In this document: one piece after another, positions 1 to 64,000 of the stretch
Position numbering within the stretch: position 1 is the first letter of the stretch
Layout: the number at the start of each line of letters is the position of its first letter
Assembly (NCBI RefSeq): GCF_900129325.1
Contig: NZ_FQUP01000002.1
Span: 574,668 to 638,667, forward strand
From: Kaistia soli DSM 19436
Lineage (GTDB): Bacteria > Pseudomonadota > Alphaproteobacteria > Rhizobiales > Kaistiaceae
DNA length: 64,000 bases
Reading direction: 5' to 3'
Notes under the pieces: model-generated
Seen by the model: only the letters and a program-made list of their open reading frames with translations
What the model was told of the DNA's origin: nothing
Database searches by the model: none
Program-made: the position numbers and the translations under genes

Positions 1-176
1 ATGCCCTCGGCGACGGTGTCGGCGGTCTCGACCGCGAAGCCGCGCGTCTCCATGGCGCGGGCGAGCCGCTGGAGAAATGCCTTGTCGTCATCGACGATGA
101 TGAGCGATGTGTCTGTGCCGGCCAGCCCGGCGCTGTCGATATCCGTCATCGGATCCTGCCTCGGCCCCCCGTTCAT
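1..176 (-). CDS. actR: ActR/RegA-family response regulator (5' part only)
   Basis: The first 58 residues of a response regulator receiver domain are visible. They include a hydrophobic strand followed by the acidic pocket LIIVDDD and then helix 1 (AFLQRLARAMETRGFAV). The coding frame runs off the left edge of the window, so the phosphoacceptor aspartate, the remaining receiver and the Fis-type DNA-binding domain are not seen. The ATG at 176 is preceded by a GAGGAA ribosome site about 10 bases upstream. An in-frame ATG at 149 is an alternative. It lies 111 bases downstream of a RegB/ActS-type sensor kinase on the same strand, which is the usual ActS-ActR order and is the main reason for the name. 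In this family the regulator controls redox-responsive genes such as those for respiration, CO2 and nitrogen fixation. Confidence 0.85.
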   Translation of the reverse strand, partial: MNGGPRQDPMTDIDSAGLAGTDTSLIIVDDDKAFLQRLARAMETRGFAVETADTVAEG

Positions 177-287
177 TGTTTTCGTTCCTCTTGGCCGGGT
201 TATAGGAAGCGGACGCGCTTCCGCCAACCCCGCGCGTTGTTTGCGATCATAGACGGCAAATCGCCGCAATGCGCGTTCTCTTGCAGA

Positions 288-1670
288 TCAGGTCGCGGCG
301 AGGGGGCGCCGGCCCTTCTCGTCGCGCTCCCGCGCCTCGGTTCTGGCCGCATCCTTGACCAGTTCGCGGTCCATGGCATTGCGTGGCCAGTCGATGCGGA
401 CGATCGCGCCATGGGCCGGCTGCAGGCGGTTGGAGAGTTCTACCTTGGCCTGAGAGCGCTCCAGCAGCGTCTTGGCGATGAAGAAGCCGAGCCCGAGTCC
501 GCCGGCGCGCTCCTCGCCCTCGGCGCCCGAGGGCGCGCGCGTCGTGACATAGGGTTCACCGATATGGTCGATGACATCGGGCGCGAAGCCCGGCCCGTCA
601 TCGGCGATCACCAGCGAGACGCTGTCCTCGGTCCAGATGGCCGAGACTTCGACGAGGCTTTCAGCAAAATCGACAGCATTCTCCAGAAGGTTGCCGACGC
701 CATACATCACCGCCGGGTTGCGGCGGCCGACCGGCTCGGGGCCGGACTTCCCGACGAGGCGGACATCGATCCGCACGCCCGTTCCCTGATGGGGCTCTAC
801 CACCTCGGCGATCAGATGGCTGATCGGCAGGCGATCAAGATGCTGGTCGGTCTGCGTCGACATCGAGGTGAGCTTGCCGAGAATGTCGCGGCAGCGGTCC
901 GACTGGCTGCGCAGCAGCGCGACGTCCTCGGCATAGGGGCTTCCCTCAGGCAATTCGCGCTGCAGCTCCTTCGTCACGAGAGCGATGGTCGCGAGCGGCG
1001 TGCCGAGCTCATGCGCCGCCGCAGCCGCGAGGCCGTCGAGGGCCGAGAGATGTTGCTCGCGGGCAAGGACCAGCTCGGTCGCCGCCAGCGCTTCGGCGAG
1101 CTGGCGTGATTCTTCGGCGACGCGAAAGGCATAGTTGCCCATGAAGAAGACGCCGGAGACCAGCGCCACCCAGACGCCCGCGACATAGGTCAGCGGCAGG
1201 CTGATCGGCTCGCCGGTCCAGGGCAGCGGCAGATGGAAGACCGCGAGCACGCTGACGGCGCCGAGCACCAGCGCCCCGAGCGCGATCGTCAGCCGCGGGT
1301 CCAGCGTCGTCGCCGAGACCATCACCGGCACGATCAAAAGGATCGAGAACGGGTTCTGCAGCCCGCCCGTCAGATAGAGCAGCGCCGAGAGCTGCAACAC
1401 GTCATAGGCGAGCAGCAGCGCCGCGGTGCGGCCCTTGAGGCGTAGGCTCGATGGATAGCGGATCTTCAGGAAAAGGTTGAGCCAGGCCGACAGGGCGATC
1501 GCGCCCAGGCAGAAGCCGAGCGGCATCGGGAAGTCGAGCCAGAAGCGAACGATCACGACGGCCGCAGTCTGCCCGGCGACGGCGAGCCAGCGCAGGCGCA
1601 CAAGCGTATCGAGCTTGAGGCGCGGCCGGTTGGCGTTCTGCGAGGGCAGGCTTTCCTCAGCCATCGTCAT
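288..1670 (-). CDS. actS: ActS/RegB-family redox sensor histidine kinase
   Basis: This 460-residue protein has about six membrane segments in residues 28-185, followed by a HisKA dimerisation domain and an HATPase domain. The heptapeptide GGLQNPF (102-108) matches the ubiquinone-binding GGxxNPF signature of RegB/PrrB/ActS. The phosphoacceptor is His220 in AAAHELGTPLATIA. Cys260, in SDRCRDIL, lies exactly 40 residues later, the same spacing as His225 and the redox-active Cys265 of Rhodobacter RegB. The ATP-lid glycines GLGLGFFIAKT are near the C-terminus. It would autophosphorylate when the quinone pool and redox state signal low oxygen, then pass phosphate to the adjacent regulator. The ATG at 1670 follows an AGGAGC site. 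A second ATG two codons in (1664) is possible. It diverges from the PHA depolymerase gene across 200 bases. Confidence 0.93.
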   Translation of the reverse strand: MTMAEESLPSQNANRPRLKLDTLVRLRWLAVAGQTAAVVIVRFWLDFPMPLGFCLGAIALSAWLNLFLKIRYPSSLRLKGRTAALLLAYDVLQLSALLYLTGGLQNPFSILLIVPVMVSATTLDPRLTIALGALVLGAVSVLAVFHLPLPWTGEPISLPLTYVAGVWVALVSGVFFMGNYAFRVAEESRQLAEALAATELVLAREQHLSALDGLAAAAAHELGTPLATIALVTKELQRELPEGSPYAEDVALLRSQSDRCRDILGKLTSMSTQTDQHLDRLPISHLIAEVVEPHQGTGVRIDVRLVGKSGPEPVGRRNPAVMYGVGNLLENAVDFAESLVEVSAIWTEDSVSLVIADDGPGFAPDVIDHIGEPYVTTRAPSGAEGEERAGGLGLGFFIAKTLLERSQAKVELSNRLQPAHGAIVRIDWPRNAMDRELVKDAARTEARERDEKGRRPLAAT

Positions 1671-1870
1671 GATCAGGCGCTCCTATTCTCTGCCGGCTTT
1701 GCCCGCGAGCATAGCATGGCGCAAGACCGCTGCCCGTGCGCCGGGAGACATGACTTGCGCGGCGAAGAAATTCGTTCTTACATATTGCGGTGCAAAAAGA
1801 GCCGGCCCCGCCTCTGCCCGACGGTCATGGCCGACTTCCAGCTTCCGCCGAGCGGCAGACGGACTGTCGA

Positions 1871-3418
1871 ATGACGCCTTTTTCCTATTACCAGCTTTAT
1901 GAGTTGCACCACGCCGCGATGACGCCCCTGCGCGCGGCGGCTGATGTCATGAAGCTCGCTTTGCAGAATCCGCTCAATCCGTTCGCCCAGTCGCCGATTG
2001 GCAAGAACTGGTCGGCGGGCCTTGAACTGTTCGAGCGCGCGACGCGCCGCTATGGCAAGCCCGCCTTCGGGCTGCCCACGACGCTGGTCAGCGGCACGCG
2101 CGTCGCTGTCACCGAGCGCGTGGTCTGGAAGCGGCCGTTCTGCAATCTCATCCATTTCGAGCGCAGCCTCGACCGGCCGCGCAACGATCCGAAGCTGCTG
2201 ATCGTCGCGCCGATGTCGGGCCACTATGCGACGCTGCTGCGCGGCACCGTCGAGGCCATGCTGCCGAAGCACGAGGTCTATATCACTGACTGGATCGACG
2301 CCCGCGCCGTGCCGCTCAGCGATGGCAGCTTCGATCTCGACGATTATATCGATTACCTGATCTCGATCCTGCATGCGCTCGGCGGCGACACGCATGTCGT
2401 GGCCGTCTGCCAGCCGGCGGTGCCGGTGCTCGCGGCTGTTTCGGTGATGGAGGCCAAGGGCGATCCCTATGCGCCCCGCACCATGACGCTGATGGGTGGC
2501 CCGATCGACACGCGCATCAATCCGACGGCAGTCAACAAGCTTGCCGAGGGCAAGACGATCGACTGGTTCCGCGACAATGTCGTCATGAAGGTGCCGTTTC
2601 CTCATCAGGGCTTCATGCGCGACGTCTATCCGGGCTTCCTGCAGCTCTCGGGCTTCATGTCGATGAACATGGACCGCCATGTGAACGCCCATAAGGAATT
2701 CTTCGGCCATCTCGTCGCCGGCGACGGCGACAACCAGACCAAGCACCGCGATTTCTACGACGAGTATCTCGCGGTCATGGACCTTTCGGCCGAGTTCTAC
2801 CTGCAGACCGTCGATGCGGTATTCATCAAGCATTCGCTGCCCAAGGGCGAGATGATGCATCGTGACACGCCGGTCGACCCGTCAGCGATCCGCAATGTGG
2901 CATTGCTCACCGTCGAGGGCGAGAACGACGACATTTCCGGCGTCGGCCAGACCGAGGCGGCGCAGCGGCTCTGCGTCAACATCCCTGACGATATGCGCGC
3001 CCACTATGTGCAGCCGAAGGTCGGTCACTACGGTGTCTTCAACGGCTCGCGGTTCCGCGCCGAGATCGCCCCACGCATCGGCGACTTCATCCTGACGCAC
3101 AACCGCCGTCCGCCGGCCGGATCGGCTGCTGTCCCGCGCGTTGCCGCAAAGCCATCCAGCAAGGCTGCCGACACGCTGGCGGCGATCGTGCTTGCCAAGC
3201 CGAAGGGCGCGGCCGACGATCTGAAAGAGATCGCCGGCGTCGGCCCGAAGCTCGAGCAGACGCTGAACGCGATCGGCATCTTCCATTTCTGGCAACTGGC
3301 CGGCCTGACGCCGCCGCAGATCGAGGAACTCGACGGACGCCTCGCCTTCAAGGGCCGCATCGCGCGCGACCGCTGGGTCGAGCAGGCGGCGGAGCTGGCG
3401 CGCGAGCACACGGCCTGA
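1871..3418 (+). CDS. phaZ: Intracellular polyhydroxyalkanoate depolymerase with C-terminal helix-hairpin-helix tail
   Basis: The 515-residue product has two parts. Residues 1-410 are an alpha/beta-hydrolase of the intracellular PHA depolymerase family. The active site is read as Cys180 in VVAVCQPAVP (the family uses a cysteine in place of the lipase serine), an Asp in GENDDISG (about 353-355) and His386 in VGHYGVFNG. It would hydrolyse stored polyhydroxybutyrate to hydroxybutyrate in the cytoplasm. After a low-complexity Ala/Lys/Pro linker (415-447), residues 449-510 form a tandem helix-hairpin-helix unit with GVGPKLEQTL and FKGRIARDRWVEQA. The same tail is known on NuoE and ribosomal protein L21 of alphaproteobacteria. 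Most PhaZ proteins stop near 400-430 residues, so the tail is unusual. ATG 1871 is chosen because similarity starts at MTPFSYYQLYEL. An upstream GTG at 1790 gives a poor-quality extension. A hairpin terminator follows the gene. Confidence 0.92.
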   Translation: MTPFSYYQLYELHHAAMTPLRAAADVMKLALQNPLNPFAQSPIGKNWSAGLELFERATRRYGKPAFGLPTTLVSGTRVAVTERVVWKRPFCNLIHFERSLDRPRNDPKLLIVAPMSGHYATLLRGTVEAMLPKHEVYITDWIDARAVPLSDGSFDLDDYIDYLISILHALGGDTHVVAVCQPAVPVLAAVSVMEAKGDPYAPRTMTLMGGPIDTRINPTAVNKLAEGKTIDWFRDNVVMKVPFPHQGFMRDVYPGFLQLSGFMSMNMDRHVNAHKEFFGHLVAGDGDNQTKHRDFYDEYLAVMDLSAEFYLQTVDAVFIKHSLPKGEMMHRDTPVDPSAIRNVALLTVEGENDDISGVGQTEAAQRLCVNIPDDMRAHYVQPKVGHYGVFNGSRFRAEIAPRIGDFILTHNRRPPAGSAAVPRVAAKPSSKAADTLAAIVLAKPKGAADDLKEIAGVGPKLEQTLNAIGIFHFWQLAGLTPPQIEELDGRLAFKGRIARDRWVEQAAELAREHTA

Positions 3419-3433
3419 ACCAAGGTGCATGGT

Positions 3434-3470
3434 GGATCGAGGTGTATGGCGGCGCCTCGATCCGATTTTT
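3434..3470 (+). terminator. Rho-independent terminator of phaZ
   Basis: An 11-bp stem (3434-3444 with 3453-3463, one G-T wobble) encloses an 8-base loop and is followed by GATTTTT. It starts 16 bases after the phaZ stop codon, so it probably ends the phaZ transcript before the DUF2852 gene. Confidence 0.75.
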
Positions 3471-3537
3471 CTTGAAGTAGGGGGTGATCCTTCCCACCTC
3501 AATTCCCGTTGGGGATTTCCAGGAAGGAAAGGGATCC

Positions 3538-3996
3538 ATGACCCATACTCAGGCCTTGCGTCCGGGCTGGACGCCGCTCACCATCGCGATGATGGTCCTC
3601 GGCTTCGTCGTGTTCTGGCCGCTCGGTCTTGCTATGCTCGCCTACATCATCTGGGGCGACCGCATCCCCGAGTTCCGTCGCAGTGCGGAAGGCGTCAGGG
3701 ACGACTTCAAGCGTTCGTTTGGAGGCTGCGGCGCGAAGCGCTGGAGCGCCGGCAGCACGTATCAGAGCGGCAACACGGCCTTCGACTCCTATCGGGCCGC
3801 CGAGCTGAAGCGTCTTGAGGAAGAGCGCCGCAAGCTCGACGGAGAGCGCGCGGAATTCGAGGAGTTCGTCCAGAACCTCCGCCGTGCCCGCGACCAGGAA
3901 GAGTTCGATCGCTTTAAGGCCGATCGCAGCCGCGCCCGCACGGCGCCGGCCAGCGAGCCGCGCCAGAACGGCGACGGTCCGGTCATCGACCTCTGA
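3538..3996 (+). CDS. DUF2852 family membrane protein
   Basis: This 152-residue protein is of unknown function. A hydrophobic segment at about residues 12-36 (LTIAMMVLGFVVFWPLGLAMLAYIIW) is followed by GDRIPEF, the conserved pattern of DUF2852. The rest is hydrophilic. Residues 80-130 are rich in Glu, Arg and Lys with heptad character, consistent with a coiled coil, and the C-terminus is Arg/Ala-rich and probably disordered. It is likely a single-span inner-membrane protein with a cytoplasmic helical tail. ATG 3538 is chosen because AGGAAGG lies just upstream. The gene stands alone between two intrinsic terminators (3434-3470 and 4036-4062), so it appears to be a monocistronic unit. The family is common in Hyphomicrobiales. 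Confidence 0.85.
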   Translation: MTHTQALRPGWTPLTIAMMVLGFVVFWPLGLAMLAYIIWGDRIPEFRRSAEGVRDDFKRSFGGCGAKRWSAGSTYQSGNTAFDSYRAAELKRLEEERRKLDGERAEFEEFVQNLRRARDQEEFDRFKADRSRARTAPASEPRQNGDGPVIDL

Positions 3997-4035
3997 TCGA
4001 GGCACGACCACCCGGTTTCGGGTGACAAGGGATGC

Positions 4036-4062
4036 GGCCGGGCAGCGATGCCCGGCCTTTTT
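4036..4062 (+). terminator. Rho-independent terminator after the DUF2852 gene
   Basis: A perfect 9-bp GC-rich stem (4036-4044 with 4049-4057) has a GCGA tetraloop and is followed by five T residues. It lies 40 bases after the DUF2852 stop. It also argues against starting the downstream metallopeptidase gene at an upstream codon near 4032. Confidence 0.9.
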
Positions 4063-4133
4063 CGTGCGAGAATCGGCAGCGCGATTCGGCCGGCCGCTCG
4101 GGCCGGTTCTGTCGAGGCGGGAGCGAAGGCCGC

Positions 4134-4919
4134 ATGACGGGCTTCTTTTCGAGACTGCTGGCGCCGCCGCCCGCCCGGGACCGCGTGACCGGTCGAGCCG
4201 GCGCGGCCCTGCCGGACCATTGCCATGTCGAGATCGATGGCAAGGCCGTGCAGGTCGCTATCAACTGGAACCCGCGCGCCAGCCGCTACACGCTGCGCCT
4301 GGCCGGTGCCGTGCGTCAGCCGGTGGTCACGATCCCGGCCCGGGGCAGCCTCCACGAGGCGCGGAGCTTTCTTGAGCGCCACCGCGGCTGGCTGAAGGCG
4401 CGCCTCGACGCCTTGCCAGCATCAACGCCGTTGGCCGATGGCGCTCAGGTGCCGCTGCGCGGCGAGCTGCTGAGGATCCAGCATCGGCCCGGCCGCGGGC
4501 TGGTGCGCGTCGAGCGCAGCGGCGGCGAGCCCATCCTCGTCGTTTCGGGCGACATCGCGCATCTCCCACGCCGTGTCACCGATTTCCTGAAGCGCGAGGC
4601 CCGCATCGATTTCGAGGCCGCGACGGCCCGGCATGCGCGGGCGCTCGGCGTCGGCGTGAAGGCCGTCCGCCTTGGCGATCCGGCGAGCCGCTGGGGCTCC
4701 TGCTCGAGTTCCGGGACGATCTCCTATTCCTGGCGCGTGGTGATGGCCCCGCCCTCGGTGCTCGACTATCTCGTCGCGCATGAGGTGGCGCATCTGCGCG
4801 AGATGAATCACTCGCCGCGTTTCTGGAAGCTGGTGCGCCAGCTCTGCCCCGATCTCGAGGCGGCGAAGACCTGGCTTACCCGCAACGGCGCCACGCTGCA
4901 CGCGATCGGCGCGGCCTAG
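4134..4919 (+). CDS. YgjP-like zinc metallopeptidase (DUF45/M48-related)
   Basis: The 261-residue protein ends in a YgjP-type gluzincin domain. The motif SRWGSCSSSGTISYSWRVV precedes the zinc-binding helix VAHEVAHL (HExxH), and a third ligand candidate follows in MNHSPRFW. The N-terminal half carries the usual beta-rich region (INWNPRASRYTLRLAG). This family is often called M48 family metallopeptidase or DUF45. Its substrates are unknown, and some members sit beside HsdR-type genes, which is not the case here. ATG 4134 was preferred because a frame from 4032 would start upstream of, and read through, the terminator hairpin at 4036-4062. Its stop codon TAG shares the bases CTAG with the stop of the convergent mmcB gene. 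Confidence 0.88.
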   Translation: MTGFFSRLLAPPPARDRVTGRAGAALPDHCHVEIDGKAVQVAINWNPRASRYTLRLAGAVRQPVVTIPARGSLHEARSFLERHRGWLKARLDALPASTPLADGAQVPLRGELLRIQHRPGRGLVRVERSGGEPILVVSGDIAHLPRRVTDFLKREARIDFEAATARHARALGVGVKAVRLGDPASRWGSCSSSGTISYSWRVVMAPPSVLDYLVAHEVAHLREMNHSPRFWKLVRQLCPDLEAAKTWLTRNGATLHAIGAA

Positions 4920-5395
4920 ATCTCGGAAAATCCGGCTTCCGGATCGAAAAGCCCATGCAGCCGATGCGCGGCGACCTTGCCGAACTGGATCATCATGGCC
5001 TTGCGTCGTGCGGCCGTCAGCGGCGTTGCAGGCGACTCGCGCATGATTTCGGCGCCATAGGCGTCGGCGAGGATGAGACCGGCCTCCAGCGGAAAGATCT
5101 CGGATGGCACGCCGGCATGACTGGCGAAATAGAGTCGGTCGCAATAGGGCGCATAGTCGAACCATTTGCGGTCGGCGCGGAAATCCTCGATGGAGGATTT
5201 GATCTCGACGATGGTGAATTCGCCGCCGGGGCCGAGCGCCACGATATCGGCGCGACGGCCGCTGGCGAGCACCAGCTCGGACAGCACGGCGTGGCCGCGG
5301 GCGCGGAAGAGGCGCCCGATCCCCCGTTGCAGGGCGAGCGCCGTGTCCGATTGCCGTCCGTCACGCGGAAAGGCGATGGCTGCGGAATAAACCAT
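4916..5395 (-). CDS. mmcB: MmcB family DNA repair protein
   Basis: This 159-residue protein resembles the alphaproteobacterial MmcB family (COG5321). Conserved patterns are LASGRRADIVALGPGGEFTIVEIKSS and DRKWFDYAPYCDRLYFA, which have the look of a PD-(D/E)xK nuclease fold: an acidic residue in RRADIVAL, then ExK in VEIKS. In Caulobacter the family is linked to DNA damage tolerance and mitomycin C resistance, acting with the ImuABC system. No imuABC genes lie nearby. It follows lpxXL on the same strand after 66 bases and may be co-transcribed. Its last codons overlap the convergent metallopeptidase gene by four bases. Confidence 0.87.
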   Translation of the reverse strand: MVYSAAIAFPRDGRQSDTALALQRGIGRLFRARGHAVLSELVLASGRRADIVALGPGGEFTIVEIKSSIEDFRADRKWFDYAPYCDRLYFASHAGVPSEIFPLEAGLILADAYGAEIMRESPATPLTAARRKAMMIQFGKVAAHRLHGLFDPEAGFSEI

Positions 5396-5461
5396 GAACG
5401 GATTTTGCCACGCCGCGCTGCGCGAGAAAAGACCGACCTGCGAAATCGGGTCGCGTTTCGG

Positions 5462-6397
5462 CTAGCGCCAGCGATTATGCAGCCAGAGCCACTGGTCCGG
5501 ATGCTCGCGCACCCAGCCTTCGACCACCGACATGACCAAAGCGGTGCCGCCGGCGACATCGATGCGGCCTTCGGCATCGCGCGGCATGTCGAGCGGCGGG
5601 GTCAGCTCGACGCGAAAGCGGCCGTCCGGCAAGCGGATGGTGCGGGCGCCATGCACGGGGCATTCATATTGTCGCGCAAGGCGCGCAACGAGCGGATTGG
5701 CAGAGACGAGGCGGCCGAAGAACGGCACGCGCGGCCCGCCGGTATGATGCTGGTCGGTGAGGAGGCCGAGATGCTCGCCGCGATCAAGCGCCGCCGCGAC
5801 CTCGAAGGTGGCGCCGCGGCCTGAGGCGACGAGCGTGCCCATCAGTTCCTCGCGCCGCGCCATCAGGTCTTGCGCGATGCGGTTGTTGCTCGGCATGCGG
5901 AACAGCGCGACGACTGGAAGGTCGAAGCGCGCCGCGACGATCGCGAGCGCTTCCCAATTGGCGAGGTGAGCCGAGAAGATGATGCCGGGCTTGCCGTCCT
6001 CGCGCAGCGAAAGGAACTGGTCGAGCCCCGCGATCTCGGTGCGTCCGCGCTCGGGATGGTGCGGGTCGATGTCGATCAGCTTGTCGATATGAACATATTC
6101 GACGACGGTGCGGCCGAGGCTCGCCCAGGCGCCGTCGAGGATCGCCTGATGCTCTTCCGGCGTCTTTTCAGGGAACGCCGCTGCCAGATTCGCGCGCGCC
6201 AGCCGCGACTCGGGTATGAAACGCCCGACGAATCGCGACAGCCGGTCGGCAAGCCAACCGGAGGCTTTCGGGCCGAGCAGGCGCACAAAGCCGATCAGCC
6301 CGCGCACCGTGCCACCAATGATCGCGTTGACGAGCGGGGAGCGCAGAAGCTTCCGCGTGAATTCCTTGCGTTGCCGCTTGCGGTCGGCCTTGCTCAT
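5462..6397 (-). CDS. lpxXL: Lipid A acyltransferase LpxXL (LpxL/HtrB family)
   Basis: This 311-residue member of the lysophospholipid acyltransferase-like family has the catalytic HX4E box at His144-Glu149 (SAHLANWE) and a membrane-proximal N-terminus (residues 20-45). In rhizobia LpxXL moves the 27-hydroxyoctacosanoyl chain from AcpXL to lipid A at the inner membrane. The identity is supported by position: it ends the acpXL-fabZ-fabF2-fabF1-adh cluster. ATG 6397 is chosen because CAGGACAG precedes it and similarity begins at MSKADRKRQRKEF. A longer frame upstream lacks family resemblance. Paralogues acting with ordinary acyl-ACP exist, so the substrate is inferred from context. Confidence 0.9.
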   Translation of the reverse strand: MSKADRKRQRKEFTRKLLRSPLVNAIIGGTVRGLIGFVRLLGPKASGWLADRLSRFVGRFIPESRLARANLAAAFPEKTPEEHQAILDGAWASLGRTVVEYVHIDKLIDIDPHHPERGRTEIAGLDQFLSLREDGKPGIIFSAHLANWEALAIVAARFDLPVVALFRMPSNNRIAQDLMARREELMGTLVASGRGATFEVAAALDRGEHLGLLTDQHHTGGPRVPFFGRLVSANPLVARLARQYECPVHGARTIRLPDGRFRVELTPPLDMPRDAEGRIDVAGGTALVMSVVEGWVREHPDQWLWLHNRWR

Positions 6398-6452
6398 CGC
6401 ACTGTCCTGAAAAGCGGGCGGCGCATTGTATCGCGCAGAATCGCCGTCGACA

Positions 6453-7451
6453 TCATGGCGCCCTGAATCCGATCCGCCCATGGGCGCCGTCGAAAGCGAC
6501 CGCGACGGCATGGAAGAGCGCCTGGCCGAGATTGGAGTGGGGCGTCGCCTTCGGCATGATGTAGGTCGACCGGTCCGTCAGCAGGGACAGGTCGAGTGCG
6601 TCCGGGATCTGCAGCGACAAGGTCTGGCCAGGCAGCAGGAAGCCATGCGGACCGACACGAAGGTTCGTCAGGGCCCCTCCGTCGAAAACGCCGTCGACTG
6701 CGCCGGTATCGAAGATCAGCTTCTGGCAGGACGCCGCCGCTTCATCGACGGCATAGCAGCCCGTGATGGACCCGGCGTCCCAGGATGCGATGTCCGGCGA
6801 CGACTGCGCCGCTGGCTGGAGGGAGGCGAAGCGGAATCCCTTGAGACTATCGGACGTCAGGCCGATCGTGACATGCGGCGGCTCGCCCGTCAGCATGTCG
6901 ACGATGAATCCCGAATTGAGATTGCCCGGGAGTTGCGCCAGCGGGCTGATCAGCGCGCCGCTCGCCTGCAGGCTGACACCCATCACGCCGGGCCGCTGGT
7001 CGCTGGCGGGGCAGTTCGGCTTGTCGTCGGCGCATGAGACCCGCGTGATCACGCCGATCGAGATCGGCTGCGCAGTCTCGACGCCCGCCTCGACAAGGCG
7101 CACCGTCGCGAGGCCGACATAGCCTTCGAAGCGCGTGCCGTCGACATAGCCCTGATGGATCGGCGTGCTGGTTTGCTGGACATCGGGGCCGATGTCGGCC
7201 GCCATCACATAGAGGCCGGACGAGCCTGTGTCGAAATTGACCGGAACCGGGGTTCCATTGCCGACGCTGATCCGCACGAGGGTCGGCTTATGGTCCGGCC
7301 GATCGGTGAACATCGGCAATTCGGCGCTCGCCGGCACGGTATCAGCGGCCGCAGGCCGGCCTACGAACAGGCTGGCCACCAGGCACGCAGCGGCGAAGAC
7401 GGCCGCCCGCCGTCGCGGGCGGGCCTTCGCTCCTGCCGAGGTATGGCTCAT
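6453..7451 (-). CDS. Exported pepsin-like aspartic protease homologue
   Basis: The 332-residue product starts with a basic stretch and a hydrophobic signal segment (about residues 17-36) ending near AAAD, so it is probably exported. Two aspartic-protease-like active-site loops are visible: VNFDTGSSGLYV in the first half and LIFDTGAVDGVFDGG in the second. This matches the two-lobed pepsin layout (DTG in each lobe) and not the one-lobed retropepsin form. Bilobed pepsin homologues are known but uncommon in bacteria. Activity is not proven, and a non-catalytic relative such as the DUF3443 type remains possible. It sits 8 bases after adh and 55 bases before lpxXL, so it appears to be part of the lipid A operon, a position not usual for that cluster. 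ATG 7451 has a GAAGG site. A TTG at 7463 is the alternative start. Confidence 0.7.
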   Translation of the reverse strand: MSHTSAGAKARPRRRAAVFAAACLVASLFVGRPAAADTVPASAELPMFTDRPDHKPTLVRISVGNGTPVPVNFDTGSSGLYVMAADIGPDVQQTSTPIHQGYVDGTRFEGYVGLATVRLVEAGVETAQPISIGVITRVSCADDKPNCPASDQRPGVMGVSLQASGALISPLAQLPGNLNSGFIVDMLTGEPPHVTIGLTSDSLKGFRFASLQPAAQSSPDIASWDAGSITGCYAVDEAAASCQKLIFDTGAVDGVFDGGALTNLRVGPHGFLLPGQTLSLQIPDALDLSLLTDRSTYIMPKATPHSNLGQALFHAVAVAFDGAHGRIGFRAP

Positions 7452-7459
7452 CCGCGCCT

Positions 7460-8485
7460 TCAAAGCGTGACGATGATCTTGCCGAACACCTGGCGCTGCT
7501 CGATCCGGTCGAGGGCGCTGTCGATATCCTCGAGATCGACCACGCTGTCGATGACGGGCGTGACGATGCCGGTGCCGATCTTGCCCATGGCGTGGGCGAT
7601 GTTCTCGATGCGGCAGCCGAACGAGCCGATCAGCCGCAGCTGCTGCTGGTAGAGCTGGAAAAGGTTGATCTCGGCCGAGATGCCGGTGGTCGAGCCGCAG
7701 GTGACGAGCGTGCCGCCACGGCGCAGCGAGAACATGCTGCCCGCCCAGGTGTCAACGCCGACATGTTCGAACACGACGTCGACGCCGCGCTTCTTGGTCA
7801 GCTTGCGGACGACGCCTTCGAACCGCTCTTCGCGATAATTGATGACGTGATGCGCGCCGAGCTCGCGCGCCTTCTCGGCCTTTTCGGGGCTGCCGACCGT
7901 GGTGATGATCGTCGCGCCGGCTGCGCGGGCGAGTTGGATCGCCGCCGTGCCGATGCCGCTGCCACCGGCCTGGATCAGGATCGTCTGGCCGGCTTCGAGC
8001 TTGGCATTGTCGAATAGCATGTGCTCGACGGTGCCGAAGGTGACCGGCGTGCAGGCGGCATCGCGCACCGTGACGCCTTCGGGCGCCGGCACGACGAGGC
8101 GTGCCTTCATCGTCACATAGTCGGTGGCGAGGCCGTCGATATGGAAGCCGCGCACGCCGGCGACGTTTTCGCAGAGATTGTCGCGGCCCGCATGGCAAGC
8201 CGGACACATGCCGCAGGTTTCCGCGCCATAGATCGCGACGCGCTGGCCGACGGCAAGCCCTTCGACCGACGGGCCGATCTTCTCGATCGTACCGGCCGCC
8301 TCGGCGCCGATAGTCAGCGGCAGCTTGCGCTTGGCAAAGGCCATGCCGCGCCAGCCCCAGACATCGATGTGATTGAGCGCGACAGCACCGATCTTGACGC
8401 GGACTTCGCCGGGACCGGGCTCCGCCGCCATCGGCACGTCGACGATCGAAAGCTTGCGGTCGGAAAGGAGCTGAAGCGCGCGCAT
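7460..8485 (-). CDS. Zinc-type alcohol dehydrogenase of the very-long-chain lipid A cluster
   Basis: This 341-residue medium-chain dehydrogenase/reductase has the structural zinc cysteines in CGMCPACHAGRDNLC and a Rossmann dinucleotide site (AGGSGIGTAAIQLA). It is the adh member that accompanies acpXL, fabF1 and lpxXL in rhizobia, where a role in forming or processing the long-chain hydroxy fatty acid has been proposed but not settled. It lies downstream of fabF1 after 131 bases that contain several hairpins. ATG 8485 starts the family-typical MRALQLLSD. General quinone reductase or alcohol dehydrogenase activity cannot be excluded from sequence. Confidence 0.87.
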   Translation of the reverse strand: MRALQLLSDRKLSIVDVPMAAEPGPGEVRVKIGAVALNHIDVWGWRGMAFAKRKLPLTIGAEAAGTIEKIGPSVEGLAVGQRVAIYGAETCGMCPACHAGRDNLCENVAGVRGFHIDGLATDYVTMKARLVVPAPEGVTVRDAACTPVTFGTVEHMLFDNAKLEAGQTILIQAGGSGIGTAAIQLARAAGATIITTVGSPEKAEKARELGAHHVINYREERFEGVVRKLTKKRGVDVVFEHVGVDTWAGSMFSLRRGGTLVTCGSTTGISAEINLFQLYQQQLRLIGSFGCRIENIAHAMGKIGTGIVTPVIDSVVDLEDIDSALDRIEQRQVFGKIIVTL

Positions 8486-8616
8486 CGGGGTCTTGTTCCA
8501 TCCGGCCGCGATGGCGGCCGTCCTTCGGCAGGTCTTGCCGCCGCCAGAAGGCGGCCGCAGGTTCAGGCTGAGGCTTTAGCGGTTCGCGCGCTCTTGCGCC
8601 AGAGCGCTACGCCGGC

Positions 8617-9903
8617 TCAGGCGGGCTCTGCGGCGATCAGCAGGCAGGCATTCTGGCCGCCGAAGCCGAACGAGTTCGACAGAACCATCGATACGGGCTG
8701 CGACCGCGCGACATTCGGCACCACGTCCAGCGGGATCGCCGGGTCGGGATTCTGGTAGTTGATCGTCGGCGGAATCAGGCCCTCGGCGATCGTCTTCAGC
8801 GAGAAAACCGCCTCGATGGCGCCAGCCGCCGTCAACGTGTGTCCGATCATCGACTTGTTGGACGAGATCGGAATGCCCTTCAGCGCGTCGCCGAAGACGG
8901 CCTCTAGCGACATCGCCTCCATCTTGTCATTCTCCGGCGTGCCGGTGCCATGCGCGTTGATGTAGTCGACATCGGCGGTCGAGACGCCACCATCATCGAG
9001 CGCCTGCTGGATCGCGGCGATGACGGGCGAGCCATCCGGCTTCGAGCGGGTACGGTGGAAATCGTCTGCCTTCTCGGCGATGCCCCTGACAACGCCGAGA
9101 ATCTTGGCGCCGCGCGCGCGGGCCGCGTCATAGTCCTCGAGCACCAGGGCGCCGGCGCCTTCCGCCATCACGAAGCCGTCGCGATCCTTCGAGAACGGGC
9201 GCGAGGCCCTTTCCGGATCGTCATTGCTGGTCGAAAGGGCGGAAAGCAGCGAGAAGCGCACGAGGCCTTCGATGCGCACGGACCCGTCGGTGCCGACAAC
9301 CAGCGCCGCCTCGGTATCGCCGCGTCGGATCGCCTCGACGCCGAGCTGGATCGCCGAGGCGCCCGAGGCACATGCGGTCGACAGCGAGATCGGCGCGCCG
9401 CGTGTGCCGAAATGGTCGGCGGTGCGGTCGGCGACGCAGCCATAGAGCGCAAATTCATAGGTGTCGGGATCGTTCAGCGACAACACGCGCTGGATCATCC
9501 GGTCATAGGCATCGCCTGCTTCGGGATCGGTGCCGGCAAAGAAGTCGCGACGTGCCGGCCACTCGATCTCGACCGGCGGCACCGCCATGAACAGCATGCC
9601 CGGGAAATCGCCGGGCGCGCCGATGCCCGATTGCTCGACAGCCTCGGCGGCGGCGAGATGGGCGAGCCGCTCGGACAGGACAGGCGAACGCACTTCGTCG
9701 GGAAACAGGAAGTCGACTGTTCCGGCGATCGTGGTCCGCATATGCAGCGTCGGAAACCGGGTGATCCGATGAATGCCCGACTTGCCGGCGGTCAGGGCCG
9801 CCCAGTTGTCGTCGATGCCCTGGCCGAGCGAGGAGACGACGCCCATGCCGGTGACGGCGACCACAGGCCGTCCGAGGTGATCGCGAGTCTTGGCCATCGC
9901 CAT
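8617..9903 (-). CDS. fabF1: Beta-ketoacyl-ACP synthase II, catalytic member (FabF1XL)
   Basis: This 428-residue thiolase-fold condensing enzyme has all three catalytic residues: Cys178 in STACASGAS, His318 in NAHGTGT and His355 in NKSMIGHT. It would elongate acyl chains on AcpXL towards C28 in the cytoplasm. It starts 9 bases after fabF2, which codes for a relative lacking the catalytic residues, so the two may work as a heterodimer. An ATG two codons downstream of 9903 is an alternative start. Confidence 0.92.
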   Translation of the reverse strand: MAMAKTRDHLGRPVVAVTGMGVVSSLGQGIDDNWAALTAGKSGIHRITRFPTLHMRTTIAGTVDFLFPDEVRSPVLSERLAHLAAAEAVEQSGIGAPGDFPGMLFMAVPPVEIEWPARRDFFAGTDPEAGDAYDRMIQRVLSLNDPDTYEFALYGCVADRTADHFGTRGAPISLSTACASGASAIQLGVEAIRRGDTEAALVVGTDGSVRIEGLVRFSLLSALSTSNDDPERASRPFSKDRDGFVMAEGAGALVLEDYDAARARGAKILGVVRGIAEKADDFHRTRSKPDGSPVIAAIQQALDDGGVSTADVDYINAHGTGTPENDKMEAMSLEAVFGDALKGIPISSNKSMIGHTLTAAGAIEAVFSLKTIAEGLIPPTINYQNPDPAIPLDVVPNVARSQPVSMVLSNSFGFGGQNACLLIAAEPA

Positions 9904-9912
9904 GTCCTTCCT

Positions 9913-11127
9913 TCAGTCCGCCGCCTCGACGAGCGCCATGCCCTCGCCGCGCCAGAAGCCCCAGCTGGTGGCGAGAATCTGCGCCGGCGTCTCTGCCGGC
10001 TGCTCGATGCCGCTGCCATCGGTTGGAAGATAGAAACCGTGCCGCGCGATCGCCAGTGCGGCAAGTGCGACCTGAACCGGGAAAGCTGCCTCGATCGGAT
10101 TGCCGATCAGGGTTTGCGTGGCACGAACGCCGCCGATCTTGCCCTCGGTGGCGAGTTGCTCCCAGAGCCCGCGCTCTTCAGCAGTTGCCGCCGCGATGCC
10201 GTTAGCCCCCGAAAGAACGCCGGGTGCCTTGGCGCCAAACCGGGCGGAAAGCTGGTCGAACTGCTTGCGCGCAACCGCGCTCGCATCGCCGGGACCGCGG
10301 CGGCTTCGTCCCGAAAGAACGGCCGAAAGCTTCGCATAGGCCGATTTGCCGCGCGCCTCGGCATGAGCGCGCGATTCGAGCACGAGGAAGGCGCCGGCCG
10401 AGCCGGTGATCATGCCGCCTTCCGCTGTCGTGCCGCGCTCCCAGACCGATGCCGGCTCGCCCTGCCAGAGCGTCCGGCCCATGGCGAGCGACAAAAGCAT
10501 GTCCTTGCGCTCGGCATTATAGGCCGCGCCGACGAGGAACAGATCGCCCTGGCCGGCGCTGATGCGCCGCGCCGCGACCTCGACGGCGCTGATGCCGGCG
10601 ATCTCCTCGCCCATGAAAGTGCGCGAGGAGCCGGTCACCTTGTGGACGATCGAGATATTGCCGGCGAGAAGGTTGGAGAGCTGCGCCAGAAACAGCGTCG
10701 GACGCAGATCGTTGGCGAGATGCTCGTTAAGGAACGAGGCCGGTTCGGCGGCCGTCTCGAGGCCGGCGAGGATCTGACCGTCGACATCGAGGTCGCGTTC
10801 GCCGCCACCGGCCGCCACGACCATGTCCATCCGCGCCAGCCGCTCGGCATCGCCGGTGAGTCCGGCATCGTCGAGCGCGAGGCCGGCGGTATAGGTGCCG
10901 AGCCGCTGCCAGGTTTCCATCTGCCGGATATCTGCGCGGCGCGGAATCTGCTTCTCCAGCTCCAGCGGCACCATCGGGAAGACCGGGAACGGCTTGAACT
11001 TGTCGGTCTCGGCGGGATGAGGCCGCGCGCCCGTTTCGGCCATCGCCTGCCAATGCGCATCGAGCCCCTCGCCGAGCGAGGAGACGAGGCCGATGCCGGT
11101 AACGAGGACGTCGTTCGGGGCGCTCAT
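9913..11127 (-). CDS. fabF2: Beta-ketoacyl-ACP synthase-like protein lacking the catalytic triad (FabF2XL)
   Basis: The 404-residue product keeps the thiolase/ketosynthase fold (VTGIGLVSSLGEGLDAHW at the start, GMITGSAGAFLVLES in the middle). The nucleophile loop reads KVTGSSRTF (about 163-171) where TACASG is expected, so the cysteine is absent. The HGTGT motif is replaced by SGANGIA, and the NKSxxGHT histidine by TLIGNPIEAAF. All three catalytic residues therefore appear to be lost. By analogy with the chain-length factor (KS-beta) of type II polyketide synthases it is probably a non-catalytic partner of FabF1. Its first four bases (ATGA) overlap the end of fabZ. Confidence 0.9.
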   Translation of the reverse strand: MSAPNDVLVTGIGLVSSLGEGLDAHWQAMAETGARPHPAETDKFKPFPVFPMVPLELEKQIPRRADIRQMETWQRLGTYTAGLALDDAGLTGDAERLARMDMVVAAGGGERDLDVDGQILAGLETAAEPASFLNEHLANDLRPTLFLAQLSNLLAGNISIVHKVTGSSRTFMGEEIAGISAVEVAARRISAGQGDLFLVGAAYNAERKDMLLSLAMGRTLWQGEPASVWERGTTAEGGMITGSAGAFLVLESRAHAEARGKSAYAKLSAVLSGRSRRGPGDASAVARKQFDQLSARFGAKAPGVLSGANGIAAATAEERGLWEQLATEGKIGGVRATQTLIGNPIEAAFPVQVALAALAIARHGFYLPTDGSGIEQPAETPAQILATSWGFWRGEGMALVEAAD

Positions 11128-11603
11128 GTTGCTTCCGTGATAGGTGCGGCGCCCGGCACGAGGCCGATCGCCTCCGCGCGCTTGACGAGCTCGCCGCGCA
11201 GTTCGGCGGCAGGGAAATCCATGATGCGCAGAGTCAGTTCGGCATCGCAGACCGGGCCGTCCTGCTCGATCCGCGCATTGGTAACCGTGAAGCCGGAGCC
11301 CTCATGGACGAGGCTGGCATGGACGTCGAGCGTCGCGCCGGGCTGAATGAACTTGCGGAACTTCGCCTTCTTCACGCCCATGAAGAAGGGCATGCGCGAC
11401 AGCTCGTTGAGGCCGAGGATCAGATAGCCGGAGGCCTGTGCCATCGTCTCGATGAGCAGCACGCCCGGCATGATCGGATAGCCGGGAAAATGACCCTCGA
11501 ACACGGGGCTGCGCTCCGGGACGATCGCCCGGCAGTGAATGGTTCCGGCAGCGGCGTCGAAGGCGACGACGCTGTCGATCATCTGGAAATATTCGAGGCG
11601 CAT
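11124..11603 (-). CDS. fabZ: 3-hydroxyacyl-ACP dehydratase of the AcpXL system (FabZ-like)
   Basis: The 159-residue hot-dog-fold dehydratase has the FabZ active-site region FEGHFPGYPIMPGVLLIETMAQ, with a catalytic His in GHFPG and Glu in LIETMAQ. It would dehydrate 3-hydroxyacyl-AcpXL during each elongation cycle. The C-terminus is slightly longer than housekeeping FabZ. It starts 7 bases after acpXL and overlaps fabF2 by 4 bases, which indicates translational coupling in the lipid A operon. Confidence 0.92.
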   Translation of the reverse strand: MRLEYFQMIDSVVAFDAAAGTIHCRAIVPERSPVFEGHFPGYPIMPGVLLIETMAQASGYLILGLNELSRMPFFMGVKKAKFRKFIQPGATLDVHASLVHEGSGFTVTNARIEQDGPVCDAELTLRIMDFPAAELRGELVKRAEAIGLVPGAAPITEAT

Positions 11604-11610
11604 CTCGCCG

Positions 11611-11892
11611 TCAGGCGTTCTTCTTGGCGATCAGTTCGTCGATATGGGCGCAGAGATTCTTCAGCAGGAAATATTCCTCGACCGAGGCTTTGCCTGCGTT
11701 CACTTCCTGCGTCCACTGCTCGAGTGGGATCTTGATGCCGAACTTCTTGTCCAGCGCGAAGACGATGTCGAGGAAGTCGAGGCTGTCGATGCCGAGGTCG
11801 TCGATCGCGTGCATCTCCGGCGTGATCTTCTCGCGCGGGATTTCGCTCGTCTCGGAGATCACATCGGCAACGATGTCGAACGTGGATGACAT
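11611..11892 (-). CDS. acpXL: Very-long-chain acyl carrier protein AcpXL
   Basis: This 93-residue acyl carrier protein has the phosphopantetheine attachment Ser in [10 protein letters not shown] (about residue 37) and the rhizobial AcpXL C-terminus ([22 protein letters not shown]). It carries the growing 27-hydroxyoctacosanoate chain for lipid A. It is the first gene of the cluster running to lpxXL. ATG 11892 is preceded by AGGACC and begins the family-typical [13 protein letters not shown] longer open frame upstream to 12012 codes for unlike sequence and is not used. Confidence 0.95.
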
Positions 11893-12093
11893 GACGGTCA
11901 GTGGTCCTATGTTCTCGCGGGCTTCCGGGTGGCGACGCCGGCAGCGTCGGAGCGGCACGGGGGCCGCGGGCGCTGCCATCGAACCAGTCCGGCAGGCCGG
12001 ATAGCGAAGCAATTGCTGCCGTCCTGATACCGTGTGCGGGCGCGAAATACCAGCCTGTCGCCGTGCCGCACCCTCAAGCAGGTCGCATGTCGC

Positions 12094-12975
12094 CTATGCA
12101 CCCACCGGGATGACGTCCACGGCGACATCGATCGTGTGGTCGCCGGAGATCACGATGACGCCGCCCGAGGGCGCCGCGTCGGAATAATCGCGACCGATCG
12201 CGAGCACGACATGGTCCTCCGCCGCAGCGACGCCATTGGTCGGATCGAGGCCGATCCAGCCTGCCTCGCGGCCGCACCAGACGGCGACCCAGGCATGTGT
12301 GGCGTCGGCGCCTTCGAGGCGCGGCTTGCCGGGCGGCGGCTCGGTGCGCAAGAAACCGCTGACATAGGCCGCCGGCAGGCCGATCGTCCGAAGCCCCGCG
12401 ATCATCACATGTGCGAAATCCTGACAGACGCCGGCGCGCTTGGCGAAGGCGTCGGCCGGCAGCGTGCTGACATCCGTCGCCTCCGGATCATATTTGAACT
12501 CGGCCTTGATCCGCTTGGTGAGCTCGAACGCGCCTTCGAGGATCGTCTTCCCCGGCGGGAAGCTCTTTTGCGCATAGTCGCCGATCGCCTCGTCGAGGGC
12601 GATGAGGCGGCTGGCAAACAGGAAATGCACAGGAGACTTTGGCCCGAGATCCGTCTCGGCGACGGCGCTGCGCCGGATCTGCTCGAAGGGCGGCGTCTTC
12701 TGCGTCGTCCGCGCTTCGGTCTTTTCGACAAGCACGCGAGCCCGTGTCTCCAGGCGCAATTCGCTGTGTGGGAACGAGAAGGCCACGGTCGTGATGCGGT
12801 TGCCGAAGAAATCGAGGCTGTCCGTGCGCTCGGTCGGCGCAGGGCTGATGGAGAGATCGGTCGCGATGACGCGCTGGCCCGGCCGCTCGACCGGCAACAG
12901 CCGCAGCACCTGCCGCGCGAACGGAACCGGGCTCGCATAGCGATACTCGGTCACCAGCTTGATGTCGTAGAGCAC
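12094..12975 (-). CDS. Transglutaminase-like domain protein (COG1305)
   Basis: The 293-residue protein has a bacterial transglutaminase N-terminal beta domain (about 1-85) and a papain-like core with the triad Cys184 (AGVCQDFAH), His227 (ATHAWVAV) and Asp244 (LDPTNG). No signal peptide is seen, so it is probably cytoplasmic. In bacteria such domains usually act as peptidases or amidases, not as cross-linkers. It starts with GTG two bases after the stop of the ATP-grasp/alpha-E gene and is the last gene of a compact three-gene operon. In the framework of Iyer and Aravind, this partner set is predicted to build or cleave an unknown peptide or amide conjugate. Confidence 0.9.
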   Translation of the reverse strand: MLYDIKLVTEYRYASPVPFARQVLRLLPVERPGQRVIATDLSISPAPTERTDSLDFFGNRITTVAFSFPHSELRLETRARVLVEKTEARTTQKTPPFEQIRRSAVAETDLGPKSPVHFLFASRLIALDEAIGDYAQKSFPPGKTILEGAFELTKRIKAEFKYDPEATDVSTLPADAFAKRAGVCQDFAHVMIAGLRTIGLPAAYVSGFLRTEPPPGKPRLEGADATHAWVAVWCGREAGWIGLDPTNGVAAAEDHVVLAIGRDYSDAAPSGGVIVISGDHTIDVAVDVIPVGA

Positions 12976-12977
12976 GA

Positions 12978-15488
12978 TCAGTCTCCGCCCTCGAGCGGCT
13001 GAAGCGGCCGTCGGTGGGTGAAATAGGCCAGCGCGATCTCGTCCGAAATGCGCATCAGCGTCTGCTCGTAGCTGACGATCGTTTCGGCATCGAGCGCCGA
13101 TGCGTCCGCCGTTTCGAGTTCCGAGGCGAGGCGCGAAGCGAGTCGGTCGGCCGGGGCGAGCAGTCCGGCCGGGGCGTGGGCCGGGAGATTGGCGAGAGAC
13201 TGGCGGATGCGGTCGGCCTGGAAGGCGAGCGAACGCGGATTGCCGCCGTCGAGCAGCACCAGATCGATCACCGGCACGCGCGCCGCCTGCATGACGTAGC
13301 GGATGCGATAGGTGATCTGGCTGTCGGCGATTTCGAGAAGGGCGTCCAGCTCGGCGCTCGTCCCGGCAAGGCCGCAGAAGCGTGTCGCGCGGGCGACGCC
13401 GAGGCCGCGATCGATGCGGCGGCCCATTTCAAGGAAACGCCAGCCATTGTGGCGCACCATGTTTTCCTGTGCGAGCCCGGAGAAGGCGGCGACGATGCGC
13501 AGCGCCTCGCTGGCCCGCTCGTGCATGTCGCTGCCGGTATAGGCGGCGAGCGGCCGGTTGAGCAGGATTTCAAGATCGGCCACGGCGCGCCAGGCATCGG
13601 GCGACAGGCGGTCGCGGATGACGGAGGCGGCGCGCCGGGAGGATTCGGCGAGCCGCGGAATGGTGTTGAAGGCCCGCCGGTCGGTGAGGGCGGCCAGCGC
13701 AAGGCGCGCGGGCTGCATCGGCCCACGTTCGGATTCGGCCGCGCCTGCAGCCACCAGAATGCCGACGAGCCGCGCCACCGCGCCGCCATTCGCCTCGGCG
13801 TCGACGAGCCGCCCGGAGACGGCGCGCACGAGACGCAGCGCCTGTTCGGTGCGCTCGACATAGCGGCCAAGCCAGAACAGGTTTTCGGCGGCGCGGCTTG
13901 GCAGCGTCGAGGTGGCACGGCGGAGCGGCACCTTGTCGGGCGAGCCGAGCAGCGTCGTCTCGGCCACCGGACCGTCGGACAGCACCCAGACATCTGCCGA
14001 GGCGCCGCCCTGCTGCAGCGTCACGGCGCGAGCGTCGGCACGCTCGGAGATGCGGCAGAAGCCGCCGGGCATCGCCTTCCAGCCGTCGGCCGTGCGCGCG
14101 ACATAGAGGCGCAGGATAGAGGGTCGCGGCTCCAGCCGGGCATCGTCGCCTTCGCCGCGCCAGACGGGCGTCGTCGAGAGCTTCACCGCTTCTTGGCCGA
14201 CATAATCCTGCCCGCGTCGGCCAATCGCATCGACGAGCCGCGCCTTCTCCTCAGGCGAGAGGTCGGCGCCGAACACGGGTCCGCGGGCGAGAACGCCCGG
14301 CAGCGTCGCGCCGAGCGCCGGCGCGATCACCATGCTTTCGAACGCCTCGACGACATGATCGCGCTCGAGCGTCTGGCCGCACCACCAGGTCGCGACATTC
14401 GGCAGGATCAGCTTCTCGCCGAGGATGCGTTCCGCAAGGCCGGGCAGGAAGCCCATCATGGCGCGCGCCTCGGCGACGCCAGACCCCAGCGCATTGGCGA
14501 TCGCGACATTGCGGTGACGGACGGCGCCGGCAAGGCCGGGCACGCCAAGCCGCGAGGCGGGATTGAGTTCGAGCGGATCGGCGAAGTCTGCATCGAGGCG
14601 GCGCAGCAGCACGTCGGCGCGCTTCAGCCCGGAGATCGTCCGCATATAGACCGTGTCGTCGCGCACCGTGAGGTCCTCGCCCTCGACGAGGACGAAGCCG
14701 AGATAGCGGGCGAGATAGGCGTGCTCGAAATAGGTCTCGTTGAGCGGGCCGGGCGTCAGCAGCGCGACGCGCGTTTCCTCATGGCGGTTGAGCGCATTGA
14801 GGCCGGCGCGAAACTCCTGGAAGAAGCCGGCGAGCCGCTCGACCTTGAACGAGCGGTAGATATCGGGCAGCGCCTGCGACAGCGCGATACGGTTTTCAAG
14901 CGCATATCCGGCGCCGGAGGGGGCTTGGGTGCGGTCCGAGATCACCCACCAATCGCCATCCGGTCCGCGGCCGACATCGACGGCATAGAGGCGCAGGTGA
15001 TGGCCGCCGACCGGCTGCGAGCCGACAAGCGGGCGCAGGAATTCCGGGCTGCCGGCGAGGATCGCTGCCGGCAGGGCGCCGTCGGCCGCCAGCGTGCCTT
15101 CGCCATAGGTGTCGCCGAGGATCGCGTCGAGCAGCTTGGCGCGCTGGATCAGTCCGGCCTCGAGATGCTTCCACTCTTCCGGTTCGATCAGGAACGGCAC
15201 ATGCGCCAGCGGCCATGGCCGCTCGTCCCCGGTCTCGCCGCCATAGACGCGCATCACGACGCCCGATTCGGCGAGATGCCGGTCGGCGAGCGCAAAGCGA
15301 TGCGCCACCTCGCGGCTGCCGAGTTCGGCCATCGTGTCGACGAAGCGCTGCCAATGCGGGCGGATGCGGCCGTCCTTGCCGATCAGCTCGTCGGCGACGC
15401 CCGGCATTGGCTTGTAGTGCCTGACGAGCCGCGCGGCCCTTTCGGCGACAGTGCGGCTCTTGCGCGTGGTTTCCCGGCGAGGCACCAA
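12978..15488 (-). CDS. Circularly permuted ATP-grasp type 2 / alpha-E fusion protein
   Basis: The 836-residue product joins two families often encoded separately. Residues of roughly 25-490 are a circularly permuted ATP-grasp ligase (COG2308), recognisable by GDWWVISDRTQAPSGAGYALENR and LLTPGPLNETYFEHAYLARYLG. The C-terminal third (about 520-830) is an alpha-helical alpha-E domain (COG2307), beginning SRAAENLFWLGRYVERTEQALRL and with NGWRFLEMGRRIDRGLG further on. ATP-grasp enzymes activate a carboxylate with ATP and join it to an amine. The product here is unknown. The start is uncertain: TTG 15488 and GTG 15485 are adjacent one base after the upstream stop, and an internal ATG near residue 28 (MPGVADEL) is also possible. 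It is coupled to both neighbours. Confidence 0.9.
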   Translation of the reverse strand: MVPRRETTRKSRTVAERAARLVRHYKPMPGVADELIGKDGRIRPHWQRFVDTMAELGSREVAHRFALADRHLAESGVVMRVYGGETGDERPWPLAHVPFLIEPEEWKHLEAGLIQRAKLLDAILGDTYGEGTLAADGALPAAILAGSPEFLRPLVGSQPVGGHHLRLYAVDVGRGPDGDWWVISDRTQAPSGAGYALENRIALSQALPDIYRSFKVERLAGFFQEFRAGLNALNRHEETRVALLTPGPLNETYFEHAYLARYLGFVLVEGEDLTVRDDTVYMRTISGLKRADVLLRRLDADFADPLELNPASRLGVPGLAGAVRHRNVAIANALGSGVAEARAMMGFLPGLAERILGEKLILPNVATWWCGQTLERDHVVEAFESMVIAPALGATLPGVLARGPVFGADLSPEEKARLVDAIGRRGQDYVGQEAVKLSTTPVWRGEGDDARLEPRPSILRLYVARTADGWKAMPGGFCRISERADARAVTLQQGGASADVWVLSDGPVAETTLLGSPDKVPLRRATSTLPSRAAENLFWLGRYVERTEQALRLVRAVSGRLVDAEANGGAVARLVGILVAAGAAESERGPMQPARLALAALTDRRAFNTIPRLAESSRRAASVIRDRLSPDAWRAVADLEILLNRPLAAYTGSDMHERASEALRIVAAFSGLAQENMVRHNGWRFLEMGRRIDRGLGVARATRFCGLAGTSAELDALLEIADSQITYRIRYVMQAARVPVIDLVLLDGGNPRSLAFQADRIRQSLANLPAHAPAGLLAPADRLASRLASELETADASALDAETIVSYEQTLMRISDEIALAYFTHRRPLQPLEGGD

Positions 15489-15489
15489 C

Positions 15490-18400
15490 TCAGATCCCGG
15501 CCGGCCGACGGAGGTCGAGCGTCAGCGGGAATTCGGCCGAGATCGGTTCGACCGGCGGCATGAACGAGCCGCCGGTATGCCCGATCGATTCGAAGCGGGC
15601 GAGACGCCGCGCCTCCGCCTCATAGGAATTGACCGGGAAGGTCTCATAGTTGCGGCCGCCGGGATGCGCGACGTGGTAGACGCAGCCGCCGAGCGACCGG
15701 CCCGACCAGCTGTCGACGATGTCGAACAGCAGCGGCGCATGCACCGGAATGGTCGGATGCAGGCCGGACGCCGGCTGCCAGGCCTTGAAGCGGACGCCGG
15801 CAACGAAGCTGCCGGCCGTGCCGGCCGAGGTCATTGGCAGGCGGCGGCCATTGCAGGCGATGACATGGCGACGCGGATCGAGTCCGTCCGCCTTGACCTG
15901 CAGCCGCTCGACCGACGAATCGACATAGCGCACGGTGCCGCCGATCGCGCCCTCTTCGCCCAGCACATGCCAGGGCTCCAGCGCCTGCCGGAGTTCCAGC
16001 CGCACGCCCTGCTGCTCGACGACGCCGGAGAATGGAAAGCGGAACTCGCGCTGCGCCTCGAACCAGACGGGATCGAACGGATAGCCGGCATTGCGCAGGT
16101 CGCCGAGCACGTCGAGGAAATCGGCCCAGACAAAATGCGGCAGCATAAAGCGGTCATGCAACTGCGTGCCCCAGCGCACCAGCGAACCCTGCTGCGGCTG
16201 CTTCCAGAACCAGGAGATGAGCGCGCGCACCAGCAATTGCTGCGCAAGGCTCATCCGGTAGTCCGGGGGCATCTCGAAGGAGCGGAACTCGACAAGGCCG
16301 AGCCGGCCGGTCGGGCCGTCGGGCGAATAGAGCTTGTCGATGCAGATCTCGGCGCGATGCGTATTGCCGGTGACGTCGACAAGCAGGTTGCGGAACAGGC
16401 GGTCGACCAGCCAGGGCGGCGGCGGCGCGCCCCAGCCGGGCGGCGACACCTTCGACATCGCGATTTCGAGCTCATAGAGCGAATCGTTGCGCGCTTCGTC
16501 GATGCGCGGCGCCTGGCTCGTCGGCCCGATGAACAGGCCCGAGAACAGGAAGGACAGCGAGGGATGGCGCTGCCAGTAGGTGACGAGGCTCTTCAGGAGG
16601 TCCGGACGGCGCAGGAACGGGCTGTCCGCCGGATGCGCACCGCCGACCACGACATGGTTGCCGCCGCCGGTGCCGGTGTGGCGGCCGTCGGTCATGAACT
16701 TCTCGGTGCCGAGCCGGGCCTGCCGCGCATCTTCATAGAGATCGCGCGTGGTCGCGACGCATTGCGTCCAGTCGCCCGAGGGATGGATGTTGACCTCGAT
16801 CACGCCAGGGTCCGGCGTCACCTTGATCACGTTGAGGCGCGGATCGATCGGCGGCGGATAGCCCTCGACATGTACGGGAAGTTCGAGTTCGCGCGCCGTC
16901 GCCTCGACCGAGGCCAGCAGTTCGAGATAGTCCTCGAGCCGCTCCGTTGGCGGCATGAACACGCAGAGCCGGCCGTCGCGCGGCTCGATGCTGATCGCCG
17001 TGCGCACCGCGCCGGTGCCGGTGAAATACTGAGCGATCTGTTCGGCGCGTTCCGCGTCGCGCTCGGTGCCGGGGCGCGACAGCTGCGCCGCGATTTCTTC
17101 CGGATCGGGCAGCGGCGTGTTGATCGAGCCGGGATCGGCCTGGACGATGAACGGATAGGACGAGGCCGGGACATAAGGCAGCGAGGACAGTGGCAGGCGG
17201 TAGCCGACCGGGCTGTCGCCAGGCACGAGGAAAATCCGCCCGCGGCGCAGCGGCCAACGCTCGGACGCCCAGCGGCGCTTGGCACGCGCCTGAGACTGCC
17301 AGCGCTGCACAGGCAGAACGTAGCCCGACGGATTGGACAGGCCGCGTTCGAAGACGCGGGCGATTCGGGCACGCGCCTCGGCGTCCTCCAGCTTCGAATC
17401 CGATGTCGTGACGTTGTCCGGCAGCTCGGCTTCCTTGAGGATCCAGTGGGCGGGATCCTCATAGGCGGGAATGACGAAGGTCGGCGGAATGCCGAGCCGC
17501 TCGGAGAGGTTCTCGAGCAGGGCCTTGGCGTCATCGGCCGACGCGCGTTCGGGCCGGCCCTCGGCCGCAATCCAGCGCGGATCCTGCCAGATCGGCTTGC
17601 CGTCCTTGCGCCAGTAAAGGGCGAAGGTCCAGCGCGGCAGGCTCTCGCCCGGATACCATTTGCCCTGGCCGTAATGCAGGAAGCCGCCGGGCGCGAAACG
17701 GTCGCGCAGGCGGCGGATGAGGTCGTCGGCGCGCGTCCGCTTGGTCGGGCCGACTGCGGCGGTGTTCCATTCGGCCGACTGGTAATCGTCGATCGAAACG
17801 AAGGTCGGCTCGCCGCCCATGGTCAGGCGGACATCATTGGCCTTCAAATCCTCGTCGACCTGATGGCCGAGCGCGTCCAGCGCCGCCCAGCTCTCGTCCG
17901 AGAAGGGCAGGGTGACGCGCGGCTGCTCCGCGATGCGGTCGATCCGCATCTCGAAGTCGAATTCGGTCCGCGTGTCTGGCTCGGCAACGAAGGAGCCGGT
18001 GATCGGCGCGGCCGAACGGTAATGCGGGGTCGCCGAGAGCGGCAAATGGCCTTCGCCGGTGAAAAGGCCGGATGTCGGATCCATGCCGACCCAGCCGGCG
18101 CCGGGAATATAGACCTCCGCCCAGGCATGCAGGTCGGTGAAATCGACTTCCGTGCCCGAGGGGCCGTCGAGCGCCGGCACGTCAGGCTTCAGCTGGATCA
18201 GATAGCCCGAGACGAAGCGGGCGGCGAGGCCGAGCTGGCGCAGCGCCTGGACCAGCAGCCATCCAGTGTCGCGGCACGAGCCGGACGCATTGCCGAGCGT
18301 TTCCTCGGGCGTCTGCACGCCGGGTTCCATGCGGATCAGATATTGGATGTCGCCCTGCAGGCGCTGGTTGATCGCGACCAGAAAGTCGACGATCTGCATC

Positions 18401-18813
18401 TTCTCGCGCGGAATGCTGGCGACGAAGGCGTCGAGCAGCGGCCCCGACGGCTCCGGCTTCAGATAGGCGGCGAGTTCCTCGGCGAGCGCCGGCTCATAGG
18501 TGAAGGGGAAGGTCTCGGCATAGGGTTCGACGAAGAAGTCGAACGGATTGTAGACCTCGAGCTCCGCGACGAGATCGATCGCGATCTCGAATTCCTGGGT
18601 CTTTTCGGGAAAGACGAAGCGCGCCTGCCAGTTGCCGTGCGGATCCTGCTGCCAGTTCACAAAGTGATTGGCCGGCTTCACCGAGAGCGAATAGCTCGGC
18701 ACCTTCGTCCGGCAATGCGGCGCCGGACGCAGGCGGATGACCTGAGGCCCCAGCGCGACCGGCTTGTCGTAGCGGTAGCGGGTGACGTGGCGAAGCGCGG
18801 CGAGGATGGACAT
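15490..18813 (-). CDS. Transglutaminase / GS-like putative amidoligase fusion (DUF2126)
   Basis: This 1107-residue protein has an N-terminal transglutaminase-like region (1-300) with Cys180 (GSCRDTGW), His229 (DLHAWAEV) and Asp245 (GMDPTSG). The DUF2126 region follows from about residue 305 to near the end ([14 protein letters not shown], then [13 protein letters not shown] and [12 protein letters not shown]). DUF2126 is catalogued as a putative amidoligase related to glutamine synthetase. The Gly-rich GGGNHV and the carboxylate-rich strands fit an ATP- and metal-binding GS-like site. It is the first gene of the operon with the ATP-grasp/alpha-E and second transglutaminase genes, and its stop is one base from the next start. 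An opposing 1146-codon open frame on the plus strand is a GC-rich shadow. No signal peptide is visible. Confidence 0.9.
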
Positions 18814-18923
18814 TGTTCAGCGGAACTCTCTTGGGCGGCGGCGATCGTCGCCGGACGATACACGAAGACGCAACAAACGCGCCAAAGTTGACGCGGCGCA
18901 TCGGCGCGCCGCCTGAAACGGCC

Positions 18924-19898
18924 TCACGCCTTCACGACCGTCGAACGGAACTTGGCAGCAAGATACTCACCTGAGCCGATCGGCGGATATTTCGGGCTCT
19001 CGCCCGGCGCCAGGCAGGTCTCGATACAGGCAATGGAAGCGTCCCAGTTCGGCTGGTGGAAGAAGGCGATCGACTGACGCCGGGTCGGACGGCCAGGGTG
19101 CGGCGGCGGCACGGCAACCCTGTGCAGCGTCGACTTCCAGCGGTCATTCGTCCAGCGCTGCATCAGATCGCCGATATTGATGACGAAACTGTCGGGAATC
19201 GCCGGAACCTTGATCCAGGTGCCATCGGTGCCCATCACCTCCAGCCCGCCGGGCGAATCCTCCTGGCGGAGGATCGTCAGCGAGCCGTAGTCCGAATGGG
19301 CCCCCGCGCGAAGCTGGCCCTCGGCTGGCGGTTCGTCGACCTCCGGATAGTTGAGAAGCCGCAGCGCGCTCGCCTCCTGATCGATGAAGTGGTCGAAATA
19401 GCTTTCGGGCAGGTCGAGCGCGAGGGCAAAGAGCCGCATGATTCGGCCAGCGAGTTCCGACATCGCCTCATAGTAGCCCATCGCCGCGCGGCGGAAGCCA
19501 TCGCCCTCGAACGGCCAGGGATTGGCGGAAAACACAAAGGCCTCGGCATCGTCGGCTGGCTTGTGGTCAAGCCGGCGGAAGGCTGAGGGTCCGAGCGAGA
19601 ACGTCTCCTTGAGATCGGCCGGCCGCGCATTGCCGAGGGAAGCGGCCAGCGTCTCGCCCTTGACGGGGCTGTAGCCGTAGGGATAGCCGGGATAGGGCAT
19701 CGCCGCGGCGAGCTTCTCCGCGAGCGGGCGATCGAAAAAGGCGCGCGCCGCCTGCCATCCGGTTTCGATCGCCTGGGAGTCGGCGCCATGCCCGGTCACG
19801 AGGAAGAATCCGGTATCCGTGCAGGTCTGTCCGATCGCGGCAGCGACGGCGTGCTTGCCGCGGGGATCGGCGAGGTCGATGAGGGGTATCGCAGACAT
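18924..19898 (-). CDS. Isopenicillin N synthase-like 2-oxoglutarate/Fe(II) oxygenase
   Basis: The 324-residue double-stranded beta-helix oxygenase has the iron ligands His201 and Asp203 (HSDYGSLTIL) and His259 (LHRVAVPP), and the 2-oxoglutarate-binding RxS at Arg274-Ser276 (RRQS). The N-terminal DIOX_N-type region begins IPLIDLADP. Relatives include isopenicillin N synthase, plant dioxygenases and ethylene-forming enzyme, so the substrate is open. The RxS motif suggests use of 2-oxoglutarate, unlike true isopenicillin N synthase. It is 110 bases upstream of, and on the same strand as, the amidoligase operon, so co-transcription is possible. ATG 19898 is chosen because similarity begins at MSAIPLIDL. 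The extension to 20126 has no family-like content. Confidence 0.88.
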   Translation of the reverse strand: MSAIPLIDLADPRGKHAVAAAIGQTCTDTGFFLVTGHGADSQAIETGWQAARAFFDRPLAEKLAAAMPYPGYPYGYSPVKGETLAASLGNARPADLKETFSLGPSAFRRLDHKPADDAEAFVFSANPWPFEGDGFRRAAMGYYEAMSELAGRIMRLFALALDLPESYFDHFIDQEASALRLLNYPEVDEPPAEGQLRAGAHSDYGSLTILRQEDSPGGLEVMGTDGTWIKVPAIPDSFVINIGDLMQRWTNDRWKSTLHRVAVPPPHPGRPTRRQSIAFFHQPNWDASIACIETCLAPGESPKYPPIGSGEYLAAKFRSTVVKA

Positions 19899-19984
19899 GG
19901 ATGGTTCCGGAGTGATCTTGATCAGCGAGACAAGATTATGGGCGCAGGCGGCGCTTGGGAACTGCCAATCGACGGGGCATGCAC

Positions 19985-20983
19985 ATGAATGAGGCAGTGT
20001 TGCCGCGGCGCATTGCCCTGATCGATGTCTGGCGTGGCGTCGCGCTGATCGCGATGATGACCTATCACGGCGCCTGGGACGTTGCTTATCTGCGTCTGCT
20101 ACGCTTCGATCCAGGCGGTTCGCCACCTTGGCGCATCTATGCTCACATCATCGCCGGCAGCTTCCTGTTTCTCGCCGGGGTCAGCCTGGTTCTTGCGACA
20201 CGGAATGGATTTCGCGCCGGGCCCTATCTCCGCCGCCTCGCCGTCATCATCGCCGCCGCGGCGCTCGTTTCGATCGCGACCTATTTCGTCATGCCGGAGG
20301 GCTGGGTCTATTTCGGCATCCTGCACCAGATAGCGCTGGCGAGCCTGATCGCCCTGCCGTTCCTGCGCCTGCCGCCGCTCTTCACCGCGGTGGTGGCGGC
20401 GCTGGTGATCGCGCTGCCGCAATTCGTGCGCTCGGATGTCTTCGCGGCGCCCTGGTTCTGGTGGGTCGGGCTGGCGCCGATCGCGAAAACTTCGTTCGAC
20501 TATGTCCCGGTCTTCCCGTGGACGGGCGTCGTCCTGGCAGGCGTCGCCGCGGCGAAATTCGGCGTTGCCGCCGGCCTCGACATTCGCCTTCAGCGCTGGC
20601 AGCCGGCAAACCGACTGACGCGGCTGCTCGCCTTCGGCGGCCGGCACAGCCTCGCCGTCTATCTGATTCACCAGCCGATCATCTATGGCGTGCTGTTTCT
20701 CGCCGCGCAGCTTCTCGTGCCCAATGCGGCGATCGATGGCGCGCGGGCCGATTGCGCTGATCGCTGCATCGAGCAGCGCGGCGACACGGTCGGCTGCCAT
20801 GCCTATTGCCGCTGCGTCTTTGACGATCTTGCCGAGGCCGGACTGACCCAGTCGCTGCTGAAAGGCACCATGAGCGAGGCCGACAACCAGCGCCTGCGCG
20901 GCATGGCGATGACCTGCACGGCCATAACCCTGCCAAACCCGGCGCCATCTTCGCCGGAGTCCGTCCCCGCCGATGGCGGCTGA
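19985..20983 (+). CDS. DUF1624 (heparan-alpha-glucosaminide acetyltransferase-like) membrane protein with Cys-rich tail
   Basis: The 332-residue product has six to eight hydrophobic helices in residues 8-240. It starts with ALIDVWRGVALIAMMTYH, the conserved Arg and His region of the DUF1624/acyltransferase-3-like superfamily, and ends its core with GRHSLAVYLIHQPIIYG. Such proteins move acyl groups across the inner membrane onto a sugar or other acceptor, which is unknown here. The last 80 residues are hydrophilic and carry a C-x3-C-x9-C-x3-C-x-C cluster (ADCADRC...GCHAYCRC) plus one later Cys. The start is uncertain between ATG 19979 and 19985, because neither has a strong ribosome site. It diverges from the oxygenase gene across 86 bases. 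Confidence 0.82.
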   Translation: MNEAVLPRRIALIDVWRGVALIAMMTYHGAWDVAYLRLLRFDPGGSPPWRIYAHIIAGSFLFLAGVSLVLATRNGFRAGPYLRRLAVIIAAAALVSIATYFVMPEGWVYFGILHQIALASLIALPFLRLPPLFTAVVAALVIALPQFVRSDVFAAPWFWWVGLAPIAKTSFDYVPVFPWTGVVLAGVAAAKFGVAAGLDIRLQRWQPANRLTRLLAFGGRHSLAVYLIHQPIIYGVLFLAAQLLVPNAAIDGARADCADRCIEQRGDTVGCHAYCRCVFDDLAEAGLTQSLLKGTMSEADNQRLRGMAMTCTAITLPNPAPSSPESVPADGG

Positions 20984-21004
20984 CGGAATCTCCGCCGGAA
21001 AGGC

Positions 21005-21436
21005 CTACGGGTCGATGACGCCCATCTTGAGGATCACGTTGCCATAGAGGCGCCGCTCGCCGGTTGCGATGATGGCGAAGCTCTGCTTGGCGCGTTCATA
21101 GAAGGCGAAGCGTTCGAGCTTGGCCAGCTTGTAGCCGGGATCGCGATGGTCGATCACGTCCTGGAAAAGGGTGCAGACCGCCGGCACGGCGTCCGGCTCG
21201 CCGACCACTTCCATGCGGATAGCGGTCTCATCCGGCGCAAAACGGTCGAGCGGCATCAGCGAGAGGACGGCATCGGTAACGCGCACGGCATCGTGGCCAT
21301 CCATGCGGATGAGCCGCTTCGCCATGGCGAGCGCTGGGAAATTGGCGTCGACGATGGCGATCTCGTCGCCATGGCCCATCGCACGGAGCGTGAAGAGAAG
21401 GTCCGGTCCGATGATCGGATCGATGCCGCGCAGCAT
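21005..21436 (-). CDS. RbsD/FucU family sugar mutarotase
   Basis: The 143-residue protein matches the RbsD/FucU family from end to end. It begins MLRGIDPIIGPDLLFTLRAMGHGDEIAIVDANFPA, where the early His of MGHGD is the catalytic region, and ends GNVILKMGVI. The family interconverts anomers of pyranose or furanose sugars (ribose, fucose). The GHGDEI pattern and length favour the FucU (fucose mutarotase) subgroup, though the two are hard to separate by eye. It has a GGGGGA ribosome site. It follows an epimerase gene on the same strand after 87 bases. No matching sugar catabolic cluster is adjacent. Confidence 0.88.
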   Translation of the reverse strand: MLRGIDPIIGPDLLFTLRAMGHGDEIAIVDANFPALAMAKRLIRMDGHDAVRVTDAVLSLMPLDRFAPDETAIRMEVVGEPDAVPAVCTLFQDVIDHRDPGYKLAKLERFAFYERAKQSFAIIATGERRLYGNVILKMGVIDP

Positions 21437-21523
21437 GTGTTTCCCCCGGGATTGGTTGCCGGTATCGACCGACTCTGATCGTAGGCTGTGATGATCGGGC
21501 GGCGGGCGTCCGGCGTCAACCGC

Positions 21524-22498
21524 TCAGCGAGGGGTGCCGTTATAACCGCGATACCAGTCGACAAAGCGCGCCATCCCGGTCTCGATATCCGTTGTCGGCC
21601 GATAGCCGAACGCCGCGGCGCTGGCGCTGACATCGGCGAAGGTTTCCGCGACATCGGTGAGGCGCTGTGGACCGAGCTGGATCTCGGCGCTGCGCCCCGT
21701 CGCCTTTTCGATCGCGGCGATGAAAGCCCGCAGCGGCACCGGGTCGCTGTTGCCGAGATTGAACAGCCGCGTCTCCGCCGGGGCCGGCATGCGGTCGATC
21801 GCTCCGAGCGTCCCGGCCACGATATCGTCGATATAGGTGAAGTCGCGCTTCATCGCGCCGCCATTAAAGAGCGTGATTGGCTGTCCCTCGAGGATCGCGC
21901 GGGTAAATAGCCACGGCGCCATGTCGGGCCGGCCGAATGGGCCATAGACGGTGAAGAAGCGCAGCCCCGTCGAGGCGATGGCATGCAGATGGGCATAAGT
22001 GTGGGCGATGAGCTCGCCGGCTCGCTTGGTCGCCGCATAGAGCGAACTCGGCCGGTCGACCGCGTCAGTCTCGCGGAAGGGCAGCTCCTCGTTGAGCCCA
22101 TAGACGGACGAGGACGATGCATAGACGACATGGCGCAGCTTCGGCAGCCTGCGCGCCGCCTCGAACATCACCACCTGCCCGGTGACATTGGTCTCGGTAT
22201 AGGCGAGCGGGTTTTCCAGCGAATAGGCGACGCCCGCCTGCGCGGCGAGATGGACGACGACATCGATATCCGCATGGGTCGTCGCCAGCCGCTCCATCGC
22301 CGTCATATCGGCGACGCTGGCCTCGACAAAGTCGAAGCCGTGCCGGGCCTTCAATCTGTCGAGCCGCGCGTGCTTCAACTGCGGGTCGTAATAGGCGTTG
22401 AGGTTGTCGACGCCGATCACGCTGTCGCCGCGCGAAAGCAGCGCCTCCGAAACGTGATATCCGATGAATCCGGCGGCGCCGGTGACAAGCAGCTTCAT
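21524..22498 (-). CDS. NAD-dependent UDP-sugar 4-epimerase (UDP-glucuronate epimerase-like)
   Basis: This 324-residue extended short-chain dehydrogenase/reductase has the N-terminal NAD motif TGAAGFIGYHV, the specificity loop GVDNLNAYYDPQLKHARLDRL, and the catalytic Ser with YxxxK (SSSSVYG, YAATK). The DNLNxYYD loop and the FTVYGPFGRPDMAPWLF segment are typical of UDP-glucuronate 4-epimerases such as LpsL, which supply UDP-galacturonate for lipopolysaccharide or capsule. It diverges from the Rrf2 regulator gene across 133 bases. UDP-glucose epimerase activity is a less likely alternative. Confidence 0.87.
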   Translation of the reverse strand: MKLLVTGAAGFIGYHVSEALLSRGDSVIGVDNLNAYYDPQLKHARLDRLKARHGFDFVEASVADMTAMERLATTHADIDVVVHLAAQAGVAYSLENPLAYTETNVTGQVVMFEAARRLPKLRHVVYASSSSVYGLNEELPFRETDAVDRPSSLYAATKRAGELIAHTYAHLHAIASTGLRFFTVYGPFGRPDMAPWLFTRAILEGQPITLFNGGAMKRDFTYIDDIVAGTLGAIDRMPAPAETRLFNLGNSDPVPLRAFIAAIEKATGRSAEIQLGPQRLTDVAETFADVSASAAAFGYRPTTDIETGMARFVDWYRGYNGTPR

Positions 22499-22631
22499 GA
22501 TGTCCCGCCTTTAGCCGATTTCCGCCGCGGCACAAAGCCATGCCGCGTCCGGCCGGCGCCGTTTGCATCGGCGCCGGCATCCGCTATGACGGAATCCTCA
22601 AGACAGAGCCGCTCCCGCAGTTGGACGACGC

Positions 22632-23102
22632 ATGATTTCGCAAAAGGCCAAATACGCGTTCAAGGCGCTGATCCATCTGGCGCGCCAGCCGAAGGGCGAG
22701 ACAATCCAGATCGACGACATCGCGCGCCAGGCCGGCGTGCCGCGAAAGTTTCTCGAACACATCCTGCTCGATCTGAAGCATCGCGGCATGATCGCCAGCA
22801 GGCGCGGCCGGGCTGGCGGCTATGCGCTGATCAAGCTGCCGTCCGAGATCACGATCGGTCAGGTCCTGCGCGCCATCGACGGGCCGATCGCGCCGCTTTC
22901 CTGCATTTCCCGCACCGCCTACCAGCCCTGCGCCGATTGTCCGGACGAAGCGAGTTGCGGCGTGCGGCGCATGTTCGCGGCGCCCTATGCTGCGCAACTG
23001 GTCCTCTTCGACGCGACGACGCTGGCCGATGCGATGGATGGAGACGAGGAGGCCGGGGCTCTCGCTGATTCCGAGCCGATTTCCACCCGAGAGGGTTTTT
23101 AG
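22632..23102 (+). CDS. Rrf2-family regulator with four clustered cysteines, next to sulfate importer
   Basis: The 156-residue protein has an Rrf2 winged helix (residues 1-80: MISQKAKYAFKALIHLA, RKFLEHILLDLKHRGMIASRRGRAGGY) and a cysteine cluster with C-x8-C-x2-C-x5-C spacing (about 93-111). Rrf2 proteins such as IscR, RirA and NsrR use three cysteines to bind an Fe-S cluster, while CymR lacks them and senses cysteine status through CysK. Four cysteines with this spacing differ from the IscR and RirA patterns I recall. The C-terminal 35 residues are acidic. It lies 102 bases upstream of the sulfate ABC transporter genes, on the same strand, with a palindrome between, so control of sulfate uptake is likely. 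Confidence 0.87.
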   Translation: MISQKAKYAFKALIHLARQPKGETIQIDDIARQAGVPRKFLEHILLDLKHRGMIASRRGRAGGYALIKLPSEITIGQVLRAIDGPIAPLSCISRTAYQPCADCPDEASCGVRRMFAAPYAAQLVLFDATTLADAMDGDEEAGALADSEPISTREGF

Positions 23103-23161
23103 GAACGATTTTCCAATCGCGGCCTCCCAAACGGCTCAGCCTTGGTTTGAAATTGTCGAGT

Positions 23162-23179
23162 TCCTATGTCGAGATAGGA
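23162..23179. promoter_or_regulatory. Candidate operator upstream of the sulfate transporter
   Basis: A perfect 6-6-6 dyad TCCTAT-GTCGAG-ATAGGA lies 25 bases before the sbp start codon. A TTGAAA element about 10 bases upstream could be a -35 box, which would place the dyad over the promoter. A partly matching sequence (CTATG, CG and AT in the same spacing) occurs at 22584-22597, upstream of the Rrf2 gene itself. This makes Rrf2 the natural candidate binder. Confidence 0.5.
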
Positions 23180-23204
23180 TCCTCATTGATCGAGGGAGCC
23201 ACTG

Positions 23205-24251
23205 ATGGTGCCTATCACGACCCATCTCGCGCGGCCGGTGCGCCGTCTTGCCGCCGCCGCCATTTTCGGGCTCGCGGCTGCGCTTTCGGGCGCGCCCGCC
23301 TTCGCAGACGTCACGATCCTCAATGTGAGCTACGATCCGACGCGCGAACTCTACAAGGCCTATGACGAGGCTTTCGCGGCCTACTGGAAGGAAAAGACCG
23401 GCGAGACGGTGATCGTCGACCAGTCGCATGGCGGCTCCGGCGCGCAAGCGCGGGCTGTGATCGACGGCCTCAATGCCGATGTCGTGACGCTGGCCCTCGC
23501 CGCGGATATCGATGCCGTCGTCAGCAAGAGCGGCAAAATCCCGGCCAATTGGGCGACGCTCCTGCCGGCCAATTCGACGCCTTATACCTCCACGATCGTG
23601 TTCCTGGTTCGCAAAGGCAACCCGAAGGGCATCAAGGACTGGGACGACCTCGTCAAGGACGGCATCCAGGTGGTGACGCCGAACCCGAAGACCTCGGGCG
23701 GCGCACGCTGGAACTATCTGGCAGCCTGGGCCTATGCCAATGCCAAGTTCGGCGGCGACGAGGCCAAGACGCGGGAGTTCGTCGGTAAGCTCTACAAGAA
23801 CGTGCCGGTGCTCGATTCGGGGGCGCGCGGTTCGACGACGACCTTTGCCCAGCGCGGCATCGGCGACGTGCTGCTCGCCTGGGAGAACGAGGCGTTCCTC
23901 GCCATCAACGAGCTTGGTCCGGACCAGTTCGAGATCGTGACGCCGTCGCTCTCCATCAAGGCCGAACCGCCGGTCGCCCTCGTCAAGGGCAACACCGACG
24001 CCAAGGGCACCACCAAGGTCGCCGAGGCCTATCTCGAATATCTCTATAGCGACCCCGCGCAGAAGATCATCGCCAAGAACTATTATCGTCCCGAAAAGCC
24101 CGAGGCGGCCGATCCCGAGGACCTGAAGCGCTTCGCAGATCTGAAGCTCGTCACGATCGATGATCCGCAGTTCGGTGGCTGGGCCAAGGTGCAGCCGGCT
24201 CACTTCGCCGATGGCGGCATCTTCGACCAGATCTATAAACCCGGCCAGTAA
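23205..24251 (+). CDS. sbp: Sulfate ABC transporter substrate-binding protein
   Basis: The 348-residue periplasmic binding protein has a signal peptide of about 34 residues (basic start, [15 protein letters not shown], cleavage near AFAD). The mature part matches Sbp/Cys[20 protein letters not shown], the sulfate-binding [13 protein letters not shown] and [18 protein letters not shown]. It captures sulfate or thiosulfate in the periplasm and hands it to CysTWA. ATG 23205 has a GAGGGAG ribosome site. It is the first gene of sbp-cysT-cysW-cysA. Confidence 0.95.
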
Positions 24252-24284
24252 CGGATCGGGATCGGACCTCCAGATCGGACATTC

Positions 24285-25133
24285 ATGACCGCAACGGCCA
24301 TCTCCGCCTGGCGCAAGCCGAGCGTCATCCCGGGCTTCGGGTTGGCGCTCGGTTTCACATTGGCATATCTGTCGCTGATCGTGCTGATCCCGCTCGGCGG
24401 CCTCGTGCTCCGCACGGTCGGCATGGGCTGGCCGCAGTTCCTGGCGATCGCGCTCGATCCGCGCACGCTCGCAGCCCTCCGGCTTTCCTTCGGCGCCTCC
24501 GCGATTGCTGCGGCGGTCAATACGGTCTTCGGGCTGATCGTCGCCTGGGTGCTCGTCCGGTATGATTTTCCCGGCCGCAAGATCGTCGATGCCGTCGTCG
24601 ACCTGCCATTCGCCTTGCCGACCGCGGTCGCAGGCATTGCTCTGACCGCGATCTACGCGCCGAATGGCTGGGTCGGGCAGTATGCGTCCGCCTTCGGCAT
24701 CAAGATCGCCTACACCCCGGTCGGCGTCTTCATCGCGCTCGTCTTCATCGGCCTTCCTTTCGTTGTCCGGACGGTTCAGCCGGTGCTGGAAGACATGGAT
24801 CGCGAAGTCGAGGAAATGGCGGCGACCCTCGGCGCGCAGCGTTGGACCACAGTCCGCCGCGTGGTGCTGCCGACGCTGGTTCCCGCGCTCTTGACCGGTT
24901 TCGCGCTCGCCTTCGCCCGGGCGGTCGGCGAATATGGCTCGGTGATCTTCATCGCCGGTAACATCCCCTATGTCTCGGAGATCGCGCCGCTGCTCATCGT
25001 CATCCGCCTGACCGAATTCAACTATGCGGCGGCGACCGCGGTGGCGAGCATCATGCTGGCGCTCTCCTTCGTGCTGCTCTTCGCCATCAACCTGCTGCAG
25101 GCCTGGAGCCGCCGGAGGCTGTCGCATGGCTGA
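24285..25133 (+). CDS. cysT: Sulfate ABC transporter permease CysT
   Basis: This 282-residue inner-membrane permease has about six transmembrane helices. The EAA-type coupling loop [27 protein letters not shown] lies near residues 180-210, followed by the family pattern [16 protein letters not shown]. It forms the channel with CysW for ATP-driven sulfate import. It starts 33 bases after sbp, and its last codons overlap the cysW start by 8 bases, which indicates translational coupling. Confidence 0.95.
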
Positions 25134-25998
25134 TGTCGCCGTTCCCAGCGGCGCCGTCTTCACCGGCGCCGCGACAGAGAAACGCGCCGTGCGCATCGCG
25201 CTGACAACGGTCGCGCTCGTCTTTCTCGCCATCTTCCTGCTGCTGCCGCTCGTCAGCGTCTTCTATGAGGCGTTCCGCTCGGGCTTCGGCGTGTTCCTGA
25301 AGGCGATCAGCGATCGCGACACGCTCGCCGCAGTCCGCTTGACGGTGCTGGTCGCCGCGGTGTCGGTCCCGGCCAATCTCATCTTCGGCCTCGCCGCGTC
25401 CTGGGCGATCGCCAAATACGAGTTCCGCGGCAAGAGCTTCCTGATCACGTTGATCGACCTGCCCTTCTCCGTCTCGCCGGTGACGTCCGGGCTTATCTAT
25501 GTGCTGCTGTTCGGAGCGCATGGCTATCTCGGGCCGTTCCTGCAGAGCCACGGCATCCAGGTCATCTTCGCAGTGCCTGGCATCGTGCTGGCGACGATCT
25601 TCGTCACGTTCCCGTTCATCGCCCGCGAGCTGATCCCGATCATGCAGGCGCAGGGGACGCAGGACGAGGAAGCGGCGCTGTCGCTGGGTGCCAGCGGCTG
25701 GCGGGTGTTCTTCCGCGTGACACTGCCCAACGTCAAATGGGCGCTGCTCTATGGCGTCCTGCTCTGCAATGCCCGCGCCATGGGCGAGTTCGGCGCCGTC
25801 TCGGTGGTGTCGGGCCATATTCGCGGCAAGACCAACACCATGCCGCTGCAGGTCGAAATCCTTTACAACGAATATAGCTACCAGGCGGCGTTCGGCGTCG
25901 CATCGCTGCTGGCGCTGCTGGCGCTCGTGACGCTCATCATCAAGACGGTCTTGGAGTGGCGCTATGCCGAAGAGATCGCTGCCACGCGCCGCCACTGA
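25126..25998 (+). CDS. cysW: Sulfate ABC transporter permease CysW
   Basis: The 290-residue permease partner of CysT has six predicted membrane helices and the loop [27 protein letters not shown], followed by [19 protein letters not shown], characteristic of CysW. ATG 25126 is chosen because a CGGAGG site lies 9 bases upstream, inside the cysT coding region. A longer frame beginning at 25024 lies wholly inside cysT and does not resemble the family. cysA begins 10 bases after its stop. Confidence 0.95.
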
Positions 25999-26008
25999 GG
26001 TGATATCC

Positions 26009-27100
26009 ATGAACGCGATGACAGAGTTCGCGGACGACCAGTCGATTGCGCTCGGCGCACCCGTTGGCGTGACGATCGAGAACGTCGCCAAGGATTTCGG
26101 TGATTCGCCGGCCCTGCACGGCGTCTCGCTCGACGTCCATGCCGGCGAGCTCGTGGCGCTGCTCGGCCCATCGGGCTCCGGCAAGACGACGCTGCTGCGT
26201 ATCCTTGCCGGGCTCGAGGCGCCGTCGTCCGGCCGCGTGTTGTTCGGCGGCGAGGACACGCTCGGCCTGCCGGTCCAGGATCGCAATATCGGCTTCGTGT
26301 TCCAGCATTACGCGCTGTTCCGCCATATGACGGTGTTCGACAACATCGCCTTCGGGCTCACCGTGCGCCGGCGTCGCGACCGGCCGGCTTCGGCCGAGAT
26401 CCGGCGGCGCGTGCTGCATCTGCTCGATCTCGTCCAGCTGTCGGGGTTCGAAAAGCGCTATCCGGCCCAGCTTTCAGGCGGTCAGCGCCAGCGCGTTGCG
26501 CTCGCGCGGGCTCTTGCCATCGAGCCGCGTCTTCTGCTGCTCGACGAGCCCTTCGGTGCGCTCGACGCGCAAGTGCGCCGCGATCTGCGCCGCTGGCTGC
26601 GCGAAATCCACGATCGCACCGGCCATACGACCTTCTTCGTCACGCACGACCAGGAAGAGGCGCTGGAACTCGCCGACCGCATCGTCGTGATGTCGAAGGG
26701 GCGCATCGAGCAGGTCGGCTCCGCCGACGACATCTATGACCGTCCGGCAAGCCCGTTCGTGTTCTCCTTCATCGGCGAATCCTCGCTTCTGCCGGTCGAG
26801 ATCACCGATGGCACGGTGCTGGTCGATGGGGCGCCGTCGGGCCTTTCCTTCGGTGAAACCGGCACGCGCCCGGCAACGCTCGGCTTCCGTCCGCACGACG
26901 TCACGCTCGTCTCGGATGACGGCCCGGCGATCCGCGGCCGCGTCGTCGCGGAGCGCCGCCATGGTGCGCGCCGCCGCTTGGAACTGCAGGTCGGTCCAAA
27001 GCAGCTTCGGGCCGAGATCGATGTCGAGGTCGAGGCCAGCCGGGCGATCGGCAGCCTCGTGGCCTTCCAGCCCGAGCGCTGGCGAATCTTCCCGGCCTGA
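26009..27100 (+). CDS. cysA: Sulfate/thiosulfate ABC transporter ATP-binding protein CysA
   Basis: The 363-residue ATPase has Walker [10 protein letters not shown], signature [15 protein letters not shown], Walker [14 protein letters not shown] and the switch His in [11 protein letters not shown]. The C-terminal 110 residues are a TOBE-like regulatory domain ([13 protein letters not shown]). It powers sulfate uptake through CysTW. ATG 26009 has TGAGGTGA upstream. A start three codons later is possible. It ends the operon. No clear terminator follows, only a palindromic repeat at 27133-27195. Confidence 0.95.
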
Positions 27101-27132
27101 CGGATTCTGCCTTCACCTCAAAGAACGTCTGC

Positions 27133-27195
27133 GCTCTAAAGCATCGGACCGAAAAGTGGGATCCGATTTTCGGAATAATCTGATGCGAAAGCAAA
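27133..27195. repeat. Rhizobial-type intergenic palindromic repeat
   Basis: The element has nested arms: GCATC (27141-27145) with GATGC (27182-27186), and CCGAAAA (27149-27155) with TTTTCGG (27167-27173). The core CCGAAAAGTGG...CCGATTTTCGG resembles a palindromic repeat found in many copies between genes of Rhizobium and Mesorhizobium relatives. It is the only copy seen in this window. Its role is unknown. It could form a hairpin in the RNA between cysA and the lyxose isomerase gene. Confidence 0.65.
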
Positions 27196-27201
27196 CAACT
27201 G

Positions 27202-27239
27202 GATCGCCACTTGTGCGTCCGATAGGACGCTTGGCGATC
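27202..27239. other. Nested hairpin upstream of the lyxose isomerase gene
   Basis: Outer arms GATCGCCA (27202-27209) and TGGCGATC (27232-27239) enclose inner arms GCGTCC (27215-27220) and GGACGC (27225-27230) around a GATA loop. The inner side has an asymmetric CTTGT bulge. No T-run follows, so this is not a typical terminator. It begins 7 bases after the preceding repeat and ends 53 bases before the start codon at 27293. It may be a leader structure or part of the repeat element. Confidence 0.45.
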
Positions 27240-27292
27240 GAGTTGCGCCGCCGGCGCAGAATGCTGGCAGAGGCTTGGGAGGAGACGTTCAA

Positions 27293-27982
27293 ATGAAGCG
27301 TTCGCGGGTCAACGAGATCATGGAGCAGGCGGACGAGTTCATCCGCTCGTTCGGCTTTCTGCTCCCGCCCTTTGCCTATTGGAGCCCCGAGCAATTCAAG
27401 GTCAATCAGGCCAAGGCCAGGGGCATCATCGACGCGCGCCTCGGCTGGGACATAACGGATTTCGGTCAGCAGAAGTTCGACGAACTCGGTCTCTTCCTGT
27501 TCACCGTGCGCAACGGCAATCAGGCCGATCTCGCGACTGGTCGCGGCATGCTCTATGCCGAGAAGATCATGATCTCGCGCCAGGATCAGGTAACGCCGAT
27601 GCACCGGCACCATCTGAAGGCCGAGGACATCATCAATCGCGGCGGCGGCACGCTGACGCTCGAACTGTTCATGCCGGACGCCGAAGGCAATATCGACCGC
27701 AAGGCCGACGTGCATGTGCCGACCGACGGCGTCGCCCGGACCATGCCGGCCGGCAGCAAGCTTCGTCTCGAACCGGGCGAAAGCGTCACGCTGCTGCCCG
27801 GCGTCTGGCATGCCTTCTGGGGTGAGGGCGCCGACGTGCTGATCGGCGAGGTCTCGACGGTCAATGACGACCTGACCGATAATGTCTTCGCCGAGCCGAT
27901 CGGCCGTTTCGCCGCTATCGAGGAAGACGAGCCGCCGACCCATCTCCTCGTCGCCGACTACGGCATCTGGCTGAAGGATTGA
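27293..27982 (+). CDS. D-lyxose ketol-isomerase (COG3822)
   Basis: The 229-residue cupin-fold protein is recognisable by MKRSRVNEIMEQADEFIRSFGFLLPPFAYWSPE and by the metal-binding cupin motif MHRHHLKAEDIINRGGG (two His and a Glu), with the second His in PGVWHAFWGE. Members convert D-lyxose to D-xylulose, and some also D-mannose to D-fructose, using Mn or another divalent metal. ATG 27293 is used because GGGAGGAG lies upstream. A small ABM-fold gene follows after 25 bases and is probably co-transcribed. No lyxose transporter is adjacent. The FGGY kinase that could take xylulose is 9 kb away. Confidence 0.87.
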   Translation: MKRSRVNEIMEQADEFIRSFGFLLPPFAYWSPEQFKVNQAKARGIIDARLGWDITDFGQQKFDELGLFLFTVRNGNQADLATGRGMLYAEKIMISRQDQVTPMHRHHLKAEDIINRGGGTLTLELFMPDAEGNIDRKADVHVPTDGVARTMPAGSKLRLEPGESVTLLPGVWHAFWGEGADVLIGEVSTVNDDLTDNVFAEPIGRFAAIEEDEPPTHLLVADYGIWLKD

Positions 27983-28007
27983 GCCAGACTATCTGGAGGA
28001 GTCGGCG

Positions 28008-28325
28008 ATGATCGTGCGAATAGCTGAACTGGAGATCGAGCCGGTCCATCTCGACCGGTACCGGATCCTGCTCGCCGAGGAGATCGAGCTATCCATCGCT
28101 CGCGAGGCAGGGGTGCTTGCCCTTCAGGCGGTATCCCTGAAGGGCGAGCCCGCCCAGATCCGCATCCTCGAAGTCTATGCGGACCAGCAGGCTTATGAGG
28201 ATCATCTGCGGTCGCCGCATTTTCTCAGCTACAAGGCGGAGACCGCCGGCATGGTCCGCGCCCTGCATCTCGTCGAGACGGATCCGATCCGCCTGGCCGT
28301 GAAAGGCCAGTTGCCGGACAAATAG
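28008..28325 (+). CDS. Antibiotic biosynthesis monooxygenase (ABM) family protein
   Basis: The 105-residue ferredoxin-like ABM-fold protein has the pattern VRIAELEIEPVHLDRYRILLAEEIELSIAREAGVLALQA and RILEVYADQQAYEDHLRSPHFLSYK, typical of the YgiN/putative quinol monooxygenase group. ABM proteins act on quinols, haem or small aromatics without a cofactor, and many have no assigned substrate. It follows the lyxose isomerase gene closely and ends 3 bases before the convergent siderophore-interacting protein gene. Confidence 0.8.
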   Translation: MIVRIAELEIEPVHLDRYRILLAEEIELSIAREAGVLALQAVSLKGEPAQIRILEVYADQQAYEDHLRSPHFLSYKAETAGMVRALHLVETDPIRLAVKGQLPDK

Positions 28326-28328
28326 CGG

Positions 28329-29105
28329 TTAATCCTCGATGCGCTCATGGGCGTCGGCCTCGCCGCGCTTCCAATAGCCGGCGGCCTTGATGGAGGCCTT
28401 GGGATGGCCGCGCTCGGCGATACGTGCCTTGAGTGCGCGGGCGACGGTCGATTCGGCGGCGATGAAGACGAAGCCGTCGCCCGTCGGCAGCGCCTGCGAG
28501 TCGAGCAGCCTAAGCAGCGTCGCCGCGTCGTCGCCACCATCGACATCGCGTTCCGCCCAGAGGCCGGTCCAGAGGGCGCTGGTCGCAAAGGCCTGACGTT
28601 CCGCCCGGCTCCCGATGGCAACCGCCGTGAGAACCGGGACACCGGCGCGCAGGCCTTCGACCCAGCGGCCGATGGCTGGCAATGCGGTTTCGTCGCCGAT
28701 CAGCCAGTACCAATCAAAGTCATCTGGCACGACCGCCGAGCCGCGCGGGCCGCCGATCTCGAGCGTCGCGCCCGGCTCCGCGATGGCTGCCCAACTCGTC
28801 GCCGGTCCCGCCTCGTGCAGCGCAAAGTCGATGACGATCGTTCCGGCCGCGACGTTGAAGGCGCGCGGCGTGAAATCGCGCATCGCCGTGCCGCCCGCTG
28901 TGTCGGCGAAGAACAGCTTGATGTGATCGTCGGCGCCGAGGCTCGCGAAGCCTTCCATATCTCCGGCAAGATGGACGCGCTTCATGCGCGGCGTCAGCAT
29001 CTTTGTCGCGGTGACAGTCAGCGCGCGGCGCCGGGTCTCGTGCCGCACGCGACGGATCGTATGCGGCAGAACAGTCTCTTCAGGGCGGGCAGTCGTTTCA
29101 GTCAT
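28329..29105 (-). CDS. Siderophore-interacting protein (FAD/NADPH ferric reductase)
   Basis: The 258-residue SIP-family flavoprotein contains the FAD-binding FTPRAFN motif (usually YTxR) near residue 78 and ATSWAAIAEPGATLEIGGPRGS. The NAD(P)H-binding C-terminal region has WYWLIGDETALPAIGRWVE and FIAAESTVARALK. SIPs such as ViuB and YqjH reduce ferric siderophores in the cytoplasm to release iron. A 20-base perfect palindrome lies 14 bases upstream of the start, suggesting repression. It follows the DHA2 exporter gene on the same strand after 84 bases. Confidence 0.9.
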   Translation of the reverse strand: MTETTARPEETVLPHTIRRVRHETRRRALTVTATKMLTPRMKRVHLAGDMEGFASLGADDHIKLFFADTAGGTAMRDFTPRAFNVAAGTIVIDFALHEAGPATSWAAIAEPGATLEIGGPRGSAVVPDDFDWYWLIGDETALPAIGRWVEGLRAGVPVLTAVAIGSRAERQAFATSALWTGLWAERDVDGGDDAATLLRLLDSQALPTGDGFVFIAAESTVARALKARIAERGHPKASIKAAGYWKRGEADAHERIED

Positions 29106-29118
29106 TCCATCATCCGTG

Positions 29119-29138
29119 TCTTACGATATGTCGTAAGA
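29119..29138. promoter_or_regulatory. 20-bp palindromic operator upstream of the siderophore-interacting protein gene
   Basis: TCTTACGATATGTCGTAAGA is a perfect dyad of 8-bp arms around TATG. It lies 14 bases before the start codon of the SIP gene. Its position and symmetry fit a repressor site. In enterobacteria the SIP gene yqjH is controlled by the PadR-type repressor YqjI, but no PadR gene is in this window, so the binder is unknown. Confidence 0.6.
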
Positions 29139-29189
29139 TACATATGACATTGACTGGCTGCAATCCCGTCCGTTTCATGGGCCCGCGTA

Positions 29190-30947
29190 TCAACGTGCCG
29201 CGATCGAAGCCTCCGCGTCGCCTGCCGGGCGCGGCACATGGCCGTGCACATGCAGCGGCACCTGATGCTCATGCACATATTTCCCGCCGGCGAGCCATGA
29301 TGCGGCGGCAGCCAGGAGATTGAGGATCATCGAAAATGAGAAGGCGAACACCAGTCCGTGCATGAAGGGGCCGGCCAGGAGATGCGGGAAGAAGGTCTTT
29401 CCAGTGATCTCGGCGGCGTTGGGCAGGCTCGCCAGCATGCCCGGCGGCAGCAACTCGCCCATCGGGTTATAGCCGAGGAAGGCCGCGAAGAGGCTCGCCA
29501 CCGCCGGCGCCGAAGCGACGTGATGCGCAACCGCCTCCGGGACGTTCTGTGCGATCAGTGCCGCCTCCATCGAGGCGGGAAGCTGCTCGGTCAGCCCGAC
29601 GATCATCAGGCTGAAGAAGATGCCGATCGAAAGGACCTGCCCGGCATTGAGCGTCGTCGCACGCATGCCCGCTGCCTGGCCGCGTTCGGCGGGCGGCACG
29701 GAGTTCATGATCGCCGTCGAATTGGGCGCGACGAAGAGACCCGAGCCGAGGCCGTTCAGGAACAGGAGGAAGGCGAAGACCGGATAGTTGAAGTCCGGCG
29801 GGAGTTCCATCAAGGCGGCAAAGCTTGCCGCGCCAATCAGCATGCCGCCGACTGCGAAGGGCCGGGCGCCGTGATGATCGGAGAGCCAGCCCGAGACCGG
29901 CGTCGCCACGAGGAATCCGAGGGTCAGAGGCAGCATGAAGATGCCAGCCCAGAGCGGTGTCTCCTCGAAGGAATAGCCATGCAGCGGCAGCCAGATGCCT
30001 TGCAGCCAGATGATCAGCATGAATTGCAGGCCGCCGCGGCCGACGGCGGCGAAGAGGCTGGCGAGATTGCCGGCCGTGAAGGGGCGGATGCGGAACAGCG
30101 CCAGATCGAACATCGGGAAGGCGGTTCGGCTCTCGATGACGAGGAAGGCGACGATCAGTGCGAGGCCGACGCCGATCAGCGTCATGACCTCCGGACTGGT
30201 CCAGGCCATGGCGTGGCTGCCATAGGGCTGAATGCCCTCGGTGATGCCGATCAGGATCAGGATGAGGCCGATGCCGAAGGTGAAATTGCCGGCCCAGTCG
30301 ATAGGACGATGGCGCGGGGCGGCACGATCCTTGAGTTTCCAGTAGGCCCAGGCCGTTCCGACGACACCGAAGGGGACGTTGATCCAGAAGACGAGCCGCC
30401 AGTCGATATCGGCGAGCAGGCCGCCGATCAGCAGACCGATGAATGAGCCGCCGATCGCCGCAATGGTGTTGATGCCGAGCGCGAGGCCGCGCTGCTCGGT
30501 CGGGAAGGCATCCGTGAGGATGGCGGTCGAATTGGCCATCAGCATGGCGCCGCCGATGCCCTGCAGGATGCGCACGGTGATCAGATACCATGCGGCGAAG
30601 CTGCCATTGTCCGGCATCAGGCTGAGCGCGATCGCTGCGATCGTGAAGATCAGGAAGCCGAGATTGTAGATCCGCGCGCGGCCGAGGCTGTCGCCGAGGC
30701 GGCCGAAGGTGACGACCAGCACCGACGTCGCCACCATGTAGCCCATGATCGACCAGAGCAGGATGTTGACGTTGCCAGGCTCCAGCGGCTTCAGCCCGAT
30801 ACCGCGGAAGATCGCCGGCAGGCTGATCAGGAGGATCGAGCCGTTGATCGACGCGGCGAGCATGCCGAGCGTCGTGTTGCTGAGCGCGACCCACTTGTAG
30901 TGCGGGTCGCGCGCTGCTGCTTGCGGGCTGGAATTTGTGGTGGCCAT
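29190..30947 (-). CDS. MFS multidrug/siderophore exporter (DHA2, EmrB/QacA type)
   Basis: The 585-residue protein has about 14 hydrophobic helices, the DHA2 layout. Motif A is VTFGRLGDSLGRARIYNLGF after helix 2, and motif C-like glycines occur in GIGGAMLMANSTAIL and GLALGINTIAAIGGSFIGLLIGGLLAD. The C-terminal tail is His-rich (HEHQVPLHVHGHVPRP). Substrates of such proton-driven exporters are diverse. Placement 84 bases before a siderophore-reductase gene suggests siderophore or metal-chelate export, which is an inference. Its ATG has a CAGGATCAG site. A 24-base dyad lies 70 bases upstream. Confidence 0.88.
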   Translation of the reverse strand: MATTNSSPQAAARDPHYKWVALSNTTLGMLAASINGSILLISLPAIFRGIGLKPLEPGNVNILLWSIMGYMVATSVLVVTFGRLGDSLGRARIYNLGFLIFTIAAIALSLMPDNGSFAAWYLITVRILQGIGGAMLMANSTAILTDAFPTEQRGLALGINTIAAIGGSFIGLLIGGLLADIDWRLVFWINVPFGVVGTAWAYWKLKDRAAPRHRPIDWAGNFTFGIGLILILIGITEGIQPYGSHAMAWTSPEVMTLIGVGLALIVAFLVIESRTAFPMFDLALFRIRPFTAGNLASLFAAVGRGGLQFMLIIWLQGIWLPLHGYSFEETPLWAGIFMLPLTLGFLVATPVSGWLSDHHGARPFAVGGMLIGAASFAALMELPPDFNYPVFAFLLFLNGLGSGLFVAPNSTAIMNSVPPAERGQAAGMRATTLNAGQVLSIGIFFSLMIVGLTEQLPASMEAALIAQNVPEAVAHHVASAPAVASLFAAFLGYNPMGELLPPGMLASLPNAAEITGKTFFPHLLAGPFMHGLVFAFSFSMILNLLAAAASWLAGGKYVHEHQVPLHVHGHVPRPAGDAEASIAAR

Positions 30948-31017
30948 GGCGCTGATCCTGCCGGAGCGCAGGCCGCGCCGGGGTGGGGGCGGGCCGCGCG
31001 TCCGGAATTTGATATGT

Positions 31018-31041
31018 AACGCTTATCATAAGTAAAGCGTT
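31018..31041. promoter_or_regulatory. Nested palindrome upstream of the DHA2 exporter gene
   Basis: AACGCTT (31018-31024) and AAGCGTT (31035-31041) are perfect arms separated by 10 bases. An 11-base palindrome CTTATCATAAG (31022-31032) overlaps the first arm. The site lies 70 bases upstream of the exporter start in an A/T-rich patch, where a TetR- or MarR-type repressor site would be expected. No regulator gene is adjacent. Confidence 0.5.
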
Positions 31042-31130
31042 GCATCAGGATATAGCCGGGCTAAGCAGCCTGGCAAGCGCGACAAAGCGCGCCGGACGAC
31101 CGCGCTTCGGCCGCCGGCGCCGGGTGAGGC

Positions 31131-31439
31131 TCAGGCCCCGATCACCGCCTCGAAGCCCTCGAAGACGGGGTGGCCGAGGAACATCGGCTTGCGGTCGCCG
31201 GCGCCCTGATGCGCCTTGCGGAACTGCTCCGATTTCGTCCAAGCGACGAAGTGGTCGCGCGTCTGCCAGATCGTGTGCGAGGCGTAGAGCGTGTGGTCGT
31301 CGCCCTCGGGGCCCTTCAGGAGGTGGAAGTCGACAAAGCCTTCGAGTTCATCGAGATGACGGTCGCGATTGCGCCAGACCTCCTCGAATGCGGCCTCGGA
31401 GCCCTTGCTGACCTTGAAGCGGTTCATGGCGATGAACAT
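31131..31439 (-). CDS. Putative haem-degrading monooxygenase (HmuQ/IsdG-like, ABM fold)
   Basis: The 102-residue ABM-fold protein begins MFIAMNRFKVSKGSEAAFEEVWRNRD, with the Asn, the Trp-containing helix and a later SHTIWQTRDHFVAWTKSEQFRKAHQ typical of IsdG/HmoA/HmuQ-type haem oxygenases. It follows the haem receptor gene on the same strand after 152 bases. In Bradyrhizobium, HmuQ/HmuD near the haem uptake locus open the haem ring to release iron. A general ABM function cannot be excluded. The start has a GAAGG ribosome site. Confidence 0.75.
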   Translation of the reverse strand: MFIAMNRFKVSKGSEAAFEEVWRNRDRHLDELEGFVDFHLLKGPEGDDHTLYASHTIWQTRDHFVAWTKSEQFRKAHQGAGDRKPMFLGHPVFEGFEAVIGA

Positions 31440-31498
31440 GGACGGTGACCTTCTTTTGCGTGCCGTTCGGGTACGTGGGCGTGATGCGCCGGGATTTG

Positions 31499-31540
31499 GG
31501 AAAAGATGAGGAGGGAGGCTCCGGGGAGCACTCCCTCCTC
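31499..31540 (-). terminator. Rho-independent terminator of the haem receptor gene
   Basis: A long stem of 10 bp (31508-31517 with 31531-31540) continues inward as GCTCC/GGAGC with one unpaired base. On the minus strand it is followed by ATCTTTTCCC. It lies just over 50 bases beyond the receptor stop codon and before the putative haem monooxygenase gene, which may therefore have its own promoter or depend on read-through. Confidence 0.8.
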
Positions 31541-31591
31541 GCGCCGGGCGGCGTCACCACACCGCCGACCGGCGTTCTCGTGCGGGAAGGA

Positions 31592-33865
31592 TCAGAACTG
31601 GTAGGTGAGGTTCACCTGGTAGTTCCGGCCCGGCTCGGAATAGAAATCGAGATTGCTGCTCGACGCCGTGACCGAGGTCGGGATGTCGAGATTGTTGAAG
31701 TAGGTCTCGTCGAAGAGATTGAAGACGCCGGCCTGGATGCGCACGCCCGGCAGCTTTGCCGGCTGCCACCACGCGGTCCAGTCGACGACGGCATAGGCCG
31801 GGGCCTGGAAGGAGGCCGAGGTCTGGGCGTTGTCGACGGCGGCGGTGACCAGCAGGTCGGTGCCCCACTCGACGTCGGCATAGCCGATACCGATGACGCC
31901 CTTCAGCGGCGGAACCGAGTCGAGATAGGTGTTGTCGTCGAGATTCTGGCCGACCATCCAGGCAAGCGAGCCCGACAGCTTCCAGTTCGGCGCGAACTTC
32001 CAGGCGCCGCGGGCCTCGATGCCGTAGATGTTGACGCTGTTGATGTTCACATATTCGCTGACGCCGAAGGGATATTCGGAGAGGTCGTAGCCGCGCTCCG
32101 CGGCTTCAGCCTTTGTGAGCTGCTGGCTGTCGATGAAGTTCTTGTAGAAGTTCGTGAAGGCCGAGATGCCGCCGCCGAGATGGTCGTCACCGAACTTGGT
32201 GCCGATCTCGTAGCCGGAGCCGGACTGGGCCTCGAGGTCCGGATTGCCGATCGAGAGATAGGCGCCCGGCCCGCCATAGGTGAGGTAGAGCTGGCCGGGC
32301 GTCGGCGCGGTATAGGCCTGCGCCCACTGCGCATAGAAGGACAGCTTGTCGGTCGCCTTCCAGGTGCCGAGCAGGCTCGGCGAGAACTTGGAGCCCGACG
32401 AGGTCTCCGGCAGGCCAATATAGGCCTCGTTGCCATTGCCATAGCCGGCCGTGGCCTGCGGCACCTGCTGGTACCAGTCGAAGCGCATTCCCGGCGTCAG
32501 GAAGAGGTTGTTGCCGAGCGCGATTTCGTCGCGGCCATAGATACCGAAGCTGGCGCCCTGAGCGTCAGGCATGTCGGCCTGGTTGGTGTGCAGCATCGAG
32601 CAGGGCGAGGTGGTGGCGTTCGGTGGGCAATTGTCCTTGCCGGCCGAATACTGGCTGGTGTCGGTCATGTAGAATTCGCCGCCCCAGGTGAAGCGGTTCT
32701 CGAAGCCACCGAGCGTCAGCGCCTTCTCGGCGAAGCCGTTGAGGCCGTATTCCTGCACCTGGTTGCTGTTCTGGCGCTGGTAGGGGCCGATGACGCTGGT
32801 CGAGCGATAGGCGTCGGTCGTGTTGTCGAGCTCGACATTCTGCCAGTAGAGGATCACCTGCGCCTTGTCGGCAAAGCCGCCGGGCTCGGGCGCCAGATAG
32901 TCATAAGTCAGCGAGAAGCGCTGGCGACGGGCTTCCTCTCCGGCCGTGTTGTTGCCCGGGCGATAATTGCCGGTCAGCGACTGGCTCGACATCATGTCGG
33001 TGGTGGAGTTCGCATGGAACATCTCACCCGTCAGCGTGAAGGTGTGACCGCCATCGACCCGCTGCGTCAGCTTGCCGAGCAGGCTGTACTGGTCGAAGTC
33101 CTCGGGATTGGCCTCGGTGCGCGTCGTGCCGTAGCCGCCGACATCGCCCATCGTCTCGGTCTCGTGGCCGGTCGTGTAGGAGCCTTGCACCAGCATGGAG
33201 GTGTCGCCGAAGCGGGCGGCGACGGCATCGCTGGTGGTGAAGGAGTTGTTGGCGCTGGAATAGAGGTTCTTCGTGATGAAGCCCCAGTTGCGGCCCTCGC
33301 GAATGACGTCGTCGGCTGAAAGCGTCGTCAGTGCGACGAGGCCGCCCATGGCGCCCGAACCGCCGATGCTCGAATCCGCGCCGCGCACGATGTCGATCGC
33401 GCTGAGCGCGTTGAAATCAAAGGTCGAGAGGCCACCGGTCACGCCGCGGGCATCGCCCGATCCAAGCCAGGGCAGGCGGATGCCGTCGATGGTGGTCAGG
33501 ACGTTGTTCTCGTCAAGGCCGCGCACATTGATCGAATTGTTGTCTGTCGAGAATCCGACGCCCGGCTCCGCGCGCTGACCGAAGGCCTGCCACGAATCGA
33601 TCATCCGGTTGGTGAGTTCCTGCTGCGTCGTCGTGGTGACGAGGGCCGTTCCGGCCTTGGCGGTGACGGCCGGCGACTGGTCGCCCGTCGTCGTGCCGGT
33701 GCCAGAGCCGCCTTGGACAACCACCGCGTCGAGCTGCACCGCGCCATCCTCGGTAGCTTGCTGAGCCTTGGCCTGCTGGGCCATGGCGCCGCCGGATGTC
33801 ATGGCCAGGCAGGCGAGGAAGGTCGAACCGGCCAGTAGCCGGACGTTCAGTCGCGCGATGCTCAT
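31592..33865 (-). CDS. hmuR: TonB-dependent haem/haemoglobin receptor
   Basis: The 757-residue outer-membrane receptor has a signal peptide (LLAGSTFLACLAMTSGGAMAQ), a TonB-box-like VQLDAVVVQ, and a plug domain with NSINVRGLDENNVLTTIDGIRLP and GGSGAMGGLVALTT. The barrel ends in aromatic NYQVNLTYQF, the expected C-terminal Phe. A degenerate FRAP/NPNL haem signature is seen as YTAP and NPDL. Family alternatives include a haemoglobin/transferrin receptor or a siderophore receptor. The adjacent hemP and hmuTUV genes favour haem. ATG 33865 follows GGGGGC. TTG 33877 is possible. It diverges from hemP. Confidence 0.9.
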   Translation of the reverse strand: MSIARLNVRLLAGSTFLACLAMTSGGAMAQQAKAQQATEDGAVQLDAVVVQGGSGTGTTTGDQSPAVTAKAGTALVTTTTQQELTNRMIDSWQAFGQRAEPGVGFSTDNNSINVRGLDENNVLTTIDGIRLPWLGSGDARGVTGGLSTFDFNALSAIDIVRGADSSIGGSGAMGGLVALTTLSADDVIREGRNWGFITKNLYSSANNSFTTSDAVAARFGDTSMLVQGSYTTGHETETMGDVGGYGTTRTEANPEDFDQYSLLGKLTQRVDGGHTFTLTGEMFHANSTTDMMSSQSLTGNYRPGNNTAGEEARRQRFSLTYDYLAPEPGGFADKAQVILYWQNVELDNTTDAYRSTSVIGPYQRQNSNQVQEYGLNGFAEKALTLGGFENRFTWGGEFYMTDTSQYSAGKDNCPPNATTSPCSMLHTNQADMPDAQGASFGIYGRDEIALGNNLFLTPGMRFDWYQQVPQATAGYGNGNEAYIGLPETSSGSKFSPSLLGTWKATDKLSFYAQWAQAYTAPTPGQLYLTYGGPGAYLSIGNPDLEAQSGSGYEIGTKFGDDHLGGGISAFTNFYKNFIDSQQLTKAEAAERGYDLSEYPFGVSEYVNINSVNIYGIEARGAWKFAPNWKLSGSLAWMVGQNLDDNTYLDSVPPLKGVIGIGYADVEWGTDLLVTAAVDNAQTSASFQAPAYAVVDWTAWWQPAKLPGVRIQAGVFNLFDETYFNNLDIPTSVTASSSNLDFYSEPGRNYQVNLTYQF

Positions 33866-34045
33866 CAGAGCCCCCAATACGGAAGACGGGAAGCGCCTGG
33901 CTGGCTGTCGCGGTCGCGGCTCGGGGCTGCGGACGAACTGGCGGGCTCGGCATGACCGCCCGCCGCGCAGAAGCGGCAGACGGCGGATTCGAAATTTGAT
34001 CGTTGCGATCCATAGAAAAGGTGATTATGGCAGTCAAGTAATTAG

Positions 34046-34062
34046 TTGCGAATGGTTCGCAA
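34046..34062. promoter_or_regulatory. 7-3-7 palindrome in the hmuR-hemP divergent promoter region
   Basis: TTGCGAA-TGG-TTCGCAA is a perfect dyad with the same 7-3-7 geometry as the iron control element bound by Irr in Hyphomicrobiales (commonly TTTAGAA-N3-TTCTAAA). It shares TT and GAA in each half. A sequence identical to one classic half site, TTTAGAA, follows at 34064-34070. It is 54 bases before hemP and about 180 bases upstream of hmuR. The binder (Irr, Fur or RirA) is inferred. Confidence 0.5.
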
Positions 34063-34116
34063 GTTTAGAAGTCCTCAAGACTGCCGCCTGGCGCGGCCGA
34101 CCCGGTGGAGTAACCG

Positions 34117-34287
34117 ATGCAGGAGCAGAGCGGAGCAAACGGCGAGGCGGAGGCGGCCCGGCCGCAACCGCGGATCGTTTCCAGCGAGAGCCTCCTGCAG
34201 GGGGCCCGCGAGCTAATTATCCGCCATGGCAGCGAAGACTACCGGCTGCGGCTGACCCGGGTCGGCAAGCTCATCCTCAACAAGTGA
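34117..34287 (+). CDS. hemP: Hemin uptake protein HemP
   Basis: This small 56-residue gene codes for a HemP-family protein. The C-terminal half shows the conserved pattern SSESLLQG, ELIIRHGSEDYRLRLTRVGKLILNK, ending in the family-typical GKLILxK. The N-terminal 20 residues are variable. HemP/HmuP proteins are needed for haem uptake, and HmuP has been reported to activate hmuR transcription together with Irr in Bradyrhizobium. It is 27 bases upstream of hmuT and divergent from hmuR, the standard arrangement. The ATG at 34117 has a GGTGGAG ribosome site about 10 bases upstream. Confidence 0.93.
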   Translation: MQEQSGANGEAEAARPQPRIVSSESLLQGARELIIRHGSEDYRLRLTRVGKLILNK

Positions 34288-34314
34288 CCGTCAACGCGTG
34301 ACCGGAGGCTCCTG

Positions 34315-35292
34315 ATGCGCGCCCTGTCCCCTTTGCCCTTTTCCTTCATCCCGCATGCGCCGGGCCGCCATGTCCGCCTCGCCATCGGCTTCGCGGCGGC
34401 GCTCGTGATTACCGTCTTCGCGATCCAGCAATCCATCGCGGCTCCCCGTTCGGTGACCGATGCGCGCGGGCGCACGGTCGAGATCGCCAGCGCGGACCGC
34501 ATCGTCTCGATCGGCGGCGCCGTGACCGAAATCCTCTATGCGCTTGGCGCCGGCGACCGCGTCATCGCCCGCGACCAGACCAGCCTCTATCCCCCCGAGG
34601 CGCTGGAAAAGCCGGATGTCGGCTATATGCGGGCGCTCTCGGCCGAGAGCGTGCTGTCGGTGAAGCCGGATCTGATCCTCGCCGTCGAGGGTTCCGGACC
34701 GAAGGAGGCGCTCGACCTGCTGCTCGCAGCGTCCGTGCCGATCGTGATTCTGCCCGAGCCCTACAGTGCCAAGGGCATCGCCGAGAAGATCACGATGATT
34801 GCCGACGTGATCGGCGAGCCTGAGAAGGGCAAAGTTCTTGCCGACGGTGTCGAGGCGCGCGCCGATGCGCTGGCCGCCGCCATCGCCAGCATTCCCGAGG
34901 ACAAGCGCCGTCGCGCCATCTTCCTGATGAGCAGCGCGGGCGATCGCCTGATGGCAGCCGGCCACCATACCGCCGCCGATGCGATGCTCACGGCCGCTGG
35001 CGCGGTCAATCCGTTCGGCTCGGTCGAGGGCTACAAGCCGGCCTCGGCCGAGGCGATGGTCGCCGCGCAGCCGGCGAGCATTGTGATGATGAAGCGTCCC
35101 GGTTCCCCCGACCCCGACCCGGCGACGATCTTCGCGCTGCCGTCTCTCTCGGCGACGCCGGCCGCCGCCGACAAGTCGCTGATCGTCATGGACGGCCTCT
35201 ATCTGCTCGGCTTCGGCCCGCGCATGCCGGATGCCGCGCGCGATCTCGCCGCCGCCTTCTATCCGCAGCTGGCGCTTCCGGCGGGGAATTGA
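34315..35292 (+). CDS. hmuT: Haem ABC transporter substrate-binding protein
   Basis: The 325-residue cluster A-2 periplasmic binding protein has an N-terminal hydrophobic export segment (about residues 19-42) and the two-lobed fold joined by a long helix. The pattern IVSIGGAVTEILYALGAGDRVIARDQTSLYPPEALEKPDVGYMRALSAESVLSVKPDLIL is typical of HmuT/ShuT, with Tyr in GYMRAL a candidate haem-iron ligand. It binds haem in the periplasm for HmuUV. The start has CGGAGG 7 bases upstream. Its stop TGA overlaps the ATG of hmuU. Confidence 0.93.
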   Translation: MRALSPLPFSFIPHAPGRHVRLAIGFAAALVITVFAIQQSIAAPRSVTDARGRTVEIASADRIVSIGGAVTEILYALGAGDRVIARDQTSLYPPEALEKPDVGYMRALSAESVLSVKPDLILAVEGSGPKEALDLLLAASVPIVILPEPYSAKGIAEKITMIADVIGEPEKGKVLADGVEARADALAAAIASIPEDKRRRAIFLMSSAGDRLMAAGHHTAADAMLTAAGAVNPFGSVEGYKPASAEAMVAAQPASIVMMKRPGSPDPDPATIFALPSLSATPAAADKSLIVMDGLYLLGFGPRMPDAARDLAAAFYPQLALPAGN

Positions 35293-36371
35293 TGACGGCC
35301 ATGTCCGCCCCCGCCGTGCCCGCGGGCGATCGTCGCGGCCGCGCGCAACTCGCGATCATGCTGCTCGGTCTGCTCCTGGCGGCGGTAATGGCTGCCGCGC
35401 TCGCGATCGGGCCGTTCGGCCTGCCCGTCGGGCGGGCTCTGGCGATTCTCGGCGACTGGATCGCCGGCAGGCCGGCTGCGGACGTGACCGAGCGGATCGT
35501 GCTGATCGATATCCGCCTGCCGCGCATGCTGCTCGGCGGCCTCGTCGGCGCAGCGCTCGCCATCGCCGGAGCCATGCTGCAGGGGCTGTTTCGCAATCCG
35601 CTCGCCGATCCGGGTCTGGTCGGCGTTTCCTCGGGTGCCGCGCTGGGCGCTGTCCTTGTCATCGTCACCGGCGGCGCGCTGCTCGGCCCGCTGGCGGCGT
35701 CAGTCTCGATCGGCGCGCTGCCGGTCGCGGCCTTTCTCGGCGGTTTTGCCACGACGCTGGTCCTCTACGCGATTGCGACGCGGCGCGGGCGAACCTCGGT
35801 GGCCACGATGCTGCTCGCCGGCATTGCGCTCGGCGCCTTCGCCGGCGCTGTGACCTCTTTCCTCGTCTATCGCGCCAATGACGCGCAATTGCGCGAGCTG
35901 ACCTTCTGGACCATGGGCAGCCTCGCCGGCTCCACCTGGCTGAAGCTTGCCATCGCTGCTCCGCCGATCCTCGGCGTGCTGGCGCTGACGCCGTTTATCG
36001 CCCGCGGCCTCGACGCGCTGGTGCTCGGCGAATCGGAGGCTCGACATCTCGGCATCGATGTCGAGCGGCTGAAATCGGTCATTGTCTTCGCCGTCGCGGT
36101 GGTGGTCGGCGTTTCCGTCGCGTTCACCGGCGTCATCGGCTTTGTCGGCATCGTCGTGCCGCATCTGCTGCGCCTCGCCATCGGCCCCGAGCATCGCACG
36201 TTGCTGCCGGCTTCGGCGCTGCTCGGCGCGGGCCTCCTGATCGGCGCCGATATCGTCTGCCGCATGGTGGTCGCTCCGGCCGAACTGCCGATCGGCATCG
36301 TGACGGCAATCATCGGCGCGCCGTTCTTCGTCTCGATCCTGCTGCGCCGCCGCGGCATCGTCGACTTGTGA
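35292..36371 (+). CDS. hmuU: Haem ABC transporter permease
   Basis: The 359-residue FecCD-family permease has about ten membrane helices. Typical patterns are RLPRMLLGGLVGAALAIAGAMLQGLFRNPLADPGLVGVSSGAALGAV early on and AFTGVIGFVGIVVPHLLRL in the coupling region. With HmuV it imports haem across the inner membrane. ATG 35292 overlaps the hmuT stop (TGATGA). The TTG directly before it could also start translation. hmuV follows after 7 bases. Confidence 0.94.
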   Translation: MTAMSAPAVPAGDRRGRAQLAIMLLGLLLAAVMAAALAIGPFGLPVGRALAILGDWIAGRPAADVTERIVLIDIRLPRMLLGGLVGAALAIAGAMLQGLFRNPLADPGLVGVSSGAALGAVLVIVTGGALLGPLAASVSIGALPVAAFLGGFATTLVLYAIATRRGRTSVATMLLAGIALGAFAGAVTSFLVYRANDAQLRELTFWTMGSLAGSTWLKLAIAAPPILGVLALTPFIARGLDALVLGESEARHLGIDVERLKSVIVFAVAVVVGVSVAFTGVIGFVGIVVPHLLRLAIGPEHRTLLPASALLGAGLLIGADIVCRMVVAPAELPIGIVTAIIGAPFFVSILLRRRGIVDL

Positions 36372-36378
36372 GGTCCGC

Positions 36379-37164
36379 ATGATCGCCGCTGAAGACCTCG
36401 TGATCCGCGCCGGCCACAAGCGGCTGGTCGATGGCATCAGCCTCACCATCCCGCCGGGTCTTGTCACCGCCATCATCGGTCCGAACGGAGCCGGCAAGTC
36501 GACGCTGCTGAAGGCGCTCACCGGCGAGATCAAGCCGGCCTCGGGGCGAGTGACGATCGACGGCACGGATCTGCGGCGTTTGCCGCTCGGCCAGCTCGCT
36601 GCGCGCCGCGCCGTGTTGCCGCAGGCCTCCTCGCTCGCCTTTCCCTTCACCGTGCACGAGGTCGTCCGGCTTGGCGCCTTCGATCGGCGCGGTGCCGGCG
36701 CGATCAATGCCCGCGTCGTCGCGGCGCTAGCCCGCGTCGATCTCGACGGTTTCGGCGGGCGCCTCTACCAGGAACTCTCAGGCGGCGAGCAGCAACGGGT
36801 GCATCTTGCGCGCGTGCTCTGCCAGTTGCCGGACCCACGACCCGATGGAAGGTCGGCTTTCTTGTTCCTCGACGAGCCCACGGCCAGCCTCGATCTTCGC
36901 CACCAACTCATGACGCTGTCCGCTGCGCGCGATTTTGCCAGCGGCGGCGGCGGGGTCGTCGCGGTGCTGCACGACATGAATCTCGCGGCCCTGCATGCCG
37001 ACCGGATCGTCGTCGTCCATCGCGGCCAAATCGCTGCCGAAGGCACGCCGGCGGACGTCCTGACCGACGCGCTGCTCGCCGAGGTGTTCGGCGTCACGCT
37101 GCCCGTCGGCAAGACGGCGGCAGGCGTGCCCTTCATACTGCCGCAGGCCGCGACGGCCGCCTGA
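36379..37164 (+). CDS. hmuV: Haem ABC transporter ATP-binding protein
   Basis: The 261-residue ATPase has Walker A GPNGAGKST, signature LSGGEQQRVHLARVL, Walker B FLFLDEPTASLDL and switch His in AVLHDMNLAAL. It ends the hemP-hmuTUV operon and energises haem import. A haem-chaperone gene hmuS is not present in the window. The following FGGY kinase begins 77 bases later and looks unrelated. Confidence 0.94.
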   Translation: MIAAEDLVIRAGHKRLVDGISLTIPPGLVTAIIGPNGAGKSTLLKALTGEIKPASGRVTIDGTDLRRLPLGQLAARRAVLPQASSLAFPFTVHEVVRLGAFDRRGAGAINARVVAALARVDLDGFGGRLYQELSGGEQQRVHLARVLCQLPDPRPDGRSAFLFLDEPTASLDLRHQLMTLSAARDFASGGGGVVAVLHDMNLAALHADRIVVVHRGQIAAEGTPADVLTDALLAEVFGVTLPVGKTAAGVPFILPQAATAA

Positions 37165-37241
37165 GAGGACACCGCGGGGTGGCCTCCGCCAGTCGTCGCC
37201 GCTAGATTGCGGCCCTTCGACGGCACGAGCGGACGGATGGA

Positions 37242-38687
37242 ATGGCTGCGAAACGGATTCTCATCGTCGATGTCGGCACCTCCTCGGTCAAGGCGGTCCT
37301 GTTCGACGGCAGCGGCCACGCGTTGCGCGCCGCCGATCGTCCCGTGGTCACGGATGCGCCGGAACCTGGCTTTGCCGAGCAGGCAACAGGCGACTGGTGG
37401 CAGGCGACGATCGAGGCGGTGACAGAGCTTGCCATCGACCATCCCGTCGATGCCATCACCCTGTCCGGTTCGATGCAGAACATCGTCCTGCTTGGCCGGG
37501 ACGGCCTGTCGCTTCGCCCGGCGATTCTCTACAGCGATGCCCGTGTCGACGCATCGCGTGTCGAGGCCGTCGGGGCAGATCTGCCGGCCGATTTCGAGGC
37601 GCGCATCGGCAATAAGGTCGATCCGGCGCTCTGCCTCTACCGGCTCGATTGGCTGCATGAGCACGAGCCCGACGTCATGGCGGCGGCGTCGCGGATTCTC
37701 TTCGGCGCCAAGGACTCGGTCATCCACTCAATGACCGGCCGCGCCGTCGTTGATCCTTCCACAGCCTCGACCACTGGGCTCATGAACCTCGCTGCGCGCA
37801 ACTGGGACGCCGCAATTCTTGCGTCCATCGGCCTGTCGCCGGCCTTGCTGCCCGATATCCTCGACGCCGACGCGCTGGCCGGACCCCTGCTGCCCGAGGC
37901 CGCTGCTTCGCTTGGCCTCGTGGCCGGCATTCCGGTGCATGTCGGCGCTGGCGACGGCGGGGCCACCGCCTGGGGCACAGCGAGCGAGGTGCATGACCGA
38001 CCGCATGCCTATCTGGGCACCACCGGCTGGATCGCTGCCGCCATGCCGCTCGAGACCGCGGCACCGCCGCGGGCCTCCTACACGCTGGCCGCGCCGGTCG
38101 GCAGCGATGTGGTGGTCATCTCGCCCTTCCTCGCTGCGGGCCTTGCGCTCGATTGGTTCGCCCATATCGCCGGCCGCACCGTGCCGGAACTCTATGCCGC
38201 CGCCGGGACACATGATGCCGAGCCACCTTCGGCGCTGTTTCTGCCCTTTCTGATCGGCGAGCGCGCGCCGTTCGCCGACCGCGCGGTGCGTGGCGCCTTT
38301 CTGGGCCTCGGCAGCGCCCAGCACACCGAGGCGCTCGCCTATGCGGTGCTCGAGGGCCTCGCCTTCGCGATCCGCGACAATCTCGACGCGCTGCCCGTTC
38401 GCCCGCGCGCCATCGTGCTGGCTGGCGGCGTAGCCGGCGCCGGCGTTGTCGCGCAACTCGTCGCCGATGTGACGGGCGCGGTCGTCGAGGTGCCGCCCGA
38501 AAGCCGTCTCGTCACCGCCTATGGCGCCTACCGGATGCTGGCCCCCGTCATCGGCGCGACCTCGGCACCAGAAGCCGGCAGCCGGATCGTCCCGCCACGC
38601 GCGGACCGCGCCGCGCGCGCAGAGCGGCGCTTCACGGCCTATCGCCGCGCCACCGAGGCTGCGCGGGCACTCGCCACCGATCTCTGA
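37242..38687 (+). CDS. FGGY-family carbohydrate kinase
   Basis: The 481-residue protein has the two-domain FGGY sugar-kinase layout: an N-terminal phosphate loop VDVGTSSVKAVLFDGSG, and a C-terminal ATPase core with FLIGERAPFADRAVRGAFLGL and IVLAGGVAGAGVVAQLVADVTGAVVEV. The family includes xylulokinase, ribulokinase, gluconate kinase and others. The overall pattern is nearest to xylulokinase-like members, but the substrate cannot be settled by eye. It lies 83 bases upstream of a ribose-type ABC importer on the same strand, so it probably phosphorylates the imported sugar. Confidence 0.87.
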   Translation: MAAKRILIVDVGTSSVKAVLFDGSGHALRAADRPVVTDAPEPGFAEQATGDWWQATIEAVTELAIDHPVDAITLSGSMQNIVLLGRDGLSLRPAILYSDARVDASRVEAVGADLPADFEARIGNKVDPALCLYRLDWLHEHEPDVMAAASRILFGAKDSVIHSMTGRAVVDPSTASTTGLMNLAARNWDAAILASIGLSPALLPDILDADALAGPLLPEAAASLGLVAGIPVHVGAGDGGATAWGTASEVHDRPHAYLGTTGWIAAAMPLETAAPPRASYTLAAPVGSDVVVISPFLAAGLALDWFAHIAGRTVPELYAAAGTHDAEPPSALFLPFLIGERAPFADRAVRGAFLGLGSAQHTEALAYAVLEGLAFAIRDNLDALPVRPRAIVLAGGVAGAGVVAQLVADVTGAVVEVPPESRLVTAYGAYRMLAPVIGATSAPEAGSRIVPPRADRAARAERRFTAYRRATEAARALATDL

Positions 38688-38770
38688 GCGAGCCTGAGCG
38701 CCGCGCTTGCGCTCGCGACCGCCAAGGCGATAACAATCGATCGCCAGTTCACGGGGAATAACAAGAAATC

Positions 38771-39685
38771 ATGCGCGCTTCGCTCTATGCCCTCGCTTTC
38801 GCCGGCCTTGTCGCCACGGCTTCCGCCGCAAGCGCCGTCGATATCGCCGTCCTCACGCCCTATCAGAGCTCGGTTGCCACCAACCAGATGATCAAGGTGT
38901 TCGAGGACAAGGCAAGGGCTGCAGGCTGGAACGCCACCGTCGTCGACACGCGCGGCGACATGGGTCAGCTCGCGAGCCGCATCGAGGATGTTACTGCGGC
39001 CAAGGTCGGTGCGATCGTCCTCGTCAGCGTCGATCCGAAGCAGATCCAGGATCAAGTGAGCGCCGCTGCGGCCGCCGGCATCCCCGTCGTCACCATCGAT
39101 GGCGCGACGGCGCCCGGCGTGGCGTTGAACGTGACATCGGACAATTTCGAGCTCGGCACCAAGCTGTCGGACTTCCTGTTCGACAAGCTTGGCCACAAGG
39201 GCAACATCGTCAAATTCTACTATTCGGCGCATCCGGGTGTGCACCAGCGCGAGCTGGCGCTCGACGCAGCTCTTAAGAAGAATCCCGATATCAAGGTCAT
39301 CGCCGAGCACTACATGGTCGTGCCCGGGCCGATCGACGACGCGCGCAAGACGACCGAGGACCTGCTGAAGAGCCAGGGCGACCAGATCGACGCGGTCTGG
39401 GCCGCATGGGACGAACCGGCGATCGGCGCTGAGCTTGCGATCGAGGCCGACAAGCCCGACTCGAAGATCATCATCGCCGGTATCGACGGCAATCCGCAGG
39501 CGGTCGAGCTGATCAAGTCCTGCAGCCACATCAAGGGCACTGTCAGCCAGGATTTCGATGCCATGGCGGGTCTTGCCGCCGACGGCCTCACCAAGATCCT
39601 CGCGGGACAGAAGCCCGAAAAGGCCGAACTCTACGCGCCCGCCAAGCTGATCACGCCCGAGACGCTCGGCGTCACCTGCCCGTGA
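38771..39685 (+). CDS. Sugar ABC transporter substrate-binding protein (ribose-like)
   Basis: The 304-residue periplasmic binding protein of the RbsB-like class has a signal peptide (MRASLYALAFAGLVATASAASA). The mature part has the type I fold with VTAAKVGAIVLVSVDPKQIQDQVSAAAAAGIPVVTID and VWAAWDEPAIGAELAIEA. It binds a pentose or similar sugar, not identified. Its TGA stop overlaps the GTG start of the ATPase gene by four bases (GTGA). Confidence 0.9.
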   Translation: MRASLYALAFAGLVATASAASAVDIAVLTPYQSSVATNQMIKVFEDKARAAGWNATVVDTRGDMGQLASRIEDVTAAKVGAIVLVSVDPKQIQDQVSAAAAAGIPVVTIDGATAPGVALNVTSDNFELGTKLSDFLFDKLGHKGNIVKFYYSAHPGVHQRELALDAALKKNPDIKVIAEHYMVVPGPIDDARKTTEDLLKSQGDQIDAVWAAWDEPAIGAELAIEADKPDSKIIIAGIDGNPQAVELIKSCSHIKGTVSQDFDAMAGLAADGLTKILAGQKPEKAELYAPAKLITPETLGVTCP

Positions 39686-41244
39686 CAGGCGGCTCCGAAG
39701 GGCACCAGCCCTTCCTGGTACTAGACGGCATCACCCGACATTTCGGGGCGACGCGCGCACTCGACGGCGCCGACTTCGGGGTCGCGCCGGGCGAGGTGCA
39801 TGCGCTGGTCGGAGAGAACGGGGCCGGCAAATCGACCCTGATCAAGCTCCTGTCCGGGCTTTACCAACCCGGCGCCGGTCGGATTCTGATCGACGGTGAG
39901 CCGGCTGTGATCTCGGGCCCGCCGGCGGCGGAGGCGCTCGGCTTCCGCTTCATTCATCAGGAGCTGAACCTCGTTCCGCATTTCGATGCCGTCGGCAATG
40001 CCTGGATCGGTCGCCGCCACCCGCGGCGGGGGCCGTTCCTCGACCGCCCCGCGATGCGCGCGCATGTCGCGGCTGTTGCGGCCCGTATTGCGCCGGACCT
40101 GCCGCTCGACCGTCCGGCCGTGCGCTTGACGCCGGGTCAGCGCCAGATGGCCGAGATCGTGCGTGCGCTGATGACCGAGGCCCGCCTCGTCGTCATGGAC
40201 GAACCGACGTCTAGCCTCAGCGAGACCGAGGCCGAACGGCTGCATACGGTCGTCCGTCAGCTCGCCGCCTCCGGCACGGCGGTGCTGTTCATCTCCCACC
40301 GCCTCGACGAGGTGATGGCGCTCGCCGACGGCTACACGGTGCTGCGCGGTGGCCGCACGGTCGGCGCCGGCCGCATCCGCGAGATCGACCGCGCCGGGCT
40401 CGTGCGCCTGATGTCAGGCGGGTCGGCATCGACCGGGTCTGCAGCGAAAACAGACCGTCCGTTGTCCGCTGGAGCCACGGTGCTTGCCGCCGATATCGCC
40501 TTCGGACCCGCTGGCGCCCGTGCGCGGCTCGATATCGCCGCCGGGGAGATCGTCGGTCTCTACGGCCTTGTCGGCGCAGGGCGCTCGGCGCTGCTGAAGG
40601 CGCTCTGGGGCGCCGTTCCGGCTCATGGGATCATGCGCCTCGCCGGCCGTCCGCTGGCGGGAGGCCCGGCCGGCCGCATCGCTGAGGGCGTCATCTATGT
40701 GCCCGAGGATCGCCGCCGCGAGGGTTTCGCCGGGGCGCTCTCGATCGCCGATAATCTCGCGCTCGCGCATCTTTCCGATTTTCGTCGCGCCCCGCGCCTG
40801 CCGATGCCGGCTCGTCGCAAGATCGACGCCTTCGCCCGCCAAGTCGGCGCGCGGCTCCGCCTCGTCGCGGCCAGTCTCGACCGATCGCCGCTGACCCTTT
40901 CGGGCGGCAACCAGCAGAAGCTGCTTTTCGGCCGCTGGCTTGGCCGCCCGGTTCGCCTCGCACTGATCGATGAACCGACGCGCGGCGTCGATGTCGGCGC
41001 CAAGGCCGAGATTCACGACGAGATCCGCCGCCTTGCCGATGCAGGTGCCGGCGTGATCGCGGCAACCAGCGACATCGAGGAGCTGATGGCGCTGTCCGAT
41101 CGTGTTCTGGTCATGAATGGCGGGTGCATCGTCGCCGATCTTGCCGGCGCCCTGCTGACGCGGGACGCGGTCGTTGCCGCCGCCTTCGGTCACGCGTCCG
41201 CCGATCTTTCTCAACCGCAGAACCAGGCCGCCGCAGTCGCATGA
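39682..41244 (+). CDS. Sugar ABC transporter ATP-binding protein (RbsA/XylG type)
   Basis: The 520-residue protein has two ABC domains, the layout of carbohydrate importers of the CUT2 class. The N-terminal half has Walker A GENGAGKST and Walker B LVVMDEPTSSLS. The C-terminal half has a degenerate loop GLVGAGRSALLKALWG but keeps the LSGGNQQKLLFGRWL signature and LALIDEPTRGVDVGAK. It starts with GTG inside the end of the binding-protein gene and ends overlapping the permease start (ATGA), so the genes are translationally coupled. Confidence 0.92.
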   Translation: MTGGSEGHQPFLVLDGITRHFGATRALDGADFGVAPGEVHALVGENGAGKSTLIKLLSGLYQPGAGRILIDGEPAVISGPPAAEALGFRFIHQELNLVPHFDAVGNAWIGRRHPRRGPFLDRPAMRAHVAAVAARIAPDLPLDRPAVRLTPGQRQMAEIVRALMTEARLVVMDEPTSSLSETEAERLHTVVRQLAASGTAVLFISHRLDEVMALADGYTVLRGGRTVGAGRIREIDRAGLVRLMSGGSASTGSAAKTDRPLSAGATVLAADIAFGPAGARARLDIAAGEIVGLYGLVGAGRSALLKALWGAVPAHGIMRLAGRPLAGGPAGRIAEGVIYVPEDRRREGFAGALSIADNLALAHLSDFRRAPRLPMPARRKIDAFARQVGARLRLVAASLDRSPLTLSGGNQQKLLFGRWLGRPVRLALIDEPTRGVDVGAKAEIHDEIRRLADAGAGVIAATSDIEELMALSDRVLVMNGGCIVADLAGALLTRDAVVAAAFGHASADLSQPQNQAAAVA

Positions 41245-42170
41245 CCCTTCTTCGCCGCTACGGCACGCTTCTCGCGCTGGCCTTGATCATCGCCGTCTTC
41301 GCGGTGGCATCACCCGGCGCGTTTGGCAGCATGGCCAATCTCGTCAACATCACGCAGCAGATGTCGCTGCTCGCCATCGTCGCGATCGGGGCAACGCTGG
41401 TGATGGTGGTCGGCGAGTTCGATCTCTCGGTCTCGGCGGTCGTTTCCTTTGCCGGCATCGCCGCCGTCTCGCTGTTCGGCGCCGGCTTCAGTATCGCCTC
41501 GGTGTTCGCGCTTGTGTTGGTGACCGCGCTGGCGATGGGGACGGTTTCGGGGCTCCTCGTCGCACGTTTTGCCGTGCCGAGCTTCATCGCGACGCTCGCC
41601 TTCGGCACGATCATCGGCGGGCTTACTTTCTGGATCTCGGACGGCGCCACGCTCTTCTCCGGCATTCCGCCGGCCTTCCGTGACTTGGGCCGCGGCGCGC
41701 TTTTCGGCCTGCCGGTGCCGACTTTGTGGCTGATCGGCACAGCGGCGATCGTCTGGCTGCTGCTCGACGCCACCGAATTCGGCCGTCGGCTCTATGCGAT
41801 TGGCGGCAATCGCGAGGCGGCACGGCTGGTCGGCCTTCCCGTCCGGCGTGACATGGTCATCGCCTTCGCGCTGTCGGCGGGTCTTGCGGCGCTTGCCGGC
41901 CTGTTGCTCGCCGCGCGGCTCGGCAGCGCCCACCCGACCGGTGGCGGCGGCTATCTGCTTTCCGCCTATGCCGCCGTCTTCCTCGGCATGACGGCCTTTC
42001 GCGAAGGCGAGCCGAGCGTGCCGGGCACCCTGGTCGGAGCTGCCATCATCGCGGTCGTCTCGAACGGCCTCACCATTCTCGGCGTGCCGAGCTTCCTGCA
42101 GGATCTGATGACGGGCGCGATCATCCTCGCTGCCGTGCTGGTGCGCCAGTTCGGCCGCGCGGGCGATTGA
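41241..42170 (+). CDS. Sugar ABC transporter permease (RbsC/XylH type)
   Basis: The 309-residue CUT2 permease has eight to ten hydrophobic helices and the family patterns GEFDLSVSAVVSFAGI, ARFAVPSFIATLAFGTIIGGLTFWISDG and AIGGNREAARLVGLPVRRDMVIAFALSA. ATG 41241 is used because it overlaps the ATPase stop as ATGA. It forms the membrane pore for the sugar brought by the adjacent binding protein. Confidence 0.92.
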   Translation: MTLLRRYGTLLALALIIAVFAVASPGAFGSMANLVNITQQMSLLAIVAIGATLVMVVGEFDLSVSAVVSFAGIAAVSLFGAGFSIASVFALVLVTALAMGTVSGLLVARFAVPSFIATLAFGTIIGGLTFWISDGATLFSGIPPAFRDLGRGALFGLPVPTLWLIGTAAIVWLLLDATEFGRRLYAIGGNREAARLVGLPVRRDMVIAFALSAGLAALAGLLLAARLGSAHPTGGGGYLLSAYAAVFLGMTAFREGEPSVPGTLVGAAIIAVVSNGLTILGVPSFLQDLMTGAIILAAVLVRQFGRAGD

Positions 42171-42246
42171 CAGTTGCTAAGCCTGCCATAGCTTTAGCTG
42201 CAGCGGCTTCCCTCTGGCCGCGATCCCATCACGAAAGATTCAAGCG

Positions 42247-42972
42247 ATGCCGCAGCAGATCGAGATCGAAACGGCCGATGGCGCGTGCCCGGCCGGCCTT
42301 CATGTGCCTGCAATACCGTCGGCGAAAGGCGTCATTCTCTATATGGACGCCTTCGGTCCAAGGCCCGCGCTCTCCGGCATGGCAGACCGGCTGGCCGATG
42401 CTGGCTACACTGTGCTCGTCCCCGACCTCTTCTATCGCTTCGGTGCCTATGGTCCCTTCGCGACCGATGCCTTCGGCAACGAGACGTCGCGACAGCAATT
42501 GATGACGATGATCCGCGGCACCACTCAGGCGATGACCGAATCCGATAGCGGCGCCTATATCGAAGCGCTGACCGAGGCCGGCGTGACCGGCCCGATTGCG
42601 ACCCTCGGCTATTGCATGGGCGGTAGCCGGGCGCTGGTGGCCGCGGCGGCCTATCCGGAGCGCGTGGCGGCCGCGCTGTCCTTCCATGGCGGCAATCTCG
42701 CCAGCGATGCTGATGATTCGCCGCATCGGCGCGCCGGCACGATTCGCGGCCGCGTCTATGTCGGCTCGGCAGGGGTCGACAACAGCTTCCCGCCTGAACA
42801 GTCTGCCCGGCTCGCCGAGGCGCTGCGTAGCGCCGGGATCGACCACATGATCGAAAACTATGTCGGCATGAGTCATGGCTGGGCCGTCCCCGACCACAGC
42901 GTCTATGACGTGGCGGGCGCCGAGCGGCACTGGAAGCGTCTGCTGACCGTCCTTGAGGAGGCGCTGGTCTAG
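42247..42972 (+). CDS. Dienelactone hydrolase family protein
   Basis: The 241-residue alpha/beta-hydrolase has the nucleophile Cys in GYCMGGSRAL (DLH uses Cys), an acid in YVGSAGVDNSFPPEQ and the catalytic His in GMSHGWAVPD. The order and spacing match dienelactone hydrolase-like proteins, of which most genomes carry several with unknown esterase substrates. There is no chlorocatechol pathway nearby. It follows the sugar importer after 76 bases. Its TAG stop shares CTAG with the stop of the convergent EamA gene. Confidence 0.87.
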   Translation: MPQQIEIETADGACPAGLHVPAIPSAKGVILYMDAFGPRPALSGMADRLADAGYTVLVPDLFYRFGAYGPFATDAFGNETSRQQLMTMIRGTTQAMTESDSGAYIEALTEAGVTGPIATLGYCMGGSRALVAAAAYPERVAAALSFHGGNLASDADDSPHRRAGTIRGRVYVGSAGVDNSFPPEQSARLAEALRSAGIDHMIENYVGMSHGWAVPDHSVYDVAGAERHWKRLLTVLEEALV

Positions 42973-43880
42973 CCAGCCGGCTTCGCGCGCAGCCCCGGCT
43001 TCCCGGCCGGCATCGCGGCAAGCGCGGCGCCGGCGACCACGAGCAGCGTGGCAATGGCGAGCCGCCAGCTCGGCTCGGCCGCGCCAGCAGCGACGAGCAG
43101 GATCATCGAGAGCGGCGGCGTCGCATAGGAGAGCGCGCCGAGCACGGCGATATCGCCCTTCTTCGTCGCATGATCCCAGGCGGCGAAGGCCGCGCCGACG
43201 GGGCCGACGCCGAGGACCAGCAGCGCGAGCGCCGTGCTGCTGTCCGGCATCAAGAAACGTTCGCCGATGGCGAAATGCCCGATCGCGCCGAGCACGGCAA
43301 CGGCCGCGCAGACCCCGATCATCGGCTCGCTTCCCGTGGCGCCGATCCGGTTGTTGAGCACCGAATAGAGGCCCCAGACCAGGGCGCAGGCGAGGGCGCA
43401 GGCATAGCCGACGAGCGCATCGCCGCCGAGCGCGATGCCGCCGAAGCCGACGAGCAGCACCGTTGCGCCAAAACCGATGACGCCCCCGACAAGCTGTGGC
43501 CAACCGAGGCGGCTTTCACCGCCGGGCAGCACACCCGCGAGGATGACGATCATCAACGGCCAGAGATAATTGATGATCGTGACCGGTCCGACCGGCGCGA
43601 GGCGGAACGAGATGAAGTAAAGCGCGTGGTAGACGAAAATGCCGCCGATCGCGAGCATCCACGCGCGCGCCGGCCACTGGCGAAACGCGCGCGCGATGCC
43701 GCCGAGGCCCTGTCGCGGCAGGAAGCAGAGGAACAGCGTCACCGCGCCGATAGCAAATGTGATGGCGAGCGCCTCGAAGGTCGGGATGGCCCGCGACAGG
43801 CTGGTCACAAGCGCAAGGCAGGACCAGAGCAGGATGGCCAGCGCTCCGGTCGCCGTCGCCATGCGGCGCGCCTTGTCCAT
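42969..43880 (-). CDS. EamA/DMT-family transporter
   Basis: The 303-residue protein has ten hydrophobic helices in two EamA repeats of five. Helix 1 reads ATGALAILLWSCLALVTSLS, and the second repeat starts near ALVGYACALACALVWGLYSVLNNRI. The pattern is close to the YddG-type aromatic amino acid exporters, though substrates vary widely. It starts 5 bases after the mtnC stop on the same strand, so the two are probably co-transcribed. This placement may hint at export of a sulfur-containing or methionine-related metabolite, which is speculative. Confidence 0.85.
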   Translation of the reverse strand: MDKARRMATATGALAILLWSCLALVTSLSRAIPTFEALAITFAIGAVTLFLCFLPRQGLGGIARAFRQWPARAWMLAIGGIFVYHALYFISFRLAPVGPVTIINYLWPLMIVILAGVLPGGESRLGWPQLVGGVIGFGATVLLVGFGGIALGGDALVGYACALACALVWGLYSVLNNRIGATGSEPMIGVCAAVAVLGAIGHFAIGERFLMPDSSTALALLVLGVGPVGAAFAAWDHATKKGDIAVLGALSYATPPLSMILLVAAGAAEPSWRLAIATLLVVAGAALAAMPAGKPGLRAKPAG

Positions 43881-43885
43881 GTCGA

Positions 43886-44599
43886 TCAGGCCTTCAGTGT
43901 GCCGGCGAGCGCATCGATCTCGCTGAAATCCCTGGCGACGGGGTGGCCGTGACCCTCGGGCAGCACGGCCTCGCCACGATCGAGCGCGATCGTCATCATC
44001 CCCGCCTCGCGGGCGGCGTCGAGTTCGGCCGTGTTGTCGGAGAGAAACAGGATGCGGAAGGGCGGCAAATCAGCGACTTCGGCAATGGCAGCGTAGGAGG
44101 CATGATCGGTCTTGGCGCCGACCAGCGTGTCGAAGAAGCCGGAGAAGAGAATGGTGAGGTCGCCGAATTCCGTATGGCCGAAGATCAGCTTTTGCGCCAG
44201 CACGGAGCCGGAGGAATAGACATAGAGCGACAGTCCCTCATTGCGCCAACGCGCGAGAAATTCGGCCGCGTCGGGATAAAGATCGCCCTTGAGGGTTCCC
44301 GAACGGTATCCGTCTTCCCAGATGAGACCCTGCAGCGTCTTGAGCGGTGTCGCTTTTCGGTCGGCATCGATCCAGCTTTGCAGAAGTGCCACCGTCTCGT
44401 CCTGTGACAGGTCCGCCCGGCCGGCCAGCACCCGCGCCTCCGTCAGCGCCGCCTTGACCGTCGGATCGTCGGCATGCTCGGCGACATATCCGGCAAGGCG
44501 CTGCCGCGCATAGGGGAAGAGCACGTCCTTGACGAAGGATATGGACGAGGTCGTGCCTTCGATATCGGTGAGAACAGCGCGGATCGGATGGTTCGTCAT
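43886..44599 (-). CDS. mtnC: Acireductone synthase / enolase-phosphatase MtnC
   Basis: The 237-residue HAD-superfamily enzyme has the nucleophile motif VLTDIEGTTSSISFVKDVLFPYA that distinguishes MtnC, VYSSGSVLAQKLIFGH (motif II) and LFLSDNTAELDAAREAGM (motif III). It converts 2,3-diketo-5-methylthiopentyl-1-phosphate to acireductone in methionine salvage. It diverges from mtnA across 152 bases. The other salvage genes (mtnB, mtnD, a kinase mtnK or phosphorylase mtnP) are not recognised in this window. Confidence 0.93.
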   Translation of the reverse strand: MTNHPIRAVLTDIEGTTSSISFVKDVLFPYARQRLAGYVAEHADDPTVKAALTEARVLAGRADLSQDETVALLQSWIDADRKATPLKTLQGLIWEDGYRSGTLKGDLYPDAAEFLARWRNEGLSLYVYSSGSVLAQKLIFGHTEFGDLTILFSGFFDTLVGAKTDHASYAAIAEVADLPPFRILFLSDNTAELDAAREAGMMTIALDRGEAVLPEGHGHPVARDFSEIDALAGTLKA

Positions 44600-44751
44600 C
44601 TCGTCTTCGTCTCCAAGCGGCGCCTCGGCCGATCCCGCTGGTACCGGCTCCGATCGGGGTTGAAGAGCCGAGGCTTCGCCTCTACTCGATTACGTCTGCG
44701 GGGTCATCCCCCTTTTCCGCCGGCCGCGCCGGCATGTCTGGAGTGTTCGTG

Positions 44752-45849
44752 ATGAAAGTTGACGGCGTCGCTTATCGTTCGATCTGGCGTGACGGCAATG
44801 AGTCCGCTGTGACGGTGGTCGACCAGACGCTGCTGCCGCATCGCTTCGAAACGCTCCGGATCGAAACCGTCACGGAGGCCATCGATGCGATCAAGCGGAT
44901 GGTGGTGCGCGGCGCACCGCTGATCGGCGTCACCGGCGCTTACGGCTATGCGATGGCGCTCGCCGCCGACGCGTCCGACTCCAATGTCGCCGGTGCCTAT
45001 GACGCGCTCTATGCGGCGCGGCCGACGGCGGTCAATCTACGCTGGGCGCTCGACATCGTTCGCGCAGCCGTTGCCGGCCTCCCGGAAGCGGAGCGCGCCG
45101 TCGTGGCCTTTGCCACCGCCGATCGCCTGCATGCCGAAGACATTCGCACCAATGGCACGATGGCGGCCAACGGCGCGGCGCTCATCCGCGAGATCTGGGA
45201 GGCCAAGGGCCGCTCCGGACCGGTCAACATCCTCACCCACTGCAATACCGGATGGATCGCCTGCGTCGACTGGGGCACGGCGCTCGGCGTCGTCTACAGC
45301 GCGCATGACGCCGGCATTCCGGTGCATGTCTTCGTCGACGAAACCCGGCCGCGCAACCAGGGCGCCAGCCTCACCACATGGGAACTCGGTTCGCATGGCG
45401 TGCCGCATACGCTGATCGCCGACAATGCCGGCGGCCACCTGATGCAGCACGGCGCGGTCGACATCTGCCTCGTCGGCGCTGACCGCGTCACCGCCTCGGG
45501 CGATGCCTGCAACAAGATCGGCACTTATCTCAAGGCGTTGGCCGCGCATGACAACCATGTGCCGTTTTATGTCGTAATGCCCGGCTCGACCATCGATTGG
45601 CGTGTCGACGACGGCGTCAAGGAAATCGAAATCGAGGAGCGCGCGAGCGACGAGGTCACGCATATCTCGGGCATCTCCGGTGATGGCACGATCGTGAAGG
45701 TGCGCCTCGCGCCGAAAGGCACCAAGGCGGCGAACCCTGCCTTCGACGTCACGCCGGCACGGCTCCTGACCGGTCTCGTCACCGAGCGCGGCGTCGCAAA
45801 GGCGAGCCGAGAAGGCTTGCTCGGGCTTTATCCCGAGCGCGCCAGCTGA
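44752..45849 (+). CDS. mtnA: Methylthioribose-1-phosphate isomerase MtnA
   Basis: The 365-residue eIF2B-like isomerase has RMVVRGAPLIGVTGAYGYAMAL, the catalytic Cys region LTHCNTGWIACVDWGTALGVV and the catalytic Asp in CLVGADRVTASGD. It converts 5-methylthioribose-1-phosphate to the ribulose form in salvage of methylthioadenosine. ATG 44752 is preferred because TGGAG lies upstream. ATG 44734 in the same frame is an alternative. It ends one base before the stop of the convergent MFS gene. Confidence 0.94.
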   Translation: MKVDGVAYRSIWRDGNESAVTVVDQTLLPHRFETLRIETVTEAIDAIKRMVVRGAPLIGVTGAYGYAMALAADASDSNVAGAYDALYAARPTAVNLRWALDIVRAAVAGLPEAERAVVAFATADRLHAEDIRTNGTMAANGAALIREIWEAKGRSGPVNILTHCNTGWIACVDWGTALGVVYSAHDAGIPVHVFVDETRPRNQGASLTTWELGSHGVPHTLIADNAGGHLMQHGAVDICLVGADRVTASGDACNKIGTYLKALAAHDNHVPFYVVMPGSTIDWRVDDGVKEIEIEERASDEVTHISGISGDGTIVKVRLAPKGTKAANPAFDVTPARLLTGLVTERGVAKASREGLLGLYPERAS

Positions 45850-47070
45850 TCAGGCTCGTTGTTGCGCGCCGGAGCCAGGGCACGCCGGTATGTCGTCACG
45901 TCGGAACCAGGTACGCCGGCCGGCTCGCGTCGTGAGAGCGAAGACGATGAGCGCCGCCACTTCGAACAGAGCGGCGACCCAGCCGATTGCCGTCACCGAG
46001 GCGAGGTCTATGGCGGCGGCGCCGGCTGTCGCCCCGGCCGCGGTGCCGAGATAGATTGCCGACGAGTTCAGTGACAGCGAGACAGCGGCGAGCGGCGGAT
46101 CGACGGCAACGAGGCGCACCTGCTGCACCGCAGGCAGCGCCCAGGCGAACAAGCCCCAGATGCCGAGCGCAACTACGACGACGACGAGCCCCGCGCGATC
46201 GGGAGCAAAGGTTGCGGCGAGCGAGATTGCGACGAAGTCGACGGCGAGTGTCACAAGGATCGTCGTGATGAAGCGGCGCTGGTTCCAGCGGTCGGCCGCA
46301 TAGCCGCCGAAGAAGTTGCCGGCAGCGCTGCCGATGCCGACGACGAACAATGCAAAGGCGATCATGCTGGGCGAGACGTTGAACACATCCTTGAGCAGCG
46401 CGCCGGCATAGGTACTGACCGTGAAGGCGCCGGCAATCGCGAGCACGGTCAGCCCGAGGATCGAGAGCACCTCCGGACGACGCGCCACCGCGAGCCGGGT
46501 GCCGAGCGAGGCCGCCGGCGGTGCCGCGACCTGCGGCAACTGCGACACGATGCCGATGAGGGCAAGGACAGCGAGCCCGGCGACGCCGATAAACGTCGCC
46601 CGCCAGCCGAGATGCTCGGCGAGAATGGTTCCCGCGGGGACGCCGACGACGACCGCGATCGTCATGCCGCTATAGATGATCGCAATGGCGCGGCCCCGCT
46701 TCTCCGGCGCGGCGATCATCGCCGCGGTGCCCGTTGCAGCCGGCGTGAAGGCGGCTGCCGAGAGGGCGAGCAAAGCGCGCGAGCCCATCAGCCACCAGTA
46801 ACCGGGCGCTATCGCGGCGACGAGGTTGGCGAGCGCGAAGGCGGCTATGGATGCGGCCAGCAGTGGCTTTCGAGGCAGGCTCGCCGTGGCCACAGCGGTG
46901 AGCGGTGCCGAGATCGCGTAGACGAGGGCGAAGCAGGTCACGAGATGGCCGGCCATCGCCACAGAAACCTGCAGATCGGATGCCATGGCCGGCAGGATTC
47001 CTGCGATCATGAAGCCTTCGGTGCCGATGGCGAATGTACCGAAGGACAGCCAGATGAGAGAACGGAGCAT
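45850..47070 (-). CDS. MFS efflux transporter (AraJ/DHA1 type)
   Basis: The 406-residue protein has about twelve membrane helices. It starts MLRSLIWLSFGTFAIGTEGFMIAGILPAMASDLQVSVAMAGHLV, the pattern of AraJ/YdhP-type sugar- or drug-efflux permeases, and has motif-A-like residues after helix 2. The substrate is unknown. ATG 47070 is chosen. An upstream in-frame TTG at 47091 lies inside the operator palindrome and is less likely. It diverges from an ArsR-type regulator with two matching palindromes between, so it is probably repressed by that regulator. Confidence 0.87.
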   Translation of the reverse strand: MLRSLIWLSFGTFAIGTEGFMIAGILPAMASDLQVSVAMAGHLVTCFALVYAISAPLTAVATASLPRKPLLAASIAAFALANLVAAIAPGYWWLMGSRALLALSAAAFTPAATGTAAMIAAPEKRGRAIAIIYSGMTIAVVVGVPAGTILAEHLGWRATFIGVAGLAVLALIGIVSQLPQVAAPPAASLGTRLAVARRPEVLSILGLTVLAIAGAFTVSTYAGALLKDVFNVSPSMIAFALFVVGIGSAAGNFFGGYAADRWNQRRFITTILVTLAVDFVAISLAATFAPDRAGLVVVVVALGIWGLFAWALPAVQQVRLVAVDPPLAAVSLSLNSSAIYLGTAAGATAGAAAIDLASVTAIGWVAALFEVAALIVFALTTRAGRRTWFRRDDIPACPGSGAQQRA

Positions 47071-47085
47071 GCGATCGTTCCATAA

Positions 47086-47103
47086 GTTCAATAACTATTG
47101 AAC
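47086..47103. promoter_or_regulatory. Operator 1 between the MFS exporter and the ArsR regulator
   Basis: GTTCAATAACTATTGAAC is an 18-base perfect dyad of 7-bp arms, 16 bases upstream of the MFS start codon. Its outer arms GTTCAA and TTGAAC are identical to those of the second site at 47134-47151. Both sites have a six-base interior, a strong sign of a specific repressor site. Confidence 0.72.
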
Positions 47104-47133
47104 AATAGATATCCGTCTCCTGTCCGTCAATCA

Positions 47134-47151
47134 GTTCAAGGATTGTTGAAC
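47134..47151. promoter_or_regulatory. Operator 2 between the MFS exporter and the ArsR regulator
   Basis: GTTCAA-GGATTG-TTGAAC is an 18-base dyad with the same half sites and spacing as the site at 47086-47103. It lies 29 bases upstream of the ArsR-type gene. The two centres are 48 bases apart. The pair fits autoregulation of the regulator and repression of the exporter. Confidence 0.72.
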
Positions 47152-47180
47152 TCTTCGCGTCCGATGCCTATGATTCCGGA

Positions 47181-47501
47181 ATGGCCAAGGAGCTTTTTCA
47201 CCCCGACATCGACCAGATCGATCTGTCTGCCGTTCTCGATGCGCTGAGTGACCCGACGCGACGCGAGATCGTCGCCTATCTCTCGGAGGTCGGCGAAGAC
47301 AGCTGCGGCTCGATGAGCCCGTTCTCGTCCAAGACAAACCTCACTTATCACCTGGCGCGCCTCCGCGAGTCCGGCGTGACGCGCACGCGAATCGAGGGTC
47401 CGCGGCGATTGATCTCTGTGCGGGCGGCCGATATCGAGCAGCGCTTTCCCGGCCTGCTGCCCTCTATCTTGACGGCAGTCAGGGCGGCCGATCCGGGCTG
47501 A
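47181..47501 (+). CDS. ArsR-family winged-helix transcriptional regulator
   Basis: The 106-residue protein is a single winged helix-turn-helix domain: LSAVLDALSDPTRREIVAYLSE (helices 1-2), then SSKTNLTYHLARLRESGVTRTRIEGPRRLISVR (recognition helix and wing). The metal-binding CxC motif of true arsenic sensors is absent. One cysteine (EDSCGSM) is present. It resembles the HTH_20/ArsR group that controls drug or organic-ligand exporters. It diverges from an MFS exporter and probably represses it and itself through the two GTTCAA-N6-TTGAAC sites. Confidence 0.88.
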   Translation: MAKELFHPDIDQIDLSAVLDALSDPTRREIVAYLSEVGEDSCGSMSPFSSKTNLTYHLARLRESGVTRTRIEGPRRLISVRAADIEQRFPGLLPSILTAVRAADPG

Positions 47502-47514
47502 CCAGTAGTCGTCT

Positions 47515-47838
47515 TTACTCGCCGAGCGGCGGCCTGATGTCCTGAGGCTTTGTCCGCGTTGCGCCTTGGCGCGCCGTGCCGTTCGAGACGCAGTAGCAAC
47601 GCGTCCCGGAGCGCTGCAGACGGCCGAGCGGGCAGGTTCCAGCTGCAAGCTGGCACTGGTTCGCATTGAGCGAGGGCATCACCGAAGGCGGTACGCTTTT
47701 GATGATCTTAGGCGGATCGAGGCCGATCGAGGGCTGCTTGAACAGCTCGCCCGCTGAGGCGGCCGGGGCAAGAGCGAGAAGCGCCAATCCGAGGGCGAAC
47801 CCGTGGCCGAACCGGCCTGTTCTGCGATCTGACGCCAT
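47515..47838 (-). CDS. Small exported cysteine-containing protein, function unknown
   Basis: I do not recognise this 107-residue protein. It starts with a signal peptide ([30 protein letters not shown], cleavage near residue 29), so it is probably periplasmic or secreted. The mature part is Pro- and Ser-rich with four cysteines (QCQLAAGTC and TRCYCVS), which could form two disulfides. The C-terminus is basic and Pro-rich. ATG 47838 is chosen because GGAGAAGCGGGA lies upstream. The frame extends to 48009, but the extension has no signal-like or conserved features. It is convergent with the ArsR gene and divergent from fabA. Confidence 0.65.
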
Positions 47839-48061
47839 TCCCGCTTCTCCGCCGGCAAACTGCTTCGCATTCCCGCTGCGCCGGATCGCGGCTTGGAAAG
47901 CCGCCGCCGCACGGGCTTTCGATCGGGTGGAGCCTATGTTAGGAAGGCCTCGGTTCGGCGGCGGCGCCTTTCGGGGGGCGCCGGTATGCCGACATATCGC
48001 ATATGGCATCCGTCGGGCAATTGCGCCAGACCGGGCGCCGAGAAGAGGTAGACTGACGGCA

Positions 48062-48589
48062 ATGGCAGACCGCCCGTCGCATTACGACTATGAATCGCTT
48101 CTCGCCTGCGGGCGGGGCGAATTGTTCGGCGAAGGCAATGCGCAGCTGCCGCTGCCGCCGATGCTGATGTTCGACCGCATCACCTCGATCAGCGAGGAAG
48201 GCGGCGAATATGGCAAGGGCCACATCCGCGCCGAGCTCGATGTGACGCCGGACCTCTGGTTCTTCGCATGCCATTTCAAGGGCGATCCGGTCATGCCGGG
48301 CTGCCTCGGTCTCGATGCGCTCTGGCAGATGCTGGGCTTCTTCCTTGGCTGGTCCGGTTCGCCTGGTCGCGGCCGCGCGCTCTCGACCGGAGAACTCAAG
48401 TTCTCCGGCATGGTGCTGCCGAATGTGAAGCTCGTGGAATATGGCGTCGACCTGAAGCGCGTTCTCCGGTCGAAACTGGTGCTCGGCATTGCCGATGGCT
48501 GGCTTAAGGCCGATGGAGAGACCATCTACCGTGCGAAGGACCTGCGCGTCGGCCTGTTCAAGGGCGATGCGGTGCCAGCGGTCGGCTGA
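48062..48589 (+). CDS. fabA: 3-hydroxydecanoyl-ACP dehydratase/isomerase FabA
   Basis: The 175-residue hot-dog enzyme has the FabA active-site motif [31 protein letters not shown], with catalytic His in CHFKGD and Asp in GLDALWQ. The length is close to E. coli FabA (172). It dehydrates 3-hydroxydecanoyl-ACP and isomerises the trans-2 to the cis-3 bond, starting unsaturated fatty acid synthesis. ATG 48062 is used because the family begins just there. The open frame upstream to 47666 is not FabA-like. fabB and fabI follow. Confidence 0.95.
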
Positions 48590-48642
48590 GCGGCAGGACC
48601 GGCCCGGACCGGGCGGATCGACGAATTGAAGGACAGCGGACC

Positions 48643-49866
48643 ATGAAGCGGGTCGTCGTCACGGGGATGGGCATCGTCTCGTCCATCGGCAACAACACGC
48701 AGGAAGTGCTGGCGAGCCTGCACGAGGCGAAGAGCGGCATTTCCTTTGCGGGCGCGCAGGCTGAGCATGGCTTCCGCAGCCATGTCTTCGGCGCTCCGAC
48801 GCTCGATCCGGCCGAGGTGGTCGATCGCCGCGCGATGCGGTTCCATGGCGGCGGTACCGCCTGGAACCATGTCGCCATGGACCAGGCGATCCGCGATGCC
48901 GGCCTCGAGGAGAGCGAGATCTCCAACGAGCGCACCGGCATCATCATGGGGTCCGGCGGCCCTTCGACCCGGACGATCGTCGAGTCGGCGCAGAAGGCGC
49001 TTGCTTCGGGATCGTCCAAGAAGGTCGGCCCGCTCGCCGTGCCGAAGGCGATGTCGTCTTCGCCCTCCGCGACGCTGTCGACCTGGTTCAAGATCAAGGG
49101 CGTCAACTATTCGATCTCTTCCGCCTGTGCGACGTCCAACCATTGCATCGGCAACGCCTATGAGACGATCCAGTGGGGCAAGCAGGATCGCGTCTTCGCC
49201 GGAGGCTGCGAGGAACTGGACTGGACGCTGACCGTCCTTTTCGACGCGATGGGCGCCCTGTCCTCGCGCTACAACGCGATCCCGTCGGTCGCTTCGCGCG
49301 CCTATGATGCCAATCGCGACGGCTTCGTGATCTCGGGCGGTGCCGGCGTGCTGGTGCTCGAGGAACTCGAGGTCGCCAAGGCGCGCGGCGCCCGTATCTA
49401 TGGCGAAATCGTCGGTTATGGCTGCACGTCGGATGGCGCCGACATGGTGGCGCCCTCGGGCGAGGGCGCGGCGCGCTGCATGCGCCAGGCGATCTCGAAG
49501 GTCGGCAAGGTCGACTACATCAATCCGCACGCTACTTCGACGCCAGTTGGCGATCTGAAGGAGATGGAGGCGATCCGCGAAGTGTTCGGTGCCGGCGATG
49601 CCTGCCCGCCGATCTCGGCGACCAAGTCGCTCACCGGCCATTCGCAGGGCGCGACCGGCGTGCACGAGGCGATCTATTCGCTTTTGATGCTGAACAATCG
49701 TTTCATCACCAAGTCGGCTCATATCGATGAGCTGGACCCGGCCTTCGCCGACATGCCGATCGTGCGCGAGCGTATCGACGACGCGAAGATCGACACTGTG
49801 CTCTCCAACAGCTTCGGCTTCGGCGGCACCAACGCTTCGCTGGTCTTCCAGCGCTATGCCGGCTAG
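48643..49866 (+). CDS. fabB: Beta-ketoacyl-ACP synthase I FabB
   Basis: The 407-residue condensing enzyme has the catalytic Cys in [14 protein letters not shown], His in [11 protein letters not shown] and His in [12 protein letters not shown]. The HATSTP motif, in place of HGTGT, and the start [18 protein letters not shown] are typical of FabB. It elongates cis-3-decenoyl-ACP towards cis-vaccenate. It is 53 bases after fabA and 18 bases before fabI. Confidence 0.95.
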
Positions 49867-49884
49867 TCGGCGGGGAGACCGAGC

Positions 49885-50727
49885 ATGACCACGACGACAA
49901 CGCTGATGGCCGGCAAACGCGGTCTGGTCATGGGCGTCGCCAATGACCATTCGATCGCCTGGGGGATCGCCAAGGTTCTTGCGAGCCATGGCGCCGAGCT
50001 CGCCTTCACCTATCAGGGCGAAGCCTTCGGCCGACGGGTCAAGCCGCTGGCCGAATCGGTCGGCGCCAAGCTGCTGATCCCGTGCGATGTCGAGGATCTC
50101 GCCTCGGTCGACGGCGTGTTCGAGACGCTGAAGCAGGAATGGGGTGGCATCGACTTTCTCGTTCATGCCATCGCCTTCTCGGACAAAAACGAACTCAAGG
50201 GCCGCTACGCCGATACGACGCGCGAGAATTTCACGCGCACGATGATGATCTCGTGCTTCTCGTTCACCGAGGTCGCGAAGCGCGCCGCAGCGCTGATGCC
50301 GAATGGCGGCTCGATCCTGACGCTGACCTTCGGCGGCTCGACCCGCGTGTCGCCGAACTACAATGTCATGGGCGTCGCCAAGGCTGCGCTCGAATCCTCC
50401 GTGCGCTATCTCGCCAGCGATTTCGGCGGCGATGAAATCCGCGTCAACGCGATCTCGGCCGGACCGGTGCGCACTTTGGCCGGCGCCGGCATCGCCGATG
50501 CCCGGCTCATGTATAATTTCCAGCGCAAGAACGCTCCGCTCCGCCGCACGGTTTCGACCGAAGAAATCGGCGGCACGGCGCTTTATCTGCTGTCGGACCT
50601 CTCGACCGGCGTCACCGGCGAGATTCATTTCGTCGATGCCGGCTACAACATCATCGCCATGCCGCGCCTCGACGATCTGAAGGTGCATGAGGCGCAGGCT
50701 GAAAGCACCAACGAGGCGGCCGAGTAG
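49885..50727 (+). CDS. fabI: Enoyl-ACP reductase (NADH) FabI
   Basis: The 280-residue short-chain dehydrogenase has the FabI start GKRGLVMGVANDHSIAWGIAKVL, SFTEVAKRAAALMPNGGSILTLTFGG and the catalytic YNVMGVAKAALE (Tyr-x6-Lys spacing). The end of the fold shows GEIHFVDAGYNI. It reduces the enoyl-ACP double bond in each elongation cycle and is the usual triclosan target. It ends the fabA-fabB-fabI operon. hrpB begins 17 bases later. Confidence 0.95.
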   Translation: MTTTTTLMAGKRGLVMGVANDHSIAWGIAKVLASHGAELAFTYQGEAFGRRVKPLAESVGAKLLIPCDVEDLASVDGVFETLKQEWGGIDFLVHAIAFSDKNELKGRYADTTRENFTRTMMISCFSFTEVAKRAAALMPNGGSILTLTFGGSTRVSPNYNVMGVAKAALESSVRYLASDFGGDEIRVNAISAGPVRTLAGAGIADARLMYNFQRKNAPLRRTVSTEEIGGTALYLLSDLSTGVTGEIHFVDAGYNIIAMPRLDDLKVHEAQAESTNEAAE

Positions 50728-50744
50728 GGCCGTCCGGCCGCTTC

Positions 50745-53207
50745 TTGTCGCCCGACACTCTTCCCGTCGAAGACGTCCTTCCCGCCCTGAAGGCGGCGCT
50801 GGCCGCTGGCCTCAACGCAGTGCTGGTGGCGCCGCCCGGCGCTGGCAAGACGACCCGTGTGCCGCTGGCGCTGCTCGACGCGCCTTGGCGCGGCGACGGC
50901 TGCATCATCCTGCTGGAACCACGGCGCCTGGCCGCCCGCGCTGCCGCCGCCCGCATGGCGGCAACGCTTGGCGAAGAGGTCGGGCGGACGGTGGGCTACC
51001 GGGTCCGCATGGACCGCCGTGTCTCCGCCGCTACCCGCATCGAGGTAGTCACCGAAGGCGTCTTCACCCGCATGATCGTCGATGATCCCGCGCTTTCAGG
51101 CGTCTCGGCCGTCATCTTCGATGAATTTCACGAACGGAGCCTTGATGGCGATCTCGGCCTTGCCTTTGCGCTCGATGCGCAGGCAGGCCTTCGTGAGGAT
51201 CTCCGTATTCTCGTGATGTCGGCGACGATCGACGGCGCCCGCGTTGCCCGGCTTCTCGGAAAAGCCGAAATCATCGAGAGCCGAGGGCGGATGTTTCCCG
51301 TCGAGACACGGCATTCCGGACGCGACGCCGGCCGCCGGATCGATGACGAGACCGCCGCCGTCATCCGTCGCGCGCTCGGCGAGGAAAGCGGCAGCCTCCT
51401 CGTCTTCCTGCCGGGGCAGGCCGAGATCCGCCGCACCGCCGAACGGCTCGCCGATACGATTCCGGCGGGGGTCGAAGTCGCGCCGCTCTACGGCGCTCTC
51501 GATTTCGCCGCGCAGGACCGTGCCATCCGCTCGCCGCCGCCCGGGAGGCGCAAGGTGGTTCTGGCGACCTCCATCGCCGAGACCTCGCTCACCATCGAGG
51601 GTGTCCGCGTCGTCATCGATTCAGGGCTGGCACGCGTGCCGCTCTATGAGCCGGCGACGGGGCTGACGCGCCTTGAGACGCGCCGCGTCTCGCGCGCTGC
51701 TGCCGACCAGCGCCGGGGTCGCGCCGGACGCACGGAGCCCGGCGTCTGCTATCGGATGTGGGACGAAGGCCAGACCGCGGCGCTCGCCCCCTTCGATCGC
51801 CCCGAGATCCTCGACGCCGATCTCTCGCCCTTCGTGCTCGATCTGCTCGCCTGGGGCGTCGATGATCCGGCGCGGCTCGCCTTTCTCGATGCCCCGCCGC
51901 GCGCCGCCTTCGATGAGGCGATGGCGCTGCTGTCGCGCTTGGGTGCGATCGACGGCGACAGGCGCCTGACGGCGGAAGGGCGGGCGCTTGCCGGCCTCGC
52001 GATGCCGCCTCGCCTCGGGCATATGCTGCGGACGGCCGCGACCATGGAACTCGGCGGGGTCGCGGGCGCACTTGCCGCTCTTCTCGCGGAGCCCGGACTT
52101 GGAGGCAATGGGGTCGATCTCCGCGACCGGCTCGGCCATCTCCGCTCGGCCCGCGATCAGCGCAGCCGAGATGCGCTGGCGCTCGGCGTGCGCTTTGCTC
52201 GCATGGTGGGGGCCGATCCCGCCCTCGATGGCGCGGCGATCGAGCAGGCCGGCCTCCTCATCGCCTTCGCGTTTCCCGAACGCATCGCCATGGCGCGCGG
52301 CGCGCCTGGCGCCTTCGTGATGGCGAACGGGCGTGGCGGCGTGCTCGATCCAGCCGATGCGCTGGCACGGCAGGACTTCCTCGCCGTCGCGAGCCTGCAG
52401 GGCGCGGCCGAAAATGCCCGCATCCTCAGCGCGGCGCCGCTGACACTTGCCGAAATCGAAGCCGAATTCGGCAGCGCGATCCTCGAGGAGGAGACGGTCG
52501 CCTTCGACGAGACGACGGGATCGGTGCGCGCGCGGCGCAGCCGGCGGCTCGGCCGCCTCGTGCTCGGCGAATCCGCTGCCGGCCGTCCCTCCGAGACCGC
52601 CGTCGTCGCGGCGCTCCTCGCCGCCATCCGCCGCCGCGGGATCGGCGCTCTCGCCTTCGAGGGCGCGGCGGGAGCGCTTCGGGCGCGACTGGCCTTCCTG
52701 CGCCGGAAGGCCGGCGAGGACTGGCCGGATGTCTCCGACGAGGCATTGCAGGCGACGCTGGACGATTGGCTCGCGCCTCATCTTCTTGGCAGGCGGCGGC
52801 TCGATGCGATCGATGCCACCCTCCTGCATGAGGCGCTCGCCGCGTTGATCCCGTGGGATCGAAAGGCGATGCTCGATCGGATGGCGCCGACGCATTTCGA
52901 GGCGCCTTCCGGCTCGAGGCTGCCGATCGACTATTCCGATCCCAGTCGGCCGGTGCTCGAGGTCCGGGTGCAGGAACTGTTCGGGCTCGACCGTCATCCG
53001 AGCATTGCGGATAGCGTGCCGCTGACGCTGCATCTGCTTTCGCCGGCCCGGCGGCCGATCCAGATCACCGGCGACCTGCCGTCCTTCTGGCGCGGCTCAT
53101 GGCGCGATGTCCGCGCCGATTTGCGCGGACGCTATCCAAAGCATCCCTGGCCCGAGGATCCGCTGGCAGCGCCGCCGACGGCCCGCGCCAAGCCGCGCGG
53201 CACGTGA
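50745..53207 (+). CDS. hrpB: ATP-dependent RNA helicase HrpB
   Basis: The 820-residue DEAH-box helicase has Walker A VAPPGAGKTTRVPLALL, DEFHERSL (motif II), SATIDG (motif III), and motifs V-VI near VLATSIAETSLTIEGV and DQRRGRAGRTEPG. A helicase-associated domain follows, and the HrpB C-terminal domain (MLDRMAPTHFEAPSGSRLPIDY) is present. The total length is normal for HrpB. No ATG lies near the start. The best start is TTG 50745, which gives SPDTLPVEDVLPALKAAL, and the following residues align with the family. It is close behind fabI and may be co-transcribed. Confidence 0.93.
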   Translation: MSPDTLPVEDVLPALKAALAAGLNAVLVAPPGAGKTTRVPLALLDAPWRGDGCIILLEPRRLAARAAAARMAATLGEEVGRTVGYRVRMDRRVSAATRIEVVTEGVFTRMIVDDPALSGVSAVIFDEFHERSLDGDLGLAFALDAQAGLREDLRILVMSATIDGARVARLLGKAEIIESRGRMFPVETRHSGRDAGRRIDDETAAVIRRALGEESGSLLVFLPGQAEIRRTAERLADTIPAGVEVAPLYGALDFAAQDRAIRSPPPGRRKVVLATSIAETSLTIEGVRVVIDSGLARVPLYEPATGLTRLETRRVSRAAADQRRGRAGRTEPGVCYRMWDEGQTAALAPFDRPEILDADLSPFVLDLLAWGVDDPARLAFLDAPPRAAFDEAMALLSRLGAIDGDRRLTAEGRALAGLAMPPRLGHMLRTAATMELGGVAGALAALLAEPGLGGNGVDLRDRLGHLRSARDQRSRDALALGVRFARMVGADPALDGAAIEQAGLLIAFAFPERIAMARGAPGAFVMANGRGGVLDPADALARQDFLAVASLQGAAENARILSAAPLTLAEIEAEFGSAILEEETVAFDETTGSVRARRSRRLGRLVLGESAAGRPSETAVVAALLAAIRRRGIGALAFEGAAGALRARLAFLRRKAGEDWPDVSDEALQATLDDWLAPHLLGRRRLDAIDATLLHEALAALIPWDRKAMLDRMAPTHFEAPSGSRLPIDYSDPSRPVLEVRVQELFGLDRHPSIADSVPLTLHLLSPARRPIQITGDLPSFWRGSWRDVRADLRGRYPKHPWPEDPLAAPPTARAKPRGT

Positions 53208-53225
53208 CAGGACGGGTCCGTCGTC

Positions 53226-54260
53226 TCAGCGGCGCCAGTGGCGCCCCTCGGTGGCGACGCCGAAGGTCTCGGGGTGGCGGGCATAGGCGGTCAGCCCCGC
53301 CAGCGCCGGTTCGGGATGAATGACCACCGAAGTCGGCATCTTGTCCATCAGCGCCTGATGCGGCGCCTTGTCGATGAAGGCGTCGCGGAAGCCGCTCTGC
53401 GCCAGGAACGGCGCGATCCGCGCCGCGATGCCGCCTGCGAGGAACACGCCGCCACGCGCCATGAAAGCGAGGGCGAGATTGCCGGCGAGGCGGCCGAGAT
53501 GGACGCAGAACAGCGACAGCGCTTCCTCGGCGTGGCCGTCGGATCCATCCATCGCCGCCGCCGTCACCTCGGCCGGATCATCGAAGCGGGACCTTGCGCC
53601 ATCCGCCGCGACGACGGCCTTGTAGAGCCGCACCAGCCCGGCGCCGCAGAGCAGCGTCTCCCCGGCGATGCGGCGATACGGGCCGCTGCCGAAGGGCTCG
53701 TCGATATGCGGCCAGATCTGGAAATCTCGCTCCGAGACAGGCGCGAGGTCGATATGCCCGCCTTCGCCGGGGACCGGAAACCATGTGCCGCGCGCATGGA
53801 TGAGGGCGGCCGCGCCAAGGCCGGTGCCGGGTCCGACCGCAACCTGCGCGGCGTTGGGGACCGATTCTCCGCCGCCGATCGACACGAGATCGTCAGGGCC
53901 GAGTCCCGGCAGCGACAGGGCCTGCGCCTCGAAATCGTTGAGCAGAATCACCTCGTCGAGCCCGAGGCGCTCGATCATCCGCCGCGGCTCCACCACCCAG
54001 GAGCAGTTGGTCAGCGGCACGCGATCGCCCTGCACGGGCCCGGCGACGGCGAGCACCGCCGAGCGCGGACGCGCCTCCGGCAGCACGGTGGCGGCGATGG
54101 CGTCGTCGATCGTGGCGAAATCGGCCGTCTGGGCGTTCGCGAAGCGGCGGGTCGGTCCGTCACCGTCCGAGACGAGCGAGAAGCGGGCATTTGTGCCGCC
54201 GATGTCGCCGATCAGCGTTGGAAAGCGGATGAAGTCCCGGTCGGTGGTGGTCTCAGCCAT
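53226..54260 (-). CDS. glk: Glucokinase
   Basis: The 344-residue protein is a bacterial Glk-family glucokinase. It has the phosphate-1 motif LIGDIGGTNARFSLV, the glucose-binding region LLNDFEAQALSLPGLG with the catalytic Asp, AVGPGTGLGAAAL, and the zinc-free GEGGHIDLAPVSERD segment typical of this class rather than of ROK kinases. ATG 54260 has GAGGCACC upstream. It follows mgsA on the same strand after 29 bases. Both act around the upper glycolytic pathway and methylglyoxal bypass. Confidence 0.92.
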   Translation of the reverse strand: MAETTTDRDFIRFPTLIGDIGGTNARFSLVSDGDGPTRRFANAQTADFATIDDAIAATVLPEARPRSAVLAVAGPVQGDRVPLTNCSWVVEPRRMIERLGLDEVILLNDFEAQALSLPGLGPDDLVSIGGGESVPNAAQVAVGPGTGLGAAALIHARGTWFPVPGEGGHIDLAPVSERDFQIWPHIDEPFGSGPYRRIAGETLLCGAGLVRLYKAVVAADGARSRFDDPAEVTAAAMDGSDGHAEEALSLFCVHLGRLAGNLALAFMARGGVFLAGGIAARIAPFLAQSGFRDAFIDKAPHQALMDKMPTSVVIHPEPALAGLTAYARHPETFGVATEGRHWRR

Positions 54261-54289
54261 GGTGCCTCGGTCAGCGCTGGAGGGCGCGA

Positions 54290-54694
54290 TCATATCGGTC
54301 GCGCGATGGCGCCAGGATGGGTGATGATGAGTTCGGCGGTGGCGCTGTTGAGCGCCATCGGGATGTCGTAGAGCTCTGCAAGACGGGTCAGCGCCTTGAC
54401 GTCGACATCGTGGGGCATTGGCGTTAGCGGATCGACGAAAAAAATGAGCGCGGTGATGCGGCCTTCGGCGATCATGGCGCCGATCTGCTGGTCTCCGCCA
54501 AGCGGCCCGCTCTTCAGCCGTGTGACCGGCAGTTCGGGCGCCGCCTCGATGATCCGCGCCCCGGTCGTGCCCGTCGCAAACAGGTCGAAGGCAGCCAGCC
54601 GCCTGGCATGGCTTCGCGCGAAGCGGACCATGTCGTCCTTCTTCTGATCATGCGCGACCAGTGCCAAAGCCGGCTTGCTCGGCGTCTCGGTCAT
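54290..54694 (-). CDS. mgsA: Methylglyoxal synthase
   Basis: The 134-residue protein matches Mgs[46 protein letters not shown] (with the catalytic Asp) and [28 protein letters not shown]. It converts dihydroxyacetone phosphate to methylglyoxal and phosphate when glycolytic phosphate is limiting. ATG 54694 is chosen because the family starts here. The open frame extends further upstream with no likeness. A glyoxalase-fold VOC gene lies 4 kb away but is not linked. Confidence 0.93.
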
Positions 54695-54919
54695 GGATGG
54701 CTTGCCCCCGCTGGCGACCTGTCGACCGCCAGTGATAGAAAGATCGGGGTCCGACGAAAAGCGGAAAGTGTGCACGCTGCTCGTAAATTCGGCGGCCGGT
54801 GCAATCAATTGGCAGCGCTATGCCGTCCGCCAAGCGGCGCTTGACGTGCCTTGCCGGCCTGCGCTTCAATTCGTTTCGAGGCGTTGCGGCAGGCGGCGTC
54901 AGGATACGAGGGACCCGCT

Positions 54920-55333
54920 TTGGACGCCGAACTCTTCGAACGCGCGCGCACCGTGCGCGACAATGCCCACGCGCCATATTCCCGCTTCGCGGTCGGCGCC
55001 GCCATCCGGACCGAGGACGGGCGCGTCTTCGTCGGCGCGAATGTCGAGAACGCATCGTTTCCGGAAGGCTGGTGCGCCGAGACATCGGCGATCGGGGCCA
55101 TGATCGCCGCCGGGACCGACCCGGCGAGCCGTCGCATCGCCGCGATCACGGTCGTCGCCGATCGCGTCGATGGCGGCATTGTGTGTACGCCTTGCGGCGG
55201 TTGCCGGCAGCGGCTCCGTGAGTTCTCGACCGCAGCGACGGTCATCGACTGCCGCGACCCCGACGGCGCCGGCAATGCCTTCGGCATCGCCGACCTTCTG
55301 CCCTCAGGCTTCGCCATCGAATCGCAGTTCTGA
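54920..55333 (+). CDS. cdd: Cytidine deaminase
   Basis: The 137-residue protein has the cytidine deaminase zinc site: CAETSAIGAMIAAG, in which Cys and the proton-shuttle Glu appear, then CTPCGGCRQRLREF with two further zinc Cys. The N-terminal HAPYSRFAVGAAIRTEDGRVFVGANVENASF is typical of the homotetrameric class. The best start is TTG 54920, because residues just after it (DAELFERARTVRDNAHAPYS) match the usual family start and GAGGGA lies upstream. A start at 54851 adds 23 residues without likeness. It deaminates cytidine and deoxycytidine for pyrimidine salvage. Confidence 0.9.
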   Translation: MDAELFERARTVRDNAHAPYSRFAVGAAIRTEDGRVFVGANVENASFPEGWCAETSAIGAMIAAGTDPASRRIAAITVVADRVDGGIVCTPCGGCRQRLREFSTAATVIDCRDPDGAGNAFGIADLLPSGFAIESQF

Positions 55334-55346
55334 GGCGCGCGTCGGC

Positions 55347-56108
55347 TCAGACCCAGCCACCATCGACGATGTAGCTCTGGTTGGTGCAGCCACTCGCCTC
55401 GTCGGATGCGAAGAAAAGCACCGGCTTTGCGATGTCGGCTGGCATCAGTCGCCGCTTGAGGCACTGCCGCGCCAGCAGTTCCTGCTCGGCTTCCGGCGTC
55501 AGCCAGAGATCGAGCTGGCGCTGCGTGATGATCCAGCCCGGCACGACGGAGCAGACGCGGATGTTGAACGGGCCAAGATCGCGCGAAAGGCTGCGCGTCA
55601 GCCCGAGAATGGCCGATTTGGACGCGCTATAGGCCGGCATGCCGCCCTGGCCGATCATCCAGCTGATCGAGCCGAGATTGATGATCACGCCGCTGCCCGA
55701 AGCCTTCATGTCGGGGACGACCGCCTGGGCGGCGAAGAACTGGTGGCGGAGATTGACCTGGATCCGCTCGTCCCAATATTCCGGCGTCACGTCCTCGAGC
55801 TTGTGACGCTGGTCATGCGCGGCATTGTTGACGAGGATCTCGATCGGACCGAACGCAGTGCGGATATTATCGATCGATGCCCTGAGGGCGGAAATGTCGC
55901 GCAGGTCGCAGTGCTCGAACTGTACCGTTCCGGTCGGGGCGAGGTCGGCCACGAGCGCCTCGGAGGCGGCCCGGTCGATGTCAAGGAAGCCGACCTTGCA
56001 ACCCTGCGCCACGAAATGGCGGACGATCGATTCGCCAATCCCGCTGCCGCCGCCGGTGATGAGCACGGTTTTGCCTTTGAGGCTCGGATAGATGGCGCCG
56101 GTCGTCAT
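55347..56108 (-). CDS. Aldose 1-dehydrogenase of the XylB-type SDR family
   Basis: The 253-residue short-chain dehydrogenase has NAD site ITGGGSGIGES, NNAAHD, the catalytic Ser in GSISW and YSASK. The pattern IYPSLKGKTVLITGGGSGIG, RHKLEDVTPEYWDERIQVNLRH, QCLKRRLMP and ASDEASGCTNQSYIVDGGW is very close to my recollection of Caulobacter XylB, an NAD-dependent D-xylose 1-dehydrogenase. Related enzymes use arabinose, galactose or fucose, so the sugar is not fixed. It would give a sugar lactone for a lactonase such as the SMP-30 gene at 57499. The start follows AGGAGA. A terminator lies upstream, so it has its own promoter. Confidence 0.85.
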   Translation of the reverse strand: MTTGAIYPSLKGKTVLITGGGSGIGESIVRHFVAQGCKVGFLDIDRAASEALVADLAPTGTVQFEHCDLRDISALRASIDNIRTAFGPIEILVNNAAHDQRHKLEDVTPEYWDERIQVNLRHQFFAAQAVVPDMKASGSGVIINLGSISWMIGQGGMPAYSASKSAILGLTRSLSRDLGPFNIRVCSVVPGWIITQRQLDLWLTPEAEQELLARQCLKRRLMPADIAKPVLFFASDEASGCTNQSYIVDGGWV

Positions 56109-56138
56109 TTCTGTCGCTGTCTCCTGGGCGGTGCGCGC

Positions 56139-56169
56139 AAAAGGGCCGGCCGTCGAAGCGGCCGGCCCT
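56139..56169 (-). terminator. Rho-independent terminator of the Gfo/Idh gene
   Basis: On the minus strand a GC-rich 9-bp stem (56143-56151 with 56160-56168) is followed by TTTT. It lies 67 bases after the Gfo/Idh stop codon and 31 bases before the start codon of the aldose dehydrogenase gene, so it separates the two transcripts. Confidence 0.8.
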
Positions 56170-56235
56170 CCTTCTAGGGTCATTGCGCGTTGGCGGAAAT
56201 GGCCTTGGGGTCGGTCTTTCCGTCGCGGCTGGCGA

Positions 56236-57282
56236 TCAGACGATCGCCTCGTCCCTATGGCTCTCGTCCGAGGCAAGTGCCTTGTCGAGCACCTTCTGAA
56301 TATTGGCGGCACGGCGGAAGGACGGTTCCTGCGTCTTGCCGGCGCGAACGGCGGCGACAAAGCGCTGGTAGTTGGTCTCGACGGGATCGAAGGCGACGTC
56401 ACGCCAGGTGGCGGTGTGCACATCCTCGCCGATGCAGGCCCTCAATGTCGATTTGCCCGTGTCGTAGATGATCTCGAGCGACCCCTTGTCGCCATAGACG
56501 CGGAGGCGCAGCTGGTCGAGCTGGCCCGGTGCGGTGCGCGTCGCCTGGATGGTCCCGATGGCGCCGTTCGAGAAATCGACATTCATCGTGAAGCTGTCAT
56601 TGGCGTCGAGATCGTACTCGCCGATCTTGTTGCCCGGCGCCTTGTCGAAGGTCTTCAGGCGTCCGAACACATGGGCGATGTCGAGCCCCGAGCCATAGGA
56701 TGTGAAGTCGACGATATGGATGCCGATATCGCCGAGCGCGCCGTTGGAGCCGTGCTTCTTCGACAGCCGCCAAAGCCACTTGCTCTCACTCGTCCAGTCG
56801 CCCCAGGCATTGCCGACCAGCCAGCTCTGCAGATGCGAGGCTTCGACATGGCGCACCGCGCCGACGGCGCCGTCCAGCACCATCTGGCGGCCCTTCTGCA
56901 GCGCCGGGGAGTTCCGATAGGTGAAGTTCACCATGCCGACCTTGCCGGCCGCCTCGATCGCCTCGGTCATCTCCATCGCCTTGCCGGCATCGGTCGCCAG
57001 CGGCTTCTCGCAGAACACATGCTTGCCGGCGGCGATCGCCTGCATCGTCGTCGGATAGTGGATGCGATCGGGCGTCACATTGGCGATGGCGTCGAATTCG
57101 CCCCAAGCGAGGGCGTCCTCCAACGAGGCGAACTGGCGCGGCAGGTTATGTTCGGCCGCGAAGGCGGCCAGGCGCTCCGGCACGACATCGACGCCGCCAA
57201 CCAGTGTCACGCCATCGATGGCGGCGAAATTGCGGGCATGGGCGGCAGCCATGCCGCCGGTGCCGAGAATGAGCAGTCGCAT
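56236..57282 (-). CDS. Gfo/Idh/MocA family oxidoreductase
   Basis: The 348-residue NAD(P)-dependent oxidoreductase has the N-terminal Rossmann motif RLLILGTGGMAAAHARNF, the family EKPLATDAGKAMEM (Glu-Lys-Pro with the catalytic Lys), and a C-terminal domain with GALGDIGIHIVDF. Members oxidise or reduce sugars, inositols or sugar acids. ATG 57282 is used because GGGAGG precedes it. It diverges from an SMP-30 lactonase gene across 216 bases and is followed by a terminator and a sugar dehydrogenase, so a role in oxidative sugar breakdown is likely but unproven. Confidence 0.88.
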   Translation of the reverse strand: MRLLILGTGGMAAAHARNFAAIDGVTLVGGVDVVPERLAAFAAEHNLPRQFASLEDALAWGEFDAIANVTPDRIHYPTTMQAIAAGKHVFCEKPLATDAGKAMEMTEAIEAAGKVGMVNFTYRNSPALQKGRQMVLDGAVGAVRHVEASHLQSWLVGNAWGDWTSESKWLWRLSKKHGSNGALGDIGIHIVDFTSYGSGLDIAHVFGRLKTFDKAPGNKIGEYDLDANDSFTMNVDFSNGAIGTIQATRTAPGQLDQLRLRVYGDKGSLEIIYDTGKSTLRACIGEDVHTATWRDVAFDPVETNYQRFVAAVRAGKTQEPSFRRAANIQKVLDKALASDESHRDEAIV

Positions 57283-57498
57283 CAAAATCCTCCCGATGAG
57301 ATCATCCGCCAACTCATTGCGGTGGCTGGCTGGTGGCCCACTTAACGTCACTCCGCCGCGAGATTCCAGCCGCCTGCGGTGCGTACGTCATCGCGATGGC
57401 GTGATCGAGGCGCGCCGCGCTGACCTGCGTGAAAATCGGAGGCGATGTCGGCAAGCCGCAGCGCCGATCGTCCTCGGGGGAAGCGGGAGGGCACGGGA

Positions 57499-58353
57499 AT
57501 GAATGAGGCAGGAGCGGATGATCTTCGCATCGTGGCGGAGGGGCTGCTGCTCCCCGAATCGCCGCGCTGGCATGACGGGCGGCTCTGGCTCTCGGACTGG
57601 GGGGCGGGTCAGATCAAGCGCATCGAAGCGGACGGCGCCGTGACGATCATCGCGTCCGTCAATGCGCTGCCCTTCTCCTTCGCTTTCATGCCGGACGGAG
57701 CGATGGCGCTGATCGCCGGCCCGACGCTGTCGATCCGCCGGCCGGACGGCAGTTTCGCGCCGCATGCCGATCTCTCGCCCCTGTCGGCCAAGCCCTGGAA
57801 CGAGATCGTCGTCGATGCGACGGGGCGTGCCTATGTCAATACGATCGGCTTCGACTTTCCCGGCGGTGCCTTTCGCCCGGGGCTCGTCGCATCCGTGTCC
57901 CTTGAGGGCGAGGTCCGCCTGGAGGCCGAGGATGTCGCTTTCCCAAATGGAATGGCGATCAGTCCCGATGGCCGGATGCTGGTCCTCGGCGAATCCTATG
58001 CGAGCTGCCTGACAGCCTTCACGATCGGCGGCGACGGCGCGCTGACGGCGCGGCGCCGTTTTGCCGATCTCCCCGGCTTTCATCCTGACGGCATCACGAT
58101 GGATGCCGAAGGTGCGGTGTGGTTCGCCGATGTGCCGAACCGCTGCTGCTGTCGGATCGGCCCGGACGGGACGCTGCTCCAGCGCGTCGATGTTGATCGG
58201 GGCTGCTTCGCCTGCATGTTGGGCGGCGGCGACGGCCGAACATTGTTCATCCTCGCCGCGGACTGGAAGGGACCGCAGGCGATCGGGCAGGGTGGCCCGA
58301 GCGGCCGCGTTCTCACGGTCGAGGTCGATGTGCCGCGCGCCGGCTGGCCGTAG
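57499..58353 (+). CDS. SMP-30/gluconolactonase family sugar lactonase
   Basis: The 284-residue six-bladed beta-propeller has blade motifs LLLPESPRWHDGRLWLSDW (metal-binding Glu), NEIVVDATGRAYVNT, PNGMAISPDGRMLVLGES (metal-binding Asn) and FHPDGITMDAEGAVWFAD (Asp). Such enzymes open sugar lactones (glucono-, xylono-, arabino-) using a divalent metal. ATG 57499 follows GGGAGG. In context it may act after the aldose dehydrogenase at 55347-56108. The sequence VPNRCCCRIG, with three cysteines in a row in one blade, is odd. Confidence 0.88.
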   Translation: MNEAGADDLRIVAEGLLLPESPRWHDGRLWLSDWGAGQIKRIEADGAVTIIASVNALPFSFAFMPDGAMALIAGPTLSIRRPDGSFAPHADLSPLSAKPWNEIVVDATGRAYVNTIGFDFPGGAFRPGLVASVSLEGEVRLEAEDVAFPNGMAISPDGRMLVLGESYASCLTAFTIGGDGALTARRRFADLPGFHPDGITMDAEGAVWFADVPNRCCCRIGPDGTLLQRVDVDRGCFACMLGGGDGRTLFILAADWKGPQAIGQGGPSGRVLTVEVDVPRAGWP

Positions 58354-58356
58354 GGC

Positions 58357-58749
58357 TCAGGCCTGGTGCATGAGCTCGGAAAGCTCGACGAGATTGCCGT
58401 CTGGGTCGCGGAGATAGAGCGAGGCGAACGCGCCCGAGGCGCCCTCGCGTGGCACCGGACCGAGCTCGATCGCGACGCCGGCCGCCGCGAGATGCGCGGT
58501 GACCTCGGAAAGCGGCGTCTCCACGATGAAGCAGAGATCGGCCGAGCCTGGCGTCGGCTTCATGGCCTTCGGCTCGAATTCGTGTCCCGCTTCATGCAGG
58601 TTGATCTGCTGCGCGCCGAAGCGGAGGGCCTTGCGCCCCGCGCCAAATGTGACGACCGCCATGCCCAGCACCTCGCCATAGAAGGCGAGGCTCGCCTCAA
58701 TGCTGGCGACCGTCAGGACGAGATGATCGAGCCGCTCGACGCGGATCAT
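58357..58749 (-). CDS. VOC (glyoxalase/bleomycin resistance) family protein
   Basis: The 130-residue vicinal-oxygen-chelate protein has two beta-alpha-beta-beta-beta repeats: RLDHLVLTVASIEASLAFYGEVLGM with the first metal His, and SLYLRDPDGNLVELSEL with the last Glu. It is most like the YwkD-type or virulence-protein STM3117-like group. The substrate is not known. It starts 4 bases after the cysK stop on the same strand, so it is translationally linked, and ends 3 bases from the convergent SMP-30 gene. Confidence 0.85.
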   Translation of the reverse strand: MIRVERLDHLVLTVASIEASLAFYGEVLGMAVVTFGAGRKALRFGAQQINLHEAGHEFEPKAMKPTPGSADLCFIVETPLSEVTAHLAAAGVAIELGPVPREGASGAFASLYLRDPDGNLVELSELMHQA

Positions 58750-58753
58750 CCGC

Positions 58754-59728
<975 letters not shown>

Positions 59729-59776
59729 GGCTGTTCCTTGGCTCCCGAAGCGGTTCTGGTTGTGACCGAGCCTAGT

Positions 59777-60256
59777 TCAAGCGCCGGCTCCGGTCGAGCC
59801 GAAGCCGCCTGCGCCGCGCGTGGTCTCGTCGGTGAATTCGGTGACCTCGGTGAAGCGCGGCCGCACCACGGGCAGGAACATCATCTGCGCGATGCGGGCG
59901 CCCGGCTCGATCACGACGGGCGGTCCGCCGGGCGGATTACGGTTCACGAGGCTTGCCATGATTGGGCCCTGATAGTCGGCATCGATCAGCCCGGCGCCGT
60001 TGCCGAGCACCAGCCCCTGCTTATGTCCGAGGCCCGAGCGCGGCAGAATCACGGCGCAGAGAAAGGGATCGCGAATGAAGATCGCGAAGCCGGCCGGCAC
60101 CAGCACCGCGGCGGCCCCGGCCGAAAGCGTCAGTGGTTCGTCGATGCAGGCATGGAGATCGATCGCCGCCGCTGAGGCGCTTTGATAGGCGGGCAGCCCC
60201 CATGTCGCGAGGCGCGGGTCAAGGATCTTCAGCTCGATGGAAGGTTCGGATCGCAT
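59777..60256 (-). CDS. dut: dUTP diphosphatase
   Basis: The 159-residue trimeric dUTPase shows motif 1 AAIDLHACID, motif 2/3 PRSGLGHKQGLVLGNGAGLIDADYQG, motif 4 PGARIAQMMF and the C-terminal motif 5 GAGGFGSTG. It hydrolyses dUTP to dUMP, keeping uracil out of DNA. ATG 60256 is the better start. An upstream codon at 60292 would overlap the DUF4105 gene. It begins 13 bases after the DUF4105 stop. Confidence 0.94.
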   Translation of the reverse strand: MRSEPSIELKILDPRLATWGLPAYQSASAAAIDLHACIDEPLTLSAGAAAVLVPAGFAIFIRDPFLCAVILPRSGLGHKQGLVLGNGAGLIDADYQGPIMASLVNRNPPGGPPVVIEPGARIAQMMFLPVVRPRFTEVTEFTDETTRGAGGFGSTGAGA

Positions 60257-60269
60257 TCGGGTCTCTTGC

Positions 60270-61298
60270 TCAGGGGGCGGGCGCCGCGGCATCGCCCGGC
60301 GGCGGCACTGGTGGCGCCGGCAGGCGGATCCGTGTCGAGAAATCGAGCGCCGCGCCGGTGGCGCGGGCCCGCTCGCTGATCGCGGCCGCGCTGCGGAACT
60401 GGTCGAGCGTCATGCCGGGCGGGTGGTCCTGATGGTCGAAGATATATCCGGGCAGATAGCCGGAGATGAGGATGCGCCAGTCGAGCGGCAGGCCGGGATC
60501 GAGGGCGCGAATGAGGCGGAAGACGACCGTCGTGCAGTTGGCGGTCAGCGAATTGTAGAAGCGCGGCTTGGCCGCGAGGTCGTTGCCGAGATCGACATAG
60601 GAGAGGAAGAGCTGTCGCATCGCGGCCTTCGGCATCGACAGCGGATAAAGATATACATCCTCGCCGCGGACATTCGTCCGGAGCTTCACGACATCGCGCT
60701 CGTCGGCGCCGATCAGCACCAGCTCGAACTCGCGGAAGAAGCCGCCAAGCGCCGAAAACGTCTCCTGGGCCTCCGGCCGGATCTCGGCCGAGAACGCGAC
60801 ATGGTCGCCATTGTCGAAGCCGAACGAAACGATGACATGGGCCAGCGCCGGACCATCCCAGTAAGCCAGGAACAGATCGACGGAGGAGAGTTTGTCGAGA
60901 TCGTAGTGCCGTGTGTCCCAGCGTGGCGTGAATTCGATTTCCGAGCGCCAGTCGAAGTCCCGCACATTCTGCAGCGTCGCGATGTTGCCCTCGACCGTCC
61001 CGGTCACGCCATTGGCGACGGCGTCGGCCCAATCGCGATCATTTGAAGGATGAAGGGTCGACCACCAGGCGAGCACGGCGAGGAACGCCAGGCCATAGAC
61101 GATCCGCGAGCGCCAGGTCGGCTTGACGAGTTCGTTGAGCACGATCGCGACGACGAAGATCGACCAGACGACGATGGCGACGACAACGGCCAGCTGGCCG
61201 AAAGGCAGCTGGAACCATAAGGCGAGCCCGACCCAGGCGCCGGTGAGAAGGATCGCCAGCGCCATCAACAGCCGTCCGAGCGCACGGAGAACGATCAT
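60270..61298 (-). CDS. DUF4105 / Lnb N-terminal-type membrane-anchored protein
   Basis: The 342-residue protein has three N-terminal hydrophobic helices (about 8-30, 36-56 and 66-82), followed by a large soluble domain placed in the periplasm by this topology. The domain has RWDTRHYDLDKLSSVDLFLAYWDGP and the conserved YNSLTANCTTVVFRLIR, where the Cys is probably catalytic. DUF4105 is the N-terminal periplasmic domain of Lnb, a lipoprotein N-acyltransferase described in Bacteroides. Here the C-terminal membrane half of Lnb is missing, so the function may differ. Its ATG overlaps the coaBC stop (ATGA). It ends in a Pro/Ala-rich tail. Confidence 0.82.
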   Translation of the reverse strand: MIVLRALGRLLMALAILLTGAWVGLALWFQLPFGQLAVVVAIVVWSIFVVAIVLNELVKPTWRSRIVYGLAFLAVLAWWSTLHPSNDRDWADAVANGVTGTVEGNIATLQNVRDFDWRSEIEFTPRWDTRHYDLDKLSSVDLFLAYWDGPALAHVIVSFGFDNGDHVAFSAEIRPEAQETFSALGGFFREFELVLIGADERDVVKLRTNVRGEDVYLYPLSMPKAAMRQLFLSYVDLGNDLAAKPRFYNSLTANCTTVVFRLIRALDPGLPLDWRILISGYLPGYIFDHQDHPPGMTLDQFRSAAAISERARATGAALDFSTRIRLPAPPVPPPGDAAAPAP

Positions 61299-62524
61299 GG
61301 CGTGATCCGTCCGGCGATCCAGTCGATGAGGCGGCTGGCCACCTCGTCCTTGCCGAGCCGCGGCCAGCGGTCGGCGCCGTCATCGGTCACCAGCACGACC
61401 TCGTTCTCCGTGCCGCCCATGATCCCGCTGCCGGGCGACACGTCATTAGCGACGATGAGGTCGGCACCCTTCCGGGCGAGCTTGGCCCGGGCGTGGTCGA
61501 GCAGCGCATCTGTCTCGGCCGCGAAGCCGACGACGAAGCCGGGCCGGCCGGAGGTGCGATGGCCGATCGTCGCGAGGATGTCGGGGTTTTCGGTCATGGT
61601 GAGCGGAGCAACTTGGCCGCTGCCGTCCTTCTTGATCTTGCCGCTCGCCTCAGTCGCCGGCCGCCAGTCGGCGACCGCCGCAGAGAAGATCGCGATATCG
61701 GCCGGCAGCGCCGCCTCGACGGCGGCAAGCATTGCCCGTGCGGTCTCGACCCCGACCGCCGTAACGCCGGCCGGCAGCGGGATCGCCACCGGGCCATGCA
61801 CCAGCGTCACGCGCGCCCCGGCCTTTGCCGCCGCCGCCGCGATGGCGAAGCCCTGCCGGCCTGAAGAACGGTTGGCGATATAGCGCACCGGGTCGATCGG
61901 CTCATGCGTCGGCCCGGCCGTGACCAGCACATGCTTGCCTGCGAGCGGCCTCTCGCCGGGCGCGAGCAGCGCTTCCGCGGCGGCGGCGATCTCGAGCGGT
62001 TCGCTCATGCGGCCCGTGCCGGCCTCGCCGCGCTCGGCCATCTCACCGCTTGCCGGGCCGACAAAGGCAATCCCGTCCGCAGCGAGGCGCGCCGCGTTGC
62101 GCTGCGTCGCCTTGTGGTTCCACATCGCCGGATTCATCGCTGGCGCGATCAAGATGGGCGCGGCCGTCGCGAGCAGCACCGCGGTGGCAAGGTCATCGAC
62201 GAGCCCCGCCGCCATCTTCGCCATCAGATCCGCGGTCGCCGGTGCGACGACGACGAGATCGGCGCCGCGCGCCAGGCGGATATGGCCGACATCCTGCTCG
62301 GCCTCGCGGTCGAAGAGCTCGGTATAGACGGTGCCGCCGGCTAGTGCCCCAGCGGCCAGCGGCGTCACGAACTGGCAGGCCGCCCGCGTCATGACAACGG
62401 CGACCACGGCGCCGCGCTCCTTGAGGCGGCGGATGAGACCGAGCGCTTTGTAGGCTGCGATCCCGCCGCCGATGACGAGAAGCACGGCGCGGCCGGCGAG
62501 GGGGCTTGCAGTGGCCTCGGTCAT
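61295..62524 (-). CDS. coaBC: Bifunctional phosphopantothenoylcysteine decarboxylase / phosphopantothenate-cysteine ligase
   Basis: The 409-residue protein joins an N-terminal flavin-dependent CoaC domain (VLLVIGGGIAAYKAL, the catalytic His in QDVGHIRLARGAD, and PAMNPAMW) to a C-terminal CoaB ligase domain (VLVTAGPTHEPIDPVRYIANRSSGRQG, AAVADWRP, KIKK, NPDIL). It carries out two steps of coenzyme A synthesis. ATG 62524 is used because GGAGGGGAATC lies upstream. The longer open frame to 62764 is not CoaBC-like. It follows ubiB after 19 bases, an order common in alphaproteobacteria. Confidence 0.95.
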   Translation of the reverse strand: MTEATASPLAGRAVLLVIGGGIAAYKALGLIRRLKERGAVVAVVMTRAACQFVTPLAAGALAGGTVYTELFDREAEQDVGHIRLARGADLVVVAPATADLMAKMAAGLVDDLATAVLLATAAPILIAPAMNPAMWNHKATQRNAARLAADGIAFVGPASGEMAERGEAGTGRMSEPLEIAAAAEALLAPGERPLAGKHVLVTAGPTHEPIDPVRYIANRSSGRQGFAIAAAAAKAGARVTLVHGPVAIPLPAGVTAVGVETARAMLAAVEAALPADIAIFSAAVADWRPATEASGKIKKDGSGQVAPLTMTENPDILATIGHRTSGRPGFVVGFAAETDALLDHARAKLARKGADLIVANDVSPGSGIMGGTENEVVLVTDDGADRWPRLGKDEVASRLIDWIAGRITP

Positions 62525-62543
62525 GCGGCGATTCCCCTCCCGT

Positions 62544-64000
62544 TCATCGCAGCGCAAGATAGGCGAGCAGCGCCGCCACCACCCAGACGCCGATCGCCAG
62601 CCAGCGATTGCCGCGCCCTTCCGCACGGCCGATCGCCGCAACGGTCTCGGGCGCCAATGTGATGCCGTCCCGCGTCGCCGCGTCAAGCTGGATGGCGACA
62701 CGCGTGCCGTGCTCCAGGAGCGCCGGGAGCCGCGTCGCGGCCCGGCCGAATTCGCCAAGCCCACTCGCCGCCTGCTCGATGCGGCCGAGGGGCCCCAGAT
62801 TCTGCTCGATCCACTCGCGCACCACCGGCTCGGAGGCGCTCCACATGTCGAAATCGCGATCGAGCGAACGCGCGACGCCCTCGACGACGACCATGGTCTT
62901 CTGCAGCATCAGCAGTTCGGGCCGCGTCTGCATGTCGAAGAGCTCGGTCACCTCGAAGAGCAACGTCAACAGCTTGGCCATCGAAATGTCGCGCGCCGGC
63001 TGGCCATGGATCGGCTCGCCGATGGCGCGCAGCGCCTGCGCGAAGTCTTCGGCGGCGTGACGCGGCGGCACATAGCCCGCCTCGATATGCACCTCGGCGA
63101 TGCGGAGATAATCGCGGCGGATGAAGCCGTAGAGGATCTCGGCGAGAAAGCGCCGTTCGGCGAGGCCGAGCCGCCCCATGATGCCGAAATCGACCGCCAC
63201 GACATCGCCCGCCGCGTCGACGAACAGATTGCCCTGGTGCATGTCGGCATGGAAGAATCCGTCGCGCATCGCGTGGCGCAGGAAGGCTTGCATCAGGCGT
63301 CGCGCCACGAGCTTCGGGTCATGGCCGGCGGCGGCGATGCCGGCCGGGTCCGACAGCTTGACGCCGTTGATCCATTCGAGCGTCAGCACGTCGCGCGCCG
63401 TCTGCGCCCAATAGACCTTCGGTACGCGAAAGCCGGGATCGCCGCTGGTCCGCTCTGCCATCTCTGACAGCGCCGCCGCCTCGAGACGCAGGTCCATCTC
63501 CATCGACACCGAGCGGGCGAGAATGTCGACGACCGCGACGGGCTTCAGCCGCTTCATCTGCGGGTCGAACCGGGTGGCGAGTTCGGCGCCGGCATAGAAG
63601 GTCGAGAGATCGCGGCGGAAGCGTCCGCGCACGCCGGGCCGGAGCACCTTGACCGCCACGGCACGCCGGGTTCCATCGGCCTCGATCAGTTCGGCCTTGT
63701 GCACCTGCGCGATCGAGGCCGCGGCGACGGGCGGCGAGAAGGCGGCGAAGATCTCGTCGGTCGGGCGCCCGAGATTGTGCTCGATCGATATCCGCGCCGC
63801 GGCCTCGCCGAACGGCGCGATCTCGTCGCGCAACTTGCCGAGCGCATCGGCGACGTCCTCGCCGACGACATCGGCTCGCGTCGCCATGAACTGGCCGAGC
63901 TTGATATAGGAGGGGCCGAGCCGGTTGAGCGCCGCCGAAATGCGCTCGCCGCGATCCTCCTTGCGGGCACGGCGGCGCTCGAACAACCGGGCAAGCCGCA
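62544..64000 (-). CDS. ubiB: UbiB-family protein for ubiquinone synthesis (5' end beyond window)
   Basis: About 485 residues of a UbiB/ABC1/ADCK atypical kinase-like protein are present. The motifs include LGPSYIKLGQFMATRADVVGEDV (KxGQ region), VAVKVLRPG (ATP-binding Lys), EWINGVKL, DGFFHADMHQGNLF and VDFGIMGRL (metal site). A hydrophobic helix at the end (WLAIGVWVVAALLAYLAL) anchors it to the membrane. It supports ubiquinone ring modification, probably as an ATPase. The reading frame stays open to the right window edge, so the start lies beyond 64000. The likely neighbour upstream is ubiE. coaBC follows after 19 bases. Confidence 0.93.
   Translation of the reverse strand, partial: RLARLFERRRARKEDRGERISAALNRLGPSYIKLGQFMATRADVVGEDVADALGKLRDEIAPFGEAAARISIEHNLGRPTDEIFAAFSPPVAAASIAQVHKAELIEADGTRRAVAVKVLRPGVRGRFRRDLSTFYAGAELATRFDPQMKRLKPVAVVDILARSVSMEMDLRLEAAALSEMAERTSGDPGFRVPKVYWAQTARDVLTLEWINGVKLSDPAGIAAAGHDPKLVARRLMQAFLRHAMRDGFFHADMHQGNLFVDAAGDVVAVDFGIMGRLGLAERRFLAEILYGFIRRDYLRIAEVHIEAGYVPPRHAAEDFAQALRAIGEPIHGQPARDISMAKLLTLLFEVTELFDMQTRPELLMLQKTMVVVEGVARSLDRDFDMWSASEPVVREWIEQNLGPLGRIEQAASGLGEFGRAATRLPALLEHGTRVAIQLDAATRDGITLAPETVAAIGRAEGRGNRWLAIGVWVVAALLAYLALR

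What the first reader, a model, noticed from the sequence alone, without database searches (positions are those of the whole stretch)
9913..11127. FabF2 of the AcpXL cluster has lost all three ketosynthase catalytic residues
The nucleophile loop reads KVTGSSRTF with no Cys, and both catalytic His motifs are replaced (SGANGIA and TLIGNPIE), while adjacent FabF1 keeps Cys178/His318/His355. The pair looks like the KS-alpha/KS-beta (chain-length factor) heterodimer of type II polyketide synthases, and could explain how chain length reaches C28.
Basis: partly seen in the sequence, partly recalled or inferred. Interest (0 to 1): 0.6.

Follow-up and report, generated by a model that had tools for sequence, protein, structure and literature searches.

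The report
Inactive ketosynthase partner in lipid A
In a gene cluster for the very long fatty acid of the outer-membrane lipid, one of two sister ketosynthases has lost its active site and probably serves only as the partner of the other, a design known from polyketide synthases.

Summary
FabF2 (404 aa, minus strand) has no cysteine and lacks the KS Cys, Lys and both His; FabF1 keeps all four. But the nucleophile position is Glu175 of RTFMGEE, not the KVTGSSRTF stretch. And the third loss (His to Asn343) belongs to the window's own bacterial family: 110 of 119 distinct FabF2 keep that His. Cys to Glu (118 of 119; one Asp) and loss of the first His and the Lys (119 of 119) mark the whole family.

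The KS-alpha/KS-beta-like reading is supported by computation. FabF1 occurs in 17 of the 18 genomes with FabF2 and in no other of 385. 115 of 115 measured pairs lie on one strand. A tandem model (pTM 0.91) overlays the solved PfaC KS-CLF. The FabF Arg68 docking position is basic in 119 of 119 FabF2 and 4 of 115 FabF1. Published genetics: an A. fabrum fabF2XL mutant lacks VLCFA. That FabF2 sets chain length was not tested. No held paper that I found describes this. New variant of a known kind.

The parts
9913..11127 (-). FabF2 (FabF2XL-type), 404 aa, ketosynthase fold without catalytic residues; proposed KS-beta/CLF-like subunit
8617..9903 (-). FabF1 (FabF1XL-type), 428 aa, ketosynthase with Cys178, His318, Lys350, His355; proposed catalytic subunit
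10603..10623 (-). RTFMGEE (residues 169-175) of FabF2; Glu175 stands at the nucleophile position
10201..10203 (-). Asn309 of FabF2 at the first catalytic His position
10114..10116 (-). Gln338 of FabF2 at the catalytic Lys position
10099..10101 (-). Asn343 of FabF2 at the second catalytic His position; His in 110 of 119 distinct FabF2
10924..10941 (-). residues 63-68 of FabF2 (RRADIR): conserved basic patch at the ACP-docking region 1 of FabF
10792..10809 (-). GGGERD motif (107-112) of FabF2, at the acyl-gate (Ile108) loop of FabF; 109-111 of low confidence in the lone model
10681..10707 (-). LRPTLFLAQ motif (141-149) of FabF2; 142-149 of low confidence in the lone model, raised in the tandem model
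11124..11603 (-). FabZ-type dehydratase of the cluster, overlaps the FabF2 start by 4 bases
11611..11892 (-). AcpXL, acyl carrier protein NF005079 (93 aa from the Met at residue 41 of the listed ORF)
7460..8485 (-). zinc-type dehydrogenase of the cluster (AdhA2XL position)
5462..6511 (-). lipid A acyltransferase (LpxXL-type), NF005120

Best explanation
FabF2 is a non-catalytic ketosynthase subunit that pairs with FabF1 to form the elongating condensing enzyme of the AcpXL-dependent very-long-chain fatty acid pathway of lipid A. FabF1 carries the only active site. FabF2 takes the place of the second KS subunit, supplies the interface and, most likely, the surface on which AcpXL docks while its acyl chain enters FabF1. 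Shown by sequence: loss of the catalytic residues, strict pairing, conservation. Inferred from models and from E. coli FabF: the heterodimer and the docking surface. Inferred by analogy only: that a tunnel at the FabF1/FabF2 interface allows and limits growth to about C26-C30. The confidence given is for the non-catalytic partner in a FabF1-FabF2 pair, not for the length rule.
For: Catalytic residues lost in FabF2 and kept in FabF1 (119 and 115 distinct sequences). Same strand, FabF2 first, in 115 of 115 measured pairs (one of them a duplicate record), median gap 21 nt with stop. Co-occurrence: FabF2 over the cut-off in 18 of 385 class genomes and FabF1 at E 1e-120 or better in 17 of the same 385, all 17 within the 18; in the 18th (G227) FabF2 is cut at a contig end. 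One genome carries two adjacent FabF2-FabF1 pairs. Tandem model of 836 aa: pTM 0.91, pLDDT 86.6; Foldseek matches the PfaC KS-CLF didomain 6riw with TMq 0.73 over 943 columns, while the other 49 listed hits reach 0.43-0.45. FabF2 blocks 101-150, weaker alone (75, 66, 86, 75, 45), rise in the tandem (88, 89, 88, 82, 67). FabF docking region 1: Arg68 column basic in 119 of 119 FabF2 and 4 of 115 FabF1; segment net charge +2.04 (120 rows) against -1.11 (116 rows). In the AcpP-KS structures the majority of contacts come from the KS monomer that is not crosslinked to the ACP (PMC7138838, section 7). A. fabrum fabF2XL insertion mutant has no VLCFA in lipid A and is partly restored by fabF2XL in trans (PMC11901934, section 2.2).
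Against: No physical evidence of the complex. A two-KS tandem may be modelled as a dimer simply because KS enzymes are dimers, and no control tandem was run. VIA-align did not list 6riw among its 50 rows, which align the FabF1 half only. The exact Lys65 and Lys69 columns are basic in neither protein, the other docking regions are not clearly conserved in FabF2, the FabF1 alignment is gapped near region 1, and in the ishigamide KS-CLF an ACP contact lies on the KS subunit itself (PMC7949117 passage). The A. fabrum insertion, in the first gene of its operon, could be partly polar on fabF1XL, and complementation was partial. FabF1+FabF2 as one clade is not rejected (p-AU 0.258), so kinship with CLFs is open.
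Confidence: 0.8

Rival explanations
1. FabF2 is a separate enzyme that uses Glu175, for example a malonyl-AcpXL decarboxylase like the KSQ domains that supply starter units, or an acyl hydrolase.
For: Glu is at the nucleophile column in 118 of 119, Asp in 1; two annotated CLFs have Gln there; the second His is kept in 110 of 119.
Against: The first His and the Lys are lost in 119 of 119, and the window's bacterial family lost the second His too. KSQ domains keep both His (recalled, no call). Strict pairing with FabF1 is not needed for this.
Confidence: 0.08
2. A variant inside the best explanation: FabF2 pairs with FabF1 only as a structural and ACP-docking partner; chain length is set elsewhere (by FabF1's own pocket, AcpXL or LpxXL).
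For: FabF1's loop at the FabF acyl gate is itself remodelled and conserved (Pro110, Glu112, Trp115 at 100%); FabF2's matching loop is charged (GGGERD), which does not look like an acyl tunnel wall.
Against: In known KS-CLF pairs the interface channel sets length (PMC12664062 and PMC7949117 passages). Not tested here for this pair.
Confidence: 0.35
3. FabF2 is a decaying duplicate kept by linkage, with no function.
For: dN/dS is higher than FabF1's in five of six pairs compared and equal in one; identity to the window is lower, 43-53% against 55-66%.
Against: 46 invariant columns among 40 sequences, including MGEE; dN/dS 0.10-0.30; the A. fabrum mutant lacks VLCFA; ORS278 fabF2XL mutants could not be obtained (PMC5613085 passages).
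Confidence: 0.01
4. FabF2 homodimerises and acts as a chaperone or scaffold for the cluster, apart from FabF1.
For: KS-fold proteins commonly dimerise; no physical data exist.
Against: In the 385 genomes not seen without FabF1 except where FabF2 is cut at a contig end; the tandem model packs the two as in a KS-CLF pair.
Confidence: 0.06

Closest known systems
Type II polyketide synthase KS/CLF (KS-alpha/KS-beta) heterodimer
   Same: Adjacent genes; one active KS (Cys-His-His-Lys) and one inactive full-length KS (definition in PMC12664062 passage); commonest elbow residues MGEEAAGVDA in FabF2, close to VGEQAAGLDA and VSEQAGGLDA of two annotated Streptomyces CLFs.
   Different: Glu, not Gln, at the nucleophile position; second His mostly kept; the partner genes are a dedicated ACP, a dehydratase and a lipid A acyltransferase, and the product in studied relatives is a hydroxylated C26-C30 fatty acid (PMC11901934, PMC5613085).
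PfaC KS-CLF didomain of PUFA synthase (PDB 6riw)
   Same: The FabF2-FabF1 tandem model overlays it as a whole (TMq 0.73); also a KS-CLF of fatty acid synthesis.
   Different: One polypeptide of a megasynthase (order KS then CLF recalled); 15% identity in the match.
Highly reducing KS-CLF pairs: ApeO-ApeC (aryl polyene), Iga11-CLF (ishigamide)
   Same: Heterodimer with an inactive partner working in repeated elongation with beta-processing (PMC8358021 and PMC7949117 passages).
   Different: E. coli ApeC is 240 aa and the A. baumannii one has only one thiolase fold (PMC8358021 passage); FabF2 is full length.
FabF (KAS II)
   Same: Fold: VIA-align Z about 43 to FabF structures; FabF1 also has the catalytic residues.
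   Different: FabF2 lacks all four catalytic residues; FabF is an active dimer.
FabF2XL of the acpXL-lpxXL cluster of rhizobia and agrobacteria
   Same: Same gene family and cluster order.
   Different: Published work that I saw names it a beta-ketoacyl-ACP synthase or elongation protein; 'catalytic' and 'heterodimer' do not occur in the main text of the two mutant papers.

Membership tests
KS/CLF (KS-beta) of type II PKS | full-length KS homologue that lacks catalytic residues | tested here: met
   Cys, first His and Lys absent in 119 of 119 distinct FabF2; second His absent in the window but kept in 110 of 119
KS/CLF (KS-beta) of type II PKS | encoded beside an active KS with Cys-His-His and Lys | tested here: met
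   115 of 115 measured pairs on one strand; FabF1 C, H, K, H in 115 of 115 distinct
KS/CLF (KS-beta) of type II PKS | Gln at the nucleophile position, as in the two annotated CLFs read here | tested here: not met
   Glu in 118 of 119, Asp in 1; Gln in XanCLF and S158CLF
KS/CLF (KS-beta) of type II PKS | clade with known CLFs in a KS tree | tested here: inconclusive
   FabF2, two annotated CLFs and two other Cys-less KS homologues lie on one side of a 96.5% branch; FabF2+CLF held together is 3.6 log units better than the free tree (p-AU 0.591), but FabF1+FabF2 is not rejected (p-AU 0.258); long branches
KS/CLF (KS-beta) of type II PKS | obligate heterodimer with the active KS | tested here: inconclusive
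   tandem model pTM 0.91 and match to 6riw; no control tandem, no bench data
KS/CLF (KS-beta) of type II PKS | interface channel that sets product length | not testable with these tools
   no coordinates of the model were available; needs mutants and product analysis
KS/CLF (KS-beta) of type II PKS | polyketide product | not tested
   the cluster makes lipid A VLCFA in A. fabrum and Bradyrhizobium by published work; no product data for the window's organism
FabF / KAS II condensing enzyme | Cys-His-His triad and Lys | tested here: not met
   Glu175, Asn309, Gln338, Asn343
NCBIfam NF005084 (beta-ketoacyl-ACP synthase) | score over the curated cut-off of 320 bits | tested here: met
   526 bits; the model's name implies an activity that the residues do not support
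KSQ malonyl-ACP decarboxylase | Gln in place of Cys with both His kept (recalled) | tested here: not met
   Glu or Asp, and first His absent, in 119 of 119
ApeC-type short CLF | CLF about half the size of its KS | tested here: not met
   FabF2 404 aa, 373-428 aa among 120 rows; E. coli ApeC 240 aa

The most novel reading that the evidence does not exclude
The acyl-chain elongation of lipid A VLCFA is run by a one-sided KS/CLF-type heterodimer in primary metabolism: AcpXL docks on the dead subunit FabF2, the chain enters FabF1, and the chain end passes the interface into FabF2, whose sealed former active site (GERD, LRPT, RTFMGEE) ends growth near C28.
Probability: 0.4. Interest if true: 0.78.

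Novelty: new variant of a known kind. Interest (0 to 1): 0.62.

Why it matters
How rhizobia and their relatives reach C26-C30 chains is, to my knowledge, open; the two KS genes of the cluster are annotated as two enzymes. If FabF2 is a non-catalytic partner, the pathway has one condensing enzyme made of two unlike subunits, a design known from polyketide and polyunsaturated fatty acid synthesis but, in the papers searched here, not described for lipid A. It makes the length question directly testable by interface mutants, explains why loss of fabF2XL abolishes VLCFA in A. fabrum, and calls for a corrected annotation of a family seen, by record titles, in Hyphomicrobiales and some Acetobacteraceae.

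Tried and rejected
Rejected: the KVTGSSRTF stretch as the nucleophile position (profile and MAFFT alignments put Glu175 there); loss of all three catalytic residues as a trait of the protein family; decaying duplicate. Open: the tree does not decide between a FabF1 duplication and a CLF origin. VIA-align of the FabF2 model ranks FabF chains first, with all 50 listed rows at Z 42.2-43.7, and Foldseek lists the actinorhodin CLF chain 1tqy_B at rank 42 with a TM-score like that of FabF, so the fold of FabF2 alone does not separate KS from CLF. VIA-align of the tandem model lists FabF1-half matches only, 6riw not among its 50 rows. Not attempted: coevolution between the two proteins (too few pairs), tunnel volume (no coordinates). 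Bourassa et al. 2017 is not held. Paper searches: (all 10 allowed), 20 of 43 papers were listed and no listed row that holds acpXL or lpxXL holds a chain-length-factor or KS-CLF term. Most subscription papers are not held, so this is no proof of novelty.

Rows left out: L026 (FabF2 cut at a contig end) from A1 and from the 120-row counts; FabF1 of L019, L027 (open frame longer than the gene) and L081 (cut) from the FabF1 counts; L077 has no FabF1 match, its contig ends shortly after FabF2. The loci overlap: one FabF2 and one FabF1 sequence were doubled (L013, L064), hence 119 and 115 distinct; rows also overlap in part with those. The tandem alignment used 29 of 37 in-frame loci plus the window; eight in-frame Bradyrhizobium loci were left out. 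The tree used 17 loci of the 121 with FabF2, plus 11 references; ApeC was left out for its length.

Full report
What is there. On the minus strand the window holds AcpXL (11611-11892), a FabZ-type dehydratase (11124-11603), FabF2 (9913-11127), FabF1 (8617-9903), a zinc-type dehydrogenase (7460-8485) and an LpxXL-type acyltransferase (5462-6511). FabZ and FabF2 overlap by 4 bases; FabF2 and FabF1 are 9 bases apart. FabF2 scores 526 bits in NCBIfam NF005084, cut-off 320, a model named beta-ketoacyl-ACP synthase; Pfam finds only the N-terminal KS domain in it, whereas FabF1 has both KS domains. The closest named relatives with the gene are a MAG labelled Bosea (84%) and Kaistia dalseonensis (76%), so the organism is probably of the Kaistiaceae (inference; taxonomy).

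The observation. FabF2 has no cysteine in 404 residues. In an alignment of 41 FabF2 and 40 FabF1 rows, Cys178 falls on the second Glu of MGEE, Glu175; a profile of 40 FabF2 against E. coli FabF gives the same register. First His: Asn309; Lys: Gln338; second His: Asn343.

The family. In 119 distinct FabF2 (120 rows with one duplicate; one cut row dropped) the nucleophile column is Glu in 118 and Asp in 1; the first-His column is Thr 67, Ser 41, Cys 8, Asn 3; the Lys column is never Lys; the second-His column is His in 110. In 115 distinct FabF1 all four columns are invariant C, H, K, H. Nine of the 119 lack the second His: the window, L051-L055, L057, L046, L095. Relatives drawn from the window's genus (13 of 13) and bacterial family (8 of 8 with the gene, of 11 drawn) lack it; of five further copies from other families of the order four have His and one has Gln; all 27 rows (26 copies) have the GEE motif. 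The window is therefore an extreme member of a family whose constant trait is Cys to Glu (once Asp) and loss of the first His and the Lys.

Distribution and pairing. Among 385 genomes drawn from the class, 18 exceed the cut-off, with a gap between 371 and 94 bits. Of 299 drawn from the phylum 28 exceed it, all in the same class. FabF1 at E 1e-120 or better occurs in 17 of the same 385, all within the 18; the one left over, G227, has FabF2 cut at a contig end. In the 115 pairs that could be measured both genes are on one strand with FabF2 first, median gap 21 nt including the stop. One genome has two adjacent pairs. Selection is purifying: dN/dS 0.10-0.30 for FabF2 in six pairs, 0.06-0.30 for FabF1.

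Structure. FabF2 alone models well (pLDDT 89.9, pTM 0.89); its segments under pLDDT 50 are residues 109-111 and 142-149, although GGGERD and LRPT are among the most conserved parts. The window's FabF2 stop is in frame with FabF1, so a read-through gives a tandem of 836 residues with a short linker. Its model has pTM 0.91, and the weak blocks of FabF2 gain confidence. Foldseek places a solved KS-CLF didomain, PfaC 6riw, at rank 6 with TMq 0.73 over 943 columns; the other 49 listed hits have TMq 0.43-0.45. A score of 0.73 normalised by the whole model needs both halves to be placed about as in 6riw (inference).

Docking surface. In the crosslinked AcpP-FabF and AcpP-FabB structures the majority of contacts come from the KS monomer that is not crosslinked, and region 1 of FabF is Lys65, Arg68, Lys69 (PMC7138838, section 7 read). 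A pair with one active site then needs that surface on the inactive subunit only. The Arg68 column is basic in 119 of 119 distinct FabF2 and 4 of 115 FabF1. The segment's mean net charge is +2.04 (120 rows) against -1.11 (116 rows); in a wider stretch +1.6 against -4.5. FabF2 also has K or R at residues 63 and 64 in 97% and 93%. Against this: the exact Lys65 and Lys69 columns are basic in neither, regions 2 and 3 are not clearly preserved, the FabF1 alignment is gapped here, of two annotated KS-alpha/CLF pairs only one shows the same division of charge, and in the ishigamide pair an ACP contact lies on the KS (PMC7949117 passage).

Likeness to CLF. Two annotated Streptomyces CLFs read VSEQAGGLDA and VGEQAAGLDA at the elbow; the commonest residues of FabF2 read MGEEAAGVDA. 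A 45-row tree puts FabF2, the two CLFs and two other Cys-less KS homologues on one side of a 96.5% branch. Holding FabF2 with the two CLFs gives a tree 3.6 log units better than the free search (p-AU 0.591), but FabF1+FabF2 as one clade is not rejected (p-AU 0.258) and branches are long. The likeness may be descent or convergence.

Published genetics. In A. fabrum C58 a fabF2XL insertion mutant had no VLCFA in lipid A by GC-MS, partly restored by fabF2XL on a plasmid (PMC11901934, section 2.2 read whole, other passages by search). In Bradyrhizobium ORS278 acpXL, fabZXL, fabF1XL and fabF2XL mutants could not be obtained (PMC5613085, passages). In S. meliloti transposon insertions in these cluster genes caused a growth disadvantage in the test medium (PMC5539429, passages). 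A S. meliloti FabF2 shows the same MGEE motif and GHGIE. In the main text of the A. fabrum paper the terms catalytic, chain length factor, heterodimer and active site do not occur; in the ORS278 paper catalytic and heterodimer do not.

Conclusion. FabF2 is almost certainly not a condensing enzyme by itself (sequence). It most likely forms a KS/CLF-like heterodimer with FabF1 (about 0.8). That FabF2 measures chain length is a fair guess by analogy with KS/CLF reviews (PMC12664062, PMC7949117, passages) and was not tested. It works like a CLF on this evidence; membership of the polyketide CLF family is not shown, and the Gln feature is not met.

Noticed in passing
window 6453-7463 (-): ORF of 336 aa (TTG start in the list) with a signal-like start and a VNFDTGSSGLYV stretch like an aspartic protease, lying between the dehydrogenase and the LpxXL gene; it was not sought in other loci.
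   Followed up: no
L167 (G688), bases 1659-4119 and 11282-13822: Two adjacent FabF2-FabF1 pairs in one genome, one with a more diverged FabF2 (45% to the window) that still has GEE.
   Followed up: partly
L034, L037, L039, L041-L046: Nine loci of one family (f175) have AcpXL, FabF2, FabF1, ADH and LpxXL but no FabZ match in the cluster.
   Followed up: no
   Followed up: partly
L137 (CP090106.1): A 3.7-Mb S. meliloti record labelled plasmid pSymB carries the acpXL cluster; from its size it may be a mislabelled chromosome.
   Followed up: no
window about 49081-49848 (+), L140: A second ketosynthase (452-aa open frame, with SACATS) lies in the window; the own genome shows three matches to FabF1, itself included, at E 1e-20 or better.
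   Followed up: no
FabF1 residues 107-118 (window 9550-9585, -): The loop at the FabF Ile108 gate is replaced by a strongly conserved AxPPVExEW motif in FabF1, unusual among the KS read here.
   Followed up: partly
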